A stretch of DNA of 64,000 bases from positions 4,526,001 to 4,590,000 of the forward strand of contig NZ_CP055930.1 in the NCBI RefSeq assembly GCF_013927005.1, given 5' to 3'. A model generated the notes under the pieces. The model did no database searches. It worked only from the letters and a program-made list of their open reading frames with translations, and was not told the DNA's origin. Positions 1-64,000 of this stretch are shown here, piece after piece; the first letter of the stretch is position 1, and each line of letters starts with the position of its first letter. Position numbers and translations under genes: made by a program. The stretch comes from Enterobacter sp. RHBSTW-00175. Its GTDB lineage: Bacteria; Pseudomonadota; Gammaproteobacteria; Enterobacterales; Enterobacteriaceae.

Positions 1-2
1 AA

Positions 3-626
3 AAAGCCAATCTATACCCCACGCATAAACCGCTGCAAAGGGGCCAGCCGCTGTCCATGACCACCGGGTTTAAAGGTGGATTATCCAGCCGTACCGGTTT
101 TGTGATTGCCAGCGAAAATGAGCTGCCAGATACGCAGAAAGATTATCTTGAACGTGTGGCAAAACCTTATTTTTCTGGTGTGGTGACCTGGCTTGAAAAT
201 ATCAGAATTGGCATGGAAGGCGGGGAGATGTATTCCCTGATAGAGTCTATTTTGCCAAAAGAGAAATATGGCTGGCATCTGAACCCCGGGCATCTCAGCG
301 CCGATGAAGAGTGGATGTCATCGCCCATTTATAAACATTCGACGCAAACCCTGAAAAGCGGGATGATTTTGCAGATTGATATTATTCCGTCAGTGCCGGG
401 TTATACCGGCGCCAGCGCCGAGGAGAGCGTTGCGCTGGCGGATTTCGCGCTCCAGGCCGAGATCAAACACGCTTACCCTGAGCTATGGGCCAGAATTGAA
501 ACCCGTAAACGTTATCTCAACGACGTACTTAAGATTGCGCTGAGCGCGGATGTGATCCCGCTTTCCAGTGCCGTTGCTTATTTGCGGCCTTTCTTCCTGG
601 CGAAGGATAAAGCGTTTACCTGCTAA
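3..626 (+). CDS. M24 family metallopeptidase-like protein, C-terminal part (5' end outside window)
   Basis: The frame is open from the first complete codon at base 3, so the gene begins before the window and only the last ~207 residues are seen. The pattern of a glycine-rich loop, GHLSADEEW, SGMILQIDI and GASAEESV followed by a helical tail resembles the creatinase/aminopeptidase P (M24) fold, whose members cleave Xaa-Pro or similar bonds using two metal ions. I cannot place the full set of five metal ligands in this part, so a non-peptidase M24 homologue is possible. An internal ATG at 57 lies in the middle of the domain and is not a credible start. It is followed by the EAL-domain gene on the same strand. 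Confidence 0.6.
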   Translation, partial: KANLYPTHKPLQRGQPLSMTTGFKGGLSSRTGFVIASENELPDTQKDYLERVAKPYFSGVVTWLENIRIGMEGGEMYSLIESILPKEKYGWHLNPGHLSADEEWMSSPIYKHSTQTLKSGMILQIDIIPSVPGYTGASAEESVALADFALQAEIKHAYPELWARIETRKRYLNDVLKIALSADVIPLSSAVAYLRPFFLAKDKAFTC

Positions 627-758
627 ACAATTTCCGGAGAACTTATTGAAGGAGCATGGTTATTTTTACTTTTGTCGACCATGCTCTTTGTACTTACACC
701 ATTAAGCGCCGTAAATGCCGTCAGCGTCATCTTACTCACTCGTGCCCAGGATACGTTA

Positions 759-2282
759 ATGCGTCATTTTATTGTTCCTGCTGCTGCCGCTCTGGCCCTG
801 TTTATCATGGGTATTTTTATTCTGAATACCCAGCTCTGGTATTCCGCACGGGCCGACAGCATGACGGGGGCGAAGTATGTCGTAAAGAATATGAATACGA
901 TCCTGGGTGAAGCTCAGCGCGCCACCCGGACGGCGATGAATGTCGCCGGGGCAGGCTGTGATGAGGAAGGGCAATACCGGCTTGGCACTGAGGCGGCGCT
1001 ACAACCTCATCTCAGGACTATTTTCATTCTCACGCATGGGCAAATAGCGTGTTCATCCCTGCCGGATAACCGTGTGCTGTTGGTTAATGTGATGAGATTA
1101 CCTGATTTGCCATTGATGCTGCTGCCAGCAAAAGAGACGGTAAACGGTTTACCCGTACTGCTGTTTCAGACGGTAGTTGATGACAGCCGCATTGGGATCA
1201 CGGTCAGCGATCGCCATATCCGCGACGCCCTGGGTATTTCGATAAAAGACGTCAGTTATCGGTTAAGGGTTGGTGACACCGTGCTGGGCCTGTCTGGTGA
1301 TGCCGCGCAGGTAAACAATAAAGGCAAGCATGTCGGGCGGCTTGAAGCCAAAGATTATCCCTACAGTATTGAGTATAACTATCCTCCGTTATTCAGCGTG
1401 CAGAGGCTGATAAGTCAGGGTGCAGGCATCCTGTTTTTTTTACTGCTGGTAGCCTGTCTCGGTGCTTACGCGCTGTATAAATATCTGAATAAAAGTACGC
1501 CGCCTGAGGAGTCGCTACAGCGCGCCATCGCAAAGGGGGAAATTATCCCGTTTTATCAGCCCGTTGTTAATGGCCGGGAGGGAACCTTGCGGGGCGTGGA
1601 GGTACTGGCGAGATGGAAACACCCGAAAGCGGGCTATATTTCCCCGGCCTCGTTTATCCCGCTTGCTGAAAAATCCGGCCTGATTGTACCGTTGACGCGC
1701 AGCCTGATGGCGCAGGTGGTGATACAGATGAATGCTATTTCCAGCAAGCTGCCGGAGGGTTTCCATGTGGGGATTAACTTCAGTGCATCTCATATTGCCA
1801 TGCCCACCTTTATGGATGAGTGCCTGAACTACAAAAGCCGCTTTGAGCGCAAAGATTTGAACCTGGTGATTGAAGTCACGGAGCGTGAACCGCTGGATAT
1901 TGACGAACACCTGGTTCATACCCTGAATGCGCTGCACGAAAATGGTTTTGCCATCGCGCTGGATGACTTCGGAACCGGGTATTCAGGGCTCTCTTACCTG
2001 CACGATCTGCATATCGATTACATCAAGATTGACCATAGCTTCGTCAGCCGGGTCAATGAGCATGAGGAATCCACCCGGATCCTGGATTGTGTGCTGGATC
2101 TGGCGCGTAAACTCTCGATAAGTATTGTCGCCGAAGGTGTGGAAACCAAAGCGCAGCTTGATTACCTCAACCGGAACAATATCGTCTTCCAGCAGGGGTA
2201 TTACTTCTTTAAGCCTGTTCCGTTTACGGAGCTGATACAAATTTTGCTGTCGAAGCCTAAAGTGAAAGTCATGGTGGAGTAA
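759..2282 (+). CDS. Membrane CSS-motif EAL domain cyclic-di-GMP phosphodiesterase
   Basis: About 507 residues. An N-terminal membrane segment (roughly residues 4-22) is followed by a periplasmic domain with the ACSS motif near residue 97, a second membrane segment near residues 215-240, and a cytoplasmic EAL domain from ~255. The EAL signature reads EVLARW rather than EALARW, but DDFGTGYSG near residue 403 and the KIDHSF and EGVET motifs are present, so c-di-GMP hydrolysis is expected. In the CSS family (E. coli PdeB, PdeC, PdeD and relatives) the periplasmic cysteines sense redox state through DsbA/DsbB. I chose ATG 759 because an AGGA lies at proper spacing and family members start just before the first membrane helix; a TTG at 672 would add 29 residues. 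Confidence 0.85.
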   Translation: MRHFIVPAAAALALFIMGIFILNTQLWYSARADSMTGAKYVVKNMNTILGEAQRATRTAMNVAGAGCDEEGQYRLGTEAALQPHLRTIFILTHGQIACSSLPDNRVLLVNVMRLPDLPLMLLPAKETVNGLPVLLFQTVVDDSRIGITVSDRHIRDALGISIKDVSYRLRVGDTVLGLSGDAAQVNNKGKHVGRLEAKDYPYSIEYNYPPLFSVQRLISQGAGILFFLLLVACLGAYALYKYLNKSTPPEESLQRAIAKGEIIPFYQPVVNGREGTLRGVEVLARWKHPKAGYISPASFIPLAEKSGLIVPLTRSLMAQVVIQMNAISSKLPEGFHVGINFSASHIAMPTFMDECLNYKSRFERKDLNLVIEVTEREPLDIDEHLVHTLNALHENGFAIALDDFGTGYSGLSYLHDLHIDYIKIDHSFVSRVNEHEESTRILDCVLDLARKLSISIVAEGVETKAQLDYLNRNNIVFQQGYYFFKPVPFTELIQILLSKPKVKVMVE

Positions 2283-2379
2283 CCGACCGGATGAGGTGCA
2301 GGATTAAATCCCTTCACACATCAACGTGTTTGCGCGATAGCCCGGAAAGTGCCTTGATCCTTACCCATAATACGTAATA

Positions 2380-2395
2380 CTGTATGTATATACAG
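2380..2395 (+). promoter_or_regulatory. LexA (SOS) box of umuDC
   Basis: CTGTATGTATATACAG fits the LexA operator CTG-N10-CAG and lies 18 bases before the umuD start. It rules out the upstream in-frame ATG at 2384, which falls inside the operator. Expected effect: repression of umuDC, and of anything downstream on the same transcript, until RecA-driven LexA cleavage. Confidence 0.93.
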
Positions 2396-2413
2396 TACAT
2401 GGCAGGAAAGGCA

Positions 2414-2902
2414 ATGATGAGCACCCTCTTTTCGTATTATCCCCGGCAGGACATGGAGTTACCGCTGTTTCTGGAGCGCGTTGCCTGTGGTTTTCCAAGC
2501 CCTGCGCAGGATTACGTTGAAGACCGTATCGACCTGAACAAGCTGGCGGTAAAACACCCCAGTGCGACGTATTTCGTGAAAGTCAGCGGGGATTCCATGA
2601 TCGGGGCCGGGATCGGCGATGGCGATCTGCTGGTGGTCGATCGTTCGTTAACGGCGGAACATGGCGACATTGTCGTGGCGGCGGTGGACGGGGAGTTTAC
2701 GGTAAAAGAGCTACAAACCCGGCCGGTCTTAAGATTGCTTCCCCACAATACCCGCTATCAGCCTATTACGTTTCACTCCGAAGAGGAGCTGCAAATCTTC
2801 GGCGTGGTGACGCATACGCTGAAAACACATAAACATTCGGGCGGGGTAAAAAGCCATCGCGCGGGTGACCCGGAAATGCATAACCATGTTCGCACTTGTT
2901 GA
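2414..2902 (+). CDS. umuD: UmuD, SOS translesion synthesis subunit / S24 auto-peptidase
   Basis: UmuD is the SOS-induced accessory subunit of DNA polymerase V. It cleaves itself on RecA filaments to give UmuD', which binds UmuC. All key residues are visible: the Cys25-Gly26 cleavage site in VACGFPSP, catalytic Ser61 in SGDSM and Lys98 in GEFTVKEL (E. coli C24-G25, S60, K97). At 162 residues it is longer than E. coli UmuD (139) because of a basic, His-rich C-terminal extension of about 20 residues after FGVVTHTLK. The start ATG 2414 has AGGA six bases upstream and lies outside the LexA box. The 3' end overlaps the umuC start by 17 bases. UmuD itself looks intact although its partner umuC is broken. 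Confidence 0.95.
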
Positions 2903-3115
2903 CGTCAACAGCTTCTACGCGTCCTGCGAGACGGTTTTTCGTCCTGACCTTCAGGGAAAGCCCATTGTGGTGGTGTCCAATAACGATGGCTGCATTATTT
3001 CGCTTTCACGCGAGGCAAAGCAGTTGGGGATCAAAATGGGCGAACCGTACTTTAAGTTCAAGGAAAACCGTTATCCGTCGCGGGTCTACGTGTTTAGCTC
3101 GAATTACGCGCTGTA
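2886..3115 (+). pseudogene. umuC: umuC, 5' part, interrupted by a 14-kb element
   Basis: Encodes the first 76 codons of UmuC, the Y-family polymerase subunit of Pol V, including [10 protein letters not shown] (catalytic Asp of the palm) and SNNDGC. The frame stops at a TAG two bases beyond ...NYAL because the mobile element begins at 3116. The split codon is TA at 3114-3115 plus T at 17173. With the 3' part (17173-18205) the sum is 1,263 bases, 420 residues plus stop, matching E. coli UmuC (422) with no missing or duplicated base. The gene is therefore inactivated but potentially restorable by precise excision. Confidence 0.95.
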
Positions 3116-3193
3116 GTAAGTTAAGTGGAATGCAACACTTGATTGGACTGTTTGAACTAAACTGCACCTGTTTCTCTGTCAAAAGAGGTCAAC

Positions 3194-4192
3194 ATGATGG
3201 TCAGAAATCCACTTTTTACTGCCAGTATGCATCTTGTTGAGCAGTGGCTCGGGCTACTGACTGATCTGGGTCGGGCTAACGCCACGATCAAAGCTTATCG
3301 TGGTGCTCTGACGCATTATCTGCGGTACTGCGAAGCAAATTCAATACATCCACCTTCTGCCCGTTTTGAAGATTTTTCCGCATATCTACGGCCCCAGCTC
3401 CCGGGAATGGCACAGCCGGTCGCCAGTGCTACACTGCAGTTGCGCATTTCGGCCATCCGGCTCTGGTACGAGTATCTTTATTACCAAGATCTCTGTGAAA
3501 CCAGTCCGATACCCCGGGCAATGTTGCCCGGCCCGGTGTTCAGCGGACGCGGACTGGTACCGCGTATCACCCGTCTTCCCTGTATTCCTGATGATCATGA
3601 CTGGTTTACTCTTCTGCAACAGGCCGCCTCCGCAACGTTACGCGACCGTCTGATGCTGGCACTAGCCTACTATGGCGCATTACGGCGGGCAGAAGTCACG
3701 GCGCTTCAGGTTGACGACCTTGATCCGGGCCACCGGTTGATCCGTATCCGTGCCGAAACCACCAAGAATCATCGCGAACGTATGGTGTGTTACAGCCCAA
3801 CGGTAACCCCTGTGCTTGCCGCACATTTGCACCTGTTACGGCAAAGTGGTTTTTCTGGTGGGGCACTTTTTCGCTCGGTCTCTGACCGGAATCACGGTAT
3901 GCCGCTGAGCATCTGGAGCTGGAGTAAAACCGTTCGTAAATGGAGAGACCAGGCCGGGCTGGTAGATTTCTCCACCCATACCTTCCGTCATCTACGCCTG
4001 ACCCATCTGGCGCGGGCTGGCTGGAAACTGCACGAACTCGCCGCCTATGCCGGGCATCGGGATCCCCGGACGACCCAGGTTTACCTGCACCTGTCCGGTA
4101 CCGATCTTGCTGCCCGCATGGCCGGAGCTGTCGCCGAGCTTGACAGAAAAGTTGCCGGACTGGTTTTTTCTGACCAGAGGATTCTCTTATGA
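3194..4192 (+). CDS. Tyrosine recombinase, Tn554 TnpA-like integrase
   Basis: 332 residues, same size class as Tn554 TnpA (361). N-terminal SAM-like core-binding domain (about 10-105), then the catalytic domain. All catalytic residues are visible: Arg164 in ALRRAE, Lys191 in TTKNHRER, His262 and Arg265 in HTFRH, His288 in GHRD, nucleophile Tyr297 in TQVYLH. It starts 78 bases inside the left end with AGAGG at good spacing. Its stop overlaps the next start as ATGA, indicating translational coupling with tnpB. It points away from the umuD promoter in the same direction, so umuDC transcription could run into it. Expected role: integration and excision of the element. Confidence 0.9.
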   Translation: MMVRNPLFTASMHLVEQWLGLLTDLGRANATIKAYRGALTHYLRYCEANSIHPPSARFEDFSAYLRPQLPGMAQPVASATLQLRISAIRLWYEYLYYQDLCETSPIPRAMLPGPVFSGRGLVPRITRLPCIPDDHDWFTLLQQAASATLRDRLMLALAYYGALRRAEVTALQVDDLDPGHRLIRIRAETTKNHRERMVCYSPTVTPVLAAHLHLLRQSGFSGGALFRSVSDRNHGMPLSIWSWSKTVRKWRDQAGLVDFSTHTFRHLRLTHLARAGWKLHELAAYAGHRDPRTTQVYLHLSGTDLAARMAGAVAELDRKVAGLVFSDQRILL

Positions 4193-6321
4193 AAGCCGAA
4201 AACACTTCCGGCGTTGTCTGGCAGCCTTTTGAGCTGGAGTCATATCAGCTCAGGGCCGCTTTCTCCGCACAGGAACGTCTTGCCCTGAGCACTCCACAAC
4301 GACGGGGTAAGTATCTTCAGCAGAAACCTGTGCCGGCATTCCTGCGCCCTCTTTATGACATCGCCACCCGGAGCGGTATAAAGCCCGAGGTCACCAGGAT
4401 AACCATTCTGGCGGTACTCGCCGAAGCGGCTCGTCAGGATCTGCCTTGCCACCTCTGGGCAGAAGATATATGGGAGAAGTTGTATCAGCGACGACACCTC
4501 GGTGGTCCGTTGCTAGCGGCTTTTGCCTTTCACCTGTCACAGGTTCCTCTCCCGTTGCACAGCACCCGGTGCCGGCAGCCTGCGTATTATGCCTGTGCGG
4601 TTTTTGGCCGGGATATTTTTCAGCAAGAACTCAGCCGTCTTATGGACGTCCTAGTGGCTCTGGGGTATTCCCTTCGTCATCAGGAAATGTTTCTCTCGGC
4701 GGTTCTGGGAATGCTGATGCTGGAAAATGGCGATCCGCGGCTGGAAAGCTTTACCGAAGAGCTCCTCCAGCGGGGCCAACAGTACCGCACTAACGGGATC
4801 GCCAGAGCGGTAGGTAAGGTCTCCCATGGGCTGGCAGCCATGGGAATTTTGTCACGCCCATTGCGTATGCGGGGTTATACCGGCTGGAAAGAGAAACGAA
4901 CTGACGGGATTGCCGCTGAATGGGTCGGATGGTGTCAGCGCTGACGGGAAACGTCCGTACTACGGCCGCGGACCCGTGAATCGAACTACAGCTTTATTCT
5001 GCGTATCGGTTTGTGGCTTGCCAGAGATTGTCCTGATATCCGAGAGCCTGCTGACTGGAGCATCAGTACCTGTGCCAGTTTCATCGCAGCGCTGGGAAGA
5101 ATGAATGTGGATGAGCTTTCTCTGGAGCCTGAAAAAACAAGACGTGTATCCGCCCGATCTGGACAGCCAATGATGAGCAACTCCCGGGCATCTTTTTTGT
5201 ATGCCCTGCGGCGTTTTTTTGTTGATTATGAACTCTGGGGATGGGGAAGACTGAAGCTGAGTCCCTACCGCCATCTGGCCACGCCGGACACGCCAGCTTT
5301 CAGCCGGGGAGTGAATCCCAGGGTGATTGACGATCCTGTGTGGCTGAAGCTGATCTGGGCCAGCCTGAATTTACGACCTGAGGATATGCTGACCGGGATC
5401 CATTATCCGTTTACCATGCACCAGGCGATGGCGGTTATCTGGACTCATGCAGGCTTACGCCAGAACGAAATATTTCGATTGAGCGTAGGCTGTGTCCACG
5501 AGCAGACAGATGATATTGTGCATGATGACGGCAGTATTATCCCTGCAGGAACGCTCTGTTATCTGGATGTTCCGGCTGGAAAAACATCAAGGGCATTTGT
5601 CAAACCAGTCGCCAGTGTCGTGAAAAAGTATGTAGATTTGTGGTTACAGGAACGCCCTACAGAACAGGCTCCTTTGACGGATGAGCGAACTGCTGAAAGG
5701 GTCAATTATTTATTTCAGTACAGAGGAAAACTGATAGGAAGCTCAATCCTAAATAACACGATCATCCCGGTACTCTGTGCCCGGTCCGGAGTACCTCTCG
5801 ATGACAGCCGGGGGCGGATTACCAGTCATAGGGGAAGAGCATCAGCCGTCACCGCGCTGGCCAGTGTGCCACAGGGGATGACTCTGCATGAGTTGATGGA
5901 ATGGTCCGGACATAGCTGCCCACGCTCAACCCTGCACTACATTCGCATTCGCCCAACACGGCTGGCGGCTTCTTTTGTGAAAGCGGACAAAATTTCTCAT
6001 ATGATCAGCGTGCTGATCGATCATGACAGTCAGGCACTAACGTCATCAGGGCTCGCCCTATACTATGATTTAGGCGATTTGTATTGCACCAATCCATTTT
6101 GGAGCAGTTGCCCGCACAGAATGGCCTGTATTGGCTGTGATTTTAGCTTGCCAAAAAGCAGCTCTCGGGCTCAGGCTCTTGAAAGTAAGGCATCCATACA
6201 TCGGTATCTTGAGGAAGTTCCGCTCACGCCAGATGAGAAAGCCATTGCTGAAGGTGATATTGATAAGCTGACAGCATTCATAAAAAAAATGGCTAGTCAG
6301 CCACCACCTCAAAAAGACTAA
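4189..6321 (+). pseudogene. Tn554 TnpB-like tyrosine recombinase, interrupted by one TGA
   Basis: A single 710-residue reading frame broken only by TGA at 4942-4944 (codon 252); the frame is otherwise open and continuous through that point. The first 251 codons form an all-helical N-terminal region. The second part carries the catalytic domain: AGLRQNE (Arg), HRGR (His and Arg), WSGHSCPRSTLHYIR (His and Tyr), followed by a C-terminal cysteine cluster CPHRMACIGC also found in TnpB-type proteins. Intact length would suit TnpB of Tn554-like elements (about 630-700). Either the protein is inactivated, is made by readthrough, or is produced as two pieces; a TTG at 5011 is a possible but weak internal start. 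Confidence 0.8.
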
Positions 6322-6350
6322 ACCTTACGGGCTCTCTACGTTAACAAAGT

Positions 6351-6720
6351 GTAGTGGTTTACTGAATTTGGCCACCTGAACAGAGGTGATATGCTCACCT
6401 CAGAACAAAACAGGTGTCCCAATGAAAAAAAAATTTCAGCGCAGAGTTTAAACGTGAATCCGCTCAACTGGTCCTTGACCAGAACTACACCGTTGCAGCT
6501 GCGGCCAGTGCTATGGATGTTGGTCTTTCTACCATGACACGATGGGTAAAGCAGTTGCGGGATGAACGACAGGGTAAAATGCCAAAAGCCTCTCCCATAA
6601 CCCCGGAACAGATCGAAATACGCGAACTGAAGAAAAAGCTACAACGCATTGAAATGGAAAACGACATATTAAAAAAGCTACCGCGCTCTTGATGTCAGAC
6701 TCCCTGAACAGTTCTCGTTA
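6351..6720 (+). mobile_element. IS3-family (IS911-like) orfA remnant
   Basis: From ATG 6422 the translated sequence follows the IS911-type OrfA helix-turn-helix protein, with [36 protein letters not shown] and [20 protein letters not shown]. The A-run after the start has lost bases, shifting the frame, and near AAAAAAG the frame shifts again before MSDSLNSSR. No orfB follows, so this is a dead 5' fragment. A small hairpin (GAGGTGA at 6383-6389 with TCACCTC at 6395-6401) lies between the probable left end and the ORF. Confidence 0.8.
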
Positions 6721-6774
6721 ATCGGGTACCCGACAGAGCAGACGAACAGGCCAGCAAACGGATAAAGGCGTACC

Positions 6775-7050
6775 TCAGTCGGACAGCTTTGCGAAGTACG
6801 CCGCGGCTCTTTTTAATATGTCCCGTTCGTCAGTAACCCGCTTCAGCTCCTTCTGGAACCGGCGGATCTCGACCTGAGCATCTGACTGTTCTTTATTAGT
6901 GGATGAGTCCGGACCGTACTTCTTTATCCAGGCGTAAAGGCTGTGGGTGGTGATATCGAGATGTGTTGCAACGCTGGAAACAGAATGACCGCGATCAACA
7001 ACCGGTTTGACTGTAAGGCTCTGTTTATCTCCTGATGCTAGCGCGACCAA
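6775..7050 (-). pseudogene. IS3-family OrfA remnant (second, different element)
   Basis: Minus-strand frame reading SVSSVATHLDITTHSLYAWI, then a leucine-zipper-like region ending in ILKRAAAYFAKLSD, the standard C-terminus of one IS3-family OrfA subgroup. The N-terminal part is degenerate; the only available start is a TTG and the usual RYPEEFKTEAV-type segment is missing. No orfB is present. It faces the IS911-like remnant, so two IS elements were nested and decayed between tnpB and the glucan synthase gene. Confidence 0.75.
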
Positions 7051-7196
7051 AAACCGCAGACCGAATCTATACCCTATACTTAAGTTAAATCCCAGCAGCT
7101 GTTAAATCCCTGATGATTTACGCCCATCCCGAGAGAATGTTTCTGAACTGATTTCGCAACTGCTCCTGCGCGCAAACGTTGCATCAGAGCAATGCT

Positions 7197-10100
7197 ATGA
7201 AAATGAACCCCAGAGCGTGGTTTAGCCGCTCCCGTATTACGATGAATACTGCCGAAAATGTTACGTTTTCAGCGAACGATCCTGCGGCTGAAAGCAATCT
7301 GCGGTCAGAACTCTTTTCGACCGCCCAGATGGAACGCTTCGGTCAGAAGCTGGCACGGACCCATAAATTATCGCCGGATAAACTTCCTTATTACTTACTG
7401 AAAAGACTCAGTGATAATGAGGCCGTCATCACCCAAAACTGCTATGAGCTTAACGCGGGTAAAAAGACCAGTATCATGCCCGCAGGGGAGTGGTTGCTGG
7501 ACAATTATTATCTGATTGAGGAACAAATCCGCACTGTCCGTCAGCACTTGCCGAAAAGCTTTGGTAAAGGTCTCCCGTCGCTGATGTCACCGCTGAATTG
7601 CACACGAATTTACCATATTGCATCAGAGGCCATTGCTCACGGTGATGGCCGCTGGGATGCTGCCAGCCTGACCAGCTATCTCACAGCCTATCAACAGGTG
7701 ACACCCCTGACATTAGGTGAAGTCTGGGCGTTACCGGGAATGATGCGCCTGGCGCTGATTGAAAATCTTCGTCGTATCAGCATGGAAGTCATAAAAGCGC
7801 AGCAGGACAGAAATCTGGCTGATACGTGGATAACAAAGATTTTCGAATGTGCAGAGAGTGCATCTGGTGATTTAATCATGGTGGTTGCCGATATGGCGCG
7901 CTCCCGACCTCCGTTAACCAGTGCGTTTGTTGCAGAACTGGTGCGCCGCCTGCAGGGGCATGGCAACGCATTGTCGTTACCTCTGACCTGGGTTGATCAG
8001 TGTCTACGGGAACAGGGGATCACCACCGAAGTTCTCATACATAGCTTCAATCAACAGCTTGCCGCAAGTCAGCTATCCGTCAGTAACAGCATCATGGGTC
8101 TGCGATTACTGAGTGAAACGGACTGGGCTGATTTTGCCGAAACAATAAGTGTCGTCGAACAGGTATTACGCAATGATCCTGTTGGTATCTATCCTCGGAT
8201 GCACTTCAATACCCGGGATCATTACCGGCATGTTGTTGAGATTCTGGCCAGGGACAGTGGTCTCAGTGAGCCTGAGGTTGCTGACAGGGTGCTGGCGCTT
8301 TCAGAGAAAAATGCTCCCGACACACCGGAATATCATGTTGGTTATTATCTCGCGGGCGAAGGTCGACAGGAGCTGGAAACTCATCTGTTGGCAGACACAT
8401 CAAGGCTGATACGCCTGAGGCACAGTTTCAACAGAATAACTCTGTTGTCATGGCTTGGAAGCTTGGCGTTGTTGACCACCGCAACGACCGCGGCAATATT
8501 GCACGAAACAGCCATGCAGGGCGCAGACTGGCTGTTGATCGCGGTGATATTGCCTCTGATTATCGCTTTAACTCAGTTAATGAGTGATCTACTCAGTGAC
8601 GCAACTACCCGTTTTCGCGTTCCTCGCCCCTTGCCGGGGATGGATTTTTCAACCGGCATTCCCGCTGACAGCGCCACTATGTTAGTCATCCCCTGTATGC
8701 TGACCAGCCATGTAAGTTTCAGCCAGCTCCTCACCAGTCTTGAAGTCTGCTGGCTGGGGAATGAAAATGAAAATCTCAGGTTCGCGCTGCTCACTGATTT
8801 CGCTGATTCTGAAAATGAACCCTCGCCGGAAAGTAACATGCTGCTCAGACAGGCGATCGCCGATACACAGGCGCTGAATCGCCGCTACCCCTCCAGCCGC
8901 CCGCGTTTTTATTTGCTACACCGCCAGCCTGAATGGAATCCCGCAGAAGGAACGTGGATGGGCTATGAACGCAAGCGGGGAAAACTGGCGTTACTGAACA
9001 GCTGGTTGCGCTATCCGGGGAGACAATTCGTCAGCGTTGCAGACATGCCTGCCCACCTTTTACCGGGTCACATTAAATACGTCATCACCCTGGACAGTGA
9101 TACGGTGCTGCCGCGCGATACGGCACACAAACTCGTCGCGACGATGGCTCATCCACTGAATACACCAGAGTATGATCCGATACGCCAGAGGGTTGTCAAA
9201 GGATTCGGCATTCTGCAACCCGGTCTCGCGGAAGAGATACCACGCAACGGTCAAGGGCGTTATGCAGCCCTGCGCAGCAGCATACCGGGCAATAATCCCT
9301 ATTCGATGATGTCTTCGGATATCTATCAGGATCTCTTTGGGGAAGGATCGTTCGTGGGTAAAGGGATTTATGATGTTGATATTTTTATGCAGGCCACTGC
9401 CAACACCTGCCCGGAAAATCTGGTTCTCAGCCATGATCTTCTCGAAGGATGCTATGCACGTTCGGGGCTGCTGAGTGAAGTGTTACTCTACGAACAGTAC
9501 CCTAATAATTATCTGTCGGATGTAGCACGCCGTTCACGCTGGATCCGGGGCGACTGGCAACTGCTTAACTGGCTGAAACCACGCGTCAGAAAAGCCGATG
9601 GAACGCGGAGTAAGAATCCGCTGACCGCGCTTTCTTACTGGAAATTACTTGATAATCTGCGACGCAGTCTGGTTGCCCCCTCTTTACTGATACTGCTGTT
9701 CTACACCCTGCTTGGGGTACCCAATCCGGTTTACTGGCTGGGCGTACTGTCGCTGATATGGCTGTTGCCAGCTATCCTCTGCATTGCCCATGATCTTCTG
9801 CATAAACCTCTGCGTCGACGCCTGAAGCCGCATCTGTTACTGGTGGGGGCGGGCGCGCTGAAGCGTTTGTCAGGTATCGGCCTTAATTTTGCGATACTGC
9901 CACACGAAGCAGGATATTCGCTGAAGGCGATTGCTGTGACGCTATGGCGACTGGGGGTCAGCAGGCATCACCTCAGCCAGTGGGTCAGCCACAGCCAGGA
10001 CAGTAATCAGGCCATACCCACTGTTGCGCGTTTTTATCAGGTGATGTGGCTGAATGTTGCAGGTGGCGTGGCGCTGACACTATTGACTGGACAATTTGCA

Positions 10101-13100
10101 CCACAATTGCTGGGGATTGCGTTGCCGATCGGTTTGTTATGGTGTCTGGCACCGCTGCTGATGAGCTGGCTGAGTCGCCAGCCCGTGCGTAAGGTGTTTT
10201 CGCCAAATCAGGAACAAAAACAGCTGTTACGCCAGACAAGCCGCGAAATCTGGGCATTTTTTGAAACCTTTGCCACAGAAAAAGAAAACTGGCTTCCGCC
10301 AGATAACTACCAGGAAATACCGCAACCAACGGTGGCCCATCGTACTTCTCCTACCAATATTGGCCTTTCCCTTATGGCAAACCTGACTGCCTGGGACTTT
10401 GGCTACCTTCCCGGCGGAGAGGTGCTCCGGCGTGTATCACTCACGCTCGACACGATGGATAAAATGGAACACTACCGGGGCCATCTCTTCAACTGGTATG
10501 ACACCCTTACGCTGTCCCCCCTAAGTCCACGTTATGTCTCCAGCGTCGACAGTGGCAATATGGCGGGGCATTTGTTGACCCTGCGTGAAGGGCTGTCTGC
10601 TATGCGTTATCAGCCTGTTTTAAACATGCATCAAGTACTAGCCGGACTGAATGATACGCTGGAGATTCTGGAAAAACATTGGGGTCAGTACCCCCCTGAC
10701 AGCCTGCGACTGCTGCGCAAACACTGCCTGAGCGCAGTATCGCTCTCTCCGCAGGCGTTTTTCAGCGAACTGAAAAACATGCGCACTCAATGCAACCATC
10801 TGACCACGCAATGTCATCAGGGATCTCCCCTTCAGTTGCGCTGGGCAGGGCATCTTGAGCATCAACTGGTACAGCTTTGCGATGAGTGGTCGCTGCTGCT
10901 TGGCTGGTTAGCTGCATCCTGGAACGAACAGACGCTGCCGACTCTAAGCGAGCTTGCCCGTGCGACATTTACCTGTAAAGGAACACCTCCGGCGTCCGCG
11001 ACGGAGCAGGCCCGGATGCGACTCAATATTATCACTGAGCTTGAACAGCGGCTGGATGAGCACGCCCGGATGGATTTCGCTTTTCTGTACAACGAAGCAA
11101 CCAGCCTGCTCAGTGTCGGTTATAACTGTGACACAAATACGCCTGACAAGAGCCATTATGATCTCCTGCCATCTGAAATCCGCCTGACCAGTTTTCTCGC
11201 CATTGCGACTAATCAGCTACCTCTTAAAAGCTGGTACGCGCTGGGGCGACTGTTTACCACTATTGATAATGAAACTGCCCTTATGTCATGGAGCGGGTCT
11301 ATGTTTGAATACCTGATGCCGAATCTGGTAATGCCTATCAGGCCCGGAAGTCTGCTCGATGAAATGAGTCAGTCGGCGGTTATGCGGCAGATTCACTGGG
11401 GAAAAGAACGTGGGGTTCCATGGGGAGTTTCAGAGTCTGGATATCATGCTTTTGATGTTCAGCATAATTATCAGTATCAGGCTTTTGGCGTGCCGGGTCT
11501 CGGTCTGCGCAGGGGGCTTGCCGATGACATGGTTGTCGCCCCTTACGCAACCGTGCTGGCTCTGATGGTCTCCCCACAGAAGGCCTGTGAGAACCTGTTC
11601 AGGCTGCAAAAAAATGGCGCACATGGCGAATACGGTTTTTATGAAGCACTGGACTATACCCCCTCACGGCTTGCAACCGGTCAGCTCTATGCGGTGGTAC
11701 AGTCTTGGATGGCGCATCACCAGGGGATGGCATTTCAGGCACTGGCTCATGTGCTGCTTGACGCCCCCATGACTGAACGATTCATGTCCAGTACAGTCTT
11801 CCGGTCAGCGAGCCTGCTGTTACAGGAGCGTGTGCCGGATGCAGTCGATCTGTACAGTCCGCGTCGTCATTTTGAATCTCATGAGGGCAGGGTCAAACCC
11901 GTTCGCTATGAACCCAGAATTTTCTATGGCGTTGACACGCCAGCACCGGATATTCAACTACTATCCAACAGCCATTATCACCTTATGTTGACCGCAGGCG
12001 GTGGCGGTTACAGTCGCTGGAATAATATTGCTCTTACGCGCTGGCGCAGTGATACCACCTGCGATAACTGGGGAGCATTCTGCTATATCCGCGATTTGCA
12101 GACGGGCGACGTGTGGAGCAATACCTGGCAGCCGACAGGCAACAGCAGCGATCACGACGAGGAAATAATATTCACCGATGCGAGCGCTGAATTCCGACGT
12201 ACCTTCGGGGGACTCAGCGTCAAAACGCAGATTGTCATCTCCCCGGAGGATGACATTGAACTGCGACGTCTCACACTGATTCATCGTGGGCGCCAGCCCC
12301 GCACTCTGGAACTGACAACCTATGCCGAAGTGGTACTGGCACCTGATGCCAGTGATTTGGCACACCCGGCTTTTAGTAATTTGTTTATTCAGACTGAGCT
12401 GGATCCTGAGCGTGACGCTATTCTTTGCCACCGGCGCCCACGCTCCCCGGATGAACCGAGTCCTTGCCTGTTTCACATGATGGTGGTGCATGGCGATAAC
12501 CGCCATAACGTCTCGTTTGAAACGGACAGGGCAAAATTTCTTGGTCGTGGCAGAAATCCTGCGAATGCCCTGGCAATAGAGGCTGGAGGGGCGCTCAGCA
12601 ACACGTCGGGGTCAGTGCTGGATCCGATTCTGGCAATACGCCATACCATCATTCTGCAGCCGGGGCAGCCGGTCACGATTGATATCATTTATGGCATCAA
12701 CGAGAGCCGCCAGCAGAGCCTGGCGTTGCTGGAAAAATATCGCGATTATCCTATCGCTGATCGCATTTTTGAACTGGCCTGGTCTCACAGTCTGGCGGTA
12801 TTACGCCAGATGAACGCCAGTGAAGATGATGCGACTTTGTTTAATCGCCTCGCCAGCGCTGTGTTTTACCCTGTTCAGGAGCTGCGCGCCGAAGGCCTGG
12901 TGATCAGCCGCAACCGGCGTGGTCAGTCTGGTCTGTGGGGTTGGGCAATTTCAGGTGATCTGCCGATAGTGCTGCTCAGTATTACTAGCGAGGAAAGCAT
13001 CACCTACGTTACCACACTGATTCAGGCACACCGTTACTGGAGACAGAAAGGGCTGGATGTTGATTTGGTTATCCTGAATAACAGCCCCGGCAGCTACCAG

Positions 13101-15779
13101 CAGGGATTACAAAATCAGATTATGGAGTTAATTTATGCCGGGTCTGAAGCCAATCTGCTGGACAAAAGGGGCGGGCTTTTTGTCCGTAATGGCGAGCATC
13201 TCTCCACTGAGGATAAGTTGCTTTTGATGAGCGTGGCCTGTCTTTATCTTGATGACCGCGCAGGGGGTATTAATGAGCAGCTTAACCAGCGTATTCATAC
13301 CCTGAAATCGTCGGCCAGAGCCTTCATTCCGCGAGCTGTGCGCGAGCGTAATCAACATACGGACTGGAGCCCCGATATCAGTCAGTTATATCATTTCAAT
13401 GGGTACGGTGGATTTTCTCAGGATGGTCGGGAGTATCAGATTGTCCTGCGGGAAAATGCACAGACACCGGTTCCCTGGTCAAACGTACTTGCAAATTCCC
13501 GTTTTGGCAGTGTGATTTCCGAGGCTGGACAGGCATACTCCTGGTATGAGAATGCACATGAATACCGGTTGACACCGTGGGAGAACGATCCGGTGAGCGA
13601 TCGCAGCGGCGAGGTGTTTTATCTGCGCGATGAAGAGAGCGGTGAGTGCTGGTCACCGACGGCTTTGCCTGTTCGCGGACGCGGTGATTACCTGACCCGC
13701 CATGGTTTTGGTTACAGCGTTTTTGCCCATTGTGAAAGTGGTATAGACAGCGAGTTGACGGTCCTGGTTGCCGAAGAGGATCCGGTTAAACTGGTGTTCC
13801 TGACGCTCAGTAACTCTTCGGGACGGACACGTAAACTTTCCGTAACTGGCTATGTGGAGTGGACGCTCGGAGAATCCCGAACTCGCTCAGCCCCTCACAT
13901 TGTGACACATGCGGCCAGAACGCCTGGCGGCTGCGGGGTGCTGGCGAACAACTTTTATGGTGACAACGGTGGTGGCCGGACTGCATTTTTTGCCGTCAGT
14001 GGTAATAACTGTTCGCTGACGGGGGACCGCCGGGAGTTTATTGGCCGTAATGGTTCCCTTCACGCCCCGTCGGCCATGAAACTGCAAAAGCTTTCTGGTA
14101 AGACGGGGGCCGGTCTGGATCCCTGCGGAGCGGTGCAATCGGCGGTTACATTAATTGACGGGGACCAGAGGACGTTTATTTTTATCCTCGGCGCAGAGGA
14201 GAATGATGTTTGTGCTCAGGAGACGCTGGCCCGCTACATGAACGAGGATACGGTCCGCCAGGAGCTGAACCGGATTCATAATCACTGGCACAATGTGCTC
14301 GATAAAATCGTAGTTAACACCCCCGACACGTCCGTAAATTTACTGGTTAATGGCTGGCTGTTGTATCAGACGGTAACCTGTCGTCTTATGGCCCGGAGTG
14401 GCTACTATCAGTCTGGCGGTGCATTTGGTTTTCGCGATCAGCTGCAGGATACGCTGGCACTGAGCCATGCTGCTCCGAACCGGATGCGTGAACAGATAAT
14501 ACTCTGTGCATCACGGCAGTTTATCGAGGGGGATGTGCAGCACTGGTGGCACCCGCCACACGGCAACGGTGTGCGTACCCGCTGTTCCGATGACTATCTT
14601 TGGCTGCCGCTTGCCGTTTGCCACTATGTTGAAACGACGGGGGATATGGATGCACTGGAAATACGCATTCCTTATCTGGAGGGACGCTCGCTTCAGCCTG
14701 GTGAAGAGTCTGTCTATGACACGCCGGTCATCAGCGGCACCGAAGAGACACTCTGGTTACACTGCGTCAAAGCTATTCACTATGGACTTCGCTTCGGGGA
14801 GCATGGCCTGCCGCTGATGGGGGCTGGTGACTGGAATGACGGGATGAACCGGGTGGGTATCGAAGGCAAAGGTGAAAGCGTCTGGCTGGGCTTCTTCCTG
14901 TACGACATTTTGCAGCGGTTTGCAGCGCTGGCGGAGCGCAGGCTGGATGAAAGCGTCGCCGCGATGTGCCGTTCACAGGCTCTGCGCCTGCAAAGCAATC
15001 TCGAAGCCCACGCCTGGGATGGTGAATGGTACCGGCGCGGGTATTTTGACGATGGAACTCCCCTGGGGTCGAAAGTCTCACAGGACTGCCGGATTGATGC
15101 GATTGCGCAAAGCTGGTCTGTATTGTCCGGGGCCGCGAGCCCGGGGCGGTGCGCAAAGGCCATGCAGGCGCTGGATAAGCACCTTGTGGATAACGAAGGG
15201 GGACTGATTAAACTGTTAACGCCTCCTTTCGATGGGCACGGTCCAAATCCGGGTTACATACAGGGGTACCTGCCCGGTGTGCGGGAAAACGGAGGGCAGT
15301 ATACTCATGGCGCCATCTGGGCAGTGATGGCATTTGCCCGAATGGGGAATGCCGAACGTGCCTGGCAACTCTGGTCAATGCTCAACCCTATAAATCATAC
15401 CCTGAATACGGACTCGGTCGGAATTTATAAAGCTGAGCCTTATGTCATGAGTGCTGATGTCTACAGCGTCGCTCCCCATACCGGACGTGCAGGATGGAGC
15501 TGGTATACCGGTTCCGCAGGCTGGGCCTGGCGTTTACTTACCGAGGAATTACTGGGGATAAAACGTTCCGGTACTGACTTTAGTGTTCATGCTCGGTTAC
15601 CGGATGAGTGGCCGTCTTTTTCTATGGCCTATCAATATGGCGAAAGCCATTATCAGATTAGTGTCTCACGTGGCGATGCAGAATATCGCGTGACACTGGA
15701 TGGTGTTCTCCTCCCTGATGACAGAATACCGCTGAAGGATGATGGACAAAACCATACGGTTGAGATCATTCAGAACTGA
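7197..15779 (+). CDS. Cyclic beta-1,2-glucan synthase (NdvB/Cgs-type, GT84 + GH94)
   Basis: 2,860 residues, the size of Agrobacterium ChvB, Rhizobium NdvB and Brucella Cgs. Order: N-terminal cytoplasmic region; membrane helices near 415-460; GT84 glycosyltransferase with DSDTVLP near residue 632 and RRSRWIRGDWQ near 780; further helices near 825-865 and 950-990; a glucoamylase-like domain; two GT36-type beta-sandwich regions; and the C-terminal GH94 phosphorylase domain with GAGDWNDGMN near residue 2545. In the known family this one enzyme starts, elongates, sizes and cyclises periplasmic beta-1,2-glucan from UDP-glucose. Enterobacteria normally make linear OpgGH glucans, so this is acquired cargo. 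No dedicated exporter (NdvA/ChvA) lies next to it. Starts at ATG 7197, ATG 7203 or TTG 7179 are hard to separate since no strong ribosome site is visible. Confidence 0.9.
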   Translation: MKMNPRAWFSRSRITMNTAENVTFSANDPAAESNLRSELFSTAQMERFGQKLARTHKLSPDKLPYYLLKRLSDNEAVITQNCYELNAGKKTSIMPAGEWLLDNYYLIEEQIRTVRQHLPKSFGKGLPSLMSPLNCTRIYHIASEAIAHGDGRWDAASLTSYLTAYQQVTPLTLGEVWALPGMMRLALIENLRRISMEVIKAQQDRNLADTWITKIFECAESASGDLIMVVADMARSRPPLTSAFVAELVRRLQGHGNALSLPLTWVDQCLREQGITTEVLIHSFNQQLAASQLSVSNSIMGLRLLSETDWADFAETISVVEQVLRNDPVGIYPRMHFNTRDHYRHVVEILARDSGLSEPEVADRVLALSEKNAPDTPEYHVGYYLAGEGRQELETHLLADTSRLIRLRHSFNRITLLSWLGSLALLTTATTAAILHETAMQGADWLLIAVILPLIIALTQLMSDLLSDATTRFRVPRPLPGMDFSTGIPADSATMLVIPCMLTSHVSFSQLLTSLEVCWLGNENENLRFALLTDFADSENEPSPESNMLLRQAIADTQALNRRYPSSRPRFYLLHRQPEWNPAEGTWMGYERKRGKLALLNSWLRYPGRQFVSVADMPAHLLPGHIKYVITLDSDTVLPRDTAHKLVATMAHPLNTPEYDPIRQRVVKGFGILQPGLAEEIPRNGQGRYAALRSSIPGNNPYSMMSSDIYQDLFGEGSFVGKGIYDVDIFMQATANTCPENLVLSHDLLEGCYARSGLLSEVLLYEQYPNNYLSDVARRSRWIRGDWQLLNWLKPRVRKADGTRSKNPLTALSYWKLLDNLRRSLVAPSLLILLFYTLLGVPNPVYWLGVLSLIWLLPAILCIAHDLLHKPLRRRLKPHLLLVGAGALKRLSGIGLNFAILPHEAGYSLKAIAVTLWRLGVSRHHLSQWVSHSQDSNQAIPTVARFYQVMWLNVAGGVALTLLTGQFAPQLLGIALPIGLLWCLAPLLMSWLSRQPVRKVFSPNQEQKQLLRQTSREIWAFFETFATEKENWLPPDNYQEIPQPTVAHRTSPTNIGLSLMANLTAWDFGYLPGGEVLRRVSLTLDTMDKMEHYRGHLFNWYDTLTLSPLSPRYVSSVDSGNMAGHLLTLREGLSAMRYQPVLNMHQVLAGLNDTLEILEKHWGQYPPDSLRLLRKHCLSAVSLSPQAFFSELKNMRTQCNHLTTQCHQGSPLQLRWAGHLEHQLVQLCDEWSLLLGWLAASWNEQTLPTLSELARATFTCKGTPPASATEQARMRLNIITELEQRLDEHARMDFAFLYNEATSLLSVGYNCDTNTPDKSHYDLLPSEIRLTSFLAIATNQLPLKSWYALGRLFTTIDNETALMSWSGSMFEYLMPNLVMPIRPGSLLDEMSQSAVMRQIHWGKERGVPWGVSESGYHAFDVQHNYQYQAFGVPGLGLRRGLADDMVVAPYATVLALMVSPQKACENLFRLQKNGAHGEYGFYEALDYTPSRLATGQLYAVVQSWMAHHQGMAFQALAHVLLDAPMTERFMSSTVFRSASLLLQERVPDAVDLYSPRRHFESHEGRVKPVRYEPRIFYGVDTPAPDIQLLSNSHYHLMLTAGGGGYSRWNNIALTRWRSDTTCDNWGAFCYIRDLQTGDVWSNTWQPTGNSSDHDEEIIFTDASAEFRRTFGGLSVKTQIVISPEDDIELRRLTLIHRGRQPRTLELTTYAEVVLAPDASDLAHPAFSNLFIQTELDPERDAILCHRRPRSPDEPSPCLFHMMVVHGDNRHNVSFETDRAKFLGRGRNPANALAIEAGGALSNTSGSVLDPILAIRHTIILQPGQPVTIDIIYGINESRQQSLALLEKYRDYPIADRIFELAWSHSLAVLRQMNASEDDATLFNRLASAVFYPVQELRAEGLVISRNRRGQSGLWGWAISGDLPIVLLSITSEESITYVTTLIQAHRYWRQKGLDVDLVILNNSPGSYQQGLQNQIMELIYAGSEANLLDKRGGLFVRNGEHLSTEDKLLLMSVACLYLDDRAGGINEQLNQRIHTLKSSARAFIPRAVRERNQHTDWSPDISQLYHFNGYGGFSQDGREYQIVLRENAQTPVPWSNVLANSRFGSVISEAGQAYSWYENAHEYRLTPWENDPVSDRSGEVFYLRDEESGECWSPTALPVRGRGDYLTRHGFGYSVFAHCESGIDSELTVLVAEEDPVKLVFLTLSNSSGRTRKLSVTGYVEWTLGESRTRSAPHIVTHAARTPGGCGVLANNFYGDNGGGRTAFFAVSGNNCSLTGDRREFIGRNGSLHAPSAMKLQKLSGKTGAGLDPCGAVQSAVTLIDGDQRTFIFILGAEENDVCAQETLARYMNEDTVRQELNRIHNHWHNVLDKIVVNTPDTSVNLLVNGWLLYQTVTCRLMARSGYYQSGGAFGFRDQLQDTLALSHAAPNRMREQIILCASRQFIEGDVQHWWHPPHGNGVRTRCSDDYLWLPLAVCHYVETTGDMDALEIRIPYLEGRSLQPGEESVYDTPVISGTEETLWLHCVKAIHYGLRFGEHGLPLMGAGDWNDGMNRVGIEGKGESVWLGFFLYDILQRFAALAERRLDESVAAMCRSQALRLQSNLEAHAWDGEWYRRGYFDDGTPLGSKVSQDCRIDAIAQSWSVLSGAASPGRCAKAMQALDKHLVDNEGGLIKLLTPPFDGHGPNPGYIQGYLPGVRENGGQYTHGAIWAVMAFARMGNAERAWQLWSMLNPINHTLNTDSVGIYKAEPYVMSADVYSVAPHTGRAGWSWYTGSAGWAWRLLTEELLGIKRSGTDFSVHARLPDEWPSFSMAYQYGESHYQISVSRGDAEYRVTLDGVLLPDDRIPLKDDGQNHTVEIIQN

Positions 15780-15793
15780 CACTGATCCCGGAA

Positions 15794-15820
15794 GTGCATT
15801 AACGTCTGCCGTTAATGCGC
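15794..15820. terminator. Hairpin between the convergent glucan synthase and YmgB-like genes
   Basis: GCATTAACG (15796-15804) and CGTTAATGC (15810-15818) form a perfect 9-bp stem with a TCTGC loop, just after the glucan synthase stop and across the stop of the convergent small gene. No T-tract follows on either strand, so it is a candidate, not a certain, intrinsic terminator. Confidence 0.5.
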
Positions 15821-16110
15821 TGATTATCCCTGAGAACATCAATCGCAGTCTGCATGGCGATTTTGTCATCCCGCCTTTTTTGTTTGTCCTGCATGACCTG
15901 AAGGTATTCCAGCAAGGTGCGGGTATTAATCGGTCGACCCTGTTTACCCACAGCCAGCACGGCTTCGCCAAGAATAATTTTCACAGGCGGTAGTTGTGCC
16001 GGATACCAGTCAAGGGTGTCTTCTGATTTCATCTTAAATTTCTCACGGAAGGGTAGTGTACCATAAATCAGACGTTCAATTTTCAATATCTGATATGCTG
16101 ATTCAGACAC
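15799..16110 (-). CDS. Small protein resembling YmgB/AriR biofilm-connector family
   Basis: 103 residues. The central and C-terminal pattern IILGEAVLAVGKQGRPIN, NTRTLLEYL and ...MQTAIDVLRDN fits the short helical YmgA/YmgB(AriR)/YmgC family, in which E. coli members feed into RcsB signalling and affect biofilm and acid resistance. The first ~45 residues have no match I recognise. It converges on the glucan synthase gene and shares its 3' hairpin. Function in this element is inferred only; an Rcs link to a surface glucan would make sense but is not shown. Confidence 0.45.
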   Translation of the reverse strand: MSESAYQILKIERLIYGTLPFREKFKMKSEDTLDWYPAQLPPVKIILGEAVLAVGKQGRPINTRTLLEYLQVMQDKQKRRDDKIAMQTAIDVLRDNQRINGRR

Positions 16111-16185
16111 AACTTAACATAACTTATGCCAGTTATTTTTATATTAAAGCGTATAATAATTACTGTATTCCTCAGAGAATTATTT

Positions 16186-16362
16186 ATGTCTTATACAAAT
16201 GGGCTCAGGTATTTTAAAGAAAGACCGGTTCATGTTGCCTGCCCGGTATGCGCACACAGAGCCGATCAGAAAGCAGGTAAACTAAGAAAAGATGCGGTTC
16301 TTGAGCGCCCTGCCTGCGGACTGTTGTTCAGACCTTCAGAATGCTGGTGTATCGGCGGCTGA
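16186..16362 (+). CDS. Small zinc-ribbon-like protein
   Basis: 58 residues from ATG 16186. A pair of cysteines in VACPVCAH and further cysteines in RPACGLLF and SECWC suggest a small zinc ribbon of the YnfU-like cold-shock/prophage type, which I recognise only loosely. An upstream in-frame ATG at 16126 would add a hydrophobic stretch and seems less likely. It lies inside the umuC element; no function can be assigned. Confidence 0.45.
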   Translation: MSYTNGLRYFKERPVHVACPVCAHRADQKAGKLRKDAVLERPACGLLFRPSECWCIGG

Positions 16363-16441
16363 TCAGCTTCTGCCACTTAACGTCAGTGATGTCGGGAAAT
16401 GACAACATTTCTCCTGTACTGCAGTTGTCGAGGGTATGATA

Positions 16442-16714
16442 ATGAAATCTAAAAAATCTGTTTTTATTGAAGGACATATCCTGTCAAACAGCTGTCACGG
16501 GCAGGTCGGTCAACCCTTCTGTATTCACCGGGTCAGGTTTAGTAATGGTAAATATGCGATTATTCGGGTGGCATCCGGGATATGTTTCAAACTTGGCGAT
16601 ATTATTAAACGAAGCGATTGCGAGTGGTTTTATAAACGTACTACAATTCGCCTTCTTTCTTTTGAGTACCTTGAGGATGATGAATCAAGAAGACAGTTTT
16701 TTGAATATCAATGA
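16442..16714 (+). CDS. Hypothetical protein, element cargo
   Basis: 90 residues from ATG 16442, with GAGGG at correct spacing (ATG 16436 is too close to it). Mixed charge, beta-rich pattern with GKYAIIRVASGICFKLGDI in the middle, no signal peptide or membrane helix. I do not recognise the family. It is the last plausible gene before the element's right end. Confidence 0.5.
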   Translation: MKSKKSVFIEGHILSNSCHGQVGQPFCIHRVRFSNGKYAIIRVASGICFKLGDIIKRSDCEWFYKRTTIRLLSFEYLEDDESRRQFFEYQ

Positions 16715-17172
16715 TAAATTCATGGGTTTATAACGGCATAACTTTGCTGGTTTACAATTCATTCCTGACTCTCCAAATCGTTTACCAGTAATTGAAAAAT
16801 ATTCTTTCTGAATTTAGACGGATTTAAACTGTCCAAAAAAAGTGTATTGCTAAAGACGAATTTTCTCATTGTTTTCCTTTTGCGTTATAATCTTCATTAG
16901 CATTTGGGAAATTTATGCCACAGCCTTTTACTCACAATTTACTCCATCCCCCGCTACTGGCTTACATGGTCTGGTCCTGCTGTGGCTTCTCGTTCAACTT
17001 CCTTACCCGGTTGCTGAGAATGGTAGTTATTTGGTCTGCTTCATGTGGATTACGATATAACTGACGACCATGGCTCATCAACTGAACCAATTTGCATTTG
17101 GATGTCCATTTTTCTCTCATTGTGGCTACTAAACACGTTAATAATTTTTGTAGATTTTCTATTCCACATAAA
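16715..17172. other. AT-rich right end of the element, no convincing gene
   Basis: 458 bases between the last small ORF and the resumption of umuC. A 63-codon ORF at 16869-17060 is hydrophobic but has no ribosome site or recognisable family. No inverted copy of the left end was found. The final bases before umuC resumes, CATAAA, may be the exchanged core left by recombination. Confidence 0.6.
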
Positions 17173-18205
17173 TGCCGATCTCAGCAGCCGCGTCATGCAG
17201 ACGTTAACCGATCTTTCCCCGGCGATAGAGATCTATTCCATTGATGAGGCGTTCGTGAATGTCTCGGGCATCGACAGCTGTATGCCACTGGATATTTTCG
17301 GGCACCAGATGCGCAACCAGGTACTGAAAAATACCGGGCTGACGGTGGGCGTGGGGATTGCGCAGACGAAAACGCTGGCAAAGCTTGCGAACTATGCGGC
17401 GAAGAAATGGCGCAGTACGGGCGGTGTTGTTGATTTGTCAGACCGCGATCGTCAGCGCAAACTGCTGGCCGCAGTGCCGGTGGAAGAGGTATGGGGTGTT
17501 GGGCGGCGGATCACCAAAAAGCTAAATGCGATGGGCATAACCACGGCGCTTGAGCTGGCCGACTGCTCTTCGTGGGTCATCAGGAAACATTTCAACGTGG
17601 TTCTGGAGCGCACGGTTCGTGAACTTCGCGGCGAGCGTTGCCTTAGCCTGGAGGAATTTACCCCCACGAAGCAGCAAATCATCTGTAGCCGTTCTTTTGG
17701 GCACCGCATTACGCAATACGTTGAGATGCATCAGGCGATTTGCGCTTACGCCGAACGCGCAGCGGAAAAACTGCGTGGCGAGCGCCAGTATTGTCGCTTC
17801 ATCAGCGTATTTCTGCGGACCAGCCCTCATGCGGATAATGAGGTGTATTACGGCAATCAGGCTTCCGTCACCCTGCTGACGCCGAGCAATGACTCACGTG
17901 ATATCATCCGTGCCGCTACGCAAGCATTAGAGCGGATATGGCTCGATGGGTATCGCTATATGAAAGCGGGAGTGATGCTGGCCGACTTTTTCAGCTGCGG
18001 TGTCGCACAGCTTAATTTGTTCGATGACAACCGCCCGCGTGCCAATAGCATGGCATTGATGGAGGCGATAGACAGGTTAAATCATTCCGGGAAAGGGAAA
18101 GTCTGGTTTGCCGGGCAGGGGATCGAGAAAGCCTGGTCGATGAAGCGTGAGATGCTGTCCCCGTCTTATACGACAAAGTATGCGGATTTGCCGGTGGCAC
18201 GGTAG
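17173..18205 (+). pseudogene. umuC: umuC, 3' part, beyond the inserted element
   Basis: Carries the remaining 344 codons of UmuC: SIDEAFVNVSG (second pair of catalytic acidic residues), VGVGIAQTKTLAKLAN, the helix-hairpin-helix region WGVGRRITKKL, and the little-finger and C-terminal domains, ending at 18205. The C-terminal QLNLFDDN is the beta-clamp-binding motif. The sequence is undamaged, so the insertion is recent or the locus is kept intact by occasional excision. The ORF that runs from 17045 starts inside the element and is not a natural start. Confidence 0.95.
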
Positions 18206-18573
18206 GGGGAGAATGCCCGTAATTCATTTTAACTCATACTTTTATATCATGCCGTTTTGCACGGATGTGGTTATTTTTATTATGTGCCACTCTCTTTCTG
18301 AGGTCATACATGGATATTTCAGCGCATCCGAAACAGTTTAAGGTTAGTGACTTCTCAACCGTTAATTTGACGTCAGGTGTGGGGCGAAAACTGTCTCATA
18401 ACGACCTGGAGAACAGTTGTGCTATTCCCGTCGGGAGTGTGAATAAAAACAGTGGGATATTTATATTTAGCCTGACGTGTCCGTTCTCGGAAAAAACTTT
18501 TATTACTCAGGTTGTTCCGGTGATGCTGCCAACTTACTGATTTAGTGTATGATGGTGTTTTTGAGGTGCTCCA

Positions 18574-18849
18574 GTGGCTTCTGTTTCTATCAGCTGTCCC
18601 TCCTGTTCAGCTACTGACGGGGTGGTGCGTAACGGCAAAAGCACCGCCGGACATCAGCGCTATCTCTGCTCTCACTGCCGTAAAACATGGCAACTGCAGT
18701 TCACTTACACCGCTTCTCAACCCGGTACGCACCAGAAAATCATTGATATGGCCATGAATGGCGTTGGATGCCGGGCAACCGCCCGCATTATGGGCGTTGG
18801 CCTCAACACGATTTTCCGCCATTTAAAAAACTCAGGCCGCAGTCGGTAA
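18574..18849 (+). CDS. insA: IS1 InsA, DNA-binding regulator of transposition
   Basis: 91 residues with an N-terminal zinc finger (CPSC and CSHC) and a helix-turn-helix. It binds the IS1 ends and represses its own promoter; a -1 frameshift on the A-run near its 3' end (about 18828-18833) makes the InsAB' transposase. Sequence appears full length and intact. Confidence 0.95.
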
Positions 18850-19271
18850 CCTCGCGCATACAGCCGGGCAGTGACGTCATCGTCTGCGCGGAAATGGACG
18901 AACAGTGGGGATACGTCGGGGCTAAATCGCGCCAGCGCTGGCTGTTTTACGCGTATGACAGGCTCCGGAAGACGGTTGTTGCGCACGTATTCGGTGAACG
19001 CACTATGGCGACGCTGGGGCGTCTTATGAGCCTGCTGTCACCCTTTGACGTGGTGATATGGATGACGGATGGCTGGCCGCTGTATGAATCCCGCCTGAAG
19101 GGAAAGCTGCACGTAATCAGCAAGCGATATACGCAGCGAATTGAGCGGCATAACCTGAATCTGAGGCAGCACCTGGCACGGCTGGGACGGAAGTCGCTGT
19201 CGTTCTCAAAATCGGTGGAGCTGCATGACAAAGTCATCGGGCATTATCTGAACATAAAACACTATCAATAA
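18768..19271 (+). CDS. insB: IS1 InsB frame, catalytic part of InsAB' transposase
   Basis: 167-codon frame overlapping insA. It supplies the DDE-type catalytic domain, with [11 protein letters not shown] and [11 protein letters not shown] holding two of the acidic residues. It is translated mainly as an InsAB' fusion after frameshifting. Full length, so the element should be active. Confidence 0.93.
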
Positions 19272-19657
19272 GTTGGAGTCATTACCGGTTGTTCCAATGC
19301 TAAGGTCAGGGAAAAGTATGGTGATGGCCAATTTTATCCGTAATGATTACGATTTAAATATTTGGATCAGACTGGCAAAAATAAAAGCAGCCTACAGGAT
19401 GTCAGTAGTATCAGCACTTTATAAGTATGAGTTTGATGGCCGTATTAGCACTGAGTTTGATGGTCAACGGAAAAACTATAATGATATCCAGGAAATGCTG
19501 GACAAGATATTATCGAATGTGCCAATAGATAAAGTAAATACCAGTTATACCCCAGAGCGTGCGGCAATATCTTCACTGGTGACAACGGCAGGCCTTAATC
19601 AGTTATATGGTGTGACTGCAACACCCTATATGGGGAATGTAAAGTGAGGATGCCATC

Positions 19658-20134
19658 ATGAACATGAACCGCCGATGCTTTTTACTATCATCGTTCTCCT
19701 GTCTGTTTCTGACGTTATATCCACGGTTGTCCTTCGCCGGGTGTACGCAAGGAGATGATGTTAAGAACTTTAACGCGAATAAGACCGTGCCCTCCCATTC
19801 AGAAGGCATGGTGGCGGTTATCGTGAACTGGTATAACTCGACCGTCGTTGTACCCTTGTTAATCTCGGCTGCGGTTATTATGTCAAGTAATCCTCTGATT
19901 CATCCGGACTCCGGGACTAAAACTGCCCAGGACAGCGCGAATACCGATGTATCTGAAGCACAGCAACGTGCTGTGTTGTCAGATCTCATCGATAAAGCGA
20001 TGACGGCAGCTTCGCCGAGCGATTTTTTCCCATCCGAGCATGGTAGTTTCGCTCAGGGCGGTGGCGGGTTCAACGGTGGTATTGGCGGCGGGGGCGGAAG
20101 TCATTTGACGGATAAGCCATTCAAAGGAGATTAA
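19658..20134 (+). CDS. Hypothetical exported protein with glycine-rich C-terminus
   Basis: 158 residues. N-terminal signal sequence with basic start, hydrophobic core CLFLTLYPRLSF and an AGC end that could be read as a weak lipobox. A second hydrophobic segment VVVPLLISAAVIM lies near residues 63-75. The C-terminus is a flexible glycine run (QGGGGFNGGIGGGGG). I do not recognise it. It sits directly behind the IS1-interrupted gene, with which it may share an operon. Confidence 0.6.
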   Translation: MNMNRRCFLLSSFSCLFLTLYPRLSFAGCTQGDDVKNFNANKTVPSHSEGMVAVIVNWYNSTVVVPLLISAAVIMSSNPLIHPDSGTKTAQDSANTDVSEAQQRAVLSDLIDKAMTAASPSDFFPSEHGSFAQGGGGFNGGIGGGGGSHLTDKPFKGD

Positions 20135-20179
20135 CCCGTTACCGGTGTTAATCCCCGCAGGCGACAGGGCGTAAAACAC

Positions 20180-20761
20180 TCAGGCTGACAGCCAGCGTTG
20201 CGCATCCGCTTTCATTTTTGTTTCCAGTTCGCTGCCCCTGGTGGCAAATACGCGCCCGAGTGGGAATCCGCTCTGTTCCAGTAAATACGCCAGTGCTGCA
20301 TATTCCCGGGGGTACTTTTCGGCAGTACGCCGATCAATTTCAACCGGGCCCAGCGGGAAGGTAAACGTACCCATGTCATAAATACTCTGACGGCGGAACA
20401 GCTTCCAGACACCTTCTCTTTTTTCCGCCAGATCATAAAAACGATTGTGGCATTCACAGCCGATATTCAGCTTTACGTTTTCCGCGATGATGATGGCATT
20501 CGTTTCAAGGATGGCTTTATCTCCGTTAGCATTAAAGGTCACCGCGGGAGAGGCGATAAGGTGCTTGGTCCGTAAATCCGATGTGCCCATACGCATTGAA
20601 CCCTTCACAAAATCGCTTCCCAGCCCTTCAAACCAGGTGATTTCAATCGTGCCGTCGGGATGGAACAATTCATTTAGCTGCTCCCATTCGCCCAGATCCC
20701 GGTGCATCCAGCCGTTCATCAGGTCATTAAGTTGCTGGCGGTCATTTTGTTGATTACGCAT
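20180..20761 (-). CDS. SnoaL/NTF2-like family protein
   Basis: 193 residues, starting at the ATG preceded by AGGAG (20761). The N-terminal LNDLMNGWMHRDLGEWEQLN and HPDGTIEITW pattern is typical of the cone-shaped NTF2/SnoaL fold used by small-molecule isomerases, cyclases and dehydratases. The catalytic identity cannot be read from sequence. It is divergent from a LysR regulator gene 109 bases away, which probably controls it. Confidence 0.7.
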   Translation of the reverse strand: MRNQQNDRQQLNDLMNGWMHRDLGEWEQLNELFHPDGTIEITWFEGLGSDFVKGSMRMGTSDLRTKHLIASPAVTFNANGDKAILETNAIIIAENVKLNIGCECHNRFYDLAEKREGVWKLFRRQSIYDMGTFTFPLGPVEIDRRTAEKYPREYAALAYLLEQSGFPLGRVFATRGSELETKMKADAQRWLSA

Positions 20762-20870
20762 GGTCGTTGCTCCTGTTGTTTGACGGGGTTCAGTTTGCCG
20801 TCTGATAAAGCTAAAATGAAATATATAGATATTACCGATCAATCAATTTTAGTTATTGATGGGGTTCAGT

Positions 20871-21740
20871 ATGGAATTACGTCACCTGCGCTATTTTCTG
20901 GCCGTCGCTGAAGAGGGGCATTTTGGCCGCGCCGCGGAACGACTCAACATTGTGCAACCCGCGTTGAGTATGCAGATAAAGGCCCTTGAAACCGAGCTGG
21001 GGGGCGCTCTTTTTATTCGCACCAGCCGCCGGGTTGAGCTTACCGAGGCGGGCGTGCTGTTACTCACTGAAGCCAGACGAACGCTTGAGCAGGCAGAACA
21101 TACCCGGCTCACCGTTGAGCGCGCCATGCGTGGGGAAACGGGGCGGGTCAGGGTAGGGTTTGCCGGTAATGCTATCTTTAGCGGGAAGTTGATAGCGGAC
21201 CTGCGTCTATTTCATCAACGCTTTCCTGATGCAGAGCTGATGATTCAGGAAGTTGGCCCGCAGGAGCAGGTCGATGCCATTCTTGCCGGGCATCTGGACA
21301 TTGGTTATACCCCGGCGCACAGCAATATCGCAGGGCCGGACATTGCCGTCAGGCGCATTGGCGACTGGGAAATCCTGGTCGCACTGACTGAGGAAAGTCC
21401 TCTCGCACAGTATGCAGACTTAACGATAGAGATGCTTGCCGGGCAACCTCTTGTTTTATATGACGCGCACGATACCCATGAACATCTGTTTATCATGCTG
21501 ACGCAACGGCTTGGGGAGCAGTGTCATATTGCCTACCGCTCCGGCAGTACGCTGAGTATTCTGGCGATGGCGGCTACCGGGCTGGGTCTGGCGTTAATCC
21601 CGGCCCCGTTGCAACAGGTACATATTCCAGGGCTGGTCTATCGTCGGCTGAATGAGCCGGATTTAACCGCCAATCTGGTGATTATCAGCCGGGAAAAAGA
21701 ACCCAGCGAAGCGGTAAAAGCCTATCTCAGGCTGGTATAA
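20871..21740 (+). CDS. LysR-family transcriptional regulator
   Basis: 289 residues. Winged helix at the N-terminus (HLRYFLAVAEEGHFGRAAER, QPALSMQIKALE) and a periplasmic-binding-type effector domain. I start at ATG 20871 since MELRHLRYF is the usual LysR opening; upstream ATGs add only a few residues. It is divergent from the NTF2-like gene and followed 84 bases later by an MDR oxidoreductase gene on the same strand; both are likely targets. Confidence 0.9.
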   Translation: MELRHLRYFLAVAEEGHFGRAAERLNIVQPALSMQIKALETELGGALFIRTSRRVELTEAGVLLLTEARRTLEQAEHTRLTVERAMRGETGRVRVGFAGNAIFSGKLIADLRLFHQRFPDAELMIQEVGPQEQVDAILAGHLDIGYTPAHSNIAGPDIAVRRIGDWEILVALTEESPLAQYADLTIEMLAGQPLVLYDAHDTHEHLFIMLTQRLGEQCHIAYRSGSTLSILAMAATGLGLALIPAPLQQVHIPGLVYRRLNEPDLTANLVIISREKEPSEAVKAYLRLV

Positions 21741-21824
21741 AAGGGGCGCACTAAAGGGTGTGCATTTGCTGACGCAGCTTCTGGCGGCGTATCAGCCGGT
21801 CTGATTCTGTTCGGTGAGAAAGTC

Positions 21825-22772
21825 ATGAATAACCTCGCTCTCTGGTATCGCCGTTTTGGCGAACCTGCGTCCGTCCTGCAACCTGAAATCACTGTACCTG
21901 GCGTGCTAAAACCGGGGGCGCTGCGGGTGCGTATGCGCTATTCCCCGGTCAATGCCTCCGATCTTATCCCCATTACCGGTGCCTATCGTCACCGCACGCC
22001 ATTACCGGCTGTAGCGGGTTATGAAGGGGTGGGAGAGGTGACAGAAGCGCCCGCTGCGTTCGCGCATCTTCTGGGCAAGCGCGTGCTGCCGCTGCGGGGG
22101 CAAGGCACCTGGCAGCAGTATGTTGATTGTCCGGCGGAATATGCGATCCCGGTGCCGGAAGAGGTTCACTCGCACCTTGCCGCGCGGGCATACATTAACC
22201 CGCTGGCCGCCAGGATGATGCTAAACCTCTATCCGCCGCAGGGGAAACGGGTGCTGCTAACGGCCGCAGGTTCGGATTGCGCTATTTTGCTCGGGCAGTG
22301 GGCGCGCAGTGCCGGGGCTAAAGAGGTATACGGAATTCACCGCTCGCCTGTTCATGGCGAACGGCTGGCTGCGATGGGCATTATCCCGATAGATCAAGGT
22401 AATACGGCGATGGTGACCGCCGTCGCCGCGCGTGCGGACGTGGTGTACGATGCCACGGGCGGCAGCCTGGCAGAAACCCTTCTGAGCCTGATGCCCGAAG
22501 AAGGAATATTTGTCTGTTATGGCCTGCTTAGCGGGCAAACGTTCCGGCAGCAACGGGCCTTTCCACGTGTGGAGTGGTTCCATATTCGCAATTACCTGGA
22601 TGCGCTGAGCGTGGCGGCGTGGCAGACGGAATTCCGGCACATCTGGCCGATGCTGTGTGCAAGCCAGTACAGAAACGTCACGGTTTATCCGCTGACACAG
22701 TGGCAGGCGGCGTTACAGTACTACCGCCAGGCCGGGAGAGTCAGTAAGCCGCTGCTGGATATGAACCTGTAA
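21825..22772 (+). CDS. Zinc-independent MDR-family alcohol dehydrogenase / quinone oxidoreductase
   Basis: 315 residues. GroES-like N-terminal domain with YSPVNASDLIPI and AGYEGVGEV, then a Rossmann NAD(P)-binding domain starting near VLLTAAGSDCAILLGQWA. The structural and catalytic zinc cysteines of classic alcohol dehydrogenases are absent, so a quinone/enoyl reductase-type activity is more likely. The physiological substrate is unknown. Follows the LysR gene and ends at a hairpin shared with convergent tqsA. Confidence 0.8.
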   Translation: MNNLALWYRRFGEPASVLQPEITVPGVLKPGALRVRMRYSPVNASDLIPITGAYRHRTPLPAVAGYEGVGEVTEAPAAFAHLLGKRVLPLRGQGTWQQYVDCPAEYAIPVPEEVHSHLAARAYINPLAARMMLNLYPPQGKRVLLTAAGSDCAILLGQWARSAGAKEVYGIHRSPVHGERLAAMGIIPIDQGNTAMVTAVAARADVVYDATGGSLAETLLSLMPEEGIFVCYGLLSGQTFRQQRAFPRVEWFHIRNYLDALSVAAWQTEFRHIWPMLCASQYRNVTVYPLTQWQAALQYYRQAGRVSKPLLDMNL

Positions 22773-22791
22773 GCCCCTGACAGGCAGGGGC
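22773..22791. terminator. Hairpin between convergent MDR gene and tqsA
   Basis: GCCCCTG (22773-22779) pairs with CAGGGGC (22785-22791) with a 5-base loop, starting right after the upstream stop codon and 5 bases from the tqsA stop. There is no clear T-tract, so it is a candidate bidirectional terminator. Confidence 0.5.
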
Positions 22792-22796
22792 CACAC

Positions 22797-23831
22797 TTAC
22801 TTATGGCTCATGTCGCTGAGCAAAATGGCGATGCTTTGCCCACCCGCCGTTTGCTCCAGACCAATTTTCACAATGATGGTCAGCGGCACGGAAAGCAACA
22901 TACCGACCGGGCCGAGCAGCCAGCCCCAGAAAATCAGGGACAAAAACACCACCAGAGTGGAAAGCCCAAGCCCGCGTCCCATCATTCGCGGCTCCAGGAT
23001 GTTGCCGAAGACCAGGTTAATCACCAGATAGGCCGCCAGTAAAATGAGTGCATCGTAAAACCCGCTGAAGACCAGCACCTGAAGGATGGGCGGAATAGCC
23101 GCCAGCACCGAGCCGATATTGGGAATATAGTTAAGCGCAAAGGCCAGCAGCCCCCATACGAACGCAAAACGGACATCCAGCGCGACGAGCATCCCCCAGA
23201 CAACCAGCCCCGTGACCAGGCTAATGGCTGTTTTCAGCACCAGATAGCGCGAAACGCTATCCAGCGCGCGTTGAATCGCACCCATGCCTTCCACAGGACG
23301 AGTCATTATCTGTTGCAGCTTTGCCGGCAGTTGCGGCACTTCAAGCAGCATGAAGACCACCGTTAAAAACAGCAGGAAAATAGACGTCATAGCATTCGAA
23401 AGCTGTGCCAGCAGGCTGGTGACAAGGGTCATGGCAGCATTGGGATCGATATACTTCAGCAGCTCCTCAACCGACACCTCAATACCCGCACGTTGCAGCC
23501 AGGGCTCAATTTGCAGCAGCGGGATCACCAGCGATGAACGATATTTAGGCAGCGTACGTGCCAGCTCGTTCAGGGAGGTTCCCAGATACGCCACCAACAG
23601 CACCATGGCGACAATGATGATGCCAATCAGAAGCGTAATGGCCAGCACGCGAGGTATGCGGAGACGGACCATGCGCTGAACCAGCGGGTTGAGTATCACG
23701 GCAATAAAAAGCGCGAGAATAAAGGGCACAATGATGTCCGCCGCAAAACGGACGCCCGTCAGAATGATCACCAACATGCCCAGCATGATGACAATTTTAA
23801 GCCCGTTCAGGGTAATGATGGGTTTAGCCAT
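22797..23831 (-). CDS. tqsA: AI-2 exporter TqsA (AI-2E family)
   Basis: 344 residues, identical in length to E. coli TqsA (YdgG) and collinear throughout, from [20 protein letters not shown] to the [11 protein letters not shown] end. Multiple membrane helices and the family motif [18 protein letters not shown] are present. In E. coli it exports the quorum signal autoinducer 2 and influences biofilm and motility. It is divergent from mdtJI as in E. coli. Confidence 0.95.
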
Positions 23832-24254
23832 GGAGATTCCTGAAATAATTCTTTTATTTATAATAGATGCGAATGCCGTTTCAATAAACTAACCGAGGTC
23901 AAACAGGGTGGGTAAAGAATTGAAAAGACTTTGAGTAAATTCCTGGCTTATGGTACAAATCAGGCGTGTTCAACTACCGAGGACAATTTTCATCCGCAAA
24001 GACGAGAAGCAAGATCGCGGATAATTGTGATTTTATGGACAATTTGTTCAGGACGTACATTTCAAAAAACACCGCTGTATTTTCTACCTCCTTCTGCCTT
24101 CTGTCTGGTGAGCAACACTGGCGCACCGCGCTATAGTCACGTCTTCTGCCTGAGCTGGCGCTATGCGCTTAGCTATCTGATTTAATTTCATATTTTTTTG
24201 GTTTGCCGTCTGAGGCGAGCCACGATGGATTATATTCTCAAGCAGGAGAAGAAC
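23832..24254. other. Divergent tqsA-mdtJ intergenic region
   Basis: 423 bases with no supported gene; a stop-free stretch at 23931-24185 lacks a ribosome site and coding character. The mdtJ side contains AT-rich blocks suitable for H-NS, which is known to repress mdtJI in E. coli. AGGAGA lies just before the mdtJ start. Confidence 0.6.
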
Positions 24255-24617
24255 ATGTTTTACTGGATTTTATTAGCTCTGGCTATCGTCGCTGAAATTA
24301 CCGGCACCTTGTCTATGAAATGGGCAAGTGTCAGTGATGGCAACACTGGCTTTATTTTAATGCTGGTGATGATTTCACTTTCCTATATTTTCCTGTCCTT
24401 TGCGGTAAAGAAAATTGCGCTGGGTGTGGCCTATGCATTGTGGGAAGGTGTCGGTATTTTGTTGATTACGCTGTTCAGCGTCATGTTATTTGACGAAGCA
24501 TTATCAACCATGAAAATTGCCGGACTGACGACCCTGGTTGCCGGGATTGTGCTGATTAAATCGGGTACACGTAAACCGACAAAACAGCTGAAGGAGAAGA
24601 CCCATGCAGCAGTTTGA
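24255..24617 (+). CDS. mdtJ: Spermidine export protein MdtJ (SMR family)
   Basis: 120 residues with four membrane helices and the conserved Glu in [16 protein letters not shown]. coli MdtJ works only with MdtI and exports spermidine and bile salts. The start at 24255 has a strong AGGAGA; an upstream ATG at 24198 would add residues absent from the family. Its 3' end overlaps mdtI by 14 bases, supporting obligate co-expression. Confidence 0.95.
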
Positions 24618-24933
24618 ATGGATCCACGCGGCCTGGCTGGCGTTCGCCATTGTGCTGGAAATTGCGGCCAACGTCTTTCTGAAGTTCTCCGATGGTTTTC
24701 GCCGTAAATTTTACGGCCTGATGTCCATTGCCGCTGTGCTGGGCGCGTTCAGTGCGCTGTCGCAGGCGGTAAAAGGTATCGATTTGTCAGTGGCCTATGC
24801 GTTGTGGGGCGGATTTGGTATCGCCGCAACGCTTGCCGCTGGCTGGATCCTTTTCGGCCAGCGTTTAAATAACAAAGGCTGGATAGGGCTGGTGCTATTG
24901 TTATTAGGTATGGTGATGATAAAACTCGCCTGA
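24604..24933 (+). CDS. mdtI: Spermidine export protein MdtI (SMR family)
   Basis: 109 residues, the exact E. coli length, with four membrane helices and the SMR Glu in [18 protein letters not shown]. It is the partner of MdtJ in a heteromeric proton-driven exporter of the inner membrane. The ribosome site GGAGAAG lies inside the end of mdtJ. Confidence 0.95.
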
Positions 24934-25017
24934 CACGAATACAGCCAGTTTTTACAGGCAGCGAAATCCGTTGCCTGTATTACTCTTAGAAAAGCATAAC
25001 TTTGAAGAGGATGGCCG

Positions 25018-27180
25018 ATGTATCTCACCTTAAGCTGGCGCAATATCCCCACGGCAAAAACGCTGTTCGTCATGATATTCATGGCGGGGATCGGCTTAAT
25101 TGTGTCTGTTATCGCGTTGCTTTACCTGTCTCTTCATCTTATCAGTACCAAAACCAATGAAATTGATGAACACCGCACCGCGCTATCGGTTCAGGGGGCG
25201 ATCCAGACATCTGTTAATCGTGTCTCTTCGCTGGTGATTGATAATGCCGTCTGGGACGACGCCGTACGTGAGCTTTATAGCCCTAAACTGGATACCGAAT
25301 GGCTGTATAAAACCTGGGGCGCTGGTTTTAAAATCAATAATCTTTACGATGGTACATTTGTACTGGATGAACATTTCAATGTGCTGTGGGGATCATTTCA
25401 GAGCCAACCTTTTACGGAAAAGAATCTTTCGTTTTTTGGTTCAGGCCTGAAAGCGTTGATTGATAAGCACAGCAGCGCATTAGCCAAAGACAAGAATATT
25501 TACGCCGGGATCACCCGCACACGTAACGGCGTGGCGTTTATTGGTATCGGGCTTGTTCGCCCGATGGTAGGGCCGCTCCAGATTAGCGGCGATACGCGCC
25601 GTTATCTGGTCATTACCCGCCATCTTAATTCCCAGATTTTGTCCGATCTGGGTGCCACGTTTCAGATAGACCGTCTCAATTATACGCCCAATAAGATCAA
25701 CGATATGAGTATGCCGCTCAACAGTTCGGCCGGGGAGCTTCTGGGCTATCTCAACTGGCAGGCGCGTCTTCCGGGGGCGCAGGCGGCGATAGCGGCCTCG
25801 TCAGACATCACGCAAATCGTGGTCCTGGCGGCTGCCCTGATCTTGCTGTTTATTCTTGTGAGTAGCGTGGGGCTGTATAAGCTTGCCAGGGGGGAAAGTC
25901 AGGCCCGGCTGGTGGCGCGAACGGACTGGCTAAGCCACTTACCCAACCGACGCGCGTTGATAGAAGCGCTGGATAAGGTCAGCCTGCGCGGCGATATTGA
26001 CGTGAAAAGCGTGGTATTCATCGATCTTGATGGCTTTAAGGATGTGAACGATATCTATGGCCACAGCGTCGGTGACGACTTAATCATCGCCATTGCAAAA
26101 ACACTGCGTGAACGGGTCCCGCCTGGCGGGATGCTGGCGCGTATGGGGGGTGATGAGTTTGCCATGACCATAGGTGGCGATCGCTCGGAGGCGCAGGCGT
26201 CAGCCTTTGCCGGGGCGGTGCTCGACTTCCTCAATAGCCCGATTCGCCTGGGGGAGCGCACGATTCATATCAGCGCCAGCATCGGAATTGCCAGTGGAAC
26301 CTTAATTGAGTGCACCAGCTCTGAGCTGTTCCGTCGGGCCGATATTGCCATGTATCACGCCAAAATGACCGGAAAAGGGCGGGTTACACACTACGATGCA
26401 GAGCTCAACAGCGTGCGGGAACGGCAGCTGGCACTTGAAAACCAGATTCGTAGCGGTCTTGAACGTGATGAGTTTGAGGTCTGGTATCAGCCGATTATTG
26501 ATGCGCGTAGCCAGAAAATGACCAGCGTCGAAGCACTTGTACGCTGGCCGCGCCGCCCGGAAGGGGAACTTGGCCCGGACACCTTTATTACAATTGCTGA
26601 AACCAGTGGCCTGATTTATAAGCTCGGTCAGTTTGTCCTGCACCGGGCCTGTAGCGATCTGGAGCCTTTTGGTGATTTAAAACTATCCGTTAATATCTCT
26701 CCGGCGCAGTTCCGCGACCCTGAGTTTGAAGATAAGGTCGCCAACGTGCTGGATATCACCCATTTCCCGGCGAACAGACTCCAGCTTGAAGTGACGGAAA
26801 CCTATGTTCTGGAAAACCCGGAGCGTGCACGTTCAGCGATAGTTAACCTGAAAGCGCTGGGTACGGCGGTTGCGCTGGATGATTTTGGCACGGGCTATTC
26901 AAGCATCGGCTATCTGCGCCGATTCAATTTCGACACCATCAAAATAGACAAATCGCTGGCCGGGCTGGTGGATAACGACGAACAGGCCGCCGCGCTGGTG
27001 AGTGGCACGGTGCGCATCGCTAACGCGCTGGGGATGGCAGTGGTGGCGGAAGGGGTGGAAAACGAAAAACAGATGAAACTCTTACGGCTGGCAGGCTGCG
27101 ATCAGTTGCAGGGATTCTGGTTCAGCCAGCCGATGCCGATTGAGGCAATTATTGAGTTACGTCAGGTCAGACAGTGCTGA
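25018..27180 (+). CDS. CHASE4-GGDEF-EAL bifunctional c-di-GMP enzyme
   Basis: 720 residues: membrane helix (about 15-45), periplasmic CHASE4-type sensor (about 50-245, with DNAVWDDAVRELYS), second helix (about 258-285), GGDEF domain with intact GGDEF near residue 378, and EAL domain with EALVRW near 504, DDFGTGYSS and KIDKSL. Both active sites look complete, so it could make and degrade c-di-GMP; the balance cannot be read. There is no DxLT or RxxD inhibitory site I can identify with certainty. It sits between mdtI and ydgD, where E. coli has no such gene, so it is a lineage-specific insertion into the conserved block. Confidence 0.92.
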   Translation: MYLTLSWRNIPTAKTLFVMIFMAGIGLIVSVIALLYLSLHLISTKTNEIDEHRTALSVQGAIQTSVNRVSSLVIDNAVWDDAVRELYSPKLDTEWLYKTWGAGFKINNLYDGTFVLDEHFNVLWGSFQSQPFTEKNLSFFGSGLKALIDKHSSALAKDKNIYAGITRTRNGVAFIGIGLVRPMVGPLQISGDTRRYLVITRHLNSQILSDLGATFQIDRLNYTPNKINDMSMPLNSSAGELLGYLNWQARLPGAQAAIAASSDITQIVVLAAALILLFILVSSVGLYKLARGESQARLVARTDWLSHLPNRRALIEALDKVSLRGDIDVKSVVFIDLDGFKDVNDIYGHSVGDDLIIAIAKTLRERVPPGGMLARMGGDEFAMTIGGDRSEAQASAFAGAVLDFLNSPIRLGERTIHISASIGIASGTLIECTSSELFRRADIAMYHAKMTGKGRVTHYDAELNSVRERQLALENQIRSGLERDEFEVWYQPIIDARSQKMTSVEALVRWPRRPEGELGPDTFITIAETSGLIYKLGQFVLHRACSDLEPFGDLKLSVNISPAQFRDPEFEDKVANVLDITHFPANRLQLEVTETYVLENPERARSAIVNLKALGTAVALDDFGTGYSSIGYLRRFNFDTIKIDKSLAGLVDNDEQAAALVSGTVRIANALGMAVVAEGVENEKQMKLLRLAGCDQLQGFWFSQPMPIEAIIELRQVRQC

Positions 27181-27181
27181 C

Positions 27182-28003
27182 CTACTGCTGCGCCAGCGCT
27201 TCGAGTCTGTCGCGAAAACCGGTAACGGACAACGCGCGGTTATCGGCACGCCATCTGTCTTTAGCGGCAGGCGCAGAGCTTTGAACGCCAATCAGCTGCC
27301 AGCCGTTGTCTGTTTTCAGCATCAGCGGCGAACCGCTATCACCCGGTAAGGTATCGCACTGATGTGACAACACGCTGTTTTGCGCCCAGCCCGTGACAAT
27401 ACAATCTGCATGGGTGTAAAGCGAATCCAGGTGATCAACCGGGTAACCCGATTGTGTCACTTTGCGGTCAGCGGCCTTCAGCGCGGCAGTCAGTGCGGCT
27501 TTGTCACCGTCAAACAGCGGCAGTGGCGTAATGCCTGACGGCGGGTAACGTAACACCACCAGACCAAAATCCCAGGACGCCGCAGCTGGCGGCACAATCC
27601 ATCCATCACCATCCGGTTTCAGGCGTTTGCCCAGCGACGGGTCGACCCGGCCTTCAATTCCGTGGATCTCATATCGCCACACCCCTTTTTGCGACACAAA
27701 GCGCAACGCAACGGCTTTATCCGGTTTGCCGTTTGGCGGTGTTAACAGGCAGTGGCCTGCGGTCAGTGCAAGCTGAGGGGTAATTAAGGTGGCAGTACAT
27801 AAGTTGCCGCTGGCGGTTTCCAGCTGGCCAATAGCATCCCACGGGGGCTGAGTAGGGTTGGTAACACGCGTACGATCGTCATGACCAAAAAAAAGCGTCT
27901 TTACATCTTTGGCGCTCATGGTGTCATCGCCACCATCATCCGCATGTGAAAAGCCAGAAAAAAGAGTAAACGTTCCCAGTAACAACACTACAGATTTACG
28001 CAT
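27182..28003 (-). CDS. ydgD: Trypsin-like periplasmic serine protease YdgD
   Basis: 273 residues with a signal peptide (residues 1-21, ending FSHA). The catalytic triad is visible: His in LTAGHCLL, Asp in [10 protein letters not shown], Ser in GDSGSPLM. Position next to ydgU/asr and mdtI matches E. coli. Its substrate is unknown. It ends one base from the GGDEF-EAL gene stop (convergent, no room for a separate terminator). Confidence 0.92.
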
Positions 28004-28105
28004 ATCACACTCTGGTGGGGGTAATTATGATTATTAAAAGTGAACCCTATGAAAATACTATAGACGGGACGGCGTTAAAGTGGGAGTAAAATCAGCGTGC
28101 TACAT

Positions 28106-28189
28106 TCAGGAAAGATAAAAGTGGCTTGCGATGAGCGCGCATAAAATAAGCAGAATAAGAATGAGCTCAAACCGATAGCGTCGCAGCAT
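28106..28189 (-). CDS. ydgU: Tiny membrane protein YdgU
   Basis: 27-codon gene too short for ordinary gene calling. ATG at 28189 is preceded by GGAGGG, an excellent ribosome site. The product is a single membrane helix: basic start MLRRYRFE, hydrophobic LILILLILCALIA, end SHFYLS. It matches E. coli YdgU, located at the same place downstream of asr. A terminator lies between it and asr, so its expression may depend on partial readthrough from the acid-induced promoter. Confidence 0.88.
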   Translation of the reverse strand: MLRRYRFELILILLILCALIASHFYLS

Positions 28190-28202
28190 ACGCCCTCCGG
28201 AT

Positions 28203-28238
28203 AAAAAAACGGCGCTGTACCTTTCCGGTTCAGCGCCG
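28203..28238 (-). terminator. Intrinsic terminator after asr
   Basis: On the minus strand CGGCGCTG and CAGCGCCG (28231-28238 and 28210-28217) form an 8-bp GC stem followed by seven T residues (28203-28209). A second small hairpin (28249-28264) lies just before it. It separates asr from ydgU. Confidence 0.85.
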
Positions 28239-28280
28239 GTTTACCAACGTGCCCCGAAGGGCACGGTTAAGCTTGTACTC

Positions 28281-28745
28281 TTACGCAGCTGGCTGTGCAG
28301 CTGGTTTAGCAGCTTCGTGTTTTACTGCTTTTTTGTGGTGCTTTTTAGCAGCCTGAGCTTTCTGCTCTACAGCCGGTTTAGCGGCTTTCTTGTGGTGCTT
28401 TTTAGCAGCCTGAGCTTTCTGCTCTACAGCTGGTTTAGCGGCTTTTTTGTGGTGCTTTTTAGCAGCCTGAGCTTTCTGCTCTACAGCTGGCTTAGCGGCT
28501 TTTTTGTGGTGTTTTTTAGCAGCCTGCGCTTTCTGTTCAGTTGGCGCTGCGGTTGCCGGAGCTGCTGCTTCTTTTTTCACAGCTGCTTTATGATGTTTCT
28601 TGTGGTGAACCGCTTTTGCTGGCGCTGCGGTGGTAGTTGCAGCTGGAGCAGCAGCTGGTGCAGGAGTTGCAGTAGTTTCAGCAGCAAATGCAGCAGAAGA
28701 CAGACCCATAGCAGCGGCAACAACCAGAGCTAATACTTTATTCAT
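28281..28745 (-). CDS. asr: Acid shock protein Asr
   Basis: 154 residues: signal peptide (1-21, ending AFA) and a Lys/Ala/His-rich, intrinsically disordered body. The start at 28745 has GAGGG at proper spacing; the ATG two codons earlier is too close. The body holds tandem 19-residue units [19 protein letters not shown]. In E. coli Asr is strongly induced by acid through RstAB, is processed in the periplasm and helps protect proteins at low pH. An RstA box lies upstream. It is longer than E. coli Asr (102) because of extra repeats. Confidence 0.95.
28311..28538 (-). repeat. 57-bp tandem coding repeats in asr
   Basis: Three full 57-bp units and one diverged copy encode the 19-residue [19 protein letters not shown]. 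The near identity of the units at DNA level makes copy-number change by slippage or recombination likely. Confidence 0.9.
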
Positions 28746-28849
28746 TCTCATACCCTCGAATTTGGCTTTTCATTTAACCCCACTGCGGGGCCGTTGAAAG
28801 AACTATATCCCTGTAAACCCGAGGTTTCCGTGAGTGATTGGTATCGGCG

Positions 28850-28863
28850 TGTAACGTAATGTA
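28850..28863 (-). promoter_or_regulatory. RstA box upstream of asr
   Basis: On the minus strand TACATTACGTTACA, one mismatch from the published RstA consensus TACATNTNGTTACA, about 105 bases upstream of the asr start. Adjacent GTAC-containing short repeats (28861-28885) may be further contacts. RstA is the known acid-responsive activator of asr in E. coli. Confidence 0.75.
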
Positions 28864-28922
28864 CAAAGGCAGGTACAAGGTGTACGAACAAGGCAGCACG
28901 CGCCTGTTCGTACACTGCGGGG

Positions 28923-29465
28923 CTATTTCTTCAGGGCGGCAAGGATGGCCGCGGGTGGCTGGCTGCCTACGATTGAACGTGATTCAGGTTCGATCACCAC
29001 CATAATTGGCGTGATGCGGATACCCAGTCTTTCGGCCAGAGCGGATTGCCGCTCGACCAGCGCAGAACAGGCCGGAGTCGAGTCGTTATCGGGTAAAAAA
29101 CCGGTCATCGCTTTTTGCAGACTTTTCACCTTATCGGCGGAACACCAGACGCGCCCCATGTCTTCAATCACAGAATCACGAATAGAGTCGGGGGCGACGG
29201 TCACAAACGACATCGTCAAACCGGCATCCGTATATTGCTTAACGTTTTTCACCACATTGCTACAGTAGACGCACTGGTTATCAATAAACACCAGCAGCTT
29301 GTACTTTTCAGCAGGAGCCTGAAACGTGATGGGCTGGAGGTCAGCCAGAGAGTGTGTAATATCGTCGTACGCTTCTTTTGGCGTGTTATCCGTGGCGGCG
29401 AAGGTACTCAGACTCGTCGCACACAGCATGGCTAAGGCCATCGTTTTCATTTTGCCTTTCATCAT
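28923..29465 (-). CDS. Periplasmic DsbC/DsbG-like thioredoxin-fold protein
   Basis: 180 residues with a signal peptide (about 1-23). Active-site CVYC follows FIDNQ, and a cis-proline is seen in ITPIMVV, so it belongs to the DsbC/DsbG group rather than DsbA. The N-terminal dimerisation domain of DsbC is missing (DsbC is 236 residues), so it may act as a monomeric oxidant or reductant. Two further Cys (VWCSAD and TPACSAL) could form a structural disulfide. No E. coli counterpart is found at this place. Substrate unknown. Confidence 0.8.
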   Translation of the reverse strand: MMKGKMKTMALAMLCATSLSTFAATDNTPKEAYDDITHSLADLQPITFQAPAEKYKLLVFIDNQCVYCSNVVKNVKQYTDAGLTMSFVTVAPDSIRDSVIEDMGRVWCSADKVKSLQKAMTGFLPDNDSTPACSALVERQSALAERLGIRITPIMVVIEPESRSIVGSQPPAAILAALKK

Positions 29466-29625
29466 TCATCCCTTTATTTATTTTTTATGCCTGGCCTGAT
29501 AACGGTTTATTTCTGGGCCAGAAAAGGAATTATGGCATTAAGCGCAAGCGTCAGGATATGCACAAAATCATATTCTTAGTGCGTAAATTAGGGGGGGTGG
29601 CCGGAGCGAACTCCGGCAGAATGCA

Positions 29626-31113
29626 TTACAGGTAACGCGCGGTCAGGTGTTCACGGAAATAACGGATATTCAGATCTTCCCCGGTCGCCTGGGTAATTAA
29701 CTGCGAGGTGCTAAAGCGGCTGCCATGCTGCCAGATATTCTGGCGCAGCCAGTCAAACAGGGCAGAGAAATCACCGTCTGCAACAGACGCCTGAAGCCCG
29801 GGCAGTGCGGTTTTCGCCGCGTGGAAGAGCTGTGCGGCGTACATGGCACCGAGGGTGTAAGACGGGAAGTAACCAAAGCCGCCGTCGGTCCAGTGGATGT
29901 CCTGCATACAGCCATTGCGGTAGTTGTCTTTGGTGGACAACCCAAGCCAGGCCTGCATTTTCTCATCCCACAGAGCCGGGATATCATCGACTTCGATCTC
30001 ACCATTAATCAGTGCGCGTTCAATTTCATAGCGCAGCACAACATGCGCCGGATAACTCACTTCATCGGCATCGACACGAATGTAGCCAGGCTTCACGCGC
30101 TGGTTCCAGGCAATAAAGTTCTCTTCGCTAAAGGCGGCCTGGCTACCGAAACGGGCATGTACGGCAGGAAGCAGATGTTTCAGGAATGCGTTACTGCGAC
30201 CAAGCTGCATTTCAAAGAACAGACTCTGTGATTCGTGGATTGCCGTGGATCGCGCCTGTGCGATGGGTTGACCCGCCCAGGCACGCGGCAGGTTTTGCTC
30301 GTAGCGGGCATGACCGGTTTCGTGAACCACGCCAAACAGCGCGCTCAGCAGTTCATCTTCATCATAACGCGTGGTGATACGCACATCCTCTGGCACGCCG
30401 CCGCAGAACGGGTGAGCGCTAACGTCCAGACGACCGGCGTTAAAATCGAAGCCGAGCATTTTCATGGCTTCCAGACCCAGCTCCCGCTGATCGGCGGTCG
30501 CGAAGGGGCCTTGCGGTGGGACAAACGACTGTTGGGACTGTTTTTCCACTACCTTCGCCAGCAGGTCTGGCAGCCAGGATTTCATATCAGCAAACAGCAC
30601 ATCCAGGCGGGCGCTGGTCATGTCCGGCTCAAAAATATCCAGCAGGGCATCGTAAGGTGAGCAACCTTTCGCCTCTGCACGCAGGCGGGCTTCTTCCCGG
30701 CTCAGCCTGACCACTTCCTTCAGGTTTGCAGAAAAACCCTGCCAGTCATTTGCCGGACGCTGCGAACGCCAGGCGTGCTCACATTTACTGCCCGCCAGAG
30801 ACTTCGCTTCCACAAGCGTTTCCGGCAGCAGTGACGCCTGCTGATAGTGGCGCGTCATTTCACGCAGGTTTGCCTGTTCCACGTCATTCAGATCTTCGCT
30901 TTGCGCTGCGGCCAGCCAGTCGCCCACTTTCTTGTCCGTCAGGATCTGGTGCTGCAAGACGCTCATCTCAGCCAGGGCTTCACCCCGGGCAGCGCTGCCG
31001 CCTGGCGGCATCATGGTGAACATATCCCAACTGGCGATGGAGGAGAGATGCGAGAAGCGGGAGAGACGCTGGAAGGTGCGGGTGAGTTCCTGATAAGCAA
31101 CATTTTTTTGCAT
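29626..31113 (-). CDS. Metallocarboxypeptidase, M32 (Taq) family
   Basis: 495 residues, the usual M32 length. The zinc motif HETGH sits in VVHETGHARYEQNLPRAW, with the conserved IHESQS and the YPAHVVLRYEIE segments downstream. M32 enzymes remove C-terminal residues from peptides in the cytoplasm. E. coli lacks an orthologue at this position. Followed on the same strand by no close neighbour. Confidence 0.93.
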   Translation of the reverse strand: MQKNVAYQELTRTFQRLSRFSHLSSIASWDMFTMMPPGGSAARGEALAEMSVLQHQILTDKKVGDWLAAAQSEDLNDVEQANLREMTRHYQQASLLPETLVEAKSLAGSKCEHAWRSQRPANDWQGFSANLKEVVRLSREEARLRAEAKGCSPYDALLDIFEPDMTSARLDVLFADMKSWLPDLLAKVVEKQSQQSFVPPQGPFATADQRELGLEAMKMLGFDFNAGRLDVSAHPFCGGVPEDVRITTRYDEDELLSALFGVVHETGHARYEQNLPRAWAGQPIAQARSTAIHESQSLFFEMQLGRSNAFLKHLLPAVHARFGSQAAFSEENFIAWNQRVKPGYIRVDADEVSYPAHVVLRYEIERALINGEIEVDDIPALWDEKMQAWLGLSTKDNYRNGCMQDIHWTDGGFGYFPSYTLGAMYAAQLFHAAKTALPGLQASVADGDFSALFDWLRQNIWQHGSRFSTSQLITQATGEDLNIRYFREHLTARYL

Positions 31114-31187
31114 AGTTATTGTTCTCGTTCGGCTGGATGTGTTTTGGGAGTTTAACGTGATTTTCAGAGGATTAATGCATTTTTGAT

Positions 31188-31210
31188 ACGAGGGGCGTGA
31201 AGCCCCTCGT
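31188..31210 (-). terminator. Candidate terminator of the hcp module
   Basis: CGAGGGGC (31189-31196) and GCCCCTCG (31202-31209) make an 8-bp GC-rich stem with GTGAA loop just after the DUF1493 gene stop. On the minus strand it is followed by ATCAAAAATG, not a T-tract; the pairing is strong, the terminator function is likely but unproved. Confidence 0.55.
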
Positions 31211-31214
31211 CAGT

Positions 31215-31553
31215 TCAGTCGTAGAGCCATTTGCCTGCTTTTGCGGACTCTGCAAACATTCTTACGGTCAACGGGATGCGGTTTGCTTCTACTTCTTCAC
31301 GCTTTAACTTGAACCAGCGCTTTAATAAAGGTGTATTCTGCCAGGGGAAATAACGAGACCAATTCACACCAGACAAATCCACATTAAACTCTTTCTCGTA
31401 CCGGTTTAATGCATCATGAAAGTCATCACCTGGAGAGCCGAATAAATCAGAATCGAGTTCCAGCAATATCTCATTCCAGTCATCGTCAAGTTCACGTGAA
31501 ATTTCATCGTTGAACATATCAAGAACTTTAGAGGTAATTTCGTCAGTTAACAT
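31215..31553 (-). CDS. DUF1493 family protein, probable immunity to the Hcp-linked effector
   Basis: 112 residues, acidic, with WSRYFPW near the middle and the KLKREEVEANRIPLTVRMFA tail typical of DUF1493. The start at 31553 (MLTDEITSK) shares one base with the stop of the preceding gene (TAATG), implying translational coupling. DUF1493 proteins are often found behind Hcp-type genes in enterobacteria; immunity role is inferred from this arrangement. Confidence 0.7.
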   Translation of the reverse strand: MLTDEITSKVLDMFNDEISRELDDDWNEILLELDSDLFGSPGDDFHDALNRYEKEFNVDLSGVNWSRYFPWQNTPLLKRWFKLKREEVEANRIPLTVRMFAESAKAGKWLYD

Positions 31554-32002
31554 TAGAATGAGGTCCACTGTATACGGTCTTTAGGTCGTGCAATCAGGTT
31601 ATATTTCTCCTGAGTGCGCGTCGAAATCCTGTAAAGGGAGGTAACTAATGATCCCCAACCCAACCAGGGACAATAGCGGGCAATAACAGCGGCAAGACTG
31701 GTTGTTGTTCTCATCCTGACTCCCACCGGCGTTTTTACTCGAATTCCGAATGGGGTTTTAACATCCTTCAAAATCATTCGTGCGTACTTTGAAATTACGC
31801 TTGTTCCTTTAATGGCTGTCCCTGGCTTAGTTCGGGTACCTAGCCATGGTTGCCCACCCAAAATTGCCGCACCTGAAACGGCATCTATCCCTAATTCCAG
31901 GCAGAACTCCTCCAGAAAAATGATCTCGAGTAACTCACCCGGAGTGACGTTTGAATGGCCTCTGTAGAAGTAGGTTCCGTTAATCTCTTCGGTCGTATCC
32001 AT
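31553..32002 (-). CDS. Putative Hcp-associated T6SS effector
   Basis: 149 residues starting at MDTTEEINGTYFYRG, 14 bases after the hcp stop. It has a soluble N-terminal part with GTRTKPGTAIKGTSVISKYA, and a C-terminal hydrophobic stretch with SLAAVIARYCPWLGWGSLV that could insert in membranes. I recognise the arrangement, not a catalytic family. Being trapped between hcp and a coupled small acidic gene, a toxin delivered with Hcp is the best guess. Confidence 0.55.
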   Translation of the reverse strand: MDTTEEINGTYFYRGHSNVTPGELLEIIFLEEFCLELGIDAVSGAAILGGQPWLGTRTKPGTAIKGTSVISKYARMILKDVKTPFGIRVKTPVGVRMRTTTSLAAVIARYCPWLGWGSLVTSLYRISTRTQEKYNLIARPKDRIQWTSF

Positions 32003-32015
32003 ACCAATACCCCAG

Positions 32016-32498
32016 TTAAGCCGTCGCCCGTTCATTCCATGCGTCAGAGAAAATAATATTGCCGTCGTTATGCTTCCACGTAATTTTCTCATAGCGCAAT
32101 TCAACAGTTTCGAGGTGATTGTTATTGTTGTCGCCCGGAGCGGCCATGGCAGGTGATACAGAAACTATCCGCACGCCTTCAAGAAGAATATTGAAGTATT
32201 CCGCTTCCAGACCAGCGTCATTAATCTTATAGAACTTGAGTTCGGCTTTTTGCAGAGCCTGACCAGTGGCGACGGCTTTATAGAGATAGGGTGATGAGTA
32301 ATCGAATTCCTTTACGATCATCATCGGAGAGTGGATACGTTTACCAGTAGGTTGACCTGTCAGGTTATCGGTTGGCGTCGAAAGATTATGATGAAACCCT
32401 TTGAACTCAATGCTGTATTCTCTGTGCTGCACATCACAACCGCCTTTGATAAGCGTGCCGCCATCATCGTACAACCACATATTGCCTGGAATAGCCAT
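32016..32498 (-). CDS. hcp: Hcp family type VI secretion tube protein (orphan)
   Basis: 160 residues beginning MAIPGNMWLYDDGGTLIKGG, with the Hcp fold pattern (VQHREYSIEFKGFHH, KRIHSPMMIVKEFDYSSPYL, ETVELRYEKITWKHNDG). GAGGGA precedes the start. Hcp hexamers build the T6SS tube and carry small effectors in their lumen. No other T6SS structural gene lies in the window, so this is an orphan effector island served by a T6SS elsewhere. Confidence 0.92.
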   Translation of the reverse strand: MAIPGNMWLYDDGGTLIKGGCDVQHREYSIEFKGFHHNLSTPTDNLTGQPTGKRIHSPMMIVKEFDYSSPYLYKAVATGQALQKAELKFYKINDAGLEAEYFNILLEGVRIVSVSPAMAAPGDNNNNHLETVELRYEKITWKHNDGNIIFSDAWNERATA

Positions 32499-32630
32499 GT
32501 CAAAATCCCTCTTTATGCCATAAAGAAGACAAGCTTAGGGAAAGAGGATATGACGGGTATATGTACGAAATAGCTATAATGCGTTGATTATACTTAACGT
32601 TGAATTAAGTAAAATTAATCTGGAAAAGAT

Positions 32631-32658
32631 AAACCCCGCATAATCGGTTATACGGGGT
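32631..32658 (-). terminator. Intrinsic terminator of ynfM
   Basis: ACCCCGCATAA (32633-32643) and TTATACGGGGT (32648-32658) form an 11-bp stem (one G-U) with a TCGG loop. On the minus strand it is followed by TTTATCTTTT. Confidence 0.8.
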
Positions 32659-32670
32659 CATTGAGGAACA

Positions 32671-33921
32671 TTATTTCAAACGCCGGTGAAGGCTACTCCC
32701 CACCAGCAGCGCCATACACAGCATCAGCGCAATAAACCCGCCCACACCGTTCCAGCCGTAGTTATGCCAGAACACACCGCCGAGCGTCCCGGCGATACTG
32801 GATCCCAGATAATAGCTGAACAAGTACAGCGATGAGGCCTGGCCTTTGGCGCGGCGCGCGCGTGGGCCAATCCAGCTGCTGGCGACCGAGTGTGCGGCGA
32901 AGAAGCCTGCGGAGAAGAGCAGCATCCCGGCGAAAATCATCCACAGCGAGGAGAACAGCGTCATCAGCAGACCGAGCAGCATCACGCCTGTTGAGACCAG
33001 CATAACCGGGCCACGTCCAAAGCGCGCGGTCATCGCCCCGGCTTTGGGTGAGCTCCAGGTGCCGGTGAGATAGGCGACAGAGAGCAGGCCGACCACCGCC
33101 TGGCTAAGATGCCACGGAGAGAGCATCAGCCGATAACCAATATAGTTGAACAAGGTCACGAACGAACCCATCAACAGAAAGCCGGTCAGGAACAGCCGCG
33201 GCAGCCCTTTATCGCGCCAGTGCAGACGGAAGTTGATAAACAGCGTTTTCGGACGCAGGGACGTCGGGCGGAAATGGCGTGATTCAGGCAGAATTTTCCA
33301 GAACATCAGCGCAGAGGCCAGGGCAAAGCAGCCAATGACCGCCAGCGCAATACGCCAGTTAAAGAAGTCCGTAAACACCCCGCTCAGCAAGCGTCCGCTC
33401 ATTCCACCGATCGAGTTACCACTGATATACAGCCCCATCGAGAAGGCCACAAAACTGGGGTGGATCTCTTCGCTGAGGTAGGTCATCCCGACCGCAGCGA
33501 CCCCGCTAAGCGATAAACCAATCAGGGCACGCATCACCAGGATGCCGTGCCAGCTGGTCATCATGGTTGAAAGCAGCGTACAGACGGAGGCCAGCATTAA
33601 TGCCGTTACCATAACCTGCTTGCGGCCAATGGCATCTGAAAGTGGCCCGGTAAACAGCAAACCGATAGCCAGCATCCCGGTGGAAATTGAGAGCGAAATA
33701 CTGCTGCTGGCAGGGGATACGCCAAATTCATGGGACAAGACCGGCAGAATAGGCTGAACGCAATACAGCAGGGCAAAGGTTGCCAGGCCTGCTGAGAAGA
33801 GCGCCAGCGTGACGCGCATAAATTGAGGAGTACCACGTTTAATGAACTGAACCGGCTGTGATGCTGGGGGTAAATCATCGATATCGCTTGCCGGCGCGAT
33901 ATCAATGGTTGTTGTACGACT
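32671..33921 (-). CDS. ynfM: MFS transporter YnfM
   Basis: 416 residues from GTG 33921, with AAGGAAA upstream, matching the E. coli start MSRTTT. Twelve membrane helices with the MFS signature GPLSDAIGRKQVM between helices 2 and 3, collinear with E. coli YnfM (417). It was annotated as a possible arabinose-type exporter; the true substrate is uncertain. Divergent from ynfL as in E. coli. Confidence 0.95.
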   Translation of the reverse strand, partial: SRTTTIDIAPASDIDDLPPASQPVQFIKRGTPQFMRVTLALFSAGLATFALLYCVQPILPVLSHEFGVSPASSSISLSISTGMLAIGLLFTGPLSDAIGRKQVMVTALMLASVCTLLSTMMTSWHGILVMRALIGLSLSGVAAVGMTYLSEEIHPSFVAFSMGLYISGNSIGGMSGRLLSGVFTDFFNWRIALAVIGCFALASALMFWKILPESRHFRPTSLRPKTLFINFRLHWRDKGLPRLFLTGFLLMGSFVTLFNYIGYRLMLSPWHLSQAVVGLLSVAYLTGTWSSPKAGAMTARFGRGPVMLVSTGVMLLGLLMTLFSSLWMIFAGMLLFSAGFFAAHSVASSWIGPRARRAKGQASSLYLFSYYLGSSIAGTLGGVFWHNYGWNGVGGFIALMLCMALLVGSSLHRRLK

Positions 33922-34046
33922 CACACAGTTTCCTTGCTTAAACATCCCCGTGATTGGCTGGTGACGGGTATGACCACGTGATCAGGGTAGGAAAATGTAA
34001 ATATTCTGTCTAATATATTAATAATCTCAAATGATACTTTAAAAAT

Positions 34047-34952
34047 ATGAATATCGAACTGCGTCACCTGCGCTACTTTATTGCCGTGGCAGAAGAGCTG
34101 CATTTTGGTCGCGCTGCTGCCCGTCTGAATATCTCCCAGCCACCGTTAAGCCAGCAAATTCAGATCCTGGAGCAGCAAATTGGGGCGCGCTTACTGGCAC
34201 GGACTAACCGCAGTGTGAGCCTGACGGCAGCGGGGAAACAGTTTCTTGTCGATAGCCGCCAGATCCTGAGCATGGTCGATGACGCTGCCGCCAGGGCAGA
34301 GCGACTCTACCTGGGGGAGGCCGGTGAACTGCGCATTGGTTTTACCTCATCCGCCCCCTTTATCAGCGCGGTATCGGCCACGCTTTCGTCGTTTCGCCGT
34401 CATTTCCCGGATGTCCATATTCAGACCCGTGAAATCAACACCCGCGAACAAATCGCCCCGCTGAATGAAGGCTCGCTTGACCTGGGCCTGATGCGAAACA
34501 CCCAGCTGCCGGACTCGCTTGAATGGCAGGTTATCCTGCGTGAGCCGCTGATGGCGATGATCCCGCATGATCACCCGCTGGCCTCGCGCGCCACGGTATC
34601 ACTGGCTGAACTGGCTAAAGAGCCGTTCGTCTTTTTCGACCCGCAGGTAGGAACCGGGTTATATGACGACATTCTGGGGCTGATGCGTCGTTACGGTCTT
34701 ACCCCGACAATTACGCAAGAAGTGGGCGAGGCGATGACCATTATCGGCCTGGTAGCCGCCGGGCTTGGCGTTTCTATCCTTCCAGCTTCGTTTAAGCGGG
34801 TACAGTTGCGGGAAATGCGCTGGGTGGCCATTGAGGAGGACGATGCCATTTCTGAGATGTGGCTGGTATGGTCAAAACACCGGGAACTCAGTCATGCGGC
34901 ACAGCGTTTCAAAACGCAGCTGATGACGGCTTCGCGGGGGCGAAATGTTTAA
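34047..34952 (+). CDS. ynfL: LysR-family regulator YnfL
   Basis: 301 residues, collinear with E. coli YnfL: MNIELRHLRYFIAVAEELHF, NISQPPLSQQIQILE, then the effector domain with NTREQIAPLNEGSLDLGLMR. Located divergently from ynfM with a 125-base AT-rich intergenic region, so it probably controls ynfM and itself. Effector unknown. Confidence 0.94.
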   Translation: MNIELRHLRYFIAVAEELHFGRAAARLNISQPPLSQQIQILEQQIGARLLARTNRSVSLTAAGKQFLVDSRQILSMVDDAAARAERLYLGEAGELRIGFTSSAPFISAVSATLSSFRRHFPDVHIQTREINTREQIAPLNEGSLDLGLMRNTQLPDSLEWQVILREPLMAMIPHDHPLASRATVSLAELAKEPFVFFDPQVGTGLYDDILGLMRRYGLTPTITQEVGEAMTIIGLVAAGLGVSILPASFKRVQLREMRWVAIEEDDAISEMWLVWSKHRELSHAAQRFKTQLMTASRGRNV

Positions 34953-35039
34953 GGAAAGCGGGAAAAAATGTGCAGTAAATCACATGGCTAAGTAAATATT
35001 TGACGAGCACCATTGAAGTGCTTCACCATAGCCCACAGT

Positions 35040-35061
35040 TTATTTCGAAGCTCGAAAATAA
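35040..35061 (+). promoter_or_regulatory. Mlc operator (autoregulatory)
   Basis: TTATTTCGA (35040-35048) and CGAAAATAA (35053-35061) form a near-perfect inverted repeat around AGCT, matching the Mlc consensus with TTATTT and AAATAA half sites. It ends 12 bases before the mlc start codon and abuts the ribosome site, so Mlc can repress its own gene, as in E. coli. Confidence 0.85.
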
Positions 35062-35072
35062 GGGAGTACGAG

Positions 35073-36293
35073 GTGGTTGCTGATAGTCAGCCAGGGCACA
35101 TTGATCAGATTAAGCAGACCAACGCTGGCGCGGTTTATCGCCTGATTGATCAGCTTGGTCCGGTTTCGCGTATCGATCTTTCGCGCCTGGCACAACTGGC
35201 ACCTGCCAGTATTACCAAAATTGTTCGTGAAATGCTGGAAGCACATCTGGTTCAGGAGACCGAAATTCAGGAGCCGGGCAGCCGTGGCCGCCCTGCGGTG
35301 GGGCTGGTGGTGGAAACCGAGGCGTGGCACTACCTGTCGCTGCGTATCAGCCGTGGCGAAATTTTCCTCGCCCTGCGCGATCTGAGCAGCAAACTGGTGG
35401 TTGAAGACCGCCTGGAGCTGCCGCTTGATACAGAACAGTCACTTCTGGACGCGATCCTCACGCATATTGACCAGTTCTTTATTCGCCATCAGCAGCGTCT
35501 TGAGCGCTTAACGGCGATTGCCATCACCATGCCGGGTATCATCGACACGGAAAACGGGATTGTGCATCGGATGCCGTTTTACGATGGCGTCAAAGAGATG
35601 CCGCTTGGCGAAGTGCTGAAAAACCATACCGGCGTGCCGGTCTATATTCAGCACGATATCAGTGCCTGGACGATGGCAGAGGCGCTGTTTGGCGCATCCC
35701 GCGGCGCACGCGACGTTATTCAGGTGGTTATCGATCATAACGTGGGAGCCGGAGTCATCACTGATGGTCGTCTGCTTCATGCCGGTAGCAGCAGCCTGGT
35801 GGAAATTGGCCATACTCAGGTCGATCCCTATGGTAAGCGCTGCTACTGCGGTAACCACGGATGCCTGGAAACCATCGCCAGCGTTGAAAGCGTGATGGAA
35901 CTCGCGCAGGTGCGACTGAGCCAGTCGATGAGTTCTACGTTGCATGGCCAGCCGTTAACGGTTGATGCCCTGTGTGCGGCGGCGAGGCAGGGCGATCTGC
36001 TGGCAAAAGATATCATCACCGGTGTGGGCAATAACGTCGGCCGCATTCTCGCCATCATGGTGAATTTGTTTAACCCGCAAAAGATATTGATTGGCTCACC
36101 GCTCAGCCAGGCGGCGGACATCCTGTTCCCGGCTATTTCAGATTGCATTCGCCAGCAGTCACTCCCTGCATACAGTAAGAATATCGTGGTCGAAAGCACC
36201 CAGTTCTCGAACCAGGGAACCATGGCCGGTGCGGCGCTGGTAAAAGACGCCATGTACAACGGTTCGTTACTGATTCGTTTGCTCCAGGGCTAA
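35073..36293 (+). CDS. mlc: Mlc, global repressor of PTS sugar uptake (ROK family)
   Basis: 406 residues, exact E. coli length, from GTG 35073 with AGGGAG upstream. The winged-helix domain (about 10-70, RIDLSRLAQLAPASITKIV) is followed by a ROK domain with the zinc site GKRCYCGNHGCLE and the catalytic-loop-like VIDHNVGAGV. Mlc represses ptsG, manXYZ, ptsHI and malT, and is released by membrane-bound unphosphorylated EIICB-Glc. Upstream in-frame ATG at 35013 overlaps the operator and is not the start. Confidence 0.96.
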   Translation: MVADSQPGHIDQIKQTNAGAVYRLIDQLGPVSRIDLSRLAQLAPASITKIVREMLEAHLVQETEIQEPGSRGRPAVGLVVETEAWHYLSLRISRGEIFLALRDLSSKLVVEDRLELPLDTEQSLLDAILTHIDQFFIRHQQRLERLTAIAITMPGIIDTENGIVHRMPFYDGVKEMPLGEVLKNHTGVPVYIQHDISAWTMAEALFGASRGARDVIQVVIDHNVGAGVITDGRLLHAGSSSLVEIGHTQVDPYGKRCYCGNHGCLETIASVESVMELAQVRLSQSMSSTLHGQPLTVDALCAAARQGDLLAKDIITGVGNNVGRILAIMVNLFNPQKILIGSPLSQAADILFPAISDCIRQQSLPAYSKNIVVESTQFSNQGTMAGAALVKDAMYNGSLLIRLLQG

Positions 36294-36423
36294 CTCATTT
36301 CCACAGATGTAAGAAAAATTGCGCTATCTCAAGCCGGGTAGCGTATGCATCCCTTAGACTTCCCTCACTGAATTATTTACCTGGTTTATATTTTCGAGGC
36401 ATCACCAAGAGGTGGGATGAGTC

Positions 36424-37119
36424 ATGCTTAAGCGTTTCTTTGTAACGGGTACTGATACCTCTGTCGGCAAGACCGTTGTGTCCCGTGCTTTGCTGCAAGC
36501 CCTGGCGGCAAACGGTAAACATGTAGCAGGGTACAAACCGGTCGCAAAAGGCAGTAAAGAGACGCCTGAAGGACTGCGTAATAAAGATGCGCTGGTCCTG
36601 CAAAGTGTCTCAACGCTGGAATTGCCGTATCACGCCGTAAATCCTATCGCGTTAAGCGAAGATGAGAGCAGCGTGGCGCACAGCGGCCTTATCAATTACA
36701 CCCTTTTGTCAGACGGCCTGGCAAACCTGAGTGAAAAGGTTGACCACGTTGTTGTCGAGGGGACGGGCGGCTGGCGCAGCCTGATGAACGATTTGCGCCC
36801 GCTGTCAGAATGGGTTGTTCAGGAACAACTGCCGGTCATTATGGTGGTGGGCATTCAGGAAGGGTGCATCAACCATGCATTGTTGACAGCACAGGCGATT
36901 GCCAATGACGGCCTGCCATTGATGGGGTGGGTAGCAAACCGCATCAATCCGGGGTTGGCGCATTACGCTGAAATTATCGATGTGCTGAGCAAAAAACTGC
37001 CTGCGCCATTAGTTGGCGAGTTGCCTTATCTGCCCCGTGCCGAACAGCGCGAGCTATCGCAGTATATCAATCTCTCCGCGCTCGGTAGGATGTTGTCCGT
37101 AGATAGAGTCGTGGCGTAA
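36424..37119 (+). CDS. bioD2: Dethiobiotin synthetase 2 (BioD2/YnfK)
   Basis: 231 residues, the E. coli YnfK length. P-loop GTDTSVGKT at residues 8-16 and [13 protein letters not shown] match the ATP-dependent carboxylase fold that closes the ureido ring of dethiobiotin. The main BioD is encoded in the bio operon, so this is a paralogue of uncertain contribution. Its 3' end overlaps the convergent clcB 3' end by 66 bases. Confidence 0.94.
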
Positions 37120-38364
37120 CGTTCTCGACAGCACCGAGGCAATCACACAGGCAACCAGTAAACCGGGCAGCAGCGAATACTGTCCGGTCATTTCACAGAC
37201 CATCAGTGCCGACATAATCGGTGCATGTGTGGTGGCCGCCAGCAGCGTTGCCATTCCCGCCAGCCCCAGCAAAATCGCGGTTTCTGAACCGGGAAACCAT
37301 AGCGCGAAGATCTGCGCAAACAGCATTCCTGTCGCCATACCGACGAACAGTGTCGGGGTGAACACCCCGCCCGGCGCGCCCGAACCGCTGCTTGCCAGCA
37401 CCGCCAGCAATTTGCAGATAAAGACCCCGGCAATTACCGCCAGCAACGGCGGGGAGAGCAGAAATGCCTGTACCACGCTGTAACCATTGCCCCAGACTTT
37501 TGGCGTCAGTAGCGACAACAGCCCGACAATCAGGCCGCCAAGCGCAAGCTGGAACGGCGGCGAGAGCTTGAGCCGCAGAAAAAGAGCGTGGCTGGCGTTC
37601 ATCAGCCACATCAGCAACGGGCCACACACGCCCGCCAGCAGTCCCATCCCCAGCATGAGCGCATAATCAACGGCGGTCAGCGTGTCGCTAAGATGCACCT
37701 CATAGAGCGTACTGGCACCCGGGCTGAGCAGACGCGTGGTGAGCAATGCCACAACGGCCGCAATCACCACCGGACCAAGTGAGGCCAGCATCAGCGTGCC
37801 AAACAAAATCTCCGCGATGAACAGGCTTCCGGCCAGCGGCGCATGGTAGGCGCTGGCCATCCCGGCCGCGGCACCGCAGGCAATCCACAATTTCCATTCT
37901 GATTTCGGGGTGAAGCGTTGGGCAAAAAACGATGCGGCGAGCGCCGCAAGCAGGATCATCGCGCCTTCACGGCCAATGGCGCTGCCGCTGGATACCACCA
38001 GCAAAGATGCCAGCGATTTAACAAGGCTGGCACCGTAGTCGAACTGCCCGTCGCCCGTTTCGAGGGCTTCCATGTAATCGGTGGGCGCCTGAGGGCGTTG
38101 TGCGGTCAGCCGTTGCCATCCCCACAGCAATAACCCCGCCGCCAGCCCACCCAGTGCCGGCGTGAGTGCCCGTCTCAAGGGGGAAAGTGCGCCCGCAGCA
38201 TTCACCAGGCTGCCGCTCTGGTTAGCCAGAAACAGCCATTCAAGCAGAAACATCGCGTGGCGAAAAACAGCAACAGCCAACGCGGCCAGCACGCCTGTAA
38301 GAGTGGCAATCAGGAACCGGCGAAACATGGCGCGAATGTCGGGGTAAGTATGAAGACGTTGCAT
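37054..38364 (-). CDS. clcB: ClcB, CLC-family chloride channel/antiporter
   Basis: 436 residues with the CLC motifs [13 protein letters not shown] and [11 protein letters not shown] and about eleven membrane helices. E. coli ClcB (418) lines up from MFRRFL, which is residue 13 here (38328); neither start has a good ribosome site, so both remain possible. In E. coli ClcA and ClcB support extreme acid resistance by moving Cl-/H+. The C-terminal 20 codons overlap bioD2 on the other strand. Confidence 0.93.
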
Positions 38365-38436
38365 GGGGCACGCGTAAACGGGAAAGATACAATATTGTGA
38401 TGGGAAATCGCGAGGTTAGCAAAAGGTATGCGTGCG

Positions 38437-38462
38437 AAAAAAGGCCGGGCATTGCCCGGCCT
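38437..38462 (-). terminator. Intrinsic terminator of the osmU operon
   Basis: On the minus strand AGGCCGGGC (38454-38462) and GCCCGGCCT (38442-38450) form a 9-bp GC stem with a 3-base loop, followed by T residues at 38437-38442, directly after osmV. Confidence 0.88.
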
Positions 38463-38466
38463 GGTA

Positions 38467-39615
38467 TCAGCTCTCGCTAGAAATATTCAGCGCCCGACGT
38501 GTGCGCCCTGAGCTCAGGTACTCTGCAATGTAATCCTGAGAAATTTCTCCGTTATAGCGCCCATCTTCATCGACAATCGGCATCCAGCTGGCGTTGCTCT
38601 CGTACAGACGAGACAACACCACGCGCAGGTTATCTTCGGCTTTGCCCGTCATGCGGAACGGGTGCAAGATATCGCGGCACGTTCCGCTGGTGTTCCGCGC
38701 TTCACGGCGCTTCACAAAGCCCAGCGGTTTACCCTGGTCATCCACCACGGTAATGGCGCGGATATCGTTGTCATCCATTGTGGCAAAGGCTTCTGGCAGT
38801 GGCGTCGCTTCACGCGCCGTGATGGTAGGCTGCTGATCGGTCACATCACCGGCAGAAACCAGCAGCAGGCGCTTCAGGGTTCTGTCCTGCCCGACAAACG
38901 AGCCGACAAACTCATTCGCCGGTTTCGCCAGCAGCTCGTCCGGGCTGGCGCACTGAACTATCCGCCCCTGACGGAAGACGGCGATCCGGTCGCCAAGTTT
39001 TAGCGCTTCATCGATATCGTGGCTCACCAGCATTACCGTCTTTTTCAGCTTACGCTGCATCTCCAGGAACTGATTCTGGATCACCTCACGGTTAATCGGG
39101 TCGACGGCGCCGAAAGGTTCATCCATCAGCAACACTGGCGGATCTGCCGCCAGAGCGCGGATCACCCCGATACGCTGCTGTTGCCCGCCGGACATCTCAC
39201 GGGGATAGCGGTTCAGGAACTTATGCGGATCCATCGCCACCATGTCCATCAGCTCTTGCGCGCGGGTTTTACAGCGGGTTTTGTCCCAGCCCAACATGCG
39301 CGGCACCACGGTAATGTTCTCTTCAATGGTCATATTCGGGAACAGACCGATTTGCTGGATGACGTAACCAATGTTGCGGCGCAGGGTGACGGTATCCATG
39401 GTGCTGGTGTCTTCGCCGTTGATGAGGATCGTCCCGCTGCTGGGGGTTATCAGGCGGTTAATCATCTTCAGGGTTGTGGTTTTCCCGCACCCGGAAGGGC
39501 CAAGCAGGACGCACATTTCCCCTTCGGGGACATTCAGGTTGACGTTGTCGACAGCCTTCACGGTCAGCCCTTCTTTCTGTGAAAAGTGTTTGCTGAGATT
39601 TTCCAGTTTTATCAT
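38467..39615 (-). CDS. osmV: OsmV, ATPase of the OsmU osmoprotectant importer
   Basis: 382 residues from the ATG at 39615 (MIKLENLSKHF), with AAAGGGG upstream; longer upstream readings lie inside osmW. Walker A GPSGCGKTT, signature SGGQQQR, Walker B VLLMDEPFG, and two CBS domains at the C-terminus that in related importers sense ionic strength. In Salmonella OsmVWXY takes up glycine betaine and choline-O-sulfate. It shares one base with the osmW stop. Confidence 0.93.
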   Translation of the reverse strand: MIKLENLSKHFSQKEGLTVKAVDNVNLNVPEGEMCVLLGPSGCGKTTTLKMINRLITPSSGTILINGEDTSTMDTVTLRRNIGYVIQQIGLFPNMTIEENITVVPRMLGWDKTRCKTRAQELMDMVAMDPHKFLNRYPREMSGGQQQRIGVIRALAADPPVLLMDEPFGAVDPINREVIQNQFLEMQRKLKKTVMLVSHDIDEALKLGDRIAVFRQGRIVQCASPDELLAKPANEFVGSFVGQDRTLKRLLLVSAGDVTDQQPTITAREATPLPEAFATMDDNDIRAITVVDDQGKPLGFVKRREARNTSGTCRDILHPFRMTGKAEDNLRVVLSRLYESNASWMPIVDEDGRYNGEISQDYIAEYLSSGRTRRALNISSES

Positions 39616-40262
39616 TATCGAATCCCCTTTGGAGTCAGCACGACCTGGAGGCGATGCAGCAGCCAGTCGAGCACAATCGCTAAAAGACAAATCATCAGTG
39701 CGCCCGCAATCAACATTCGGATATCGCTGCCGCCAATGCCGTTAAGCAACAGCAGGCCCAGCCCGCCCGCGCCGATGACGGCGGCAATCGCCATGACCCC
39801 AATATTCATCACCACGGCGGTGCGGATCCCGCCGAAAATCACCGGCAGCGCCATTGGAATTTCGACCCAACGCAGGCGCTGCCAGAAGGTCATACCGATG
39901 CCGCGTCCTGCTTCCCGCAAGCCCGGCGGCAGGCTGTCGAGCGCGGTATGGGTGTTGCGCACAATCGGCAGTAACGAGTAGAGGAACACCGCCGTAATAG
40001 CGGGCAGGGCACCAATACCCTGACCGATCAGCGAAAAGAGCGGGATCATCAGGCCGAACAGGGCAATAGAAGGAATCGTCAGCACAAGAGTGGCAACACC
40101 GAGTACGGGCGTGGCCAGCCATTTATGGCGGACAATCAAAATACCCAGCGGCACGCCGGTGATGATGGCTAAGCCAACGGCGAGCGCCACCAGCCACAGG
40201 TGCTGTAGCGTCAGGGTTAACAGGTAGCTCCAGTTATCAAGGATGTAATGAACGGTATCCAT
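39615..40262 (-). CDS. osmW: OsmW, permease of the OsmU importer
   Basis: 215 residues, about six membrane helices, with the ABC permease loop EAGRGIGMTFWQRLRWVEIP. Part of the four-gene osmoprotectant operon, 8 bases after osmX and overlapping osmV. Confidence 0.92.
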   Translation of the reverse strand: MDTVHYILDNWSYLLTLTLQHLWLVALAVGLAIITGVPLGILIVRHKWLATPVLGVATLVLTIPSIALFGLMIPLFSLIGQGIGALPAITAVFLYSLLPIVRNTHTALDSLPPGLREAGRGIGMTFWQRLRWVEIPMALPVIFGGIRTAVVMNIGVMAIAAVIGAGGLGLLLLNGIGGSDIRMLIAGALMICLLAIVLDWLLHRLQVVLTPKGIR

Positions 40263-40270
40263 AGCGCCTC

Positions 40271-41170
40271 CTACAGCATCTGTTTGCTACGCAGGAAATC
40301 ACGGGCGACCTGCTGCGGTGACTGATGATCGATATCCACTTTTTTATTCAGTTCGGTGATAACGTCGTTGTTGAGCTGGCCCGAAAGGGTATCCAGCGCC
40401 TCTTCCAGCCCGGGATTGGCCGCCAGCGTGTCTTTGCGCACCACAGGGGTCACCGCGTAGCTCGGGAAGAAGCCTTTATCGTCTTCCTGTACCTTGAGGT
40501 CAAAACCCTTCACGCGCCCGTCGGTGGTGTAAATCAGCCCGGCATCGACAAAGCCATCGCGCACGGCGTTATAAACCAGCCCCGGATCCATCTGACGGAT
40601 TTGCGGGCGATCCAGCGCCATGTTGTACGCTGCCTGTAGGGGCTTCATCCCGTCGCTGCGCCCGGCAAATTCCAGGTCTAAACCCAGCAGCCAGTTGTTG
40701 TCCGGGTCGGTTTTTCGGATCTGCTCAATCTTGGCCGCTAACTCCGACAGGGTATTGATGTGCTCGGCCTCGGCGCGCTTACGCTGCATGGCAAAGGCAT
40801 AGGTGTTGTTCATATTCGCGGGTTTGAGCCAGACCAGACCGTGCTTCGCGTCCAGGCGTTTTACCGTCTCGTAAGATTCCTGCGGCGACATGCGTTTGTT
40901 GATGTGGTTAAAGATGATGAGGGACGTACCTGTGTACTCCCAGGTCATATCAATCTGCTTATTGATCATCGCGTTACGGGAAATCACCGTTGCGATATTG
41001 GTTTGCGGCTGCACCTGAAAGCCCTTCTTTTGCAGGTACTGTACGGTCATAGCCGAGAGAATATGCTGTTCGGTAAAGCTCTTGGTCGCCAGAATCAGTG
41101 GCGCGGCGAGCGTCTGGCTGGAAAAAAGCGCCGCAGCACAGAGCGCCGTGAGGCCGGAAAGTAATCTCAT
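40271..41170 (-). CDS. osmX: OsmX, substrate-binding protein of the OsmU importer
   Basis: 299 residues with a signal peptide (about 1-22, ending TLAA). The body is an OpuAC-type glycine betaine-binding domain: [14 protein letters not shown] near the start and a WEYTGTSL segment whose aromatic residues commonly form the cation-binding cage. Located between the two permease genes, as in Salmonella. Confidence 0.92.
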
Positions 41171-41188
41171 AAAAGCTCCTTGTTATTG

Positions 41189-41902
41189 TTATCGAGCGAG
41201 ATGCGGACTCATCACGCGACCCAGCGCAGCCAGCAGGGTATCGAGGATAAGGGCGAACAGGGCGGTGGCCGCTGCGCCTAAAATCAGCGTCGGGAAATCG
41301 TTAAGGTAGATGCCGGGAAAAATCAGCTCACCGTAGCTGCTGGCACCAATCAGGAAGGCCAATGGTGCCGTACCTACGTTGATCGCTGTGGCAATGCGAA
41401 TACCGGAGAGCATCACCGACCAGGCGTTGGGGATTTCGATCTGAAGCAGACGTTGCCGCCGCGTCATTCCGATGCCGTTCGCGGCTTCCAGCAAGGACGC
41501 TGGAACCGAGCACAATCCGGCGTAGGTGTTTCGCACAATCGGCAGCAGAGACGCCAGGAACAGCGCGATAACGGCAGGTTTATCGCCAATGCCGATCACC
41601 ACCATCGCCAGTGCCAGAACGGCCAGCGGCGGCAGGGTATTGCCCACGTTAAAGATTTGCATCACGTATTCTGCTATCCCGCGTGCTGCGGGGCGACTCA
41701 GCAAGATCCCGCCTGGGATGCCAATCAGCAGAGCGAAGAACATCGACGAGAAAACCAGTATCAGGTGCTGCTGCCCGAGGTAGAGCAAATCAACCTGGCG
41801 CGCTTTGATTGTCTCAAGCCCAATGCCCCAGATCAGAAGAGCAAGGACAGCGATAATGGCGGCGATAAAAAGCAGAGAACGTTTTAGTAATGACGCGTGC
41901 AT
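41189..41902 (-). CDS. osmY: Second permease of the OsmU importer (Salmonella OsmY)
   Basis: 237 residues from ATG 41902 (MHASLLKRSLL), preceded by GGGAGA; an ATG 8 codons upstream has no ribosome site. Permease loop EAANGIGMTRRQRLLQIEIP. First gene of the operon. The symbol follows Salmonella; it is not the unrelated periplasmic E. coli OsmY. Confidence 0.9.
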   Translation of the reverse strand: MHASLLKRSLLFIAAIIAVLALLIWGIGLETIKARQVDLLYLGQQHLILVFSSMFFALLIGIPGGILLSRPAARGIAEYVMQIFNVGNTLPPLAVLALAMVVIGIGDKPAVIALFLASLLPIVRNTYAGLCSVPASLLEAANGIGMTRRQRLLQIEIPNAWSVMLSGIRIATAINVGTAPLAFLIGASSYGELIFPGIYLNDFPTLILGAAATALFALILDTLLAALGRVMSPHLAR

Positions 41903-42182
41903 TGCGGTGTGTCTCCCTGTGCTCATGCGTTATAGCAACCACAGGTTGCCTGTTGTTATGCCATGTTTTGGCAGGGGTAGATGAGCTATAGCAAGTGACC
42001 GGGAAGGGTTCCAGCGAAGAGGGGAAATCAGTAACCCTATGATTAATGAGTAAACCTTGTGTCAGGCCAGATGAGGTAAGGGCTGGCTATGGGAGAGGCA
42101 GAATAGTCCTAAAGACGAAAATTGAATGTGACAATGTCACATATTGGGCCGCGAGCCCGGTATGCGGGCGACGCGGTTTACC
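41903..42182. promoter_or_regulatory. Upstream region of the osmU operon
   Basis: 280 bases between the SDR gene 3' end and the osm operon. It contains a palindrome ATGTGAC-AAT-GTCACAT at 42126-42142 and short direct TATAGCAA repeats at 41930 and 41990. No gene. The promoter is expected here; osmU is osmotically induced in Salmonella. I cannot name a regulator for the palindrome. Confidence 0.5.
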
Positions 42183-43124
42183 TTACAACGTGCCGGACTT
42201 GTTCCATTCCTGCCTGATTTTCTCCAGCCCTTCACGGTAGGTGGTGACGGCGAAATCGGGGAAGCGCTGTTTAAATTTTGCTGACTCAAACAGGTTATCA
42301 AACTCATACCTCGGCAGCAGTTCGCGTATTTCACGGGCACCCTTCGAAACGACTCCTGCCACAGTAAACGCCAGTTTACTGATGACGCTGTAATCCGCCT
42401 GCTGGCCGAAGATGTCACAGGCGAGCGTGACAAATTGCTGGTAGGTAAGACGGTCATCGCAGCAGGGCAAATGCCAGCTCTGACCGTAGGCGTCGGGCGT
42501 ATTGCCCAGCACGGCCAGCGCGCGGCTGGCGTCAGGTGTCCAGATGAGCGTGCGGAGTTTATAGTCACGTACCGGAACGCGCGGCTGTTTGCCGCTTTTG
42601 AGTTTGTCGAGGATCAGCGCATTGGTGAGGCTTTGCGTCTTTCCGGGCCCGTAAAACTCGGGCGCACGTCCGATAAGAACGGGGATCTCTGCACGTTTCA
42701 TCTCATCAAGCACTCTGTCTGCCATCTCTGCCCGCACTTTTCCTTTTCGCCCGCGCGGGGCAAAGCATGTCTCTTCGGTTTGCGGTGCGTTGCTCTGGGG
42801 GTACATATAGGTATTGTCAAAATAGACGAATTTGGCCCCGGCCATTCGGGTGGCTTCAAGGACATTTTTCAGCATGGCCGGGAACTGTCGCTCCCACAGG
42901 GCGGAGTCGGGCGGCAAACCGGCGGCAAAATAGACCGTATCACTGCCTTTCACCGCGTTCCGGGTTTGCTGCGCATCGAGCAGATCGGCGGCGAACGTCT
43001 CATCGCTGTCGTTAACTTTCTGCGGATGGCGGCTGACCAGTCGCAGGTCATCGGTGTAATCGCGCTTTAACTCGCGGGCCAGTTCGCGGGCAATTTGCCC
43101 GCTGGCGCCCAGAATGGTTTGCAT
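42183..43124 (-). CDS. Extended SDR / NAD-dependent epimerase-like protein
   Basis: 313 residues with a Rossmann start MQTILGASGQIAREL and a catalytic-type YFDNTYMYP region. Related to NAD(P)-dependent epimerases and dehydratases; the substrate cannot be read. It is divergent from a merR gene and its promoter has the MerR-type 19-bp spacer with an embedded palindrome, so it is almost certainly the MerR target. Confidence 0.82.
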   Translation of the reverse strand: MQTILGASGQIARELARELKRDYTDDLRLVSRHPQKVNDSDETFAADLLDAQQTRNAVKGSDTVYFAAGLPPDSALWERQFPAMLKNVLEATRMAGAKFVYFDNTYMYPQSNAPQTEETCFAPRGRKGKVRAEMADRVLDEMKRAEIPVLIGRAPEFYGPGKTQSLTNALILDKLKSGKQPRVPVRDYKLRTLIWTPDASRALAVLGNTPDAYGQSWHLPCCDDRLTYQQFVTLACDIFGQQADYSVISKLAFTVAGVVSKGAREIRELLPRYEFDNLFESAKFKQRFPDFAVTTYREGLEKIRQEWNKSGTL

Positions 43125-43176
43125 TTCAGCTCCTCAGTGAAGACTCATTTTGCGATCGTCAGTTGACCGTGCAAAA

Positions 43177-43207
43177 AGTATAAGTTTAAAGTTAACTTTA
43201 AGGTCAA
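43177..43207 (-). promoter_or_regulatory. MerR-type promoter with 19-bp spacer and palindromic operator
   Basis: Reading on the minus strand: -35 TTGACC (43207-43202), a 19-base spacer, and -10 TATACT (43182-43177). The spacer holds the perfect 16-bp palindrome TTAAAGTTAACTTTAA (43186-43201). An over-long spacer with a dyad inside is the hallmark of MerR-activated promoters, where the regulator twists the DNA to realign the -35 and -10. It drives the SDR gene. Confidence 0.85.
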
Positions 43208-43225
43208 CAGGTAAGGGCAGAGGAA

Positions 43226-43624
43226 ATGAAAATTGGCGAGCTGGCAAAAATCACGGGAATTACACCATCGCGAATTCGTTTTTACGAAGCGGAAGGCCTG
43301 CTTCCCAGGCCCTCGCGACAAGGCAACGGGTATCGCACCTATTCTGCGCAAGCGGCAAATCTGCTGAAGATTATCGACAACGCGCAGCGCACCGGTTTTT
43401 CGCTTGAGCAAATTCGCCGCTTTCTGCCACAACCGCAAAAACAGTGGGATCATGAGGGACTGATCCAGTCCCTGAACACACGTATTGCGGAAATTGAGAC
43501 GATGCAAAAACAGCTCGAGGAGAACAAACAAGCGTTGCTGAGCCTGGTCGGCAGTATTGTTAACCGGCCTGACGAGATTTCCTGTGACGACAATATGCAA
43601 CGTTTGCTGGGGCAGTTGCTTTAA
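43226..43624 (+). CDS. MerR-family transcriptional regulator
   Basis: 132 residues. N-terminal MerR helix-turn-helix MKIGELAKITGITPSRIRFY, then YRTYSAQAANLLKIID and a coiled-coil dimerisation helix. Only one Cys (in EISCDDN), so it is not a classic metal sensor; an organic or redox effector is more likely. AGAGGAA precedes the start. It is divergent from its probable target SDR gene. Confidence 0.92.
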   Translation: MKIGELAKITGITPSRIRFYEAEGLLPRPSRQGNGYRTYSAQAANLLKIIDNAQRTGFSLEQIRRFLPQPQKQWDHEGLIQSLNTRIAEIETMQKQLEENKQALLSLVGSIVNRPDEISCDDNMQRLLGQLL

Positions 43625-43637
43625 AAACGAGTGGTGG

Positions 43638-44813
43638 TTATTCCGCATTCACCTGTAAAACATATTCTTTGCGCGCACTCTGCCACGCAATCAGCGCAAG
43701 CCCGAGTGCAATAACCGACAGGATAGCGCCAGCCCAGTTGGGTGATGCCAGGCCAAAACCGGCCGCGATGGCGGCACCGCCCGCCCAGGCACCCAGCGCA
43801 TTCCCCAGGTTGAACATGCCGATATTGACGGATGCCGCCATTGTGGGTGCACCGGCATGGCTTGCGCGATCCATCACCAGTTTCTGAATCGGTGACACTG
43901 TCGCAAAACCGAAGGCCGCCATCAGGAATACGGAGCCTGCCGCGACAATCTGGTTATCGACGCCGGCCCAGAACACCAGCAGGACAATTCCCTGTGCGGC
44001 GAGGGTGACGAAAAGGGTGCCAAACAGCGAACGGTCTGCAAAGCGTCCACCGATCCAGTTTCCGACTGCCAGCCCAAGGCCAAACAGGACCATCAGCCAG
44101 GCGACGCCACCGGCAGAAAAACCGGCTTCTTCGACCATCATCGGCGCGATGTAGGTAATGGAGGTGAAAAAAGCGGCCGGGCCGAATACGGTAATGCCCA
44201 TCACCAGTAATACCTGAGGATCAACAAACGCACGCAGCTCCGTTTTCAGGGCGATCGGCTTAGCTTTCTCAATGCGCGGCACCAGCAGGGCAATGCTGGC
44301 AATGGTGACAAGACCAATTCCGGCAATCACCCAGAAAACCAAACGCCAGCTGAATGTCTGAGCAAGCCAGGTTCCCACCGGGACACCCACCAGATTTGCC
44401 AGCGTCAGCCCGGAAAACATAAAGGCAATAGCGCTGGCCTGACGCCCTGGTGCAACCAGCGAAGCCGCAATAATCGAGCCGATACCAAAAAAAGCACCGT
44501 GGTTGAAGGAAGTGATTATCCGGCCTGTCACGGCAAGCGCCAGCGTCGGGGCGAGTGCGGTGATGAGGTTGCCGAGCGTGAATATCAGCGCCAGACTCAT
44601 CAGCATGGTTTTACGCGGAATACGTGACCCCACAATTGTCAGCAGCGGCGCACCGATAAACACACCGAGCGCGTAGGAGGTGGCCATTTGCCCGGCAGCG
44701 GGAATGCTGACAGCAAATTCAGCGGCGATTTGTGGGAGGATCCCCGCGATAACGAATTCGGTAAGACCGATGCCGAATGCGCCGATGGCGAGGGCGAAAA
44801 GTGCGACAGGCAT
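43638..44813 (-). CDS. MFS transporter, AraJ/YdhP-like
   Basis: 391 residues, twelve predicted helices, beginning MPVALFALAIGAFGIGLTEF and with SFNHGAFFGIGSIIAASLV and SVNIGMFNLGNALGAW, features shared with E. coli YdhP and AraJ. Drug:proton or sugar efflux cannot be distinguished. Convergent with merR, divergent from an Lrp-type regulator that may control it. Confidence 0.88.
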   Translation of the reverse strand: MPVALFALAIGAFGIGLTEFVIAGILPQIAAEFAVSIPAAGQMATSYALGVFIGAPLLTIVGSRIPRKTMLMSLALIFTLGNLITALAPTLALAVTGRIITSFNHGAFFGIGSIIAASLVAPGRQASAIAFMFSGLTLANLVGVPVGTWLAQTFSWRLVFWVIAGIGLVTIASIALLVPRIEKAKPIALKTELRAFVDPQVLLVMGITVFGPAAFFTSITYIAPMMVEEAGFSAGGVAWLMVLFGLGLAVGNWIGGRFADRSLFGTLFVTLAAQGIVLLVFWAGVDNQIVAAGSVFLMAAFGFATVSPIQKLVMDRASHAGAPTMAASVNIGMFNLGNALGAWAGGAAIAAGFGLASPNWAGAILSVIALGLALIAWQSARKEYVLQVNAE

Positions 44814-44896
44814 GTTAACTCCGGTAATGATTGCAGGATGAATGTTATTAAGTAAAATTAAGTATATTCATATTTTTATTCTGCAATCGAGGTTGT

Positions 44897-45397
44897 ATGG
44901 GTGACGTTGATAAAGAAAAAGATGGCATTAAGCCGGTGAAGCACAAACCGGCGGATCTTGATGCGATCGACCGAAAAATATTAGGCGCGTTGGCTGAAGA
45001 CGCCGGGCGGAGTTACGTCGAGTTGAGCGAAATTGTGCATCTTTCAGCCCCGGCGGTTCACGACCGCGTGAAGCGCCTGAAACGCGACGGGGTGATTAAA
45101 AACACGGTTGCAGTGCTGGATGGCTGCAAGCTCGGAAGGACGTTATTGACCTTTCTGGTTATCGACACCAGCACGTATAAAGCCACCAGGGATCTGCTCC
45201 AGTTCACCAGCCGAAAAGAGGTTGAAGAGCTGCATACTGTTGCCGGGGATGGTTGCGTACTGATTAAGGTGCGGGCTGCCGATACCGAGTCGCTGGAGAA
45301 CTTCCTGATGGAAATTCAGAGCGTTGACGGCGTGCGTTCCGTGCGCAGTTATATCGCGCTCTCCACCTTCCTGGAGCGTGGGCCGTCTCCGGACTGA
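44897..45397 (+). CDS. Lrp/AsnC-family transcriptional regulator
   Basis: 166 residues. Helix-turn-helix DRKILGALAEDAGRSYVELS and SAPAVHDRVKRLKRDGVI followed by a RAM-type effector domain. A charged ~20-residue N-terminal extension precedes the fold. It lies divergently from the MFS gene, 83 bases apart. Confidence 0.9.
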   Translation: MGDVDKEKDGIKPVKHKPADLDAIDRKILGALAEDAGRSYVELSEIVHLSAPAVHDRVKRLKRDGVIKNTVAVLDGCKLGRTLLTFLVIDTSTYKATRDLLQFTSRKEVEELHTVAGDGCVLIKVRAADTESLENFLMEIQSVDGVRSVRSYIALSTFLERGPSPD

Positions 45398-45428
45398 TTT
45401 GCGGCAATCAGAAGACGGCGCATAAGCC

Positions 45429-46052
45429 TTACACCATTCCGTTATTGCCGTGGCGTAAAAATGCCGGACGCTGGTTAAGGCGCGCAAACCAGGCATCGAT
45501 GGCCGGGACAGAAGGGTGCTCGAACGGCGTCATTTTCCAGCGGTTTACCGACAATCCCAGCACGATATCCGCAAGGGTAAAGGTATCGCCCGCCGCCCAC
45601 GCCCCTGTGCGCTGGAGCTGTTGTTCAAGGATGCCAATGCAGTGGTTCCATTCTTTAATGCCTGCGACTATGCGGTCTGGGTCGTTATAGTCCGGGTTCT
45701 TGCGCGCCAGCGCCGGGAAGACGTAGCGCCAGGCGTTGTTGAATTCCGTGGCTTGCCAGTCCATCCAGTGTTCAACATTCGCGCAGGCTTTTGGCTCAGA
45801 AGGTAGCAAGTCGTCGCGTCCGGCTTTGCGCGCCAGATAGCGACAAATGGAGTTGGATTCCCACAATACAAATTCCGCATCAATCAGCACCGGCACCATC
45901 GCGTTTGGGTTAAGGGCGCGAAATTCTTCCGTTTCCGTCGAGGCAAAACCGATGCCGAAATCTTCCTGCTGATAGTCCAGCCCGGCTTCTTCACAGGTCC
46001 AGAGTACTTTGCGAACGTTTATCGAGGTGGTTTTGCCGAGGATCTTGAGCAT
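45429..46052 (-). CDS. Glutathione S-transferase family protein
   Basis: 207 residues from MLKILGKTTSINVRK, with AAAGGA upstream. Thioredoxin-like N-domain with TSINVRKVLW and LWESNSICRYLA (glutathione contact), then the all-helical domain. Resembles E. coli GstB/YliJ. Substrate unknown. It is the backbone gene at one edge of the hxs island. Confidence 0.88.
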   Translation of the reverse strand: MLKILGKTTSINVRKVLWTCEEAGLDYQQEDFGIGFASTETEEFRALNPNAMVPVLIDAEFVLWESNSICRYLARKAGRDDLLPSEPKACANVEHWMDWQATEFNNAWRYVFPALARKNPDYNDPDRIVAGIKEWNHCIGILEQQLQRTGAWAAGDTFTLADIVLGLSVNRWKMTPFEHPSVPAIDAWFARLNQRPAFLRHGNNGMV

Positions 46053-46115
46053 GGTGCAGGTGTCCTTTAGGAATATGAACGAACTAAATAAACAATACAC
46101 CAGATTGAAATGAAT

Positions 46116-47354
46116 TTATCCTCCAAAACTCAGGTGTTTTTTCTCCGGATTGGTAACAAAAGGACTAATATGGTTGGACAGCCAAAATTTATCTGTCGAT
46201 GAGCTAAAGAAGCCGCAGCACGCATCGCGTTTTACACATGAGTTACAAACAGGGCTCCAGCTATTCTTGAAGTCGCTTATGCTTTGCTTGCAATAGGTTT
46301 GAGTGTCTTCATTAACAATGCATAAAGGAAGATTAAAGACTCTTACATCAATCCCATATAGCTGAAAAATTTCGATTGTGTCGGAGAGCATATCCTTGTA
46401 CTCCCAGGGGTCGATAAATACGGCTTCACGGTTAAGTTTTGCATATCCCATGTTCTCCATACCCATAAGTGCGATATGCTTAACGAAAAAGAGATTTCGG
46501 GAGATAAATTCTGCCAGTGCTGACAAATACTTAACCGTTATTTTGTTGAGTACAACACGGAGTTCAATATCGATCCCATACCGGTAGCAATTTAACAAAC
46601 CGGCCATGGTTTGATTAAATGCCCCTTCGCACTGAACAACATAGTCATGTATCTCTGAAACATGACCAAAGAGTGGGATCCCAGCGAGCAATTGGTGGTG
46701 ACCTTTCTGTGCCAAACGTGCAGTATAGCTCTCCTGACTTAAGTAGCGGCCATTCGTCAGTAAGTGTATTAACGTCTGTTGATTCCTATCTGAAATAGCC
46801 TCAATAATATTAAGCAGTCCTTCGTTTAACATTGTCGGCTCGCCCCCCGTGATGCAGAGTGTCTCCGGAAAGTGCTTGTCATCAATCAGAGCAAGTGTTT
46901 TTAGGATCCGTTGCTCATTATCACCATGATTGATCTCTGATTCAGGTTTTGGCGGCTGCGGGCACATTACGCAAAGGTTGTTACACACTTCAGTCACAAG
47001 GAGCGCGTTGTTACGGGAGCTCGCACGGAATAGGCGATGGATCCGCCCACGCTCGCTGATGGTAATGACGTCGCCTTGGCTGAATATCGTCTTCTCTGAA
47101 ACCACAATAATGGGTATCTCTGTTTGTGCGCTGAGGGTTTCAATATTCAGATTGTCATGCGTACAAATAACAGCGCGTACGTGGCGCAAAGCTGACTCAG
47201 GTAGCGGGTTTCCCGGGGACAGAAAGACAATGCTATCTGCTGCAATTTCATTTAATTCAATCGCAACTTTACCCAATAGCGCTGTATTTAGATGCCAGAT
47301 GTTTTCTGCTTGAGTAGAAAGAAAAAGTGTATCCTCAGTTAATTGTGTATTCAT
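46116..47354 (-). CDS. hxsC: HxsC, radical SAM maturase of a His-Xaa-Ser RiPP system
   Basis: 412 residues from the ATG at 47354, whose ATGA overlaps the hxsB stop. The radical SAM cluster CNNLCVMC (Cys124, Cys128, Cys131) is followed by the SAM-binding TGGEPTML. A C-terminal cysteine group (CIVNEDTQTYC, CNSCVKRDACCG) indicates extra Fe-S or zinc sites. The N-terminal ~115 residues are specific to HxsC. HxsC always pairs with HxsB; together they are thought to modify the HxsA repeat region. The reaction is not known to me. It ends the operon. Confidence 0.88.
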   Translation of the reverse strand: MNTQLTEDTLFLSTQAENIWHLNTALLGKVAIELNEIAADSIVFLSPGNPLPESALRHVRAVICTHDNLNIETLSAQTEIPIIVVSEKTIFSQGDVITISERGRIHRLFRASSRNNALLVTEVCNNLCVMCPQPPKPESEINHGDNEQRILKTLALIDDKHFPETLCITGGEPTMLNEGLLNIIEAISDRNQQTLIHLLTNGRYLSQESYTARLAQKGHHQLLAGIPLFGHVSEIHDYVVQCEGAFNQTMAGLLNCYRYGIDIELRVVLNKITVKYLSALAEFISRNLFFVKHIALMGMENMGYAKLNREAVFIDPWEYKDMLSDTIEIFQLYGIDVRVFNLPLCIVNEDTQTYCKQSISDFKNSWSPVCNSCVKRDACCGFFSSSTDKFWLSNHISPFVTNPEKKHLSFGG

Positions 47355-48808
47355 TTCATTCCCCACTGCATCAGAATACGACGAGTCTCGCGATCGCCTT
47401 CAACAAATCTTTTAATCACCATCGAAATAATGCCTCTGTTTTTTAAACAGAAATCGTCTTTACCCGGATGCCCGTAAACCGAACCTGTTACCTGATAGCG
47501 GCGTACAGGGTCTGCACCACAGTAGGGGGCAAACGCACAGTCAGAACAAACAGGCAGGCAGTCATTCACTCCTGCGGAGGCGAGTTCTTGCATAACTGGG
47601 CCGAAAAAAAGTTCTTCTGGGCTATTCTCGAAAACATTACCCATTTTAAAATGCGGATCGCCTGTTTCTGCCATCATTCGGCTTTCATCGCTTGGGTAGA
47701 TATTGCCATCATAGTTATACAATGTGACGCCAAAACCAGAGCCGCAGGGGGATTGAAGATCAACAAAGCCCGTTGCCCAAGGCGTCATGAGTTTTTTCAT
47801 GATTAACGCCGCATAGGATTCGCGAAATACGATTCCATCGTGATTAAGGCGAATAATGTAATCGAGACACTTCTCATAAAATGCCAGAAATTGATCTATC
47901 GTATAGCCAATTTTATGAAAGTATTTCTGCGCAAAGCCATAAGGATTAAGTTCGCGAATGAAAATACTGCGAAATCCCTGGTTTACGTACTCATTGATGA
48001 TCTCATCAGGCATACCAAGGCTCTGCCGGGTTGTTGTCATCAGTGCGCTAACTCTGTCAAAGGCATCGCGTTGTTTGAGTTTTTTAAGCGTTGAAACGAG
48101 TGCACACCATGCACCTGATTTTGCGTATTTACGGTTAGCATCATGCAGCATCTGAGGGCCATCGAGCGATGTGCTGATTGAAAAATTGTGTTCCAGCAAA
48201 AAGTCGAGATCGTCATCTTTCAATTCGCACAGATTCGTGCAAACCACAAATTGAATCTCTTTCACGGTATTTTTACTATTTACTTGGGCAACGGCCTGAC
48301 GGATGAGGTCCATATTCAACGTGGATTCTCCACCCTGGAATTCAAGCGTCAGCTTGTCCGAAGGCATAGATAAGAATAAATCAATACTCTTTTCAAGGAC
48401 CTCTGGGCTCATATCATAACGTGATGGATCGGACTGACAGCTCTTACGTGAGGCCTGACAATACACGCAGGAGTTGTTGCAACGAACGGTTAGAACAAAG
48501 ATATGGAGCTGGGAAAAGTTTTCCAGAAATGATTTCTTTGTTATGTACCGTGAGGAGAGAAAGGTGATCTGGTTATCGTCAATCCTGTCACTGACCATGT
48601 GTTTGGCTTTCAGTTCATACCAAAGCGTTTCATCTTCAATCTTTTCCTTACCGATGAGTGCAGTCAGTTGCGTAGGACTAATACACGTCCATTCGCCATA
48701 ATCCGTCGAAAGGAAATAGTTTCCGTCACCCAGTAGGCTAAATCTGAATGGGAGTAATTGATATGACTGAGAAGCGAACTCAGCAGGGGGCTGAAATCTA
48801 ACGCTCAT
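47351..48808 (-). CDS. hxsB: HxsB, radical SAM/SPASM maturase of a His-Xaa-Ser RiPP system
   Basis: 485 residues. Radical SAM cluster CNNSCVYC at Cys110, Cys114 and Cys117, FQGGES SAM-binding segment near residue 159, and a SPASM domain with CGSGFGV, CLPVCSDCAFAPYCG and a final Cys, the layout of enzymes that bind two auxiliary 4Fe-4S clusters and form carbon-carbon or carbon-heteroatom crosslinks in peptides. N-terminal ~100 residues probably recognise the leader. Its start overlaps the HxsD-like gene by 11 bases. Confidence 0.9.
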   Translation of the reverse strand: MSVRFQPPAEFASQSYQLLPFRFSLLGDGNYFLSTDYGEWTCISPTQLTALIGKEKIEDETLWYELKAKHMVSDRIDDNQITFLSSRYITKKSFLENFSQLHIFVLTVRCNNSCVYCQASRKSCQSDPSRYDMSPEVLEKSIDLFLSMPSDKLTLEFQGGESTLNMDLIRQAVAQVNSKNTVKEIQFVVCTNLCELKDDDLDFLLEHNFSISTSLDGPQMLHDANRKYAKSGAWCALVSTLKKLKQRDAFDRVSALMTTTRQSLGMPDEIINEYVNQGFRSIFIRELNPYGFAQKYFHKIGYTIDQFLAFYEKCLDYIIRLNHDGIVFRESYAALIMKKLMTPWATGFVDLQSPCGSGFGVTLYNYDGNIYPSDESRMMAETGDPHFKMGNVFENSPEELFFGPVMQELASAGVNDCLPVCSDCAFAPYCGADPVRRYQVTGSVYGHPGKDDFCLKNRGIISMVIKRFVEGDRETRRILMQWGMK

Positions 48809-49022
48809 TGTTCATGGTGTCCTGTATACTGAGGTCAAGAATGTTAGTAAGGAGTGTATTAATAATGAGAGGTGCATCTGAGAGATATTCTTCACTAATA
48901 TTCATCCTCAGACAGATTGCCTCATTAATGGTACACTCAACACTCAAATAATCGGTGAATTGTTGAACCATGTTATCTATGGCGTCCTGAGTGTAAAAAA
49001 GTGGATCTAGTTTGATTATCAT
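48798..49022 (-). CDS. HxsD-like small protein (second copy)
   Basis: 74 residues. LDPLFYTQDAIDNMVQQFTD aligns with LNKSLYSREAIMKTCYAFTD of the neighbouring HxsD, including spacing to the FTD triplet, and a C-terminal helix follows in both. It is shorter and lacks the middle of HxsD. It starts 4 bases after the hxsD stop and overlaps hxsB, so it is clearly part of the operon. I infer a diverged duplicate that may form a heterodimer with HxsD. Confidence 0.65.
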   Translation of the reverse strand: MIIKLDPLFYTQDAIDNMVQQFTDYLSVECTINEAICLRMNISEEYLSDAPLIINTLLTNILDLSIQDTMNNER

Positions 49023-49026
49023 AGTA

Positions 49027-49404
49027 TTACACTACCGATTTTAGAATGTCTTGAGTGTTTTCCTTAACACGGTTTTCAATAAAAACCCCTGCAGGGGAGA
49101 ACGCTTTTTTAACGATTTCCTCATGCAGAGTTGATGTTTCATCATGAATGATCTGACGCATCTGGTTTTCGTGTAGTGAATATAAAAAATGCTTTGCTAC
49201 AGTATTCATCTCATGAACGCTACCGTTTTTTTTGTATATAAAGATCCCTACATTATCGTGCTCTAACTTGACGGCATGAATGAAGAAATCATCTGTAAAC
49301 GCGTAGCAGGTTTTCATTATCGCTTCACGGCTATAGAGACTTTTGTTAAGGGGTAACAAAAAGAACTCGCCTAGTTCATTCTTTCCTTGTGTGACGCTAT
49401 ACAT
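49027..49404 (-). CDS. hxsD: HxsD, accessory protein of the His-Xaa-Ser system
   Basis: 125 residues. The family features PLNKSLYSREAIMKTCYAFTD and a C-terminal helix with QMRQIIHDETSTLHEEIVKKAF are present. GGAGA lies before the start. HxsD accompanies HxsB and HxsC in most known loci; it may carry or present the precursor, but its function is not established. Confidence 0.82.
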   Translation of the reverse strand: MYSVTQGKNELGEFFLLPLNKSLYSREAIMKTCYAFTDDFFIHAVKLEHDNVGIFIYKKNGSVHEMNTVAKHFLYSLHENQMRQIIHDETSTLHEEIVKKAFSPAGVFIENRVKENTQDILKSVV

Positions 49405-49423
49405 GAGAATCTCCTTCAGGAAT

Positions 49424-49442
49424 GGCCAGCCAGCGGCTGGCC
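49424..49442 (-). promoter_or_regulatory. Intercistronic hairpin between hxsA and hxsD
   Basis: GGCCAGC (49424-49430) and GCTGGCC (49436-49442) form a 7-bp GC stem with a 5-base loop, 7 bases after the hxsA stop and 19 bases before hxsD. No T-tract follows. It may shield the precursor mRNA or act as an attenuator, giving more peptide than enzyme. Confidence 0.65.
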
Positions 49443-49449
49443 TTGGGTA

Positions 49450-49764
49450 TTAGCACGTAGAGCCAGGCGTGCAGGAATAGTGGCTGGAATGGCTTGCATG
49501 ACTTGAGTGGCTGTAATGCGCCGCAAATGCTTGCCCATCTAGCGATGGTTTTGCCAGTAAAACAGAAGTGCTGGATTGTTGTGCGCTGTTATTTACTGAA
49601 GTTTGAGCCTGTGTTGGCGCAATCATTGGTGTACTGCTACTGGCGAATGATGGGGCGCTCGCACCCGCTATCACTCCAGCAACAATACCAGCAACGATAG
49701 GTGTAATACTGTTACCTGAAAGTTCTTTGACAGAGCCTTTTACGACTTTTGGCAATGCTTTCAT
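49450..49764 (-). CDS. hxsA: HxsA, His-Xaa-Ser repeat precursor peptide
   Basis: 104 residues. The C-terminal core holds five consecutive triplets HYS-HSS-HAS-HSS-HYS at residues 83-97, then Cys98 and terminal Cys104. The N-terminal part is basic; residues 20-42 are a hydrophobic Gly/Ala-rich segment (TPIVAGIVAGVIAG) ending in SFASS, so the peptide could be membrane-inserted or exported through a Sec-like route. A flexible Ser/Gln-rich linker joins both. First gene of a five-gene operon with two radical SAM enzymes, which defines it as the substrate. SD AAGGA lies 6 bases before ATG and is inside a hairpin. Confidence 0.88.
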   Translation of the reverse strand: MKALPKVVKGSVKELSGNSITPIVAGIVAGVIAGASAPSFASSSTPMIAPTQAQTSVNNSAQQSSTSVLLAKPSLDGQAFAAHYSHSSHASHSSHYSCTPGSTC

Positions 49765-49771
49765 CTGTAAT

Positions 49772-49822
49772 CCTTATCATAGATAGAGAGATAACAGGAT
49801 TGTTATCGTGAATATGATAAGG
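49772..49822 (-). promoter_or_regulatory. Nested hairpin sequestering the hxsA ribosome binding site
   Basis: Outer arms CCTTATCAT (49772-49780) and ATGATAAGG (49814-49822), inner arms GATAACA (49790-49796) and TGTTATC (49801-49807), all perfect. In the mRNA the AAGG of the Shine-Dalgarno site (6 bases from ATG) is paired with CCUU of the opposite arm. It could be a translational switch or, as DNA, an operator. The rest of the upstream region (49823-50076) is AT-rich with no gene. Confidence 0.75.
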
Positions 49823-50076
49823 CACTACGATACTCTAATATTATTATATTTATGTTCGTTATTTGATTTTAATCATACAGCGGTTGATTAGATTGGCGTT
49901 TAACGGCTCAGTAAAAGTAATCATGTAAACATTAATTATGTCCGGAACGGAATTAATGCATATTTAATATAAGTAGGTGGCTAACGGAAATGTTAATTAT
50001 AGCGAGCGCCGGAAAATTCAATTAATACCTGTCTAATATATGCCTTAAAAAACATGAAGTTCTATTCTCAGTCAAA

Positions 50077-51264
50077 TCACCATATTGCACTTTTTTGCCT
50101 TGACGTGAAAAAGGTCAGTACAACGGCACTCAGCAGTAACAGGCCACTCATCGCAAAGGTGCTCTGCCAGCCGGAATGGTCGAACACCATGCCGCCCACC
50201 GTTGAGCCCAGCGCAATGCAGAGCTGGATCACGGCAACCATCAGCCCGCCGCCTGCCTCTGCGTCATCGGGTAAAGTCCGGGCAAGCCATGTCCACCAGC
50301 CTGTTGGCGCCGCCGTTGCCAGCATCCCCCAAACGGCAGAGAGCACTGCCACCATCCACACGCTGTGTCCGGCCAGGATTAACGCGCCGGCAATGGCCGC
50401 CATCAGAAGTGGGATCGCCATTAACGTCGGGTAAAACGCGGCGTTCAGAACCCGGGCAACGATCAGCGTGCCAATAAAACCCGCCATACCGATGGCGAGC
50501 AGGATCAGCGATAAGCCGGAAGGGCTGACACGGGTGACGTTTTCCAGGAACGGCCGGATATAGGTAAATAACGCAAACTGTCCCATAAAGAACAGGCCAC
50601 AGGCCATCAGCCCTGTACGTACCACGCGCTGGCGGAACAGGCGAAATACGCTCCCGCGCGGGCCCTGATGATTGGGCATGTCAGGCAGGCTAAAACACTG
50701 CCAGATAACGGCGACGATGGCGACAGGCACCAGACACAGAAAGGCACCGCGCCAGCCAATGGTCGCACCGAGATAGCTGCCAAGCGGGGCGGCGATGACC
50801 GTCGCCAGCGCGTTACCGCCGTTGAAGATAGCCAGAGCGCGGGATACCTGATGTTGCGGCACAAGACGGAGAGCCGTCGCGGCGGACATCGACCAGAATC
50901 CGCCGATCGCGATGCCAATAAGCGCACGGCCTGCCATATACATCAGATAGCCAGTCGCGTAGGCAATAATGATCCCCGATATCGCCATCAACATCGTCAT
51001 GCCCAGCAGCAGATATTTGCGATTCATCTTCCCGGCTAGTTGAGAAAGACTCAGGCTGGTCAGCACCGCCAGCGCACCGGAGATGGCAATGCCATAGCCT
51101 GCGAGTCCCTCTGTCACCCCCAGATCCCGGGCGATGGGAGTGAGCTGGCTGACGGGCATAAATTCCGAGGCTATCAGGACGAACACGCACAGGGTCATGG
51201 CAAAAATACCGCCCCAGTGCGCAGGTTCAGCGTTTGCTGATGAGGTATGGTTCAGTGTGGACAT
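50077..51264 (-). CDS. MFS transporter, drug/nucleoside-efflux type
   Basis: 395 residues, twelve helices, beginning with a short polar tail and WGGIFAMTLCVFVLIASEFM; the GIAIGGFWSMSAATALRL and NGGNALATVIAAPLGSYLG segments resemble E. coli NepI/AraJ-type exporters. Substrate unknown. It lies 48 bases after the alpha/beta hydrolase gene, likely in one operon controlled by the divergent LysR gene. Confidence 0.88.
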   Translation of the reverse strand: MSTLNHTSSANAEPAHWGGIFAMTLCVFVLIASEFMPVSQLTPIARDLGVTEGLAGYGIAISGALAVLTSLSLSQLAGKMNRKYLLLGMTMLMAISGIIIAYATGYLMYMAGRALIGIAIGGFWSMSAATALRLVPQHQVSRALAIFNGGNALATVIAAPLGSYLGATIGWRGAFLCLVPVAIVAVIWQCFSLPDMPNHQGPRGSVFRLFRQRVVRTGLMACGLFFMGQFALFTYIRPFLENVTRVSPSGLSLILLAIGMAGFIGTLIVARVLNAAFYPTLMAIPLLMAAIAGALILAGHSVWMVAVLSAVWGMLATAAPTGWWTWLARTLPDDAEAGGGLMVAVIQLCIALGSTVGGMVFDHSGWQSTFAMSGLLLLSAVVLTFFTSRQKSAIW

Positions 51265-51312
51265 AGTCAGATTTCACAAAGAGCCACCCGTAAAAACGGG
51301 TGGCGTTGCAGG

Positions 51313-52440
51313 TTATTTCAGGCTGGTTTTGAAGAACTGCTCAAAGTGGGCAAACGGAATTTTTCCGGCAACGTTGTCGTAGAGATCAACATGGTTTGCA
51401 CCCGGGACAATCACCAGTTCTTTCTGTTTACTGCCCACGGCGTTGAACGCATCTTCAGCAAAATAGCGGGAGTGCGCTTTCTCGCCAGTGACGATAAGCG
51501 TCGGGATGGTTATCTCTTTGGCATAACTCAGCAGCGGCATGTTCATAAAAGATAACGGCGTTGTCGCCGTCCATGCGCCGGTTGAGTTGACGGAACGCGC
51601 ATGGTAGCCACGCGGCATCCGGTAGTAATCAAAGAACTCTTTCAGCACCGGATGCGGGTTTGCAGGTAATGACTCCGGCAGGATACGGTCGGCGACAGTC
51701 ACCTTACCGCGCTCATCGACATAAATGTCATGGCCCGCATGGGCGAAGGTGCCGCTTTCGGCATCTTTCCAGCGCTGTTCGTTCAGATACTGCAATACGG
51801 CATGGCGGTCCGCGGTGGTGTAACGATCTTTCCCGTCGCCCACACCGTGACCCATGGCGCGGCTCATGTCATACATTACGCTGGTGGCGACCGCTTTCAC
51901 GCGGGTATCCATGGATGCCGCGTTGAGCGCCATGCCGCCCCAGCCGCAGATGCCGAGAATGCCAATACGGTTTCGGTCCACCTCTTTCTGAATACCGAGG
52001 AAATCCACCGCCGCGCTAAAGTCTTCGGTGTTGATATCTGGCGAGGCAACGTTGCGCGGCTGACCGCCGCTTTCGCCCGTATAGGACGGGTCGAATGCCA
52101 GGGTCACAAATCCGTTTTCAGCCAGAGTCTGTGCGTACAGGCCGCTGGACTGCTCCTTAACCGCGCCAAACGGCCCGCTGACGGCAATCGCCGCCAGTTT
52201 GCGGTCGCCACGATCTTTAGGAAGATACAAATCTCCCACCAGGGTTATCCCATAGCGGTTCTGGAATGACACCTTGCGATGATCGACCTTGTCACTTTCG
52301 GCGAAGGTTTTGTCCCAGGTGGTCACCATTGAAACGGGGGCGTTTGGGTTGGTAGTTTCTGCATAACTCATTGTCGTGACTCCACTTAATGATGCGCAGA
52401 GCAGCATCGCAACTGATAGTTTTTGAGTGAATTTTTTCAT
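51313..52440 (-). CDS. Exported alpha/beta hydrolase (dienelactone hydrolase-like)
   Basis: 375 residues from MKKFTQKLSVAML, with a signal peptide ending SYA. Hydrolase-fold elements: GICGWGG nucleophile elbow with Cys in place of Ser, and a C-terminal His in GANHVDLYD. A Cys nucleophile is seen in dienelactone hydrolases. Substrate unknown; periplasmic. The upstream ATG at 52473 adds 11 residues without a signal and is less likely. Confidence 0.82.
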   Translation of the reverse strand: MKKFTQKLSVAMLLCASLSGVTTMSYAETTNPNAPVSMVTTWDKTFAESDKVDHRKVSFQNRYGITLVGDLYLPKDRGDRKLAAIAVSGPFGAVKEQSSGLYAQTLAENGFVTLAFDPSYTGESGGQPRNVASPDINTEDFSAAVDFLGIQKEVDRNRIGILGICGWGGMALNAASMDTRVKAVATSVMYDMSRAMGHGVGDGKDRYTTADRHAVLQYLNEQRWKDAESGTFAHAGHDIYVDERGKVTVADRILPESLPANPHPVLKEFFDYYRMPRGYHARSVNSTGAWTATTPLSFMNMPLLSYAKEITIPTLIVTGEKAHSRYFAEDAFNAVGSKQKELVIVPGANHVDLYDNVAGKIPFAHFEQFFKTSLK

Positions 52441-52553
52441 AAGAGGTACCGTGCGTTGTTGTGATGCGGCCATTATAGTTAGCAGAAATAGTGCTGATTA
52501 GAGGGCTAAAACTGCTAGGATTCATACCATGTTGTTATAAATGTGGGTGTGAG

Positions 52554-53438
52554 ATGGCGAAGCGGGAAAACTACAATGAGCTTTACCTGTTTATGCAGGT
52601 AGTGCGGGAAGGAAGCTTTACGGCAGCCGCGCAACGTCTTGGCCTGGCACAATCCGGGATCAGCCGTTCGGTGCGCGAACTGGAAGCGCGGCTGGGCGTT
52701 CAGTTGCTGGTACGCACCACACGAAAACTGTCCCTGACTCAGGCTGGCGAGCAACTTTATCGCACCACTGAGTCGGGATTTGATGCGCTGGATAACGGTC
52801 TTGCCACCCTGGCGCATTTTCGTGAGACACCCTCCGGCACGGTGCGCATTAATGCCAGCCAGCACGCTATCGACAAATGTTTGCTGCCGAAACTCGCAGT
52901 ATTTAAGCAGCGCTACCCGGATATCCGGCTGGAGCTGATGAACGAGAGCCGCTTTGTCGACATCATCGCCGAGCGGTTCGATGCCGGCGTGCGGCTGGGG
53001 CCGGAAGTGGGGCAGGGAATGATAGCGGTGCGCATCACGCCCGACATGGATATGGCGGTGGTGGGCACGCCGGATCACTTTCGCCGCTACGGTTTCCCGC
53101 AAACGCCTGCTGAACTGACGGCTCACCCCTGTATTGCTTATCAGTTCGCCGACGGCAGTCTTTACCACTGGGAACTGGTGCAGGATGAGAAGATAATTAC
53201 CCATCGCCCAGAAGGACAGTGGTCGTTATCCGACAGCTATATGGAAGCTGAAGCCGCACGGCTGGGTCTGGGGCTGGCGTATGTGCCGGTAGAGCTGGTG
53301 GCGGACGACCTTGAACGCGGAACGCTTATCCGGGTGTTGCTGCGCTATAGCCTGCGCATGGAGGGACTGTTCCTTTACTATCCGCACCGCAACGTGTCGC
53401 CCGCGCTGAGAGCGGTGATCGATACGCTGAAAATGTAG
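52554..53438 (+). CDS. LysR-family transcriptional regulator
   Basis: 294 residues from MAKRENYNELYLFMQVV, the usual opening for the PecT/CrgA-like LysR group; longer readings add a Cys-rich stretch unlike the family. Helix-turn-helix FTAAAQRLGLAQSGISRSV is clear. Divergent from the hydrolase-MFS pair (113 bases), which it probably regulates. Confidence 0.9.
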   Translation: MAKRENYNELYLFMQVVREGSFTAAAQRLGLAQSGISRSVRELEARLGVQLLVRTTRKLSLTQAGEQLYRTTESGFDALDNGLATLAHFRETPSGTVRINASQHAIDKCLLPKLAVFKQRYPDIRLELMNESRFVDIIAERFDAGVRLGPEVGQGMIAVRITPDMDMAVVGTPDHFRRYGFPQTPAELTAHPCIAYQFADGSLYHWELVQDEKIITHRPEGQWSLSDSYMEAEAARLGLGLAYVPVELVADDLERGTLIRVLLRYSLRMEGLFLYYPHRNVSPALRAVIDTLKM

Positions 53439-54309
53439 GCCGGGCGCTGTTGTTCTGGAAGATGCCTCGCAAACCGGCAAAGTAACCTTGTGCAATGATC
53501 GCGGTCGTAACGTCACGGTATACCCGCAATCGGGCATAGGGTTCAACCCAATTTTACACTGAGGATGCCTCTTTGACGTTGCTGACCACTGCGCCGCGCT
53601 GGTGATAAATTGGGGGATTTTCGTCGTCAATGACCAAAAGGAAATGTCTCGTCATGGTACACTATTGACTGACTAATTTCTCTTTTTTTTCCGGAGATCA
53701 TCCTCATAAAATGTCTATAAAAGATCACCGCAAGTGGTGATCTTTATGTTTACCCTGTCATTACACACACTGTGCCAGTCAATTTCTGTCAGACACCTCA
53801 CACTGAAACATGACTAACATCAAACTTTATAGTGTTTTATTTGCACTTCAAATACAGTCTGCGATTACGTGTTTTTACATCAATTTTAAAAAATTAACCA
53901 GATTAAAACAAAGACCGGAAGCTTATAGGGAGCGCATTTCTGCTGGCTAAAATTACTGGAAATTTGACTTCACGGGGCTTCAATATGGGGGCGGCGAAGC
54001 ACTGGAGGGTGGCCATCAGGTGTTACGAAGTGTTGCAGTGCGCGGTATTGGGTAGCCTATTAGACATTTTATAGACTATTTAATTACATTTAAATATAAG
54101 TTTGAATAAATAATAGTCACTAATATTACTATTTTGTATTGACTTTAATTTGGCTTTCATTTGAACGGTTTTTGGATATGTGAATGAATCATATACAAGG
54201 CTATATTAACAATTTGAAAACACTTTTGTGTGTTGACATGTTTCCACAAAAGCCTCAATTTCCAATCCCGAAACGCGAATACGGTTCAACAGCAGCACGA
54301 TGAGGCGTT
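53439..54309. other. 871-bp intergenic region with a gene remnant and a hairpin
   Basis: The first part (to 53562) holds a 3' gene remnant described separately. GATCACC and GGTGATC around 53723-53742, extended by A/T pairs to a 10-bp stem at 53720-53745, form a hairpin that may terminate transcription. The rest is AT-rich. A TTGACA at 54233-54238 lies ~70 bases before the small RHH-like gene and could be its -35. No other gene is supported. Confidence 0.6.
53450..53562 (+). pseudogene. Possible 3' remnant of an unknown gene
   Basis: After the LysR stop one frame reads VLEDASQTGKVTLCNDRGRN then VTVYPQSGIGFNPILH and stops at 53560-53562. It has no start codon of its own and the codon content looks real. 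The pattern resembles the C-terminus of a type IV pseudopilin, but this is only a guess. Confidence 0.3.
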
Positions 54310-54528
54310 ATGAATACCGAACATAATCAAGCAACCCAAAAAGGAAAAGGGAATAAGGACACGCCAGCGTCAAAGCGGGTCATGTTCAGTACCAGACTCG
54401 ATGAGTCGCTGCATGAAGCAGTCCGGGTGTTGTCTTTCCAGCACCGGAAATCACGGCAGGAAAATACGCGGAACACGCTGCTGAAACAGTTTTGTGAAAC
54501 CTGCACGCTCTCAAATTATTGCTATTGA
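54310..54528 (+). CDS. Small ribbon-helix-helix-like protein
   Basis: 72 residues. A basic, polar N-terminal tail precedes RVMFSTRLDESLHEAVRVLS, which has the strand-helix start of Arc/MetJ-type DNA-binding proteins; the second helix region (SRQENTRNTLLKQF) is atypical. GATGAGG precedes the start. Followed 28 bases later by a small exported-protein gene. A DNA-binding role is inferred; it may be truncated. Confidence 0.45.
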   Translation: MNTEHNQATQKGKGNKDTPASKRVMFSTRLDESLHEAVRVLSFQHRKSRQENTRNTLLKQFCETCTLSNYCY

Positions 54529-54556
54529 AAAAGACGCTAACCGCTAAGGACTGGCC

Positions 54557-54988
54557 ATGAAAAAATTGATGATTGCACTCACGCTGGCGACCGTCGCCGC
54601 AGCCCCGGCTCACGCCATCAGTGCCAAATACCGCGAGCAGCTGGAGCGCTCCGGTTGTAATGAAATGAACGCCGGATCTACCTGCGATATCCACAAAACC
54701 CCGGCCCAGAATGCCGCAGCGGAGAAGAAAAGCCAGGACTTCACCAAATTCAAAGGCACTTACTCAGTGTTTGCCGCAAACGGCCAGCGTCTCGGTAATC
54801 GGGTGATTGTCGTGAAGCCGCACGAGGTTCGTTATGACGGTCATCTGGTAGAGCGACCGCGCGTGATTAATGGCGTACTGCTGTTCAGTGTCGACCTGGC
54901 ACAATACTCAATCACGGGTACGCGCGGGAGCGAACTGGGTACCTGGCTGGATGACCGCACCAATACTGGCGGCACCATTGGTCATTAA
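54557..54988 (+). CDS. Hypothetical secreted protein
   Basis: 143 residues with a clear signal peptide (residues 1-20, AHA cleavage). The mature part has two Cys (RSGCNEM and STCDIH), likely a disulfide, then a beta-rich region with GQRLGNRVIVVKPHEVRYDG. No family recognised. TAAGGA lies before ATG. Confidence 0.65.
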   Translation: MKKLMIALTLATVAAAPAHAISAKYREQLERSGCNEMNAGSTCDIHKTPAQNAAAEKKSQDFTKFKGTYSVFAANGQRLGNRVIVVKPHEVRYDGHLVERPRVINGVLLFSVDLAQYSITGTRGSELGTWLDDRTNTGGTIGH

Positions 54989-55183
54989 CCACAATCGCTA
55001 AACAAGCAGACAATCTGTGACTTAAAAGAGATAACCCAATCTTGTCGTTCATCAATATGCCCCGTCATCTTTGCCATAAAGTTCATCAATATAATTATGG
55101 GTCCTTCACACAAATATGAGGTAGTGCTCATTTTATGAACATTACGAGTCATATCCTGTGCATAATTCTCAGGAGGTAAAAAG

Positions 55184-55498
55184 ATGAAAAAGCTACTGAT
55201 ATGTTGTTTGTTTGGAAACACAGCAAATTCTCTCGCCAAAAAGATGCAGTTACTGGCGGAACACAAGGGGCATCCTCTTATTGTAGGTGCGGTAGGCCTG
55301 GATAATTTTGCGAGCGTGGCTCCCGCTTTCGACGCATTTCTCATTGCCCCGCATATTCAGTATAAGGCCGAGGAGATTGAAAGAATTGTTGGCGACTCCC
55401 GTTCTATTGCTGTGATTGAAAGTCTTCCCTATGCCTCACTCGATGCGGAAAAAGTTTTAACGTTTGTGATGGCGCAAATGCCAGAACTGGCGGGCTGA
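55184..55498 (+). CDS. Orphan PTS lactose/cellobiose-type EIIB protein
   Basis: 104 residues, length and fold pattern of E. coli ChbB: an N-terminal strand, Cys in the phosphate loop (CCLFGNTANSLAKKM), IAPHIQYKAEEI and IESLPYASLDAEKVL. No EIIA or EIIC gene lies nearby. The loop following the Cys differs from the usual CSAGMSTS, so phosphorylation is not certain. AGGAGG precedes the start. Possibly a regulatory remnant of a former operon. Confidence 0.72.
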   Translation: MKKLLICCLFGNTANSLAKKMQLLAEHKGHPLIVGAVGLDNFASVAPAFDAFLIAPHIQYKAEEIERIVGDSRSIAVIESLPYASLDAEKVLTFVMAQMPELAG

Positions 55499-55548
55499 CA
55501 CCAAAGACCGCACCGGGCATGAAGCAGACATTAAGTGATTGACACATT

Positions 55549-55589
55549 CCCTGCATAGATGGTTGTATGGCTCAACCATCTATGCAGGG
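55549..55589 (+). promoter_or_regulatory. 17-bp perfect inverted repeat at the MarR-GNAT promoter
   Basis: CCCTGCATAGATGGTTG (55549-55565), spacer TATGGCT, and its exact complement at 55573-55589, ending 8 bases before the ATG. TTGACA at 55539-55544 gives a -35 just upstream, so the palindrome covers the -10 and leader. Very likely the operator for the MarR domain of the next gene. Confidence 0.8.
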
Positions 55590-55597
55590 TAATACTG

Positions 55598-56548
55598 ATG
55601 ATTTCTGAACTGAAGAACATACAAACTATACGTGCGGCATCACGCTTAATGGTGCGAGAGCTGGGGTTCATGAACCAAAACCTGGCGACAACGGACTATC
55701 CGCCTTCAGCCGTTCACTCCATGCTTGAGGTTGACGCGCACGGGTCAATGACTGCCGCTCAATTGGTTCAGATTTTAGGGTTAGAAAAATCCAGCGTCAG
55801 CCGGATGCTTGCTAAACTTGTCAAAGCCGGAGAACTCGAAGAAAACCCGTCCACTGAAGATGCGAGGACGAAGCTGCTAAGCCTCACCGGGAAGGGCAGA
55901 GAGACCGTGCGGAACATTAATACTTACGCTGACGAACAGGTCGCAGCGGCACTCGGGAAATTGGATCACTTTACCCAGCACGCTGTGTCACAGGGCCTTT
56001 CTTCATATGCCAGCGCGCTGAAAGCAAGCCGCGAAAACAGCGAATGCAAATTGCGAAACAGCGTCGAAATAGTCACGGGTTATCATGCCGGTATGATTGG
56101 CCGAATTACTGAAATGCATGGCCGCTATTACGCCAGAGAGCATCACTTCGGTTCTTTTTTTGAAAGGAAGGTTGCCGCAGGTCTTGTTGATTTTTCTGAC
56201 CGCCTGGAAAAGCCCTGTAATCAGATATGGCTGGCAATGGTGAACGATCGCATAGTCGGCTCAGTTGCAATTGACGGGGAAGACCTGGGAGATAATGAGG
56301 CACATCTGCGCTGGTTCATCCTTGACGACGGATGTCGTGGCAGCGGGGTGGGCAGAAAACTCATTGCCGAGGCGATGAAATTTTGCGATGAGCAAAAGTT
56401 CTCTTCAGTACAATTATGGACGTTTAATAAACTTACAGCGGCAAGGCGATTGTACGAATCATTCGGATTTGAATTGTCGAAAGAATGGGAAGGCGATCAG
56501 TGGGGCAGTACCATTACTGAGCAACAGTTCACCCGAAAAGTCATCTAA
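55598..56548 (+). CDS. MarR-type HTH / GNAT acetyltransferase fusion regulator
   Basis: 316 residues from ATG 55598. Winged-helix MarR domain in residues ~1-140 (TAAQLVQILGLEKSSVSRML) and a GNAT domain from ~165, with acetyl-CoA-binding motif DDGCRGSGVGRKLI and a C-terminal LWTFNKLTAARRLYESFGF. Such fusions combine regulation and small-molecule or protein acetylation. The upstream ATG at 55559 lies inside the palindrome and is rejected. Confidence 0.88.
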   Translation: MISELKNIQTIRAASRLMVRELGFMNQNLATTDYPPSAVHSMLEVDAHGSMTAAQLVQILGLEKSSVSRMLAKLVKAGELEENPSTEDARTKLLSLTGKGRETVRNINTYADEQVAAALGKLDHFTQHAVSQGLSSYASALKASRENSECKLRNSVEIVTGYHAGMIGRITEMHGRYYAREHHFGSFFERKVAAGLVDFSDRLEKPCNQIWLAMVNDRIVGSVAIDGEDLGDNEAHLRWFILDDGCRGSGVGRKLIAEAMKFCDEQKFSSVQLWTFNKLTAARRLYESFGFELSKEWEGDQWGSTITEQQFTRKVI

Positions 56549-56855
56549 ACATCCCTCAGTGGTTACTCTTTTGAACGTGGTTTTTTGCGGACATGTGTGA
56601 AAACAGCAAGGCCTGCTTTGAGCGAACTGCGGATATTGAGCGAGAAGGGTTATCGCCTGTTAATGGCTAGCCGCACAGAGCCATGGGTACACACAGTCAC
56701 TCGTATGCTCAGTACTGAAAGGCTGCTCACCGGACGGACGATAACACCCTGGCTTCGCCAGTAGTCTGCGATAGATATGCCAGCCAGCCCTCTGTATATT
56801 TTCATCAGGATAAAAAGAGGGAAGGCTGTGCCCGGGATTAAACTGTCTTCACCAT
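56549..56855. other. 307-bp region without a recognised gene
   Basis: No ORF with coding character, no repeat or clear hairpin stronger than chance. It lies between the 3' ends of the convergent MarR-GNAT and arylamine acetyltransferase genes, so terminators are expected but none is clear. Confidence 0.6.
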
Positions 56856-57626
56856 TTATTGCGGTACAGGAAGAGCAAAGCGTTTTTTCAGTACATGGGC
56901 GATATCGTCCTCCGTCAGTTGCTGCTTTTCTACGCCATCTGCAGTGATCGTCTTCAACACATTACCCAGCAAAATCTGGCGACCCTCGGAGCTGTGCTGC
57001 ACGATCAGTAACTTCTGCACAAAGATGGCATCAGGATGGGTGGAGTTGAGGTAATTCGCCGGGATGAAATCAATCCATTCCTGGGGTGACAGATTAAAAC
57101 TGTATTGATTGGCCCATTCGCCTTCCACCTTCGCTTGTAGCAGGTACTCGCTATTAACATCACGGATAAGTCGGAAAGTGTCGAAATCCTGTTCGATATC
57201 GGTGTCTGGCATGTCGATGGCGATCGGTGCGCGAATACCATAGCTGCCGAATCCTAGATCGCAAAGCCACAGGCGGTCATCGACTTCAGCAATTAATACC
57301 ATATGCGTTTTCGGTCGGAGTGCCGGGTAGAACATCGGACGAGCTGCAACGAAACGGTAGGGAATACCTAAAGCGCCCAACGCCATGGCAAATAGCCCAT
57401 TGACCTCATAGCAGTATCCACCACGACCTCGTTGTAGCAGTTTGTCTGCAATGTCTTCGGGTACCAGGGAGACGACTTTGCCAGCTTGTACATCCAGATT
57501 CTCGAAGGGCACCGAAAAGAGTTGATGACGCATGAGCGCGTGCAGCGTAGCGGTATCAGCGGCTGCATGCCCAGTGTAGTTTATACGACGGAAATAAGTA
57601 GAAAGGTCGAAGTTGTCGCTATGCAT
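56856..57626 (-). CDS. Arylamine N-acetyltransferase
   Basis: 256 residues from ATG 57626, with AAGGAGG upstream. The catalytic triad is visible: Cys in RGGYCYEVN, His in KTHMVL, Asp in CDLGFG. These enzymes transfer acetyl from acetyl-CoA to arylamines, hydrazines and hydroxylamines. Length is slightly under E. coli NhoA (281). It is divergent from a MocR-type regulator gene across a shared palindrome. Confidence 0.92.
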   Translation of the reverse strand: MHSDNFDLSTYFRRINYTGHAAADTATLHALMRHQLFSVPFENLDVQAGKVVSLVPEDIADKLLQRGRGGYCYEVNGLFAMALGALGIPYRFVAARPMFYPALRPKTHMVLIAEVDDRLWLCDLGFGSYGIRAPIAIDMPDTDIEQDFDTFRLIRDVNSEYLLQAKVEGEWANQYSFNLSPQEWIDFIPANYLNSTHPDAIFVQKLLIVQHSSEGRQILLGNVLKTITADGVEKQQLTEDDIAHVLKKRFALPVPQ

Positions 57627-57677
57627 AATGCCTCCTTGATTGGGTTCGGCACCACTATAGAAGGGCCACATCATTGT

Positions 57678-57714
57678 CTGTATAGTCAGATCTATCGAAA
57701 ATCAGACTATACAG
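57678..57714. promoter_or_regulatory. Inverted repeat between NAT and mocR-type genes
   Basis: CTGTATAGTC (57678-57687) and GACTATACAG (57705-57714) are exact 10-bp complements 17 bases apart, extended imperfectly inward. They lie within 95 bases between two divergent starts. Spaced half sites of this kind are the usual target of dimeric MocR/PdxR regulators. Confidence 0.75.
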
Positions 57715-57720
57715 TTCGCT

Positions 57721-59154
57721 ATGTCCGTCCCACGTCTGTTGTCCCCACATTACCGCCGCATTGCTGAAATGCTGCGCTTTACCCTTGCATCAGGTGTATT
57801 GCGAGTCGGAGACAGGATGATCTCCGCGCGCAAACTGGCCGAACGCGAGCAAGTTAGCCTCCCGACGGCTCTGGAAGCACTCCGTTGTCTTGAGGCCGAA
57901 GGCCTGATCGTTGCGCGTCCGCGTTCGGGCTACTTCGTTTGCCAGATAAACACACCTCAGAACATGCAGTCTTCCCATCATTTACCTGGCCCAGTCCCCG
58001 TGACCATGTCGGCAGTAGCCCGTTCAATATTCAGTAGCGCAGAAGCCCGTCTGGTACCACTTGGAGCAGCGCTGCCCGATCCAATATGGCTGCCAACAGA
58101 TACGCTACAGCGGGCGCTACAGACTGCAAGCCGTCGCCTGGAAGCACACGGGCAGAGCTACAGCCTACCGCCGGGAAGGGCAGACCTGCGTAGAAATATA
58201 GCCGTACGCGCTGCACAGTGGGGGGCCCATTTTGGTCCGGAAGAGCTCGTCATCACGGCTGGAGCGACGCAGGCACTGCGTCTGGCTCTGCGAGCTGTAT
58301 GTCAGCCAGGTGATGTAGTGGCAATTGAGCAACCCGCCTACTTCGGTACGCTACTGCTGCTGGAGGACTTAGGCCTCAAGGCATTGCAAATCCCCACGGA
58401 TCCCGCTGAAGGTCTGTTACTGGCATCTCTGGATGAAGCTATTCAGCGCCACCGTCCCGCAGCCGTACTAGCCTCGCCCACTGTGCAAAACCCACTCGGT
58501 GCCAGTATGCCCGTCACTCGCAAGCAGGAACTTGTTGCTCTGATTGAACGTGCAGGCATCCCTTTAATTGAGGACGATGTGTATGGTGACTTGGCAGGTG
58601 AGGGGCAGCGTCCTCCGGCCTGTAAGGCGTTCGACCAGAGTGGGAGTGTGATTTACTGCAGTTCATTATCCAAAACCCTTGCACCGGGCTGGAGAATCGG
58701 TTGGGTTGCGGCAGGACGCTACCACACGCAGGTATTGCAGGCTCGCATGGCCGGGGATTGGGCAGGCGCACCGCTGCTTGAAGCAGCTGCGAGCGATATA
58801 CTGGCAAGTGGAGACTACGAGCGTCATCTGCGGCGCCTGAAGCTTCGGGTCACTGAGGGGGTACAAGCCGTCATCGCTCGGGTCAAAGCAAGCTTCCCTC
58901 CTGGCACTCGTATTGCCGTGCCGACAGCCGGTTTCTTGTTGTGGATAGAACTTCCGCATCCACTGAATGCATTGGTGGTACACCGTCGCGCGCTGGCGCT
59001 GGGCATTGGTGTCAGTCCTGGCCTTCTGTTTTCCCCGGGGGCGGAATTTCAGAACTTCCTGCGGCTAAATTGTGCGAATGAACCCTCGCCCAGGTTGCTA
59101 AATGCAGTGGAACAGATCGGTGCGCTTTGTCATGAACTGGCTGGTCAGCGCTAA
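57721..59154 (+). CDS. MocR-family (GntR HTH + aminotransferase-like) regulator
   Basis: 477 residues. N-terminal GntR-type winged helix (ISARKLAEREQVSLPTALEA), linker, and a class I aminotransferase-like domain with PLP-binding lysine in SSLSKTLAPGWRIGW near residue 317. In this family PLP or its amino acid adduct controls DNA binding. ATG follows the operator by 6 bases with no clear ribosome site, so the mRNA may be nearly leaderless. Probable target: the divergent arylamine acetyltransferase. Confidence 0.9.
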   Translation: MSVPRLLSPHYRRIAEMLRFTLASGVLRVGDRMISARKLAEREQVSLPTALEALRCLEAEGLIVARPRSGYFVCQINTPQNMQSSHHLPGPVPVTMSAVARSIFSSAEARLVPLGAALPDPIWLPTDTLQRALQTASRRLEAHGQSYSLPPGRADLRRNIAVRAAQWGAHFGPEELVITAGATQALRLALRAVCQPGDVVAIEQPAYFGTLLLLEDLGLKALQIPTDPAEGLLLASLDEAIQRHRPAAVLASPTVQNPLGASMPVTRKQELVALIERAGIPLIEDDVYGDLAGEGQRPPACKAFDQSGSVIYCSSLSKTLAPGWRIGWVAAGRYHTQVLQARMAGDWAGAPLLEAAASDILASGDYERHLRRLKLRVTEGVQAVIARVKASFPPGTRIAVPTAGFLLWIELPHPLNALVVHRRALALGIGVSPGLLFSPGAEFQNFLRLNCANEPSPRLLNAVEQIGALCHELAGQR

Positions 59155-59255
59155 TGACTAATACATGCCCAGGCCCACTACTCCAGGAGGAAAAAAGTGG
59201 GCTTGTCTGCTCTGATGAGATTACTTCAGCATGATGTTAGTCACGTCCGTTTTTG

Positions 59256-59406
59256 GCTGTGAGTTCAACGGGTCGATGCAACGCTATCCTTAATTGAAGG
59301 GGGACGTTGCCATGAAACGAAGAACGCGTATTAACTACACGCCGGAACAGAAAGCGATTATCTGGGACAAATATAAGCAAGACAGTTTCCTCTCACCTCG
59401 TTGCTG
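59256..59406 (+). mobile_element. IS30-family 5' remnant
   Basis: After TGAGTTCAACGGG, which looks like an IS end, an ATG at 59311 begins MKRRTRINYTPEQKAIIWDK, typical of an IS30-family transposase N-terminus, but stops after about 31 codons. The rest of the element is absent. The flanking stretch 59155-59255 holds a GCCCACT/AGTGGGC inverted repeat and no gene. Confidence 0.6.
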
Positions 59407-59423
59407 ATCCCTTCAGACAACTG

Positions 59424-59455
59424 AAAAAGCCGTAAGCAGCTGCCTGCTTACGGCT
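59424..59455 (-). terminator. Intrinsic terminator of yebG
   Basis: AGCCGTAAGCAG (59428-59439) and CTGCTTACGGCT (59444-59455) form a perfect 12-bp stem with a 4-base loop. On the minus strand it runs into five T residues. Confidence 0.93.
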
Positions 59456-59483
59456 GGAGGAACGGTGCTTATTTCTCTGACAA

Positions 59484-59801
59484 TCAGGCCGCTTTCACGG
59501 CTTTGATTTTTTTCGTGTCTGCCGCATCGGATTCTGTTTTATCCGTTTCAACAGGGACATTGAGATCGGGAAGCTTGCTGGTACGCAGAATATGCTGCAC
59601 GGTCTCTTTCTGCTCGGCGAGATACAGGCCAAGATTTTCAGCCTGCGTTTCATCCATCTGCATTCCGCTTTGCAACAGCCAGTCGGTGAACGCGTCTGCC
59701 ATATCGAGCAGTTTGTCGTAAGCGTCAGCCTCTTTCTTACTGGCAAATGTCATTTTCTCTTCACCTTTTCTTACGACAACAAATTTTGTTTCAACAGCCA
59801 T
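59484..59801 (-). CDS. yebG: YebG, SOS-induced DNA damage protein
   Basis: 105 residues starting MAVETKFVVVRKGEEKMTF, collinear with E. coli YebG (96), ending in a charged Lys/Ala tail. It is LexA-controlled in E. coli; the box is present here. Molecular role is not firmly established. It is the second SOS gene in the window, after umuDC. Confidence 0.94.
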   Translation of the reverse strand: MAVETKFVVVRKGEEKMTFASKKEADAYDKLLDMADAFTDWLLQSGMQMDETQAENLGLYLAEQKETVQHILRTSKLPDLNVPVETDKTESDAADTKKIKAVKAA

Positions 59802-59816
59802 TATGCGTACCTCACA

Positions 59817-59832
59817 CTGTAGTTATGTACAG
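59817..59832 (-). promoter_or_regulatory. LexA box of yebG
   Basis: CTGTAGTTATGTACAG, fits CTG-N10-CAG, 16 bases before the yebG start. The inner bases are less ideal than in the umuD box, so repression may be weaker. Confidence 0.88.
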
Positions 59833-59878
59833 TATATCGATTCCAGATTTAAGTTGCAGCTAAAAAGTGCTTACATTT

Positions 59879-60859
59879 TTAACGGGCAGGGGGCTCATTC
59901 GAAAATCGTGCACTGATCGCATCACGTTCATAGCCCTGCGGCTGTGTCAGTATCTGGTATAAATCAGGACGGCGACCGTGGATCCAGCGGCGTCCGGTGC
60001 TCATTGCAAGCAGGCTTAAATCCAGTTCAGCGCTCACCATAGCATCTTCAGCCGCCCAGGTTTCATCAATAATCCTTCCATAAGGATCGAGGATCATTGC
60101 ATTCCCTGTACGCACTTCGTCATCATCTGCACCGACACCGTTGCTGAAGAGAAGAAATAATCCGTTGTCATGAGCACGGGCAGGTAGCCAGCGCATTAGC
60201 CATTCCCGACCGCTTGCCCCTTTGAATGCAGCAGTAATTTCTTCCTTACGCGTTTCCCGCTCTTCCCAGAGCGTCAGCGGAATACGCTTCATCGCATGAG
60301 GGCTGCGGGAATCGGTACCGCCTGTTTGATGTGGCGCGAGAAGAATATCTGCGCCCAGCAACGCCGTCGCGCGCACATTTTCGACCAAATTGTTGTCCCA
60401 GCAAATCAGGATACCGACTTTCACTCCCCAGGGCGTATCAAAAACGGTAAAACTGTCCCCGCTGCTGATGGCCGGATGTTCAAAAGCATGAAGTTTACGA
60501 TGCGTATGCATTGAACCGTCCGGCATACAGGCAACATACGCATTGTAAAGGCGGCCATCGTCGGCTCTTTCAATAAGACCGGCACCGATAAGCATTTGAT
60601 GTTTTATCGCCAGAGAGCGAATTAATGTCAGGGAAGGGCTATCAGCAATCGGCTCTGCCAGAGCAGACACCTCAGTTGCGGTGAGCTTGGGTACGTGCCA
60701 ATACCCGGTGATACACATTTCAGGGAACGTGAGAATTTTCACCTGCTCAAGCGCCGCCTGTTCAATAAATTTCTCCATTATCAGCAGGTTGTATTTTTTG
60801 TTATTGGCCTGGTGCTGAAACTGTACGGTTGCCGCTTTTAAAGATTGAAGTTCGTTCAT
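59879..60859 (-). CDS. Carbon-nitrogen hydrolase (nitrilase superfamily)
   Basis: 326 residues. The catalytic Glu-Lys-Cys is visible: FPEMCITGY, HRKLHAFE and ILICWDNN. The family hydrolyses amides, carbamoyl compounds or nitriles in the cytoplasm; the substrate is not readable, though an amidase or N-carbamoyl hydrolase is more common in enterobacteria than a true nitrilase. Divergent from a LysR gene (100 bases), which probably regulates it. Confidence 0.85.
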   Translation of the reverse strand: MNELQSLKAATVQFQHQANNKKYNLLIMEKFIEQAALEQVKILTFPEMCITGYWHVPKLTATEVSALAEPIADSPSLTLIRSLAIKHQMLIGAGLIERADDGRLYNAYVACMPDGSMHTHRKLHAFEHPAISSGDSFTVFDTPWGVKVGILICWDNNLVENVRATALLGADILLAPHQTGGTDSRSPHAMKRIPLTLWEERETRKEEITAAFKGASGREWLMRWLPARAHDNGLFLLFSNGVGADDDEVRTGNAMILDPYGRIIDETWAAEDAMVSAELDLSLLAMSTGRRWIHGRRPDLYQILTQPQGYERDAISARFSNEPPAR

Positions 60860-60959
60860 GATGCGTCTCCAGTTGTCATCGAAACTGAATTACATAACGA
60901 TTACCAATAACTGTATAATCAAATAATTTCTAATTACGATAACCAACTGGAATGTAAAA

Positions 60960-61835
60960 TTGAACATCCGTTTACTCAAAGCCTTTTTGATACTTGCTGA
61001 AAAAGGAAATTATGCCGATGCGGCGCGGGCGCTGTTTATCTCGCAACCGGCATTGACCAAACAGATTAATCTCCTTGAATCCCAGCTGAATATGTCTCTT
61101 TTTTCACGAGGTCGTCACGGCGCAATACTTACGGCCTGCGGCAGGCATTTGCTGCCAGAGGCTGAAAAAGTGGTCAGGCAAACCCAGTTATTTATGCAAC
61201 ATGCTGAGCGGGTATCAAAAGGCGTGGAGGGGCATATCGCCGTTGGGTTCGGTCTCTCAAGCTTTTATCTGGCGCCACGCTGTATCGCTGACTTTCGCCG
61301 GGACTATCCGGGAGTAGAGATGTCATTGACGGATCTTCCCTCATTCCAGCAGTACGAGCTTTTGCAAAATGATGAGCTTCAGGTCGGTTTTGTCAGGGTT
61401 CCTCCCCCGGTGGCGCTTGAATACCTGCCGTTATTTACCGATAGGCTGGTTCTGGTTGCACCCGCAACGTCGCCGACTATGTCTGCTGCTGAGTGGCTAA
61501 TGAAACGTCCCCTGTTACGCCTTCATGATGAGCGAGGCCAGGGTTTAAATACGCAGATCGACCGCTTTCTGCACGACAACGGTCTTTTCATCTCATCGAC
61601 TCAACTGACTGACGATATCCAAACTATTGTCGCGATGGTAATTGCGGGTATCGGTGTTGCCATTCTGCCCACCAGCGTTACGCATATCGCGCCGCCGGAA
61701 CTGGTCATTATTCCGTTAACGGGGGAGTCAATAAGCTGGAAGGTGGGCATCGCCTGGGACGCAAGCAAGGAGGATGTCATCCGTGACAATTTTATCGCCA
61801 GCATCCGAAAGGGCATTTCGGCCGATTGCGAGTGA
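60960..61835 (+). CDS. LysR-family transcriptional regulator
   Basis: 291 residues from TTG 60960 (NIRLLKAFLILAEKGNYADA, then SQPALTKQINLLE). GGAATG precedes it and no better ATG exists in the HTH. The effector domain follows with GFGLSSFYLAPRCIADF. Divergent from the nitrilase-type gene. Confidence 0.88.
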   Translation: MNIRLLKAFLILAEKGNYADAARALFISQPALTKQINLLESQLNMSLFSRGRHGAILTACGRHLLPEAEKVVRQTQLFMQHAERVSKGVEGHIAVGFGLSSFYLAPRCIADFRRDYPGVEMSLTDLPSFQQYELLQNDELQVGFVRVPPPVALEYLPLFTDRLVLVAPATSPTMSAAEWLMKRPLLRLHDERGQGLNTQIDRFLHDNGLFISSTQLTDDIQTIVAMVIAGIGVAILPTSVTHIAPPELVIIPLTGESISWKVGIAWDASKEDVIRDNFIASIRKGISADCE

Positions 61836-61868
61836 TTTTCCTGAGTAAATTACCCGGCACGACCTGGA

Positions 61869-62222
61869 TTACTGGCGTAGCTGTTGCGCTTCCGGGCTAC
61901 CTATACTGCGCCGCCATGCCCCAGGTGCCTGACCATACTGGCGCTTAAAACTGCGGTTGAAGGACTGCTGGGAGTCAAAGCCCAGCGCAATCGCCACGTT
62001 CAGAATGGGTTCATCGCTGCGGGTTAAGCGCTCAACTGATTTTTGCAGCTTTTGCGCGCGAATATACCCGGCGAGGGGATACCCCGTATGTTCTTTGAAC
62101 AGGCGCTGGAGGTGCCATTTTGAGTAGCCGGATCGCCTGGCGACGGACTCAATGTCCAGACGGCTATCCAGGTTGTTGTCGATCCAGTCAAGTAAATCAT
62201 GCATAAATGCGCCAGTGTTCAT
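61869..62222 (-). CDS. rarA: AraC/XylS regulator of the MarA-SoxS-Rob group, RarA
   Basis: 117 residues, a stand-alone DNA-binding domain with two helix-turn-helix motifs: LDIESVARRSGYSKWHLQRL and ILNVAIALGFDSQQSFNRSF. It differs from RamA and Rob; position divergent from oqxAB identifies it as RarA, known in Klebsiella to activate oqxAB and multidrug resistance when overexpressed. No ligand domain, so activity follows its level. Confidence 0.8.
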   Translation of the reverse strand: MNTGAFMHDLLDWIDNNLDSRLDIESVARRSGYSKWHLQRLFKEHTGYPLAGYIRAQKLQKSVERLTRSDEPILNVAIALGFDSQQSFNRSFKRQYGQAPGAWRRSIGSPEAQQLRQ

Positions 62223-62357
62223 CTGGTTACCCCACGCAGTATATCTAAAGGTATCTTTGTTTGTTGCATTAAAGAGTGGTGCGTTTTTGTATTAATTGCA
62301 AGTTTTATTGTTGCATTTACGGTCTGAACCGAAACGGGTCTTTTCACATTGGATCAA

Positions 62358-62392
62358 ATAGCACATAAAGTGCAACAATTATTCTTGCACTT
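62358..62392 (+). promoter_or_regulatory. Candidate marbox and palindrome upstream of oqxA
   Basis: A 19-bp stretch at 62358-62376 starting ATAGCACATA fits the marbox pattern AYnGCACnnWnnRYYAAAY with about two mismatches. It overlaps an inverted repeat AAGTGCAA (62368-62375) and TTGCACTT (62385-62392) with a 9-base spacer, which could bind a separate repressor such as the Rrf2-type OqxR. The remaining rarA-oqxA intergenic sequence (62223-62558) holds no gene. Confidence 0.55.
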
Positions 62393-62558
62393 AGTTAAGC
62401 GCCTTCCTACAATCGCCGCGAATAGTGTATTTGCGACTGTTACAGTTTTGTGGCGATGAACGACACAAATGGCCTTAAGCCAGCTACCGGACAAAGGAAG
62501 TGGCGCGGTGTCTCCTGCTGCGTCTTGCCCGGCTGCTACTAATACCGGAATAAAAATA

Positions 62559-63734
62559 ATGAGCCTGCAAAAAACCTGGGGTAACGTTTATCCGAGCGCG
62601 TTGGGAGTGATGTTGCTCTCCGTGCTGCTCGTCGGATGTGATAACAGCGTCGCGCAAAACGCCGCGCCACCTGCGCCCGCCGTCAGTGCCGCTGACGTGG
62701 TCGTGAAATCCATTAGCCAGTGGGACAGTTTTAATGGCCGGATTGAAGCGGTGGAGAGCGTTCAGCTGCGCCCGCGTGTTTCCGGCTACATTGATAAAGT
62801 GAATTACACCGACGGCCAGGAAGTGAAGAAGGGCGAGGTGCTGTTCACCATTGATGACCGAACCTATCGCGCGGCGCTGGAACAGGCGCAGGCGAACCTG
62901 GCGAGGGCCAAAACGCAGGCCAGCCTGGCGCAAAGTGAGGCTAACCGTACCGATAAACTGGTCAATACCAATGTGGTTTCCCGTGAAGAGTGGGAGCAGC
63001 GTCGTTCGGCTGCCACTCAGGCGCAGGCCGATATTCGCGCCGCGCAGGCAGCGGTTGACGCCGCGCAGCTCAACCTGGATTTCACCAAAGTCACTGCACC
63101 TATCGACGGCCGCGCCAGCCGGGCGTTGATCACCAGCGGTAACCTGGTCACTGCGGGCGACACCGCCAGCGTGCTCACCACGCTGGTCTCGCAGAAAACG
63201 GTTTATGTTTACTTTGACGTGGACGAGTCGACCTACCTTCACTATCAAAATCTGGCCCGCAACGGGCAGGGGGCATCCAGTAATCACATGGCGCTTCCTG
63301 TTGAGATTGGCCTGACGGGCGAGGAGGGCTATCCCCATCAGGGCAAAGTGGACTTCCTTGATAATCAGTTAACGCCGAGTACCGGCACGATCCGTATGCG
63401 CGCACTGCTGGATAACGCGCAGCGGCAGTTCACGCCGGGACTTTTTGCCCGCGTACGCCTGCCGGGTAGCGCGGAATTCAAAGCCACGCTTATCGACGAC
63501 AAAGCGGTGCTGACCGATCAGGATCGCAAATACGTTTATATCGTGGATAAAGAAGGGAAAGCACAGCGCCGCGACATTACGCCGGGGCGTCTGGCAGACG
63601 GTTTACGCATCGTGCGGCTGGGGCTGAACCCTGGCGATAAAGTCATCGTCGATGGTTTACAAAAAGTGTTTATGCCGGGGATGCCGGTTAACGCGAAAAC
63701 CGTTGCCATGACCGCCAGCACCGCCCTTAACTGA
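62559..63734 (+). CDS. oqxA: OqxA, periplasmic adaptor of the OqxAB RND efflux pump
   Basis: 391 residues from MSLQKTWGN, the known OqxA length; the longer frame from 62469 lacks family support. Lipoprotein signal with LLVGCD (Cys acylation). Lipoyl/hairpin and beta-barrel domains: VQLRPRVSGYIDKVNYTDGQ and LDFTKVTAPIDGRASRALIT. It joins OqxB to an outer membrane channel, TolC. The pump expels quinolones, chloramphenicol, quinoxalines and other compounds. 24 bases before oqxB. Confidence 0.95.
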   Translation: MSLQKTWGNVYPSALGVMLLSVLLVGCDNSVAQNAAPPAPAVSAADVVVKSISQWDSFNGRIEAVESVQLRPRVSGYIDKVNYTDGQEVKKGEVLFTIDDRTYRAALEQAQANLARAKTQASLAQSEANRTDKLVNTNVVSREEWEQRRSAATQAQADIRAAQAAVDAAQLNLDFTKVTAPIDGRASRALITSGNLVTAGDTASVLTTLVSQKTVYVYFDVDESTYLHYQNLARNGQGASSNHMALPVEIGLTGEEGYPHQGKVDFLDNQLTPSTGTIRMRALLDNAQRQFTPGLFARVRLPGSAEFKATLIDDKAVLTDQDRKYVYIVDKEGKAQRRDITPGRLADGLRIVRLGLNPGDKVIVDGLQKVFMPGMPVNAKTVAMTASTALN

Positions 63735-63758
63735 TCCCTTGACCTGAGAATCCAACCC

Positions 63759-64000
63759 ATGGACTTTTCCCGTTTTTTCATCGACAGGCCGATTTTTGCC
63801 GCCGTCCTGTCGATTCTGATTTTTATCACAGGATTGATCGCCATCCCGCTGTTGCCGGTAAGCGAATATCCTGACGTCGTGCCGCCAAGCGTGCAGGTGC
63901 GCGCGGAGTACCCGGGCGCTAACCCGAAAGTGATTGCTGAAACCGTGGCGACGCCGCTGGAAGAGGCGATCAACGGCGTTGAGAACATGATGTACATGAA
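63759..64000 (+). CDS. oqxB: OqxB, RND efflux transporter (5' end only)
   Basis: The first 80 codons are in the window: MDFSRFFIDRPIFAAVLSIL is the RND inner-membrane transporter opening with the first helix, followed by VSEYPDVVPPSVQV and ATPLEEAINGVENMMYM of the porter domain. The gene continues past the window. Operon with oqxA. Confidence 0.96.
   Translation, partial: MDFSRFFIDRPIFAAVLSILIFITGLIAIPLLPVSEYPDVVPPSVQVRAEYPGANPKVIAETVATPLEEAINGVENMMYM

Follow-up and report, generated by a model that had tools for sequence, protein, structure and literature searches.

The hxs operon and its insertion site

The window analysed here is a 64,000-nt stretch of Enterobacter sp. RHBSTW-00175 (NZ_CP055930.1, 4,526,001-4,590,000), in which five hxs open reading frames were found, all on the minus strand. 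As described in an earlier note on this DNA, they are tightly packed, with 45 nt between hxsA and hxsD, 4 nt between hxsD and the hxsD-like gene, and overlaps at the remaining junctions. Translation of hxsC from a GTG gives 416 aa; the ATG at 47354, which overlaps the hxsB stop, would give 412 aa. All features are listed in Table 1.

Table 1. Coordinates of the hxs operon and associated features (positions in the window)
Feature	Position	Strand	Details
AT-rich insertion with operon	46108..50096	.	3,989 bp replacing ~96 bp of empty site
hxsC, radical SAM enzyme, single C-terminal four-Cys set	46116..47366	-	TIGR03977, 353.4 bits (cut-off 267.9)
hxsB, radical SAM enzyme, one auxiliary-cluster ligand set complete	47351..48808	-	485 aa; TIGR03978, 565.3 bits (cut-off 370)
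HxsD-like protein, second copy	48798..49022	-	74 aa; HxsD profile match; model pLDDT 91.5
hxsD	49027..49404	-	125 aa; TIGR03976, 54.6 bits (cut-off 50); model pLDDT 81
hxsA-hxsD intercistronic hairpin, GGCCAGCC/GGCTGGCC	49424..49442	-	predicted hairpin in gap, 6/6 loci
hxsA, Cys-capped His-Xaa-Ser precursor	49450..49764	-	104 aa
hxsA core, residues 83-104, HYSHSSHASHSSHYSCTPGSTC	49453..49518	-	commonest-residue fraction, mean 0.948 vs 0.425 in linker
hxsA signal-peptide part, residues 1-41, predicted cut SFA/SS	49642..49764	-	Ala41 in 48/48
5'-UTR hairpin GATAACA-tetraloop-TGTTATC	49790..49807	-	5/7 pairs changed on both sides (5 aligned loci; structure derived from the same sequences)
Promoter-like TTAAAA-18-TATAAT, overlapping FNR-type box	49843..49872	-	10/12 matches, consensus scan
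FNR-type box, ATGATTAAAATCAA	49863..49876	-	9/10 consensus bases

The earlier note had also presented the operon as AT-richer than both sides and as inserted among ordinary genes, and both points held. In 500-bp windows, the G+C content is 0.39-0.45 across 46000-49999 vs. 0.51-0.59 in the flanks (42000-45999 and 50000-53499), and the GST and MFS genes adjoin each other, with the operon absent, in 8/8 congener loci fetched, these having been chosen for already showing closely spaced flanks. The alignment of G334 to the window runs at 94% up to position 46107 and resumes at 50097. The operon is best read as an hxs RiPP cassette of a Cys-capped subtype, gained by horizontal transfer.

Concerning family assignment, the models TIGR03976-TIGR03979 cover the hxs system, for which passages of PMC9062424 and PMC5682303 cite Haft and Basu (2011). 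The locus almost certainly belongs to this family: HxsB, HxsC and HxsD exceed the curated cut-offs, and a precursor with repeated His-Xaa-Ser adjoins the enzyme genes, which supports the earlier reading as an hxs operon that makes a RiPP by means of two radical SAM enzymes. The HMM search suggested in the earlier note was borne out for these three families and not for the fourth, TIGR03979 (HxsA), for which no match with the window HxsA was listed at E 1. The best model for this precursor was NF038296 (HxsA2), with 43.6 bits against a cut-off of 48, and none of the seven precursors tested (the window and six of the 60 homologues) passed the cut-offs of TIGR03979, NF038296, NF038309 or NF038313 (HxsA, HxsA2, HxsA3 and HxsA4). 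Likewise, the HxsD_rel model NF038315 (cut-off 41) was passed in none of the seven operons compared (six Cys-capped operons and L048; 12.8-31.9 bits), the 74-aa HxsD-like protein of the window reaching 13 bits. The latter matched HxsD by profile comparison (probability 93%, E 2.7e-7), and fold searches with HxsD gave no match above noise. As judged by these scores, the precursor and the 74-aa protein mark an unlabelled Cys-capped enterobacterial subtype that scores too low for every curated model.

Thus defined, the operon shares with the known hxs system its three scoring proteins and its HxS repeat precursor, but differs from it by a precursor that is Cys-capped, below all four HxsA models and devoid of a peptidoglycan-binding domain, as well as by a second HxsD-like protein. 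The gene order A-D-D2-B-C, with hxsA first, is also unlike that of 12 long-HxsA operons; A-D-B-C occurs in L081 and L092.

A conserved core behind a predicted signal peptide

HxsA has the core previously described, with five HxS triplets over residues 83-97 followed by Cys98 and Cys104, and the homologue alignment proposed at the time was carried out on 48 rows, i.e. the window and 47 of 60 homologues, 13 near-duplicates or fragments being left out. The five core His are invariant (48/48), as are the third-position Ser88, Ser91, Ser94 and Ser97, while Ser85 is found in 47/48, although these figures are inflated, since the homologues were gathered by shared 5-residue words and are biased towards like cores. 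In the same rows, the middle residue of the triplets varies at positions 87 (47 to 1), 90 and 93, and such invariance of positions 1 and 3 around a variable middle fits a reaction at positions 1 and 3. Tyr84 and Tyr96, which occupy the middle of the two outer triplets, do not vary either and may be reactive too. Cys98 and Cys104 are present in 46/48 rows and jointly absent in both exceptions.

The codon analysis was based on six loci located via hxsB rather than hxsA, and is free of the word-search bias. Over the 22-codon core, 148 of the codon-pair differences were synonymous and 18 non-synonymous (330 compared), so the HxsA frame is not a chance one, and the core is, by this codon count, under purifying selection.

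In the N-terminus of HxsA, a positive n-region precedes a short run of hydrophobic residues (near residues 21-36) and an AxA-type site, position 39 being Ala in 43/48 rows and Ser, Val, Thr or Gly in the other five. A simple rule, rather than SignalP, was used to call signal peptides, the n-region of HxsA being unusually long for such a peptide. This rule was satisfied by 29/31 distinct precursors, ten of which are close variants of one long HxsA, as compared with 13/74 HxsB/HxsC N-termini (18%) and 1/42 HxsD proteins. L083, having no HxS frame, contributed no precursor to this set, and use of the first start codon leaves some members with an N-terminal extension; in L088 the accepted hydrophobic stretch falls inside this extension, and the L050 precursor still fails the rule when cut to an inner Met. 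Among the long HxsA relatives, the peptidoglycan-binding domain PF01471 was matched in 5/5 tested, four of them above the gathering score, which fits an envelope location.

Export of HxsA by Sec is therefore regarded as very likely, and these features strongly suggest that the precursor leaves through Sec and that its signal peptide also serves as the removable leader. The operon would need neither exporter nor protease of its own, because housekeeping Sec and signal peptidase I would serve. The earlier note had supposed instead that the product may stay anchored in the membrane by its hydrophobic segment. Such a segment does exist, but the n-region, the short hydrophobic stretch and the AxA-type site at residues 39-41, found in 48/48 rows, look like those of a cleavable signal peptide, and a like site stands, by reading, one residue ahead of the core in L053 and L054; anchoring in the inner membrane is consequently held to be highly improbable.

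Radical SAM enzymes and candidate chemistry

Seven Cys are conserved in each enzyme in 37/37 sequences, i.e. the window and 36 loci, several of them close relatives (set aside were L045 and L049, from the same places as L034 and L031; L052, which nearly duplicates L051; L055; and the short loci of a first survey): C110, C114, C117, C421, C424, C430 and C454 in HxsB, and C128, C132, C135, C349, C374, C377 and C383 in HxsC. By the usual SPASM Cys motif, C421, C424, C430 and C454 of HxsB are the four ligands of one auxiliary cluster, presumably the AuxII ligand set of AnSME. As for the other cluster, position 373 is Ser in 35/37 and position 434 is Pro in 37/37, and position 355 is Cys in 10/37. 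The full SPASM layout earlier attributed to HxsB must thus be given up, two usual Cys of one auxiliary cluster being replaced; its Pfam SPASM score, 19.8 bits, lies under the cut-off of 21.5. To our knowledge, the known cyclophane enzymes keep both auxiliary clusters. The loss in HxsB provides a clear spectroscopic prediction.

Repeated crosslinks, put forward in the earlier note, still stand as a reasonable idea. Rings between His and Ser at i and i+2 are our tentative reading of the core, with a chance slightly below even. Radical SAM crosslinks from i to i+2 are described in passages of PMC11002830: Phe-Cbeta(Ser) by MscB, His C2-Cbeta(Ala) by HaaB and ScaB, and His C2-Cbeta(Arg) by YhhB. 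In these triceptides, which are three-residue cyclophanes, the partners stand, as reported there, at i and i+2, and His in first and Ser in third position are each known; the differences are that HxsB is not close to their enzymes by HMM score and that the HxsA bond is putative. None of the triceptide (3-CyFE) models was passed by HxsB, the scores being 51.5 bits against a cut-off of 445 for YhhB, 48.4 against 310 for GrrM/OscB and 36.8 against 370 for FxsB. Against His-Ser rings, HxsB scores higher with PapB (109.7 bits), CcpM (103.4) and AnSME (TIGR03942, 96.5) than with these cyclophane enzymes, and among solved structures it comes nearest to 5wgg (CteB) and AnSME (4k37, E 5.8e-10).

Anaerobic sulfatase maturases oxidise Ser to an aldehyde, and the AnSME likeness of HxsB, together with the presumed AuxII set that it keeps, would suit enzymes working without crosslinking, with HxsB oxidising the third-position Ser (e.g. 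to aldehyde), epimerising or hydroxylating, and HxsC finishing. This is deemed unlikely: the His are as invariant as the Ser and would be left unexplained by oxidation of Ser alone, and AnSME has both auxiliary clusters (passages of PMC8326336), whereas HxsB is devoid of two AuxI Cys. A ranthipeptide-like thioether between the Cys cap and a core residue is less probable still, even though PapB is the best non-hxs model for HxsB, 5wgg the closest solved relative, and both Cys occur in nearly all rows. The ranthipeptide maturases PapB and CteB are also radical SAM enzymes with a C-terminal auxiliary cluster, but HxsB stays far below the PapB cut-off (340 bits), has lost one auxiliary ligand set and may act on a Cys-free substrate. 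The Cys cap is indeed absent from the short HxsA of L048, L080, L081 and L082 and from 12 long HxsA, and since these cap-less precursors stand beside HxsB/HxsC, a thioether is not the common reaction.

Returning to His-Ser rings, the cassette appears to make a repeat peptide that is modified by two radical enzymes and then sent out of the cytoplasm. The best explanation of the whole, which we hold at not quite even chances, combines HxsB/HxsC rings, Sec export, leader cleavage and a disulfide. HxsD and its paralogue would capture the precursor and keep it away from Sec, while HxsB and HxsC, each equipped with a radical SAM cluster plus a single auxiliary Fe-S cluster, would join the His imidazole to the Ser beta carbon at i+2, each repeat losing 2 Da, up to 10 Da in all. 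The ringed HxsA would then be threaded through Sec, which small rings should pass more readily, signal peptidase I would cut after Ala41, and a periplasmic Cys98-Cys104 disulfide would close the 63-residue product.

Upstream elements, mobility and possible role

The FNR-type box lies at -109 to -112 from hxsA in 4/6 Cys-capped operons, the window included, and is missing at that place in the other two; none of 4,000 simulations reached four operons with such a box at a like place. Its identity is 0.88 in the four loci that have it, and that of the adjacent 30 bp is 0.24 and 0.38. Among 14 other hxs operons, a 9/10 box was found in only two, L044 at -163 and L079 at -116, the latter at nearly the same distance. 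The box centre and the good -10 match nearest to it are ~24 bp apart, while ~32 bp are expected for class II FNR activation, so that activation and repression are both possible. The overlapping promoter-like site comes from a consensus scan that returned 7 sites in the region vs. 9.0 in shuffles. With respect to the 5'-UTR hairpin, whose structure is weak in single sequences, L047 was left out of the pair count, its predicted hairpin lying elsewhere.

Within this scheme, the product would most likely be an envelope metal or redox ligand under an FNR-type oxygen sensor, and such a role is considered possible, if somewhat doubtful. A cargo function in defence or competition, directed against phages or resembling that of a bacteriocin, would account for the presence of hxs genes on phages and plasmids as well as in Tn7-like elements and islands: they were found on a Leptospira phage, next to Tn7-like genes on an Aeromonas plasmid, on 411 plasmid records (317 from Klebsiella) and in a Salmonella prophage (passages of PMC10686908), and the six Cys-capped operons occupy five different genomic neighbourhoods. 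This function is nevertheless quite improbable. Warfare peptides usually diversify, unlike the nearly invariant core; the operon has neither immunity gene nor dedicated exporter; and PADLOC gave only low viperin matches (22-32 bits), as expected from the shared radical SAM fold.

No characterised hxs product was found in a library of open-licence PMC papers, in searches partly aimed at hxs. According to passages of the MNIO enzyme survey (PMC12452194), Sec signal peptides are rare among bacterial RiPPs, and Sec use in the natural host has been shown only for bufferins. Bufferins, which are copper-binding RiPPs, resemble the system proposed here, as described there, by a Sec signal peptide in place of a classical leader, a periplasmic product and a partner that may delay export; they depend on MNIO enzymes and Cys cores, whereas in this operon a His/Ser core is paired with two radical SAM enzymes. 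Comparison of the five operon products with Pfam at E 1 gave no MNIO family, and only two Cys are available.

A bolder and rather unlikely proposal is that hxs systems form a second class of RiPPs exported by Sec, this one built on radical SAM enzymes, in which the signal peptide would be both leader and export signal, the HxsD pair an anti-export chaperone until ring closure, and the product a disulfide-capped rod of five His-Ser imidazole rings that gives the envelope a metal or redox element under oxygen control. If true, Sec export would place HxsA in a very small set of RiPPs, and the five-gene form, with its nearly invariant 22-residue core, offers a tractable test case for mobile hxs clusters.

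Operon layout, insertion site and distribution

The operon is real: its five frames follow one another in a single direction, separated first by 45 and then by 4 nt and overlapping thereafter, and its G+C content is 0.39–0.45 vs. 0.51–0.59 on either side. HxsB and HxsC (the radical SAM enzymes) and HxsD all score above the curated NCBIfam cut-offs, and the system is therefore firmly assigned to hxs, which upholds the main point of the earlier note. No curated model was passed by any of the seven sequences tested for the HxsA precursor (window and family members), nor by any of the seven tested for the 74-aa protein, which profile comparison identifies as an HxsD paralogue. Both HxsD and this paralogue are predicted to fold as a beta-alpha-beta-beta-long alpha unit. 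A second HxsD-like gene, scoring 31.9 bits vs. a cut-off of 41, was also found in Grimontia beside an HxsA lacking the terminal Cys pair (Cys cap), and the HxsD duplication therefore either predates the cap or is separate from it.

Sixty-one genomes of the genus were compared, 55 of which had a match. The interval carrying the operon corresponds to only 96 bp in one of them (G334), 94% identical over both flanks, and the two flanks lie within about 150 bp of each other in ten more; G334 and seven of these ten were fetched, and all eight are without the operon. Elsewhere in the genus, the two flanking genes are further apart or only one was found, so the neighbourhood itself varies. Cys-capped-type HxsB is present in 2 of the 61 genomes, including the window, with a different location in the second, and the different, long-HxsA type in five. 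At the family level, the TIGR03978 cut-off is exceeded in 15 of 295 genomes (3 Cys-capped, 12 long type), and a Cys-capped HxsB profile at E 1e-180 recovers only 3 of 392. The six Cys-capped operons occupy five kinds of neighbourhood, and none of the five operon genes encodes a recombinase.

As for mobile elements, 411 plasmid records hold relatives of HxsB (at E 1e-20, with identity under 60% in every case), and two phage records carry hxs clusters. The hxsDBCA genes of the Aeromonas plasmid look like cargo of a Tn7-like element. In the Klebsiella plasmid, hxsA is absent from the incomplete gene table, and the sole HxS frame has no signal-peptide start. A long-HxsA-type hxsB match in genome G335 (L061, L086) has one internal TGA and is possibly a decaying copy. 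Passages of published work mention hxs in a Salmonella prophage (PMC10686908), a Pseudomonas region (PMC8446631) and a Vibrio island (PMC6537148). Concerning the window, a second G+C dip may mark another acquired stretch.

Coordinates and neighbourhoods of hxs loci and related features (L-numbers, fetched loci of other genomes)
Locus	Coordinates	Strand	Feature or neighbourhood
Window	49764 to 46116	−	five-gene operon; GST/MFS neighbourhood
Window	46108–50096		interval corresponding to 96 bp in G334
Window	53500–55500		G+C of 0.42, 0.40, 0.55, 0.43 in successive 500-bp windows
L031, L034			operon beside acid-shock-like gene (asr, read from sequence) and trypsin-like gene
L046			operon beside AI-2E family transporter
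L047			operon between phosphorylase and FAD oxidoreductase
L078			operon between MFS and ABC gene
L048, Grimontia	8769–9002		second HxsD-like gene
L089, conjugative Klebsiella pneumoniae plasmid	14759–18742		hxs operon between IS1 and ISKpn26
L090, Aeromonas salmonicida plasmid	9721–21437		hxsDBCA, then DUF5334 protein, then TnsA-, TniQ- and TnsD-like genes
L092, Leptospira phage	5627–9590		hxsA-D-B-C, then 'mobilome CxxCx(11)CxxC protein'

Core, Cys pair and proposed export of HxsA

A search among 5.8 billion proteins, in which candidates were gathered by shared 5-residue words, returned 60 members of the precursor family, including proteins of Enterobacter, Citrobacter, Buttiauxella, Pantoea, Sodalis, Brenneria and Rahnella; such source names as are given read 'hypothetical' or 'uncharacterized'. 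In an alignment of 48 rows (47 of the 60 members and the window), the 22-residue core HYSHSSHASHSSHYSCTPGSTC is near-fixed, with a mean commonest-residue fraction of 0.948 vs. 0.425 in the linker, a contrast that is partly built in because the search gathers by shared 5-residue words. The invariant positions are all five triplet His, Ser88, Ser91, Ser94, Ser97, Tyr84 and Tyr96; position 85 is Ser in 47 rows, and the triplet middle residues 87 (one exception), 90 and 93 are variable. At the codon level, the cores of six loci located via hxsB differ by 148 synonymous vs. 18 non-synonymous changes over 330 codon pairs. Both Cys are present in 46 rows and jointly missing from the remaining two, the pattern of a pair, which would most simply be read as a disulfide. 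A motif ahead of the core is common to short and long HxsA: out of 24 distinct sequences, at least 21 have hydrophobic residues at −15 and −14, and 21 have Ala at −2. This motif, in the 15 residues before the core, may be a recognition or docking site for the modifying enzymes.

The hydrophobic segment of HxsA, previously taken as a possible membrane anchor, is best read from the alignment as a signal peptide for Sec: every one of the 48 rows has Ala at position 41, and at position 39 Ala occurs in 43 rows and Ser, Val, Thr or Gly in the other 5, a pattern that does not bear out anchoring. By a simple rule that asks for a hydrophobic 12-mer, a positive n-region and a downstream small-x-Ala, 29 of the 31 distinct HxsA precursors in the fetched loci qualify, 10 of the 31 being close variants of one long HxsA; so do 13 of 74 N-termini of HxsB and HxsC and 1 of 42 HxsD proteins. 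The rule misses an Azospirillum precursor, whose hydrophobic stretch is weak, and the Klebsiella plasmid copy with its missing start. If the segment is such a signal peptide, a dedicated exporter and protease would be unnecessary, as Sec and signal peptidase I would take on both jobs. The long HxsA of other clusters matched the PF01471 peptidoglycan-binding domain in 5 of 5 tested, 4 above the gathering score, so an envelope location is expected for their products too. In the Clostridiales contigs L053 and L054 (HxsA residues 45–60), the cut is read one residue before the core, between AFA and G and between AFA and S, respectively; the first rule match agrees with this cut for L053 and falls two residues earlier for L054. 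Given the cut as read, the modified core would form the mature N-terminus.

According to passages of a survey of MNIO enzymes, Sec signal peptides are rare in bacterial RiPPs and use of Sec in the natural host had been shown only for bufferins; the survey also speculates that a partner protein keeps the signal covered until the modifications are in place (PMC12452194). By likeness to this proposed bufferin partner, our guess is that HxsD and its paralogue could mask the HxsA signal until modification is done, a role that the HxsD fold comparison does not decide.

Cluster ligands and proposed chemistry

Cys conservation was analysed in 37 sequences of each enzyme (the window and 36 loci, some closely related). 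In HxsB, C110, C114, C117, C421, C424, C430 and C454 are invariant and C355 is conserved in just 10 of 37, and the two positions that we take to be the usual SPASM Cys ligands of the first auxiliary cluster are Ser in 35 and Pro in all 37. With this ligand pattern, HxsB appears to retain a single auxiliary cluster rather than two, and the full SPASM layout proposed in the earlier note does not hold. In HxsC, C128, C132, C135 and C349, C374, C377, C383 are found in 37 of 37, likewise with one auxiliary set. Among solved structures, the nearest relatives of HxsB are 5wgg ('Radical SAM domain protein'), presumably CteB, and AnSME; for HxsC, no solved relative was found by sequence at E 0.01.

As described in a review, known radical SAM enzymes bond the side chain of an aromatic residue (i) to the beta carbon of the residue two positions on (i+2), namely Phe-Ser for MscB, His-Ala for HaaB and ScaB, and His-Arg for YhhB (PMC11002830). 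This spacing is that of the HxsA His-Xaa-Ser triplets, and His and Ser each have a separate precedent as partner. By analogy, the His at i would be joined to the beta carbon of the Ser at i+2 in each triplet, a crosslink by HxsB and HxsC that we regard as a serious possibility, falling slightly short of probable. Such small rings should pass Sec more easily. Against this ring, HxsB scores higher with the PapB, CcpM and AnSME models than with those of the cyclophane enzymes, and Tyr84 and Tyr96, both invariant, may be reactive as well; Ser oxidation is another possible modification. A thioether was rejected as the shared hxs reaction because HxsA without a Cys cap occur, namely the short forms of L048, L080, L081 and L082 and the 12 long ones.

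Candidate control elements around hxsA

In four of the six Cys-capped operons (window, L046, L078 and L031), a site that agrees with the FNR consensus at 9 of 10 bases lies at −109 to −112 upstream of hxsA; L034 has such a site at −27 instead and L047 none. In 4,000 Markov simulations of the six regions, no set had four matches in one 4-nt bin, the largest number being 2. Because the window, L046 and L078 look similar beyond this point in the downstream direction, they count as only partly independent. The 15-bp box has a mean identity of 88% among the four, vs. 24% and 38% for its 30-bp neighbours, and in the best promoter match the −35 element is overlapped by this putative FNR-type box. Since radical SAM enzymes are oxygen-sensitive, oxygen control is plausible; given the overlap, the candidate box may either activate or repress.

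A tetraloop hairpin is possible just 5' of hxsA in five of the six loci, with loop-to-start-codon distances that agree to within 4 nt. Over these five loci, L047 being left out, five of seven pairs are changed on both sides and 97.1% of the cells are paired, a value reached by 2 of 500 shuffles. Single stems are weak, the best one in each locus being matched by 7 to 174 of 500 shuffles (window, L031, L034, L046 and L078), and in L046 the stem is not chosen in its own minimum-energy fold. As for the hxsA-hxsD gap, a hairpin is predicted in all six loci, with 0 to 27 of 300 shuffles as stable. Intercistronic hairpins often increase the output of an operon's first gene over that of the later genes, which fits a precursor needed in excess over its enzymes.

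What is new here is an unlabelled Cys-capped hxs subtype with a duplicated HxsD, not covered by curated labels, together with the signal-peptide reading, the apparent absence of one auxiliary cluster, the empty site and the conserved candidate control elements.
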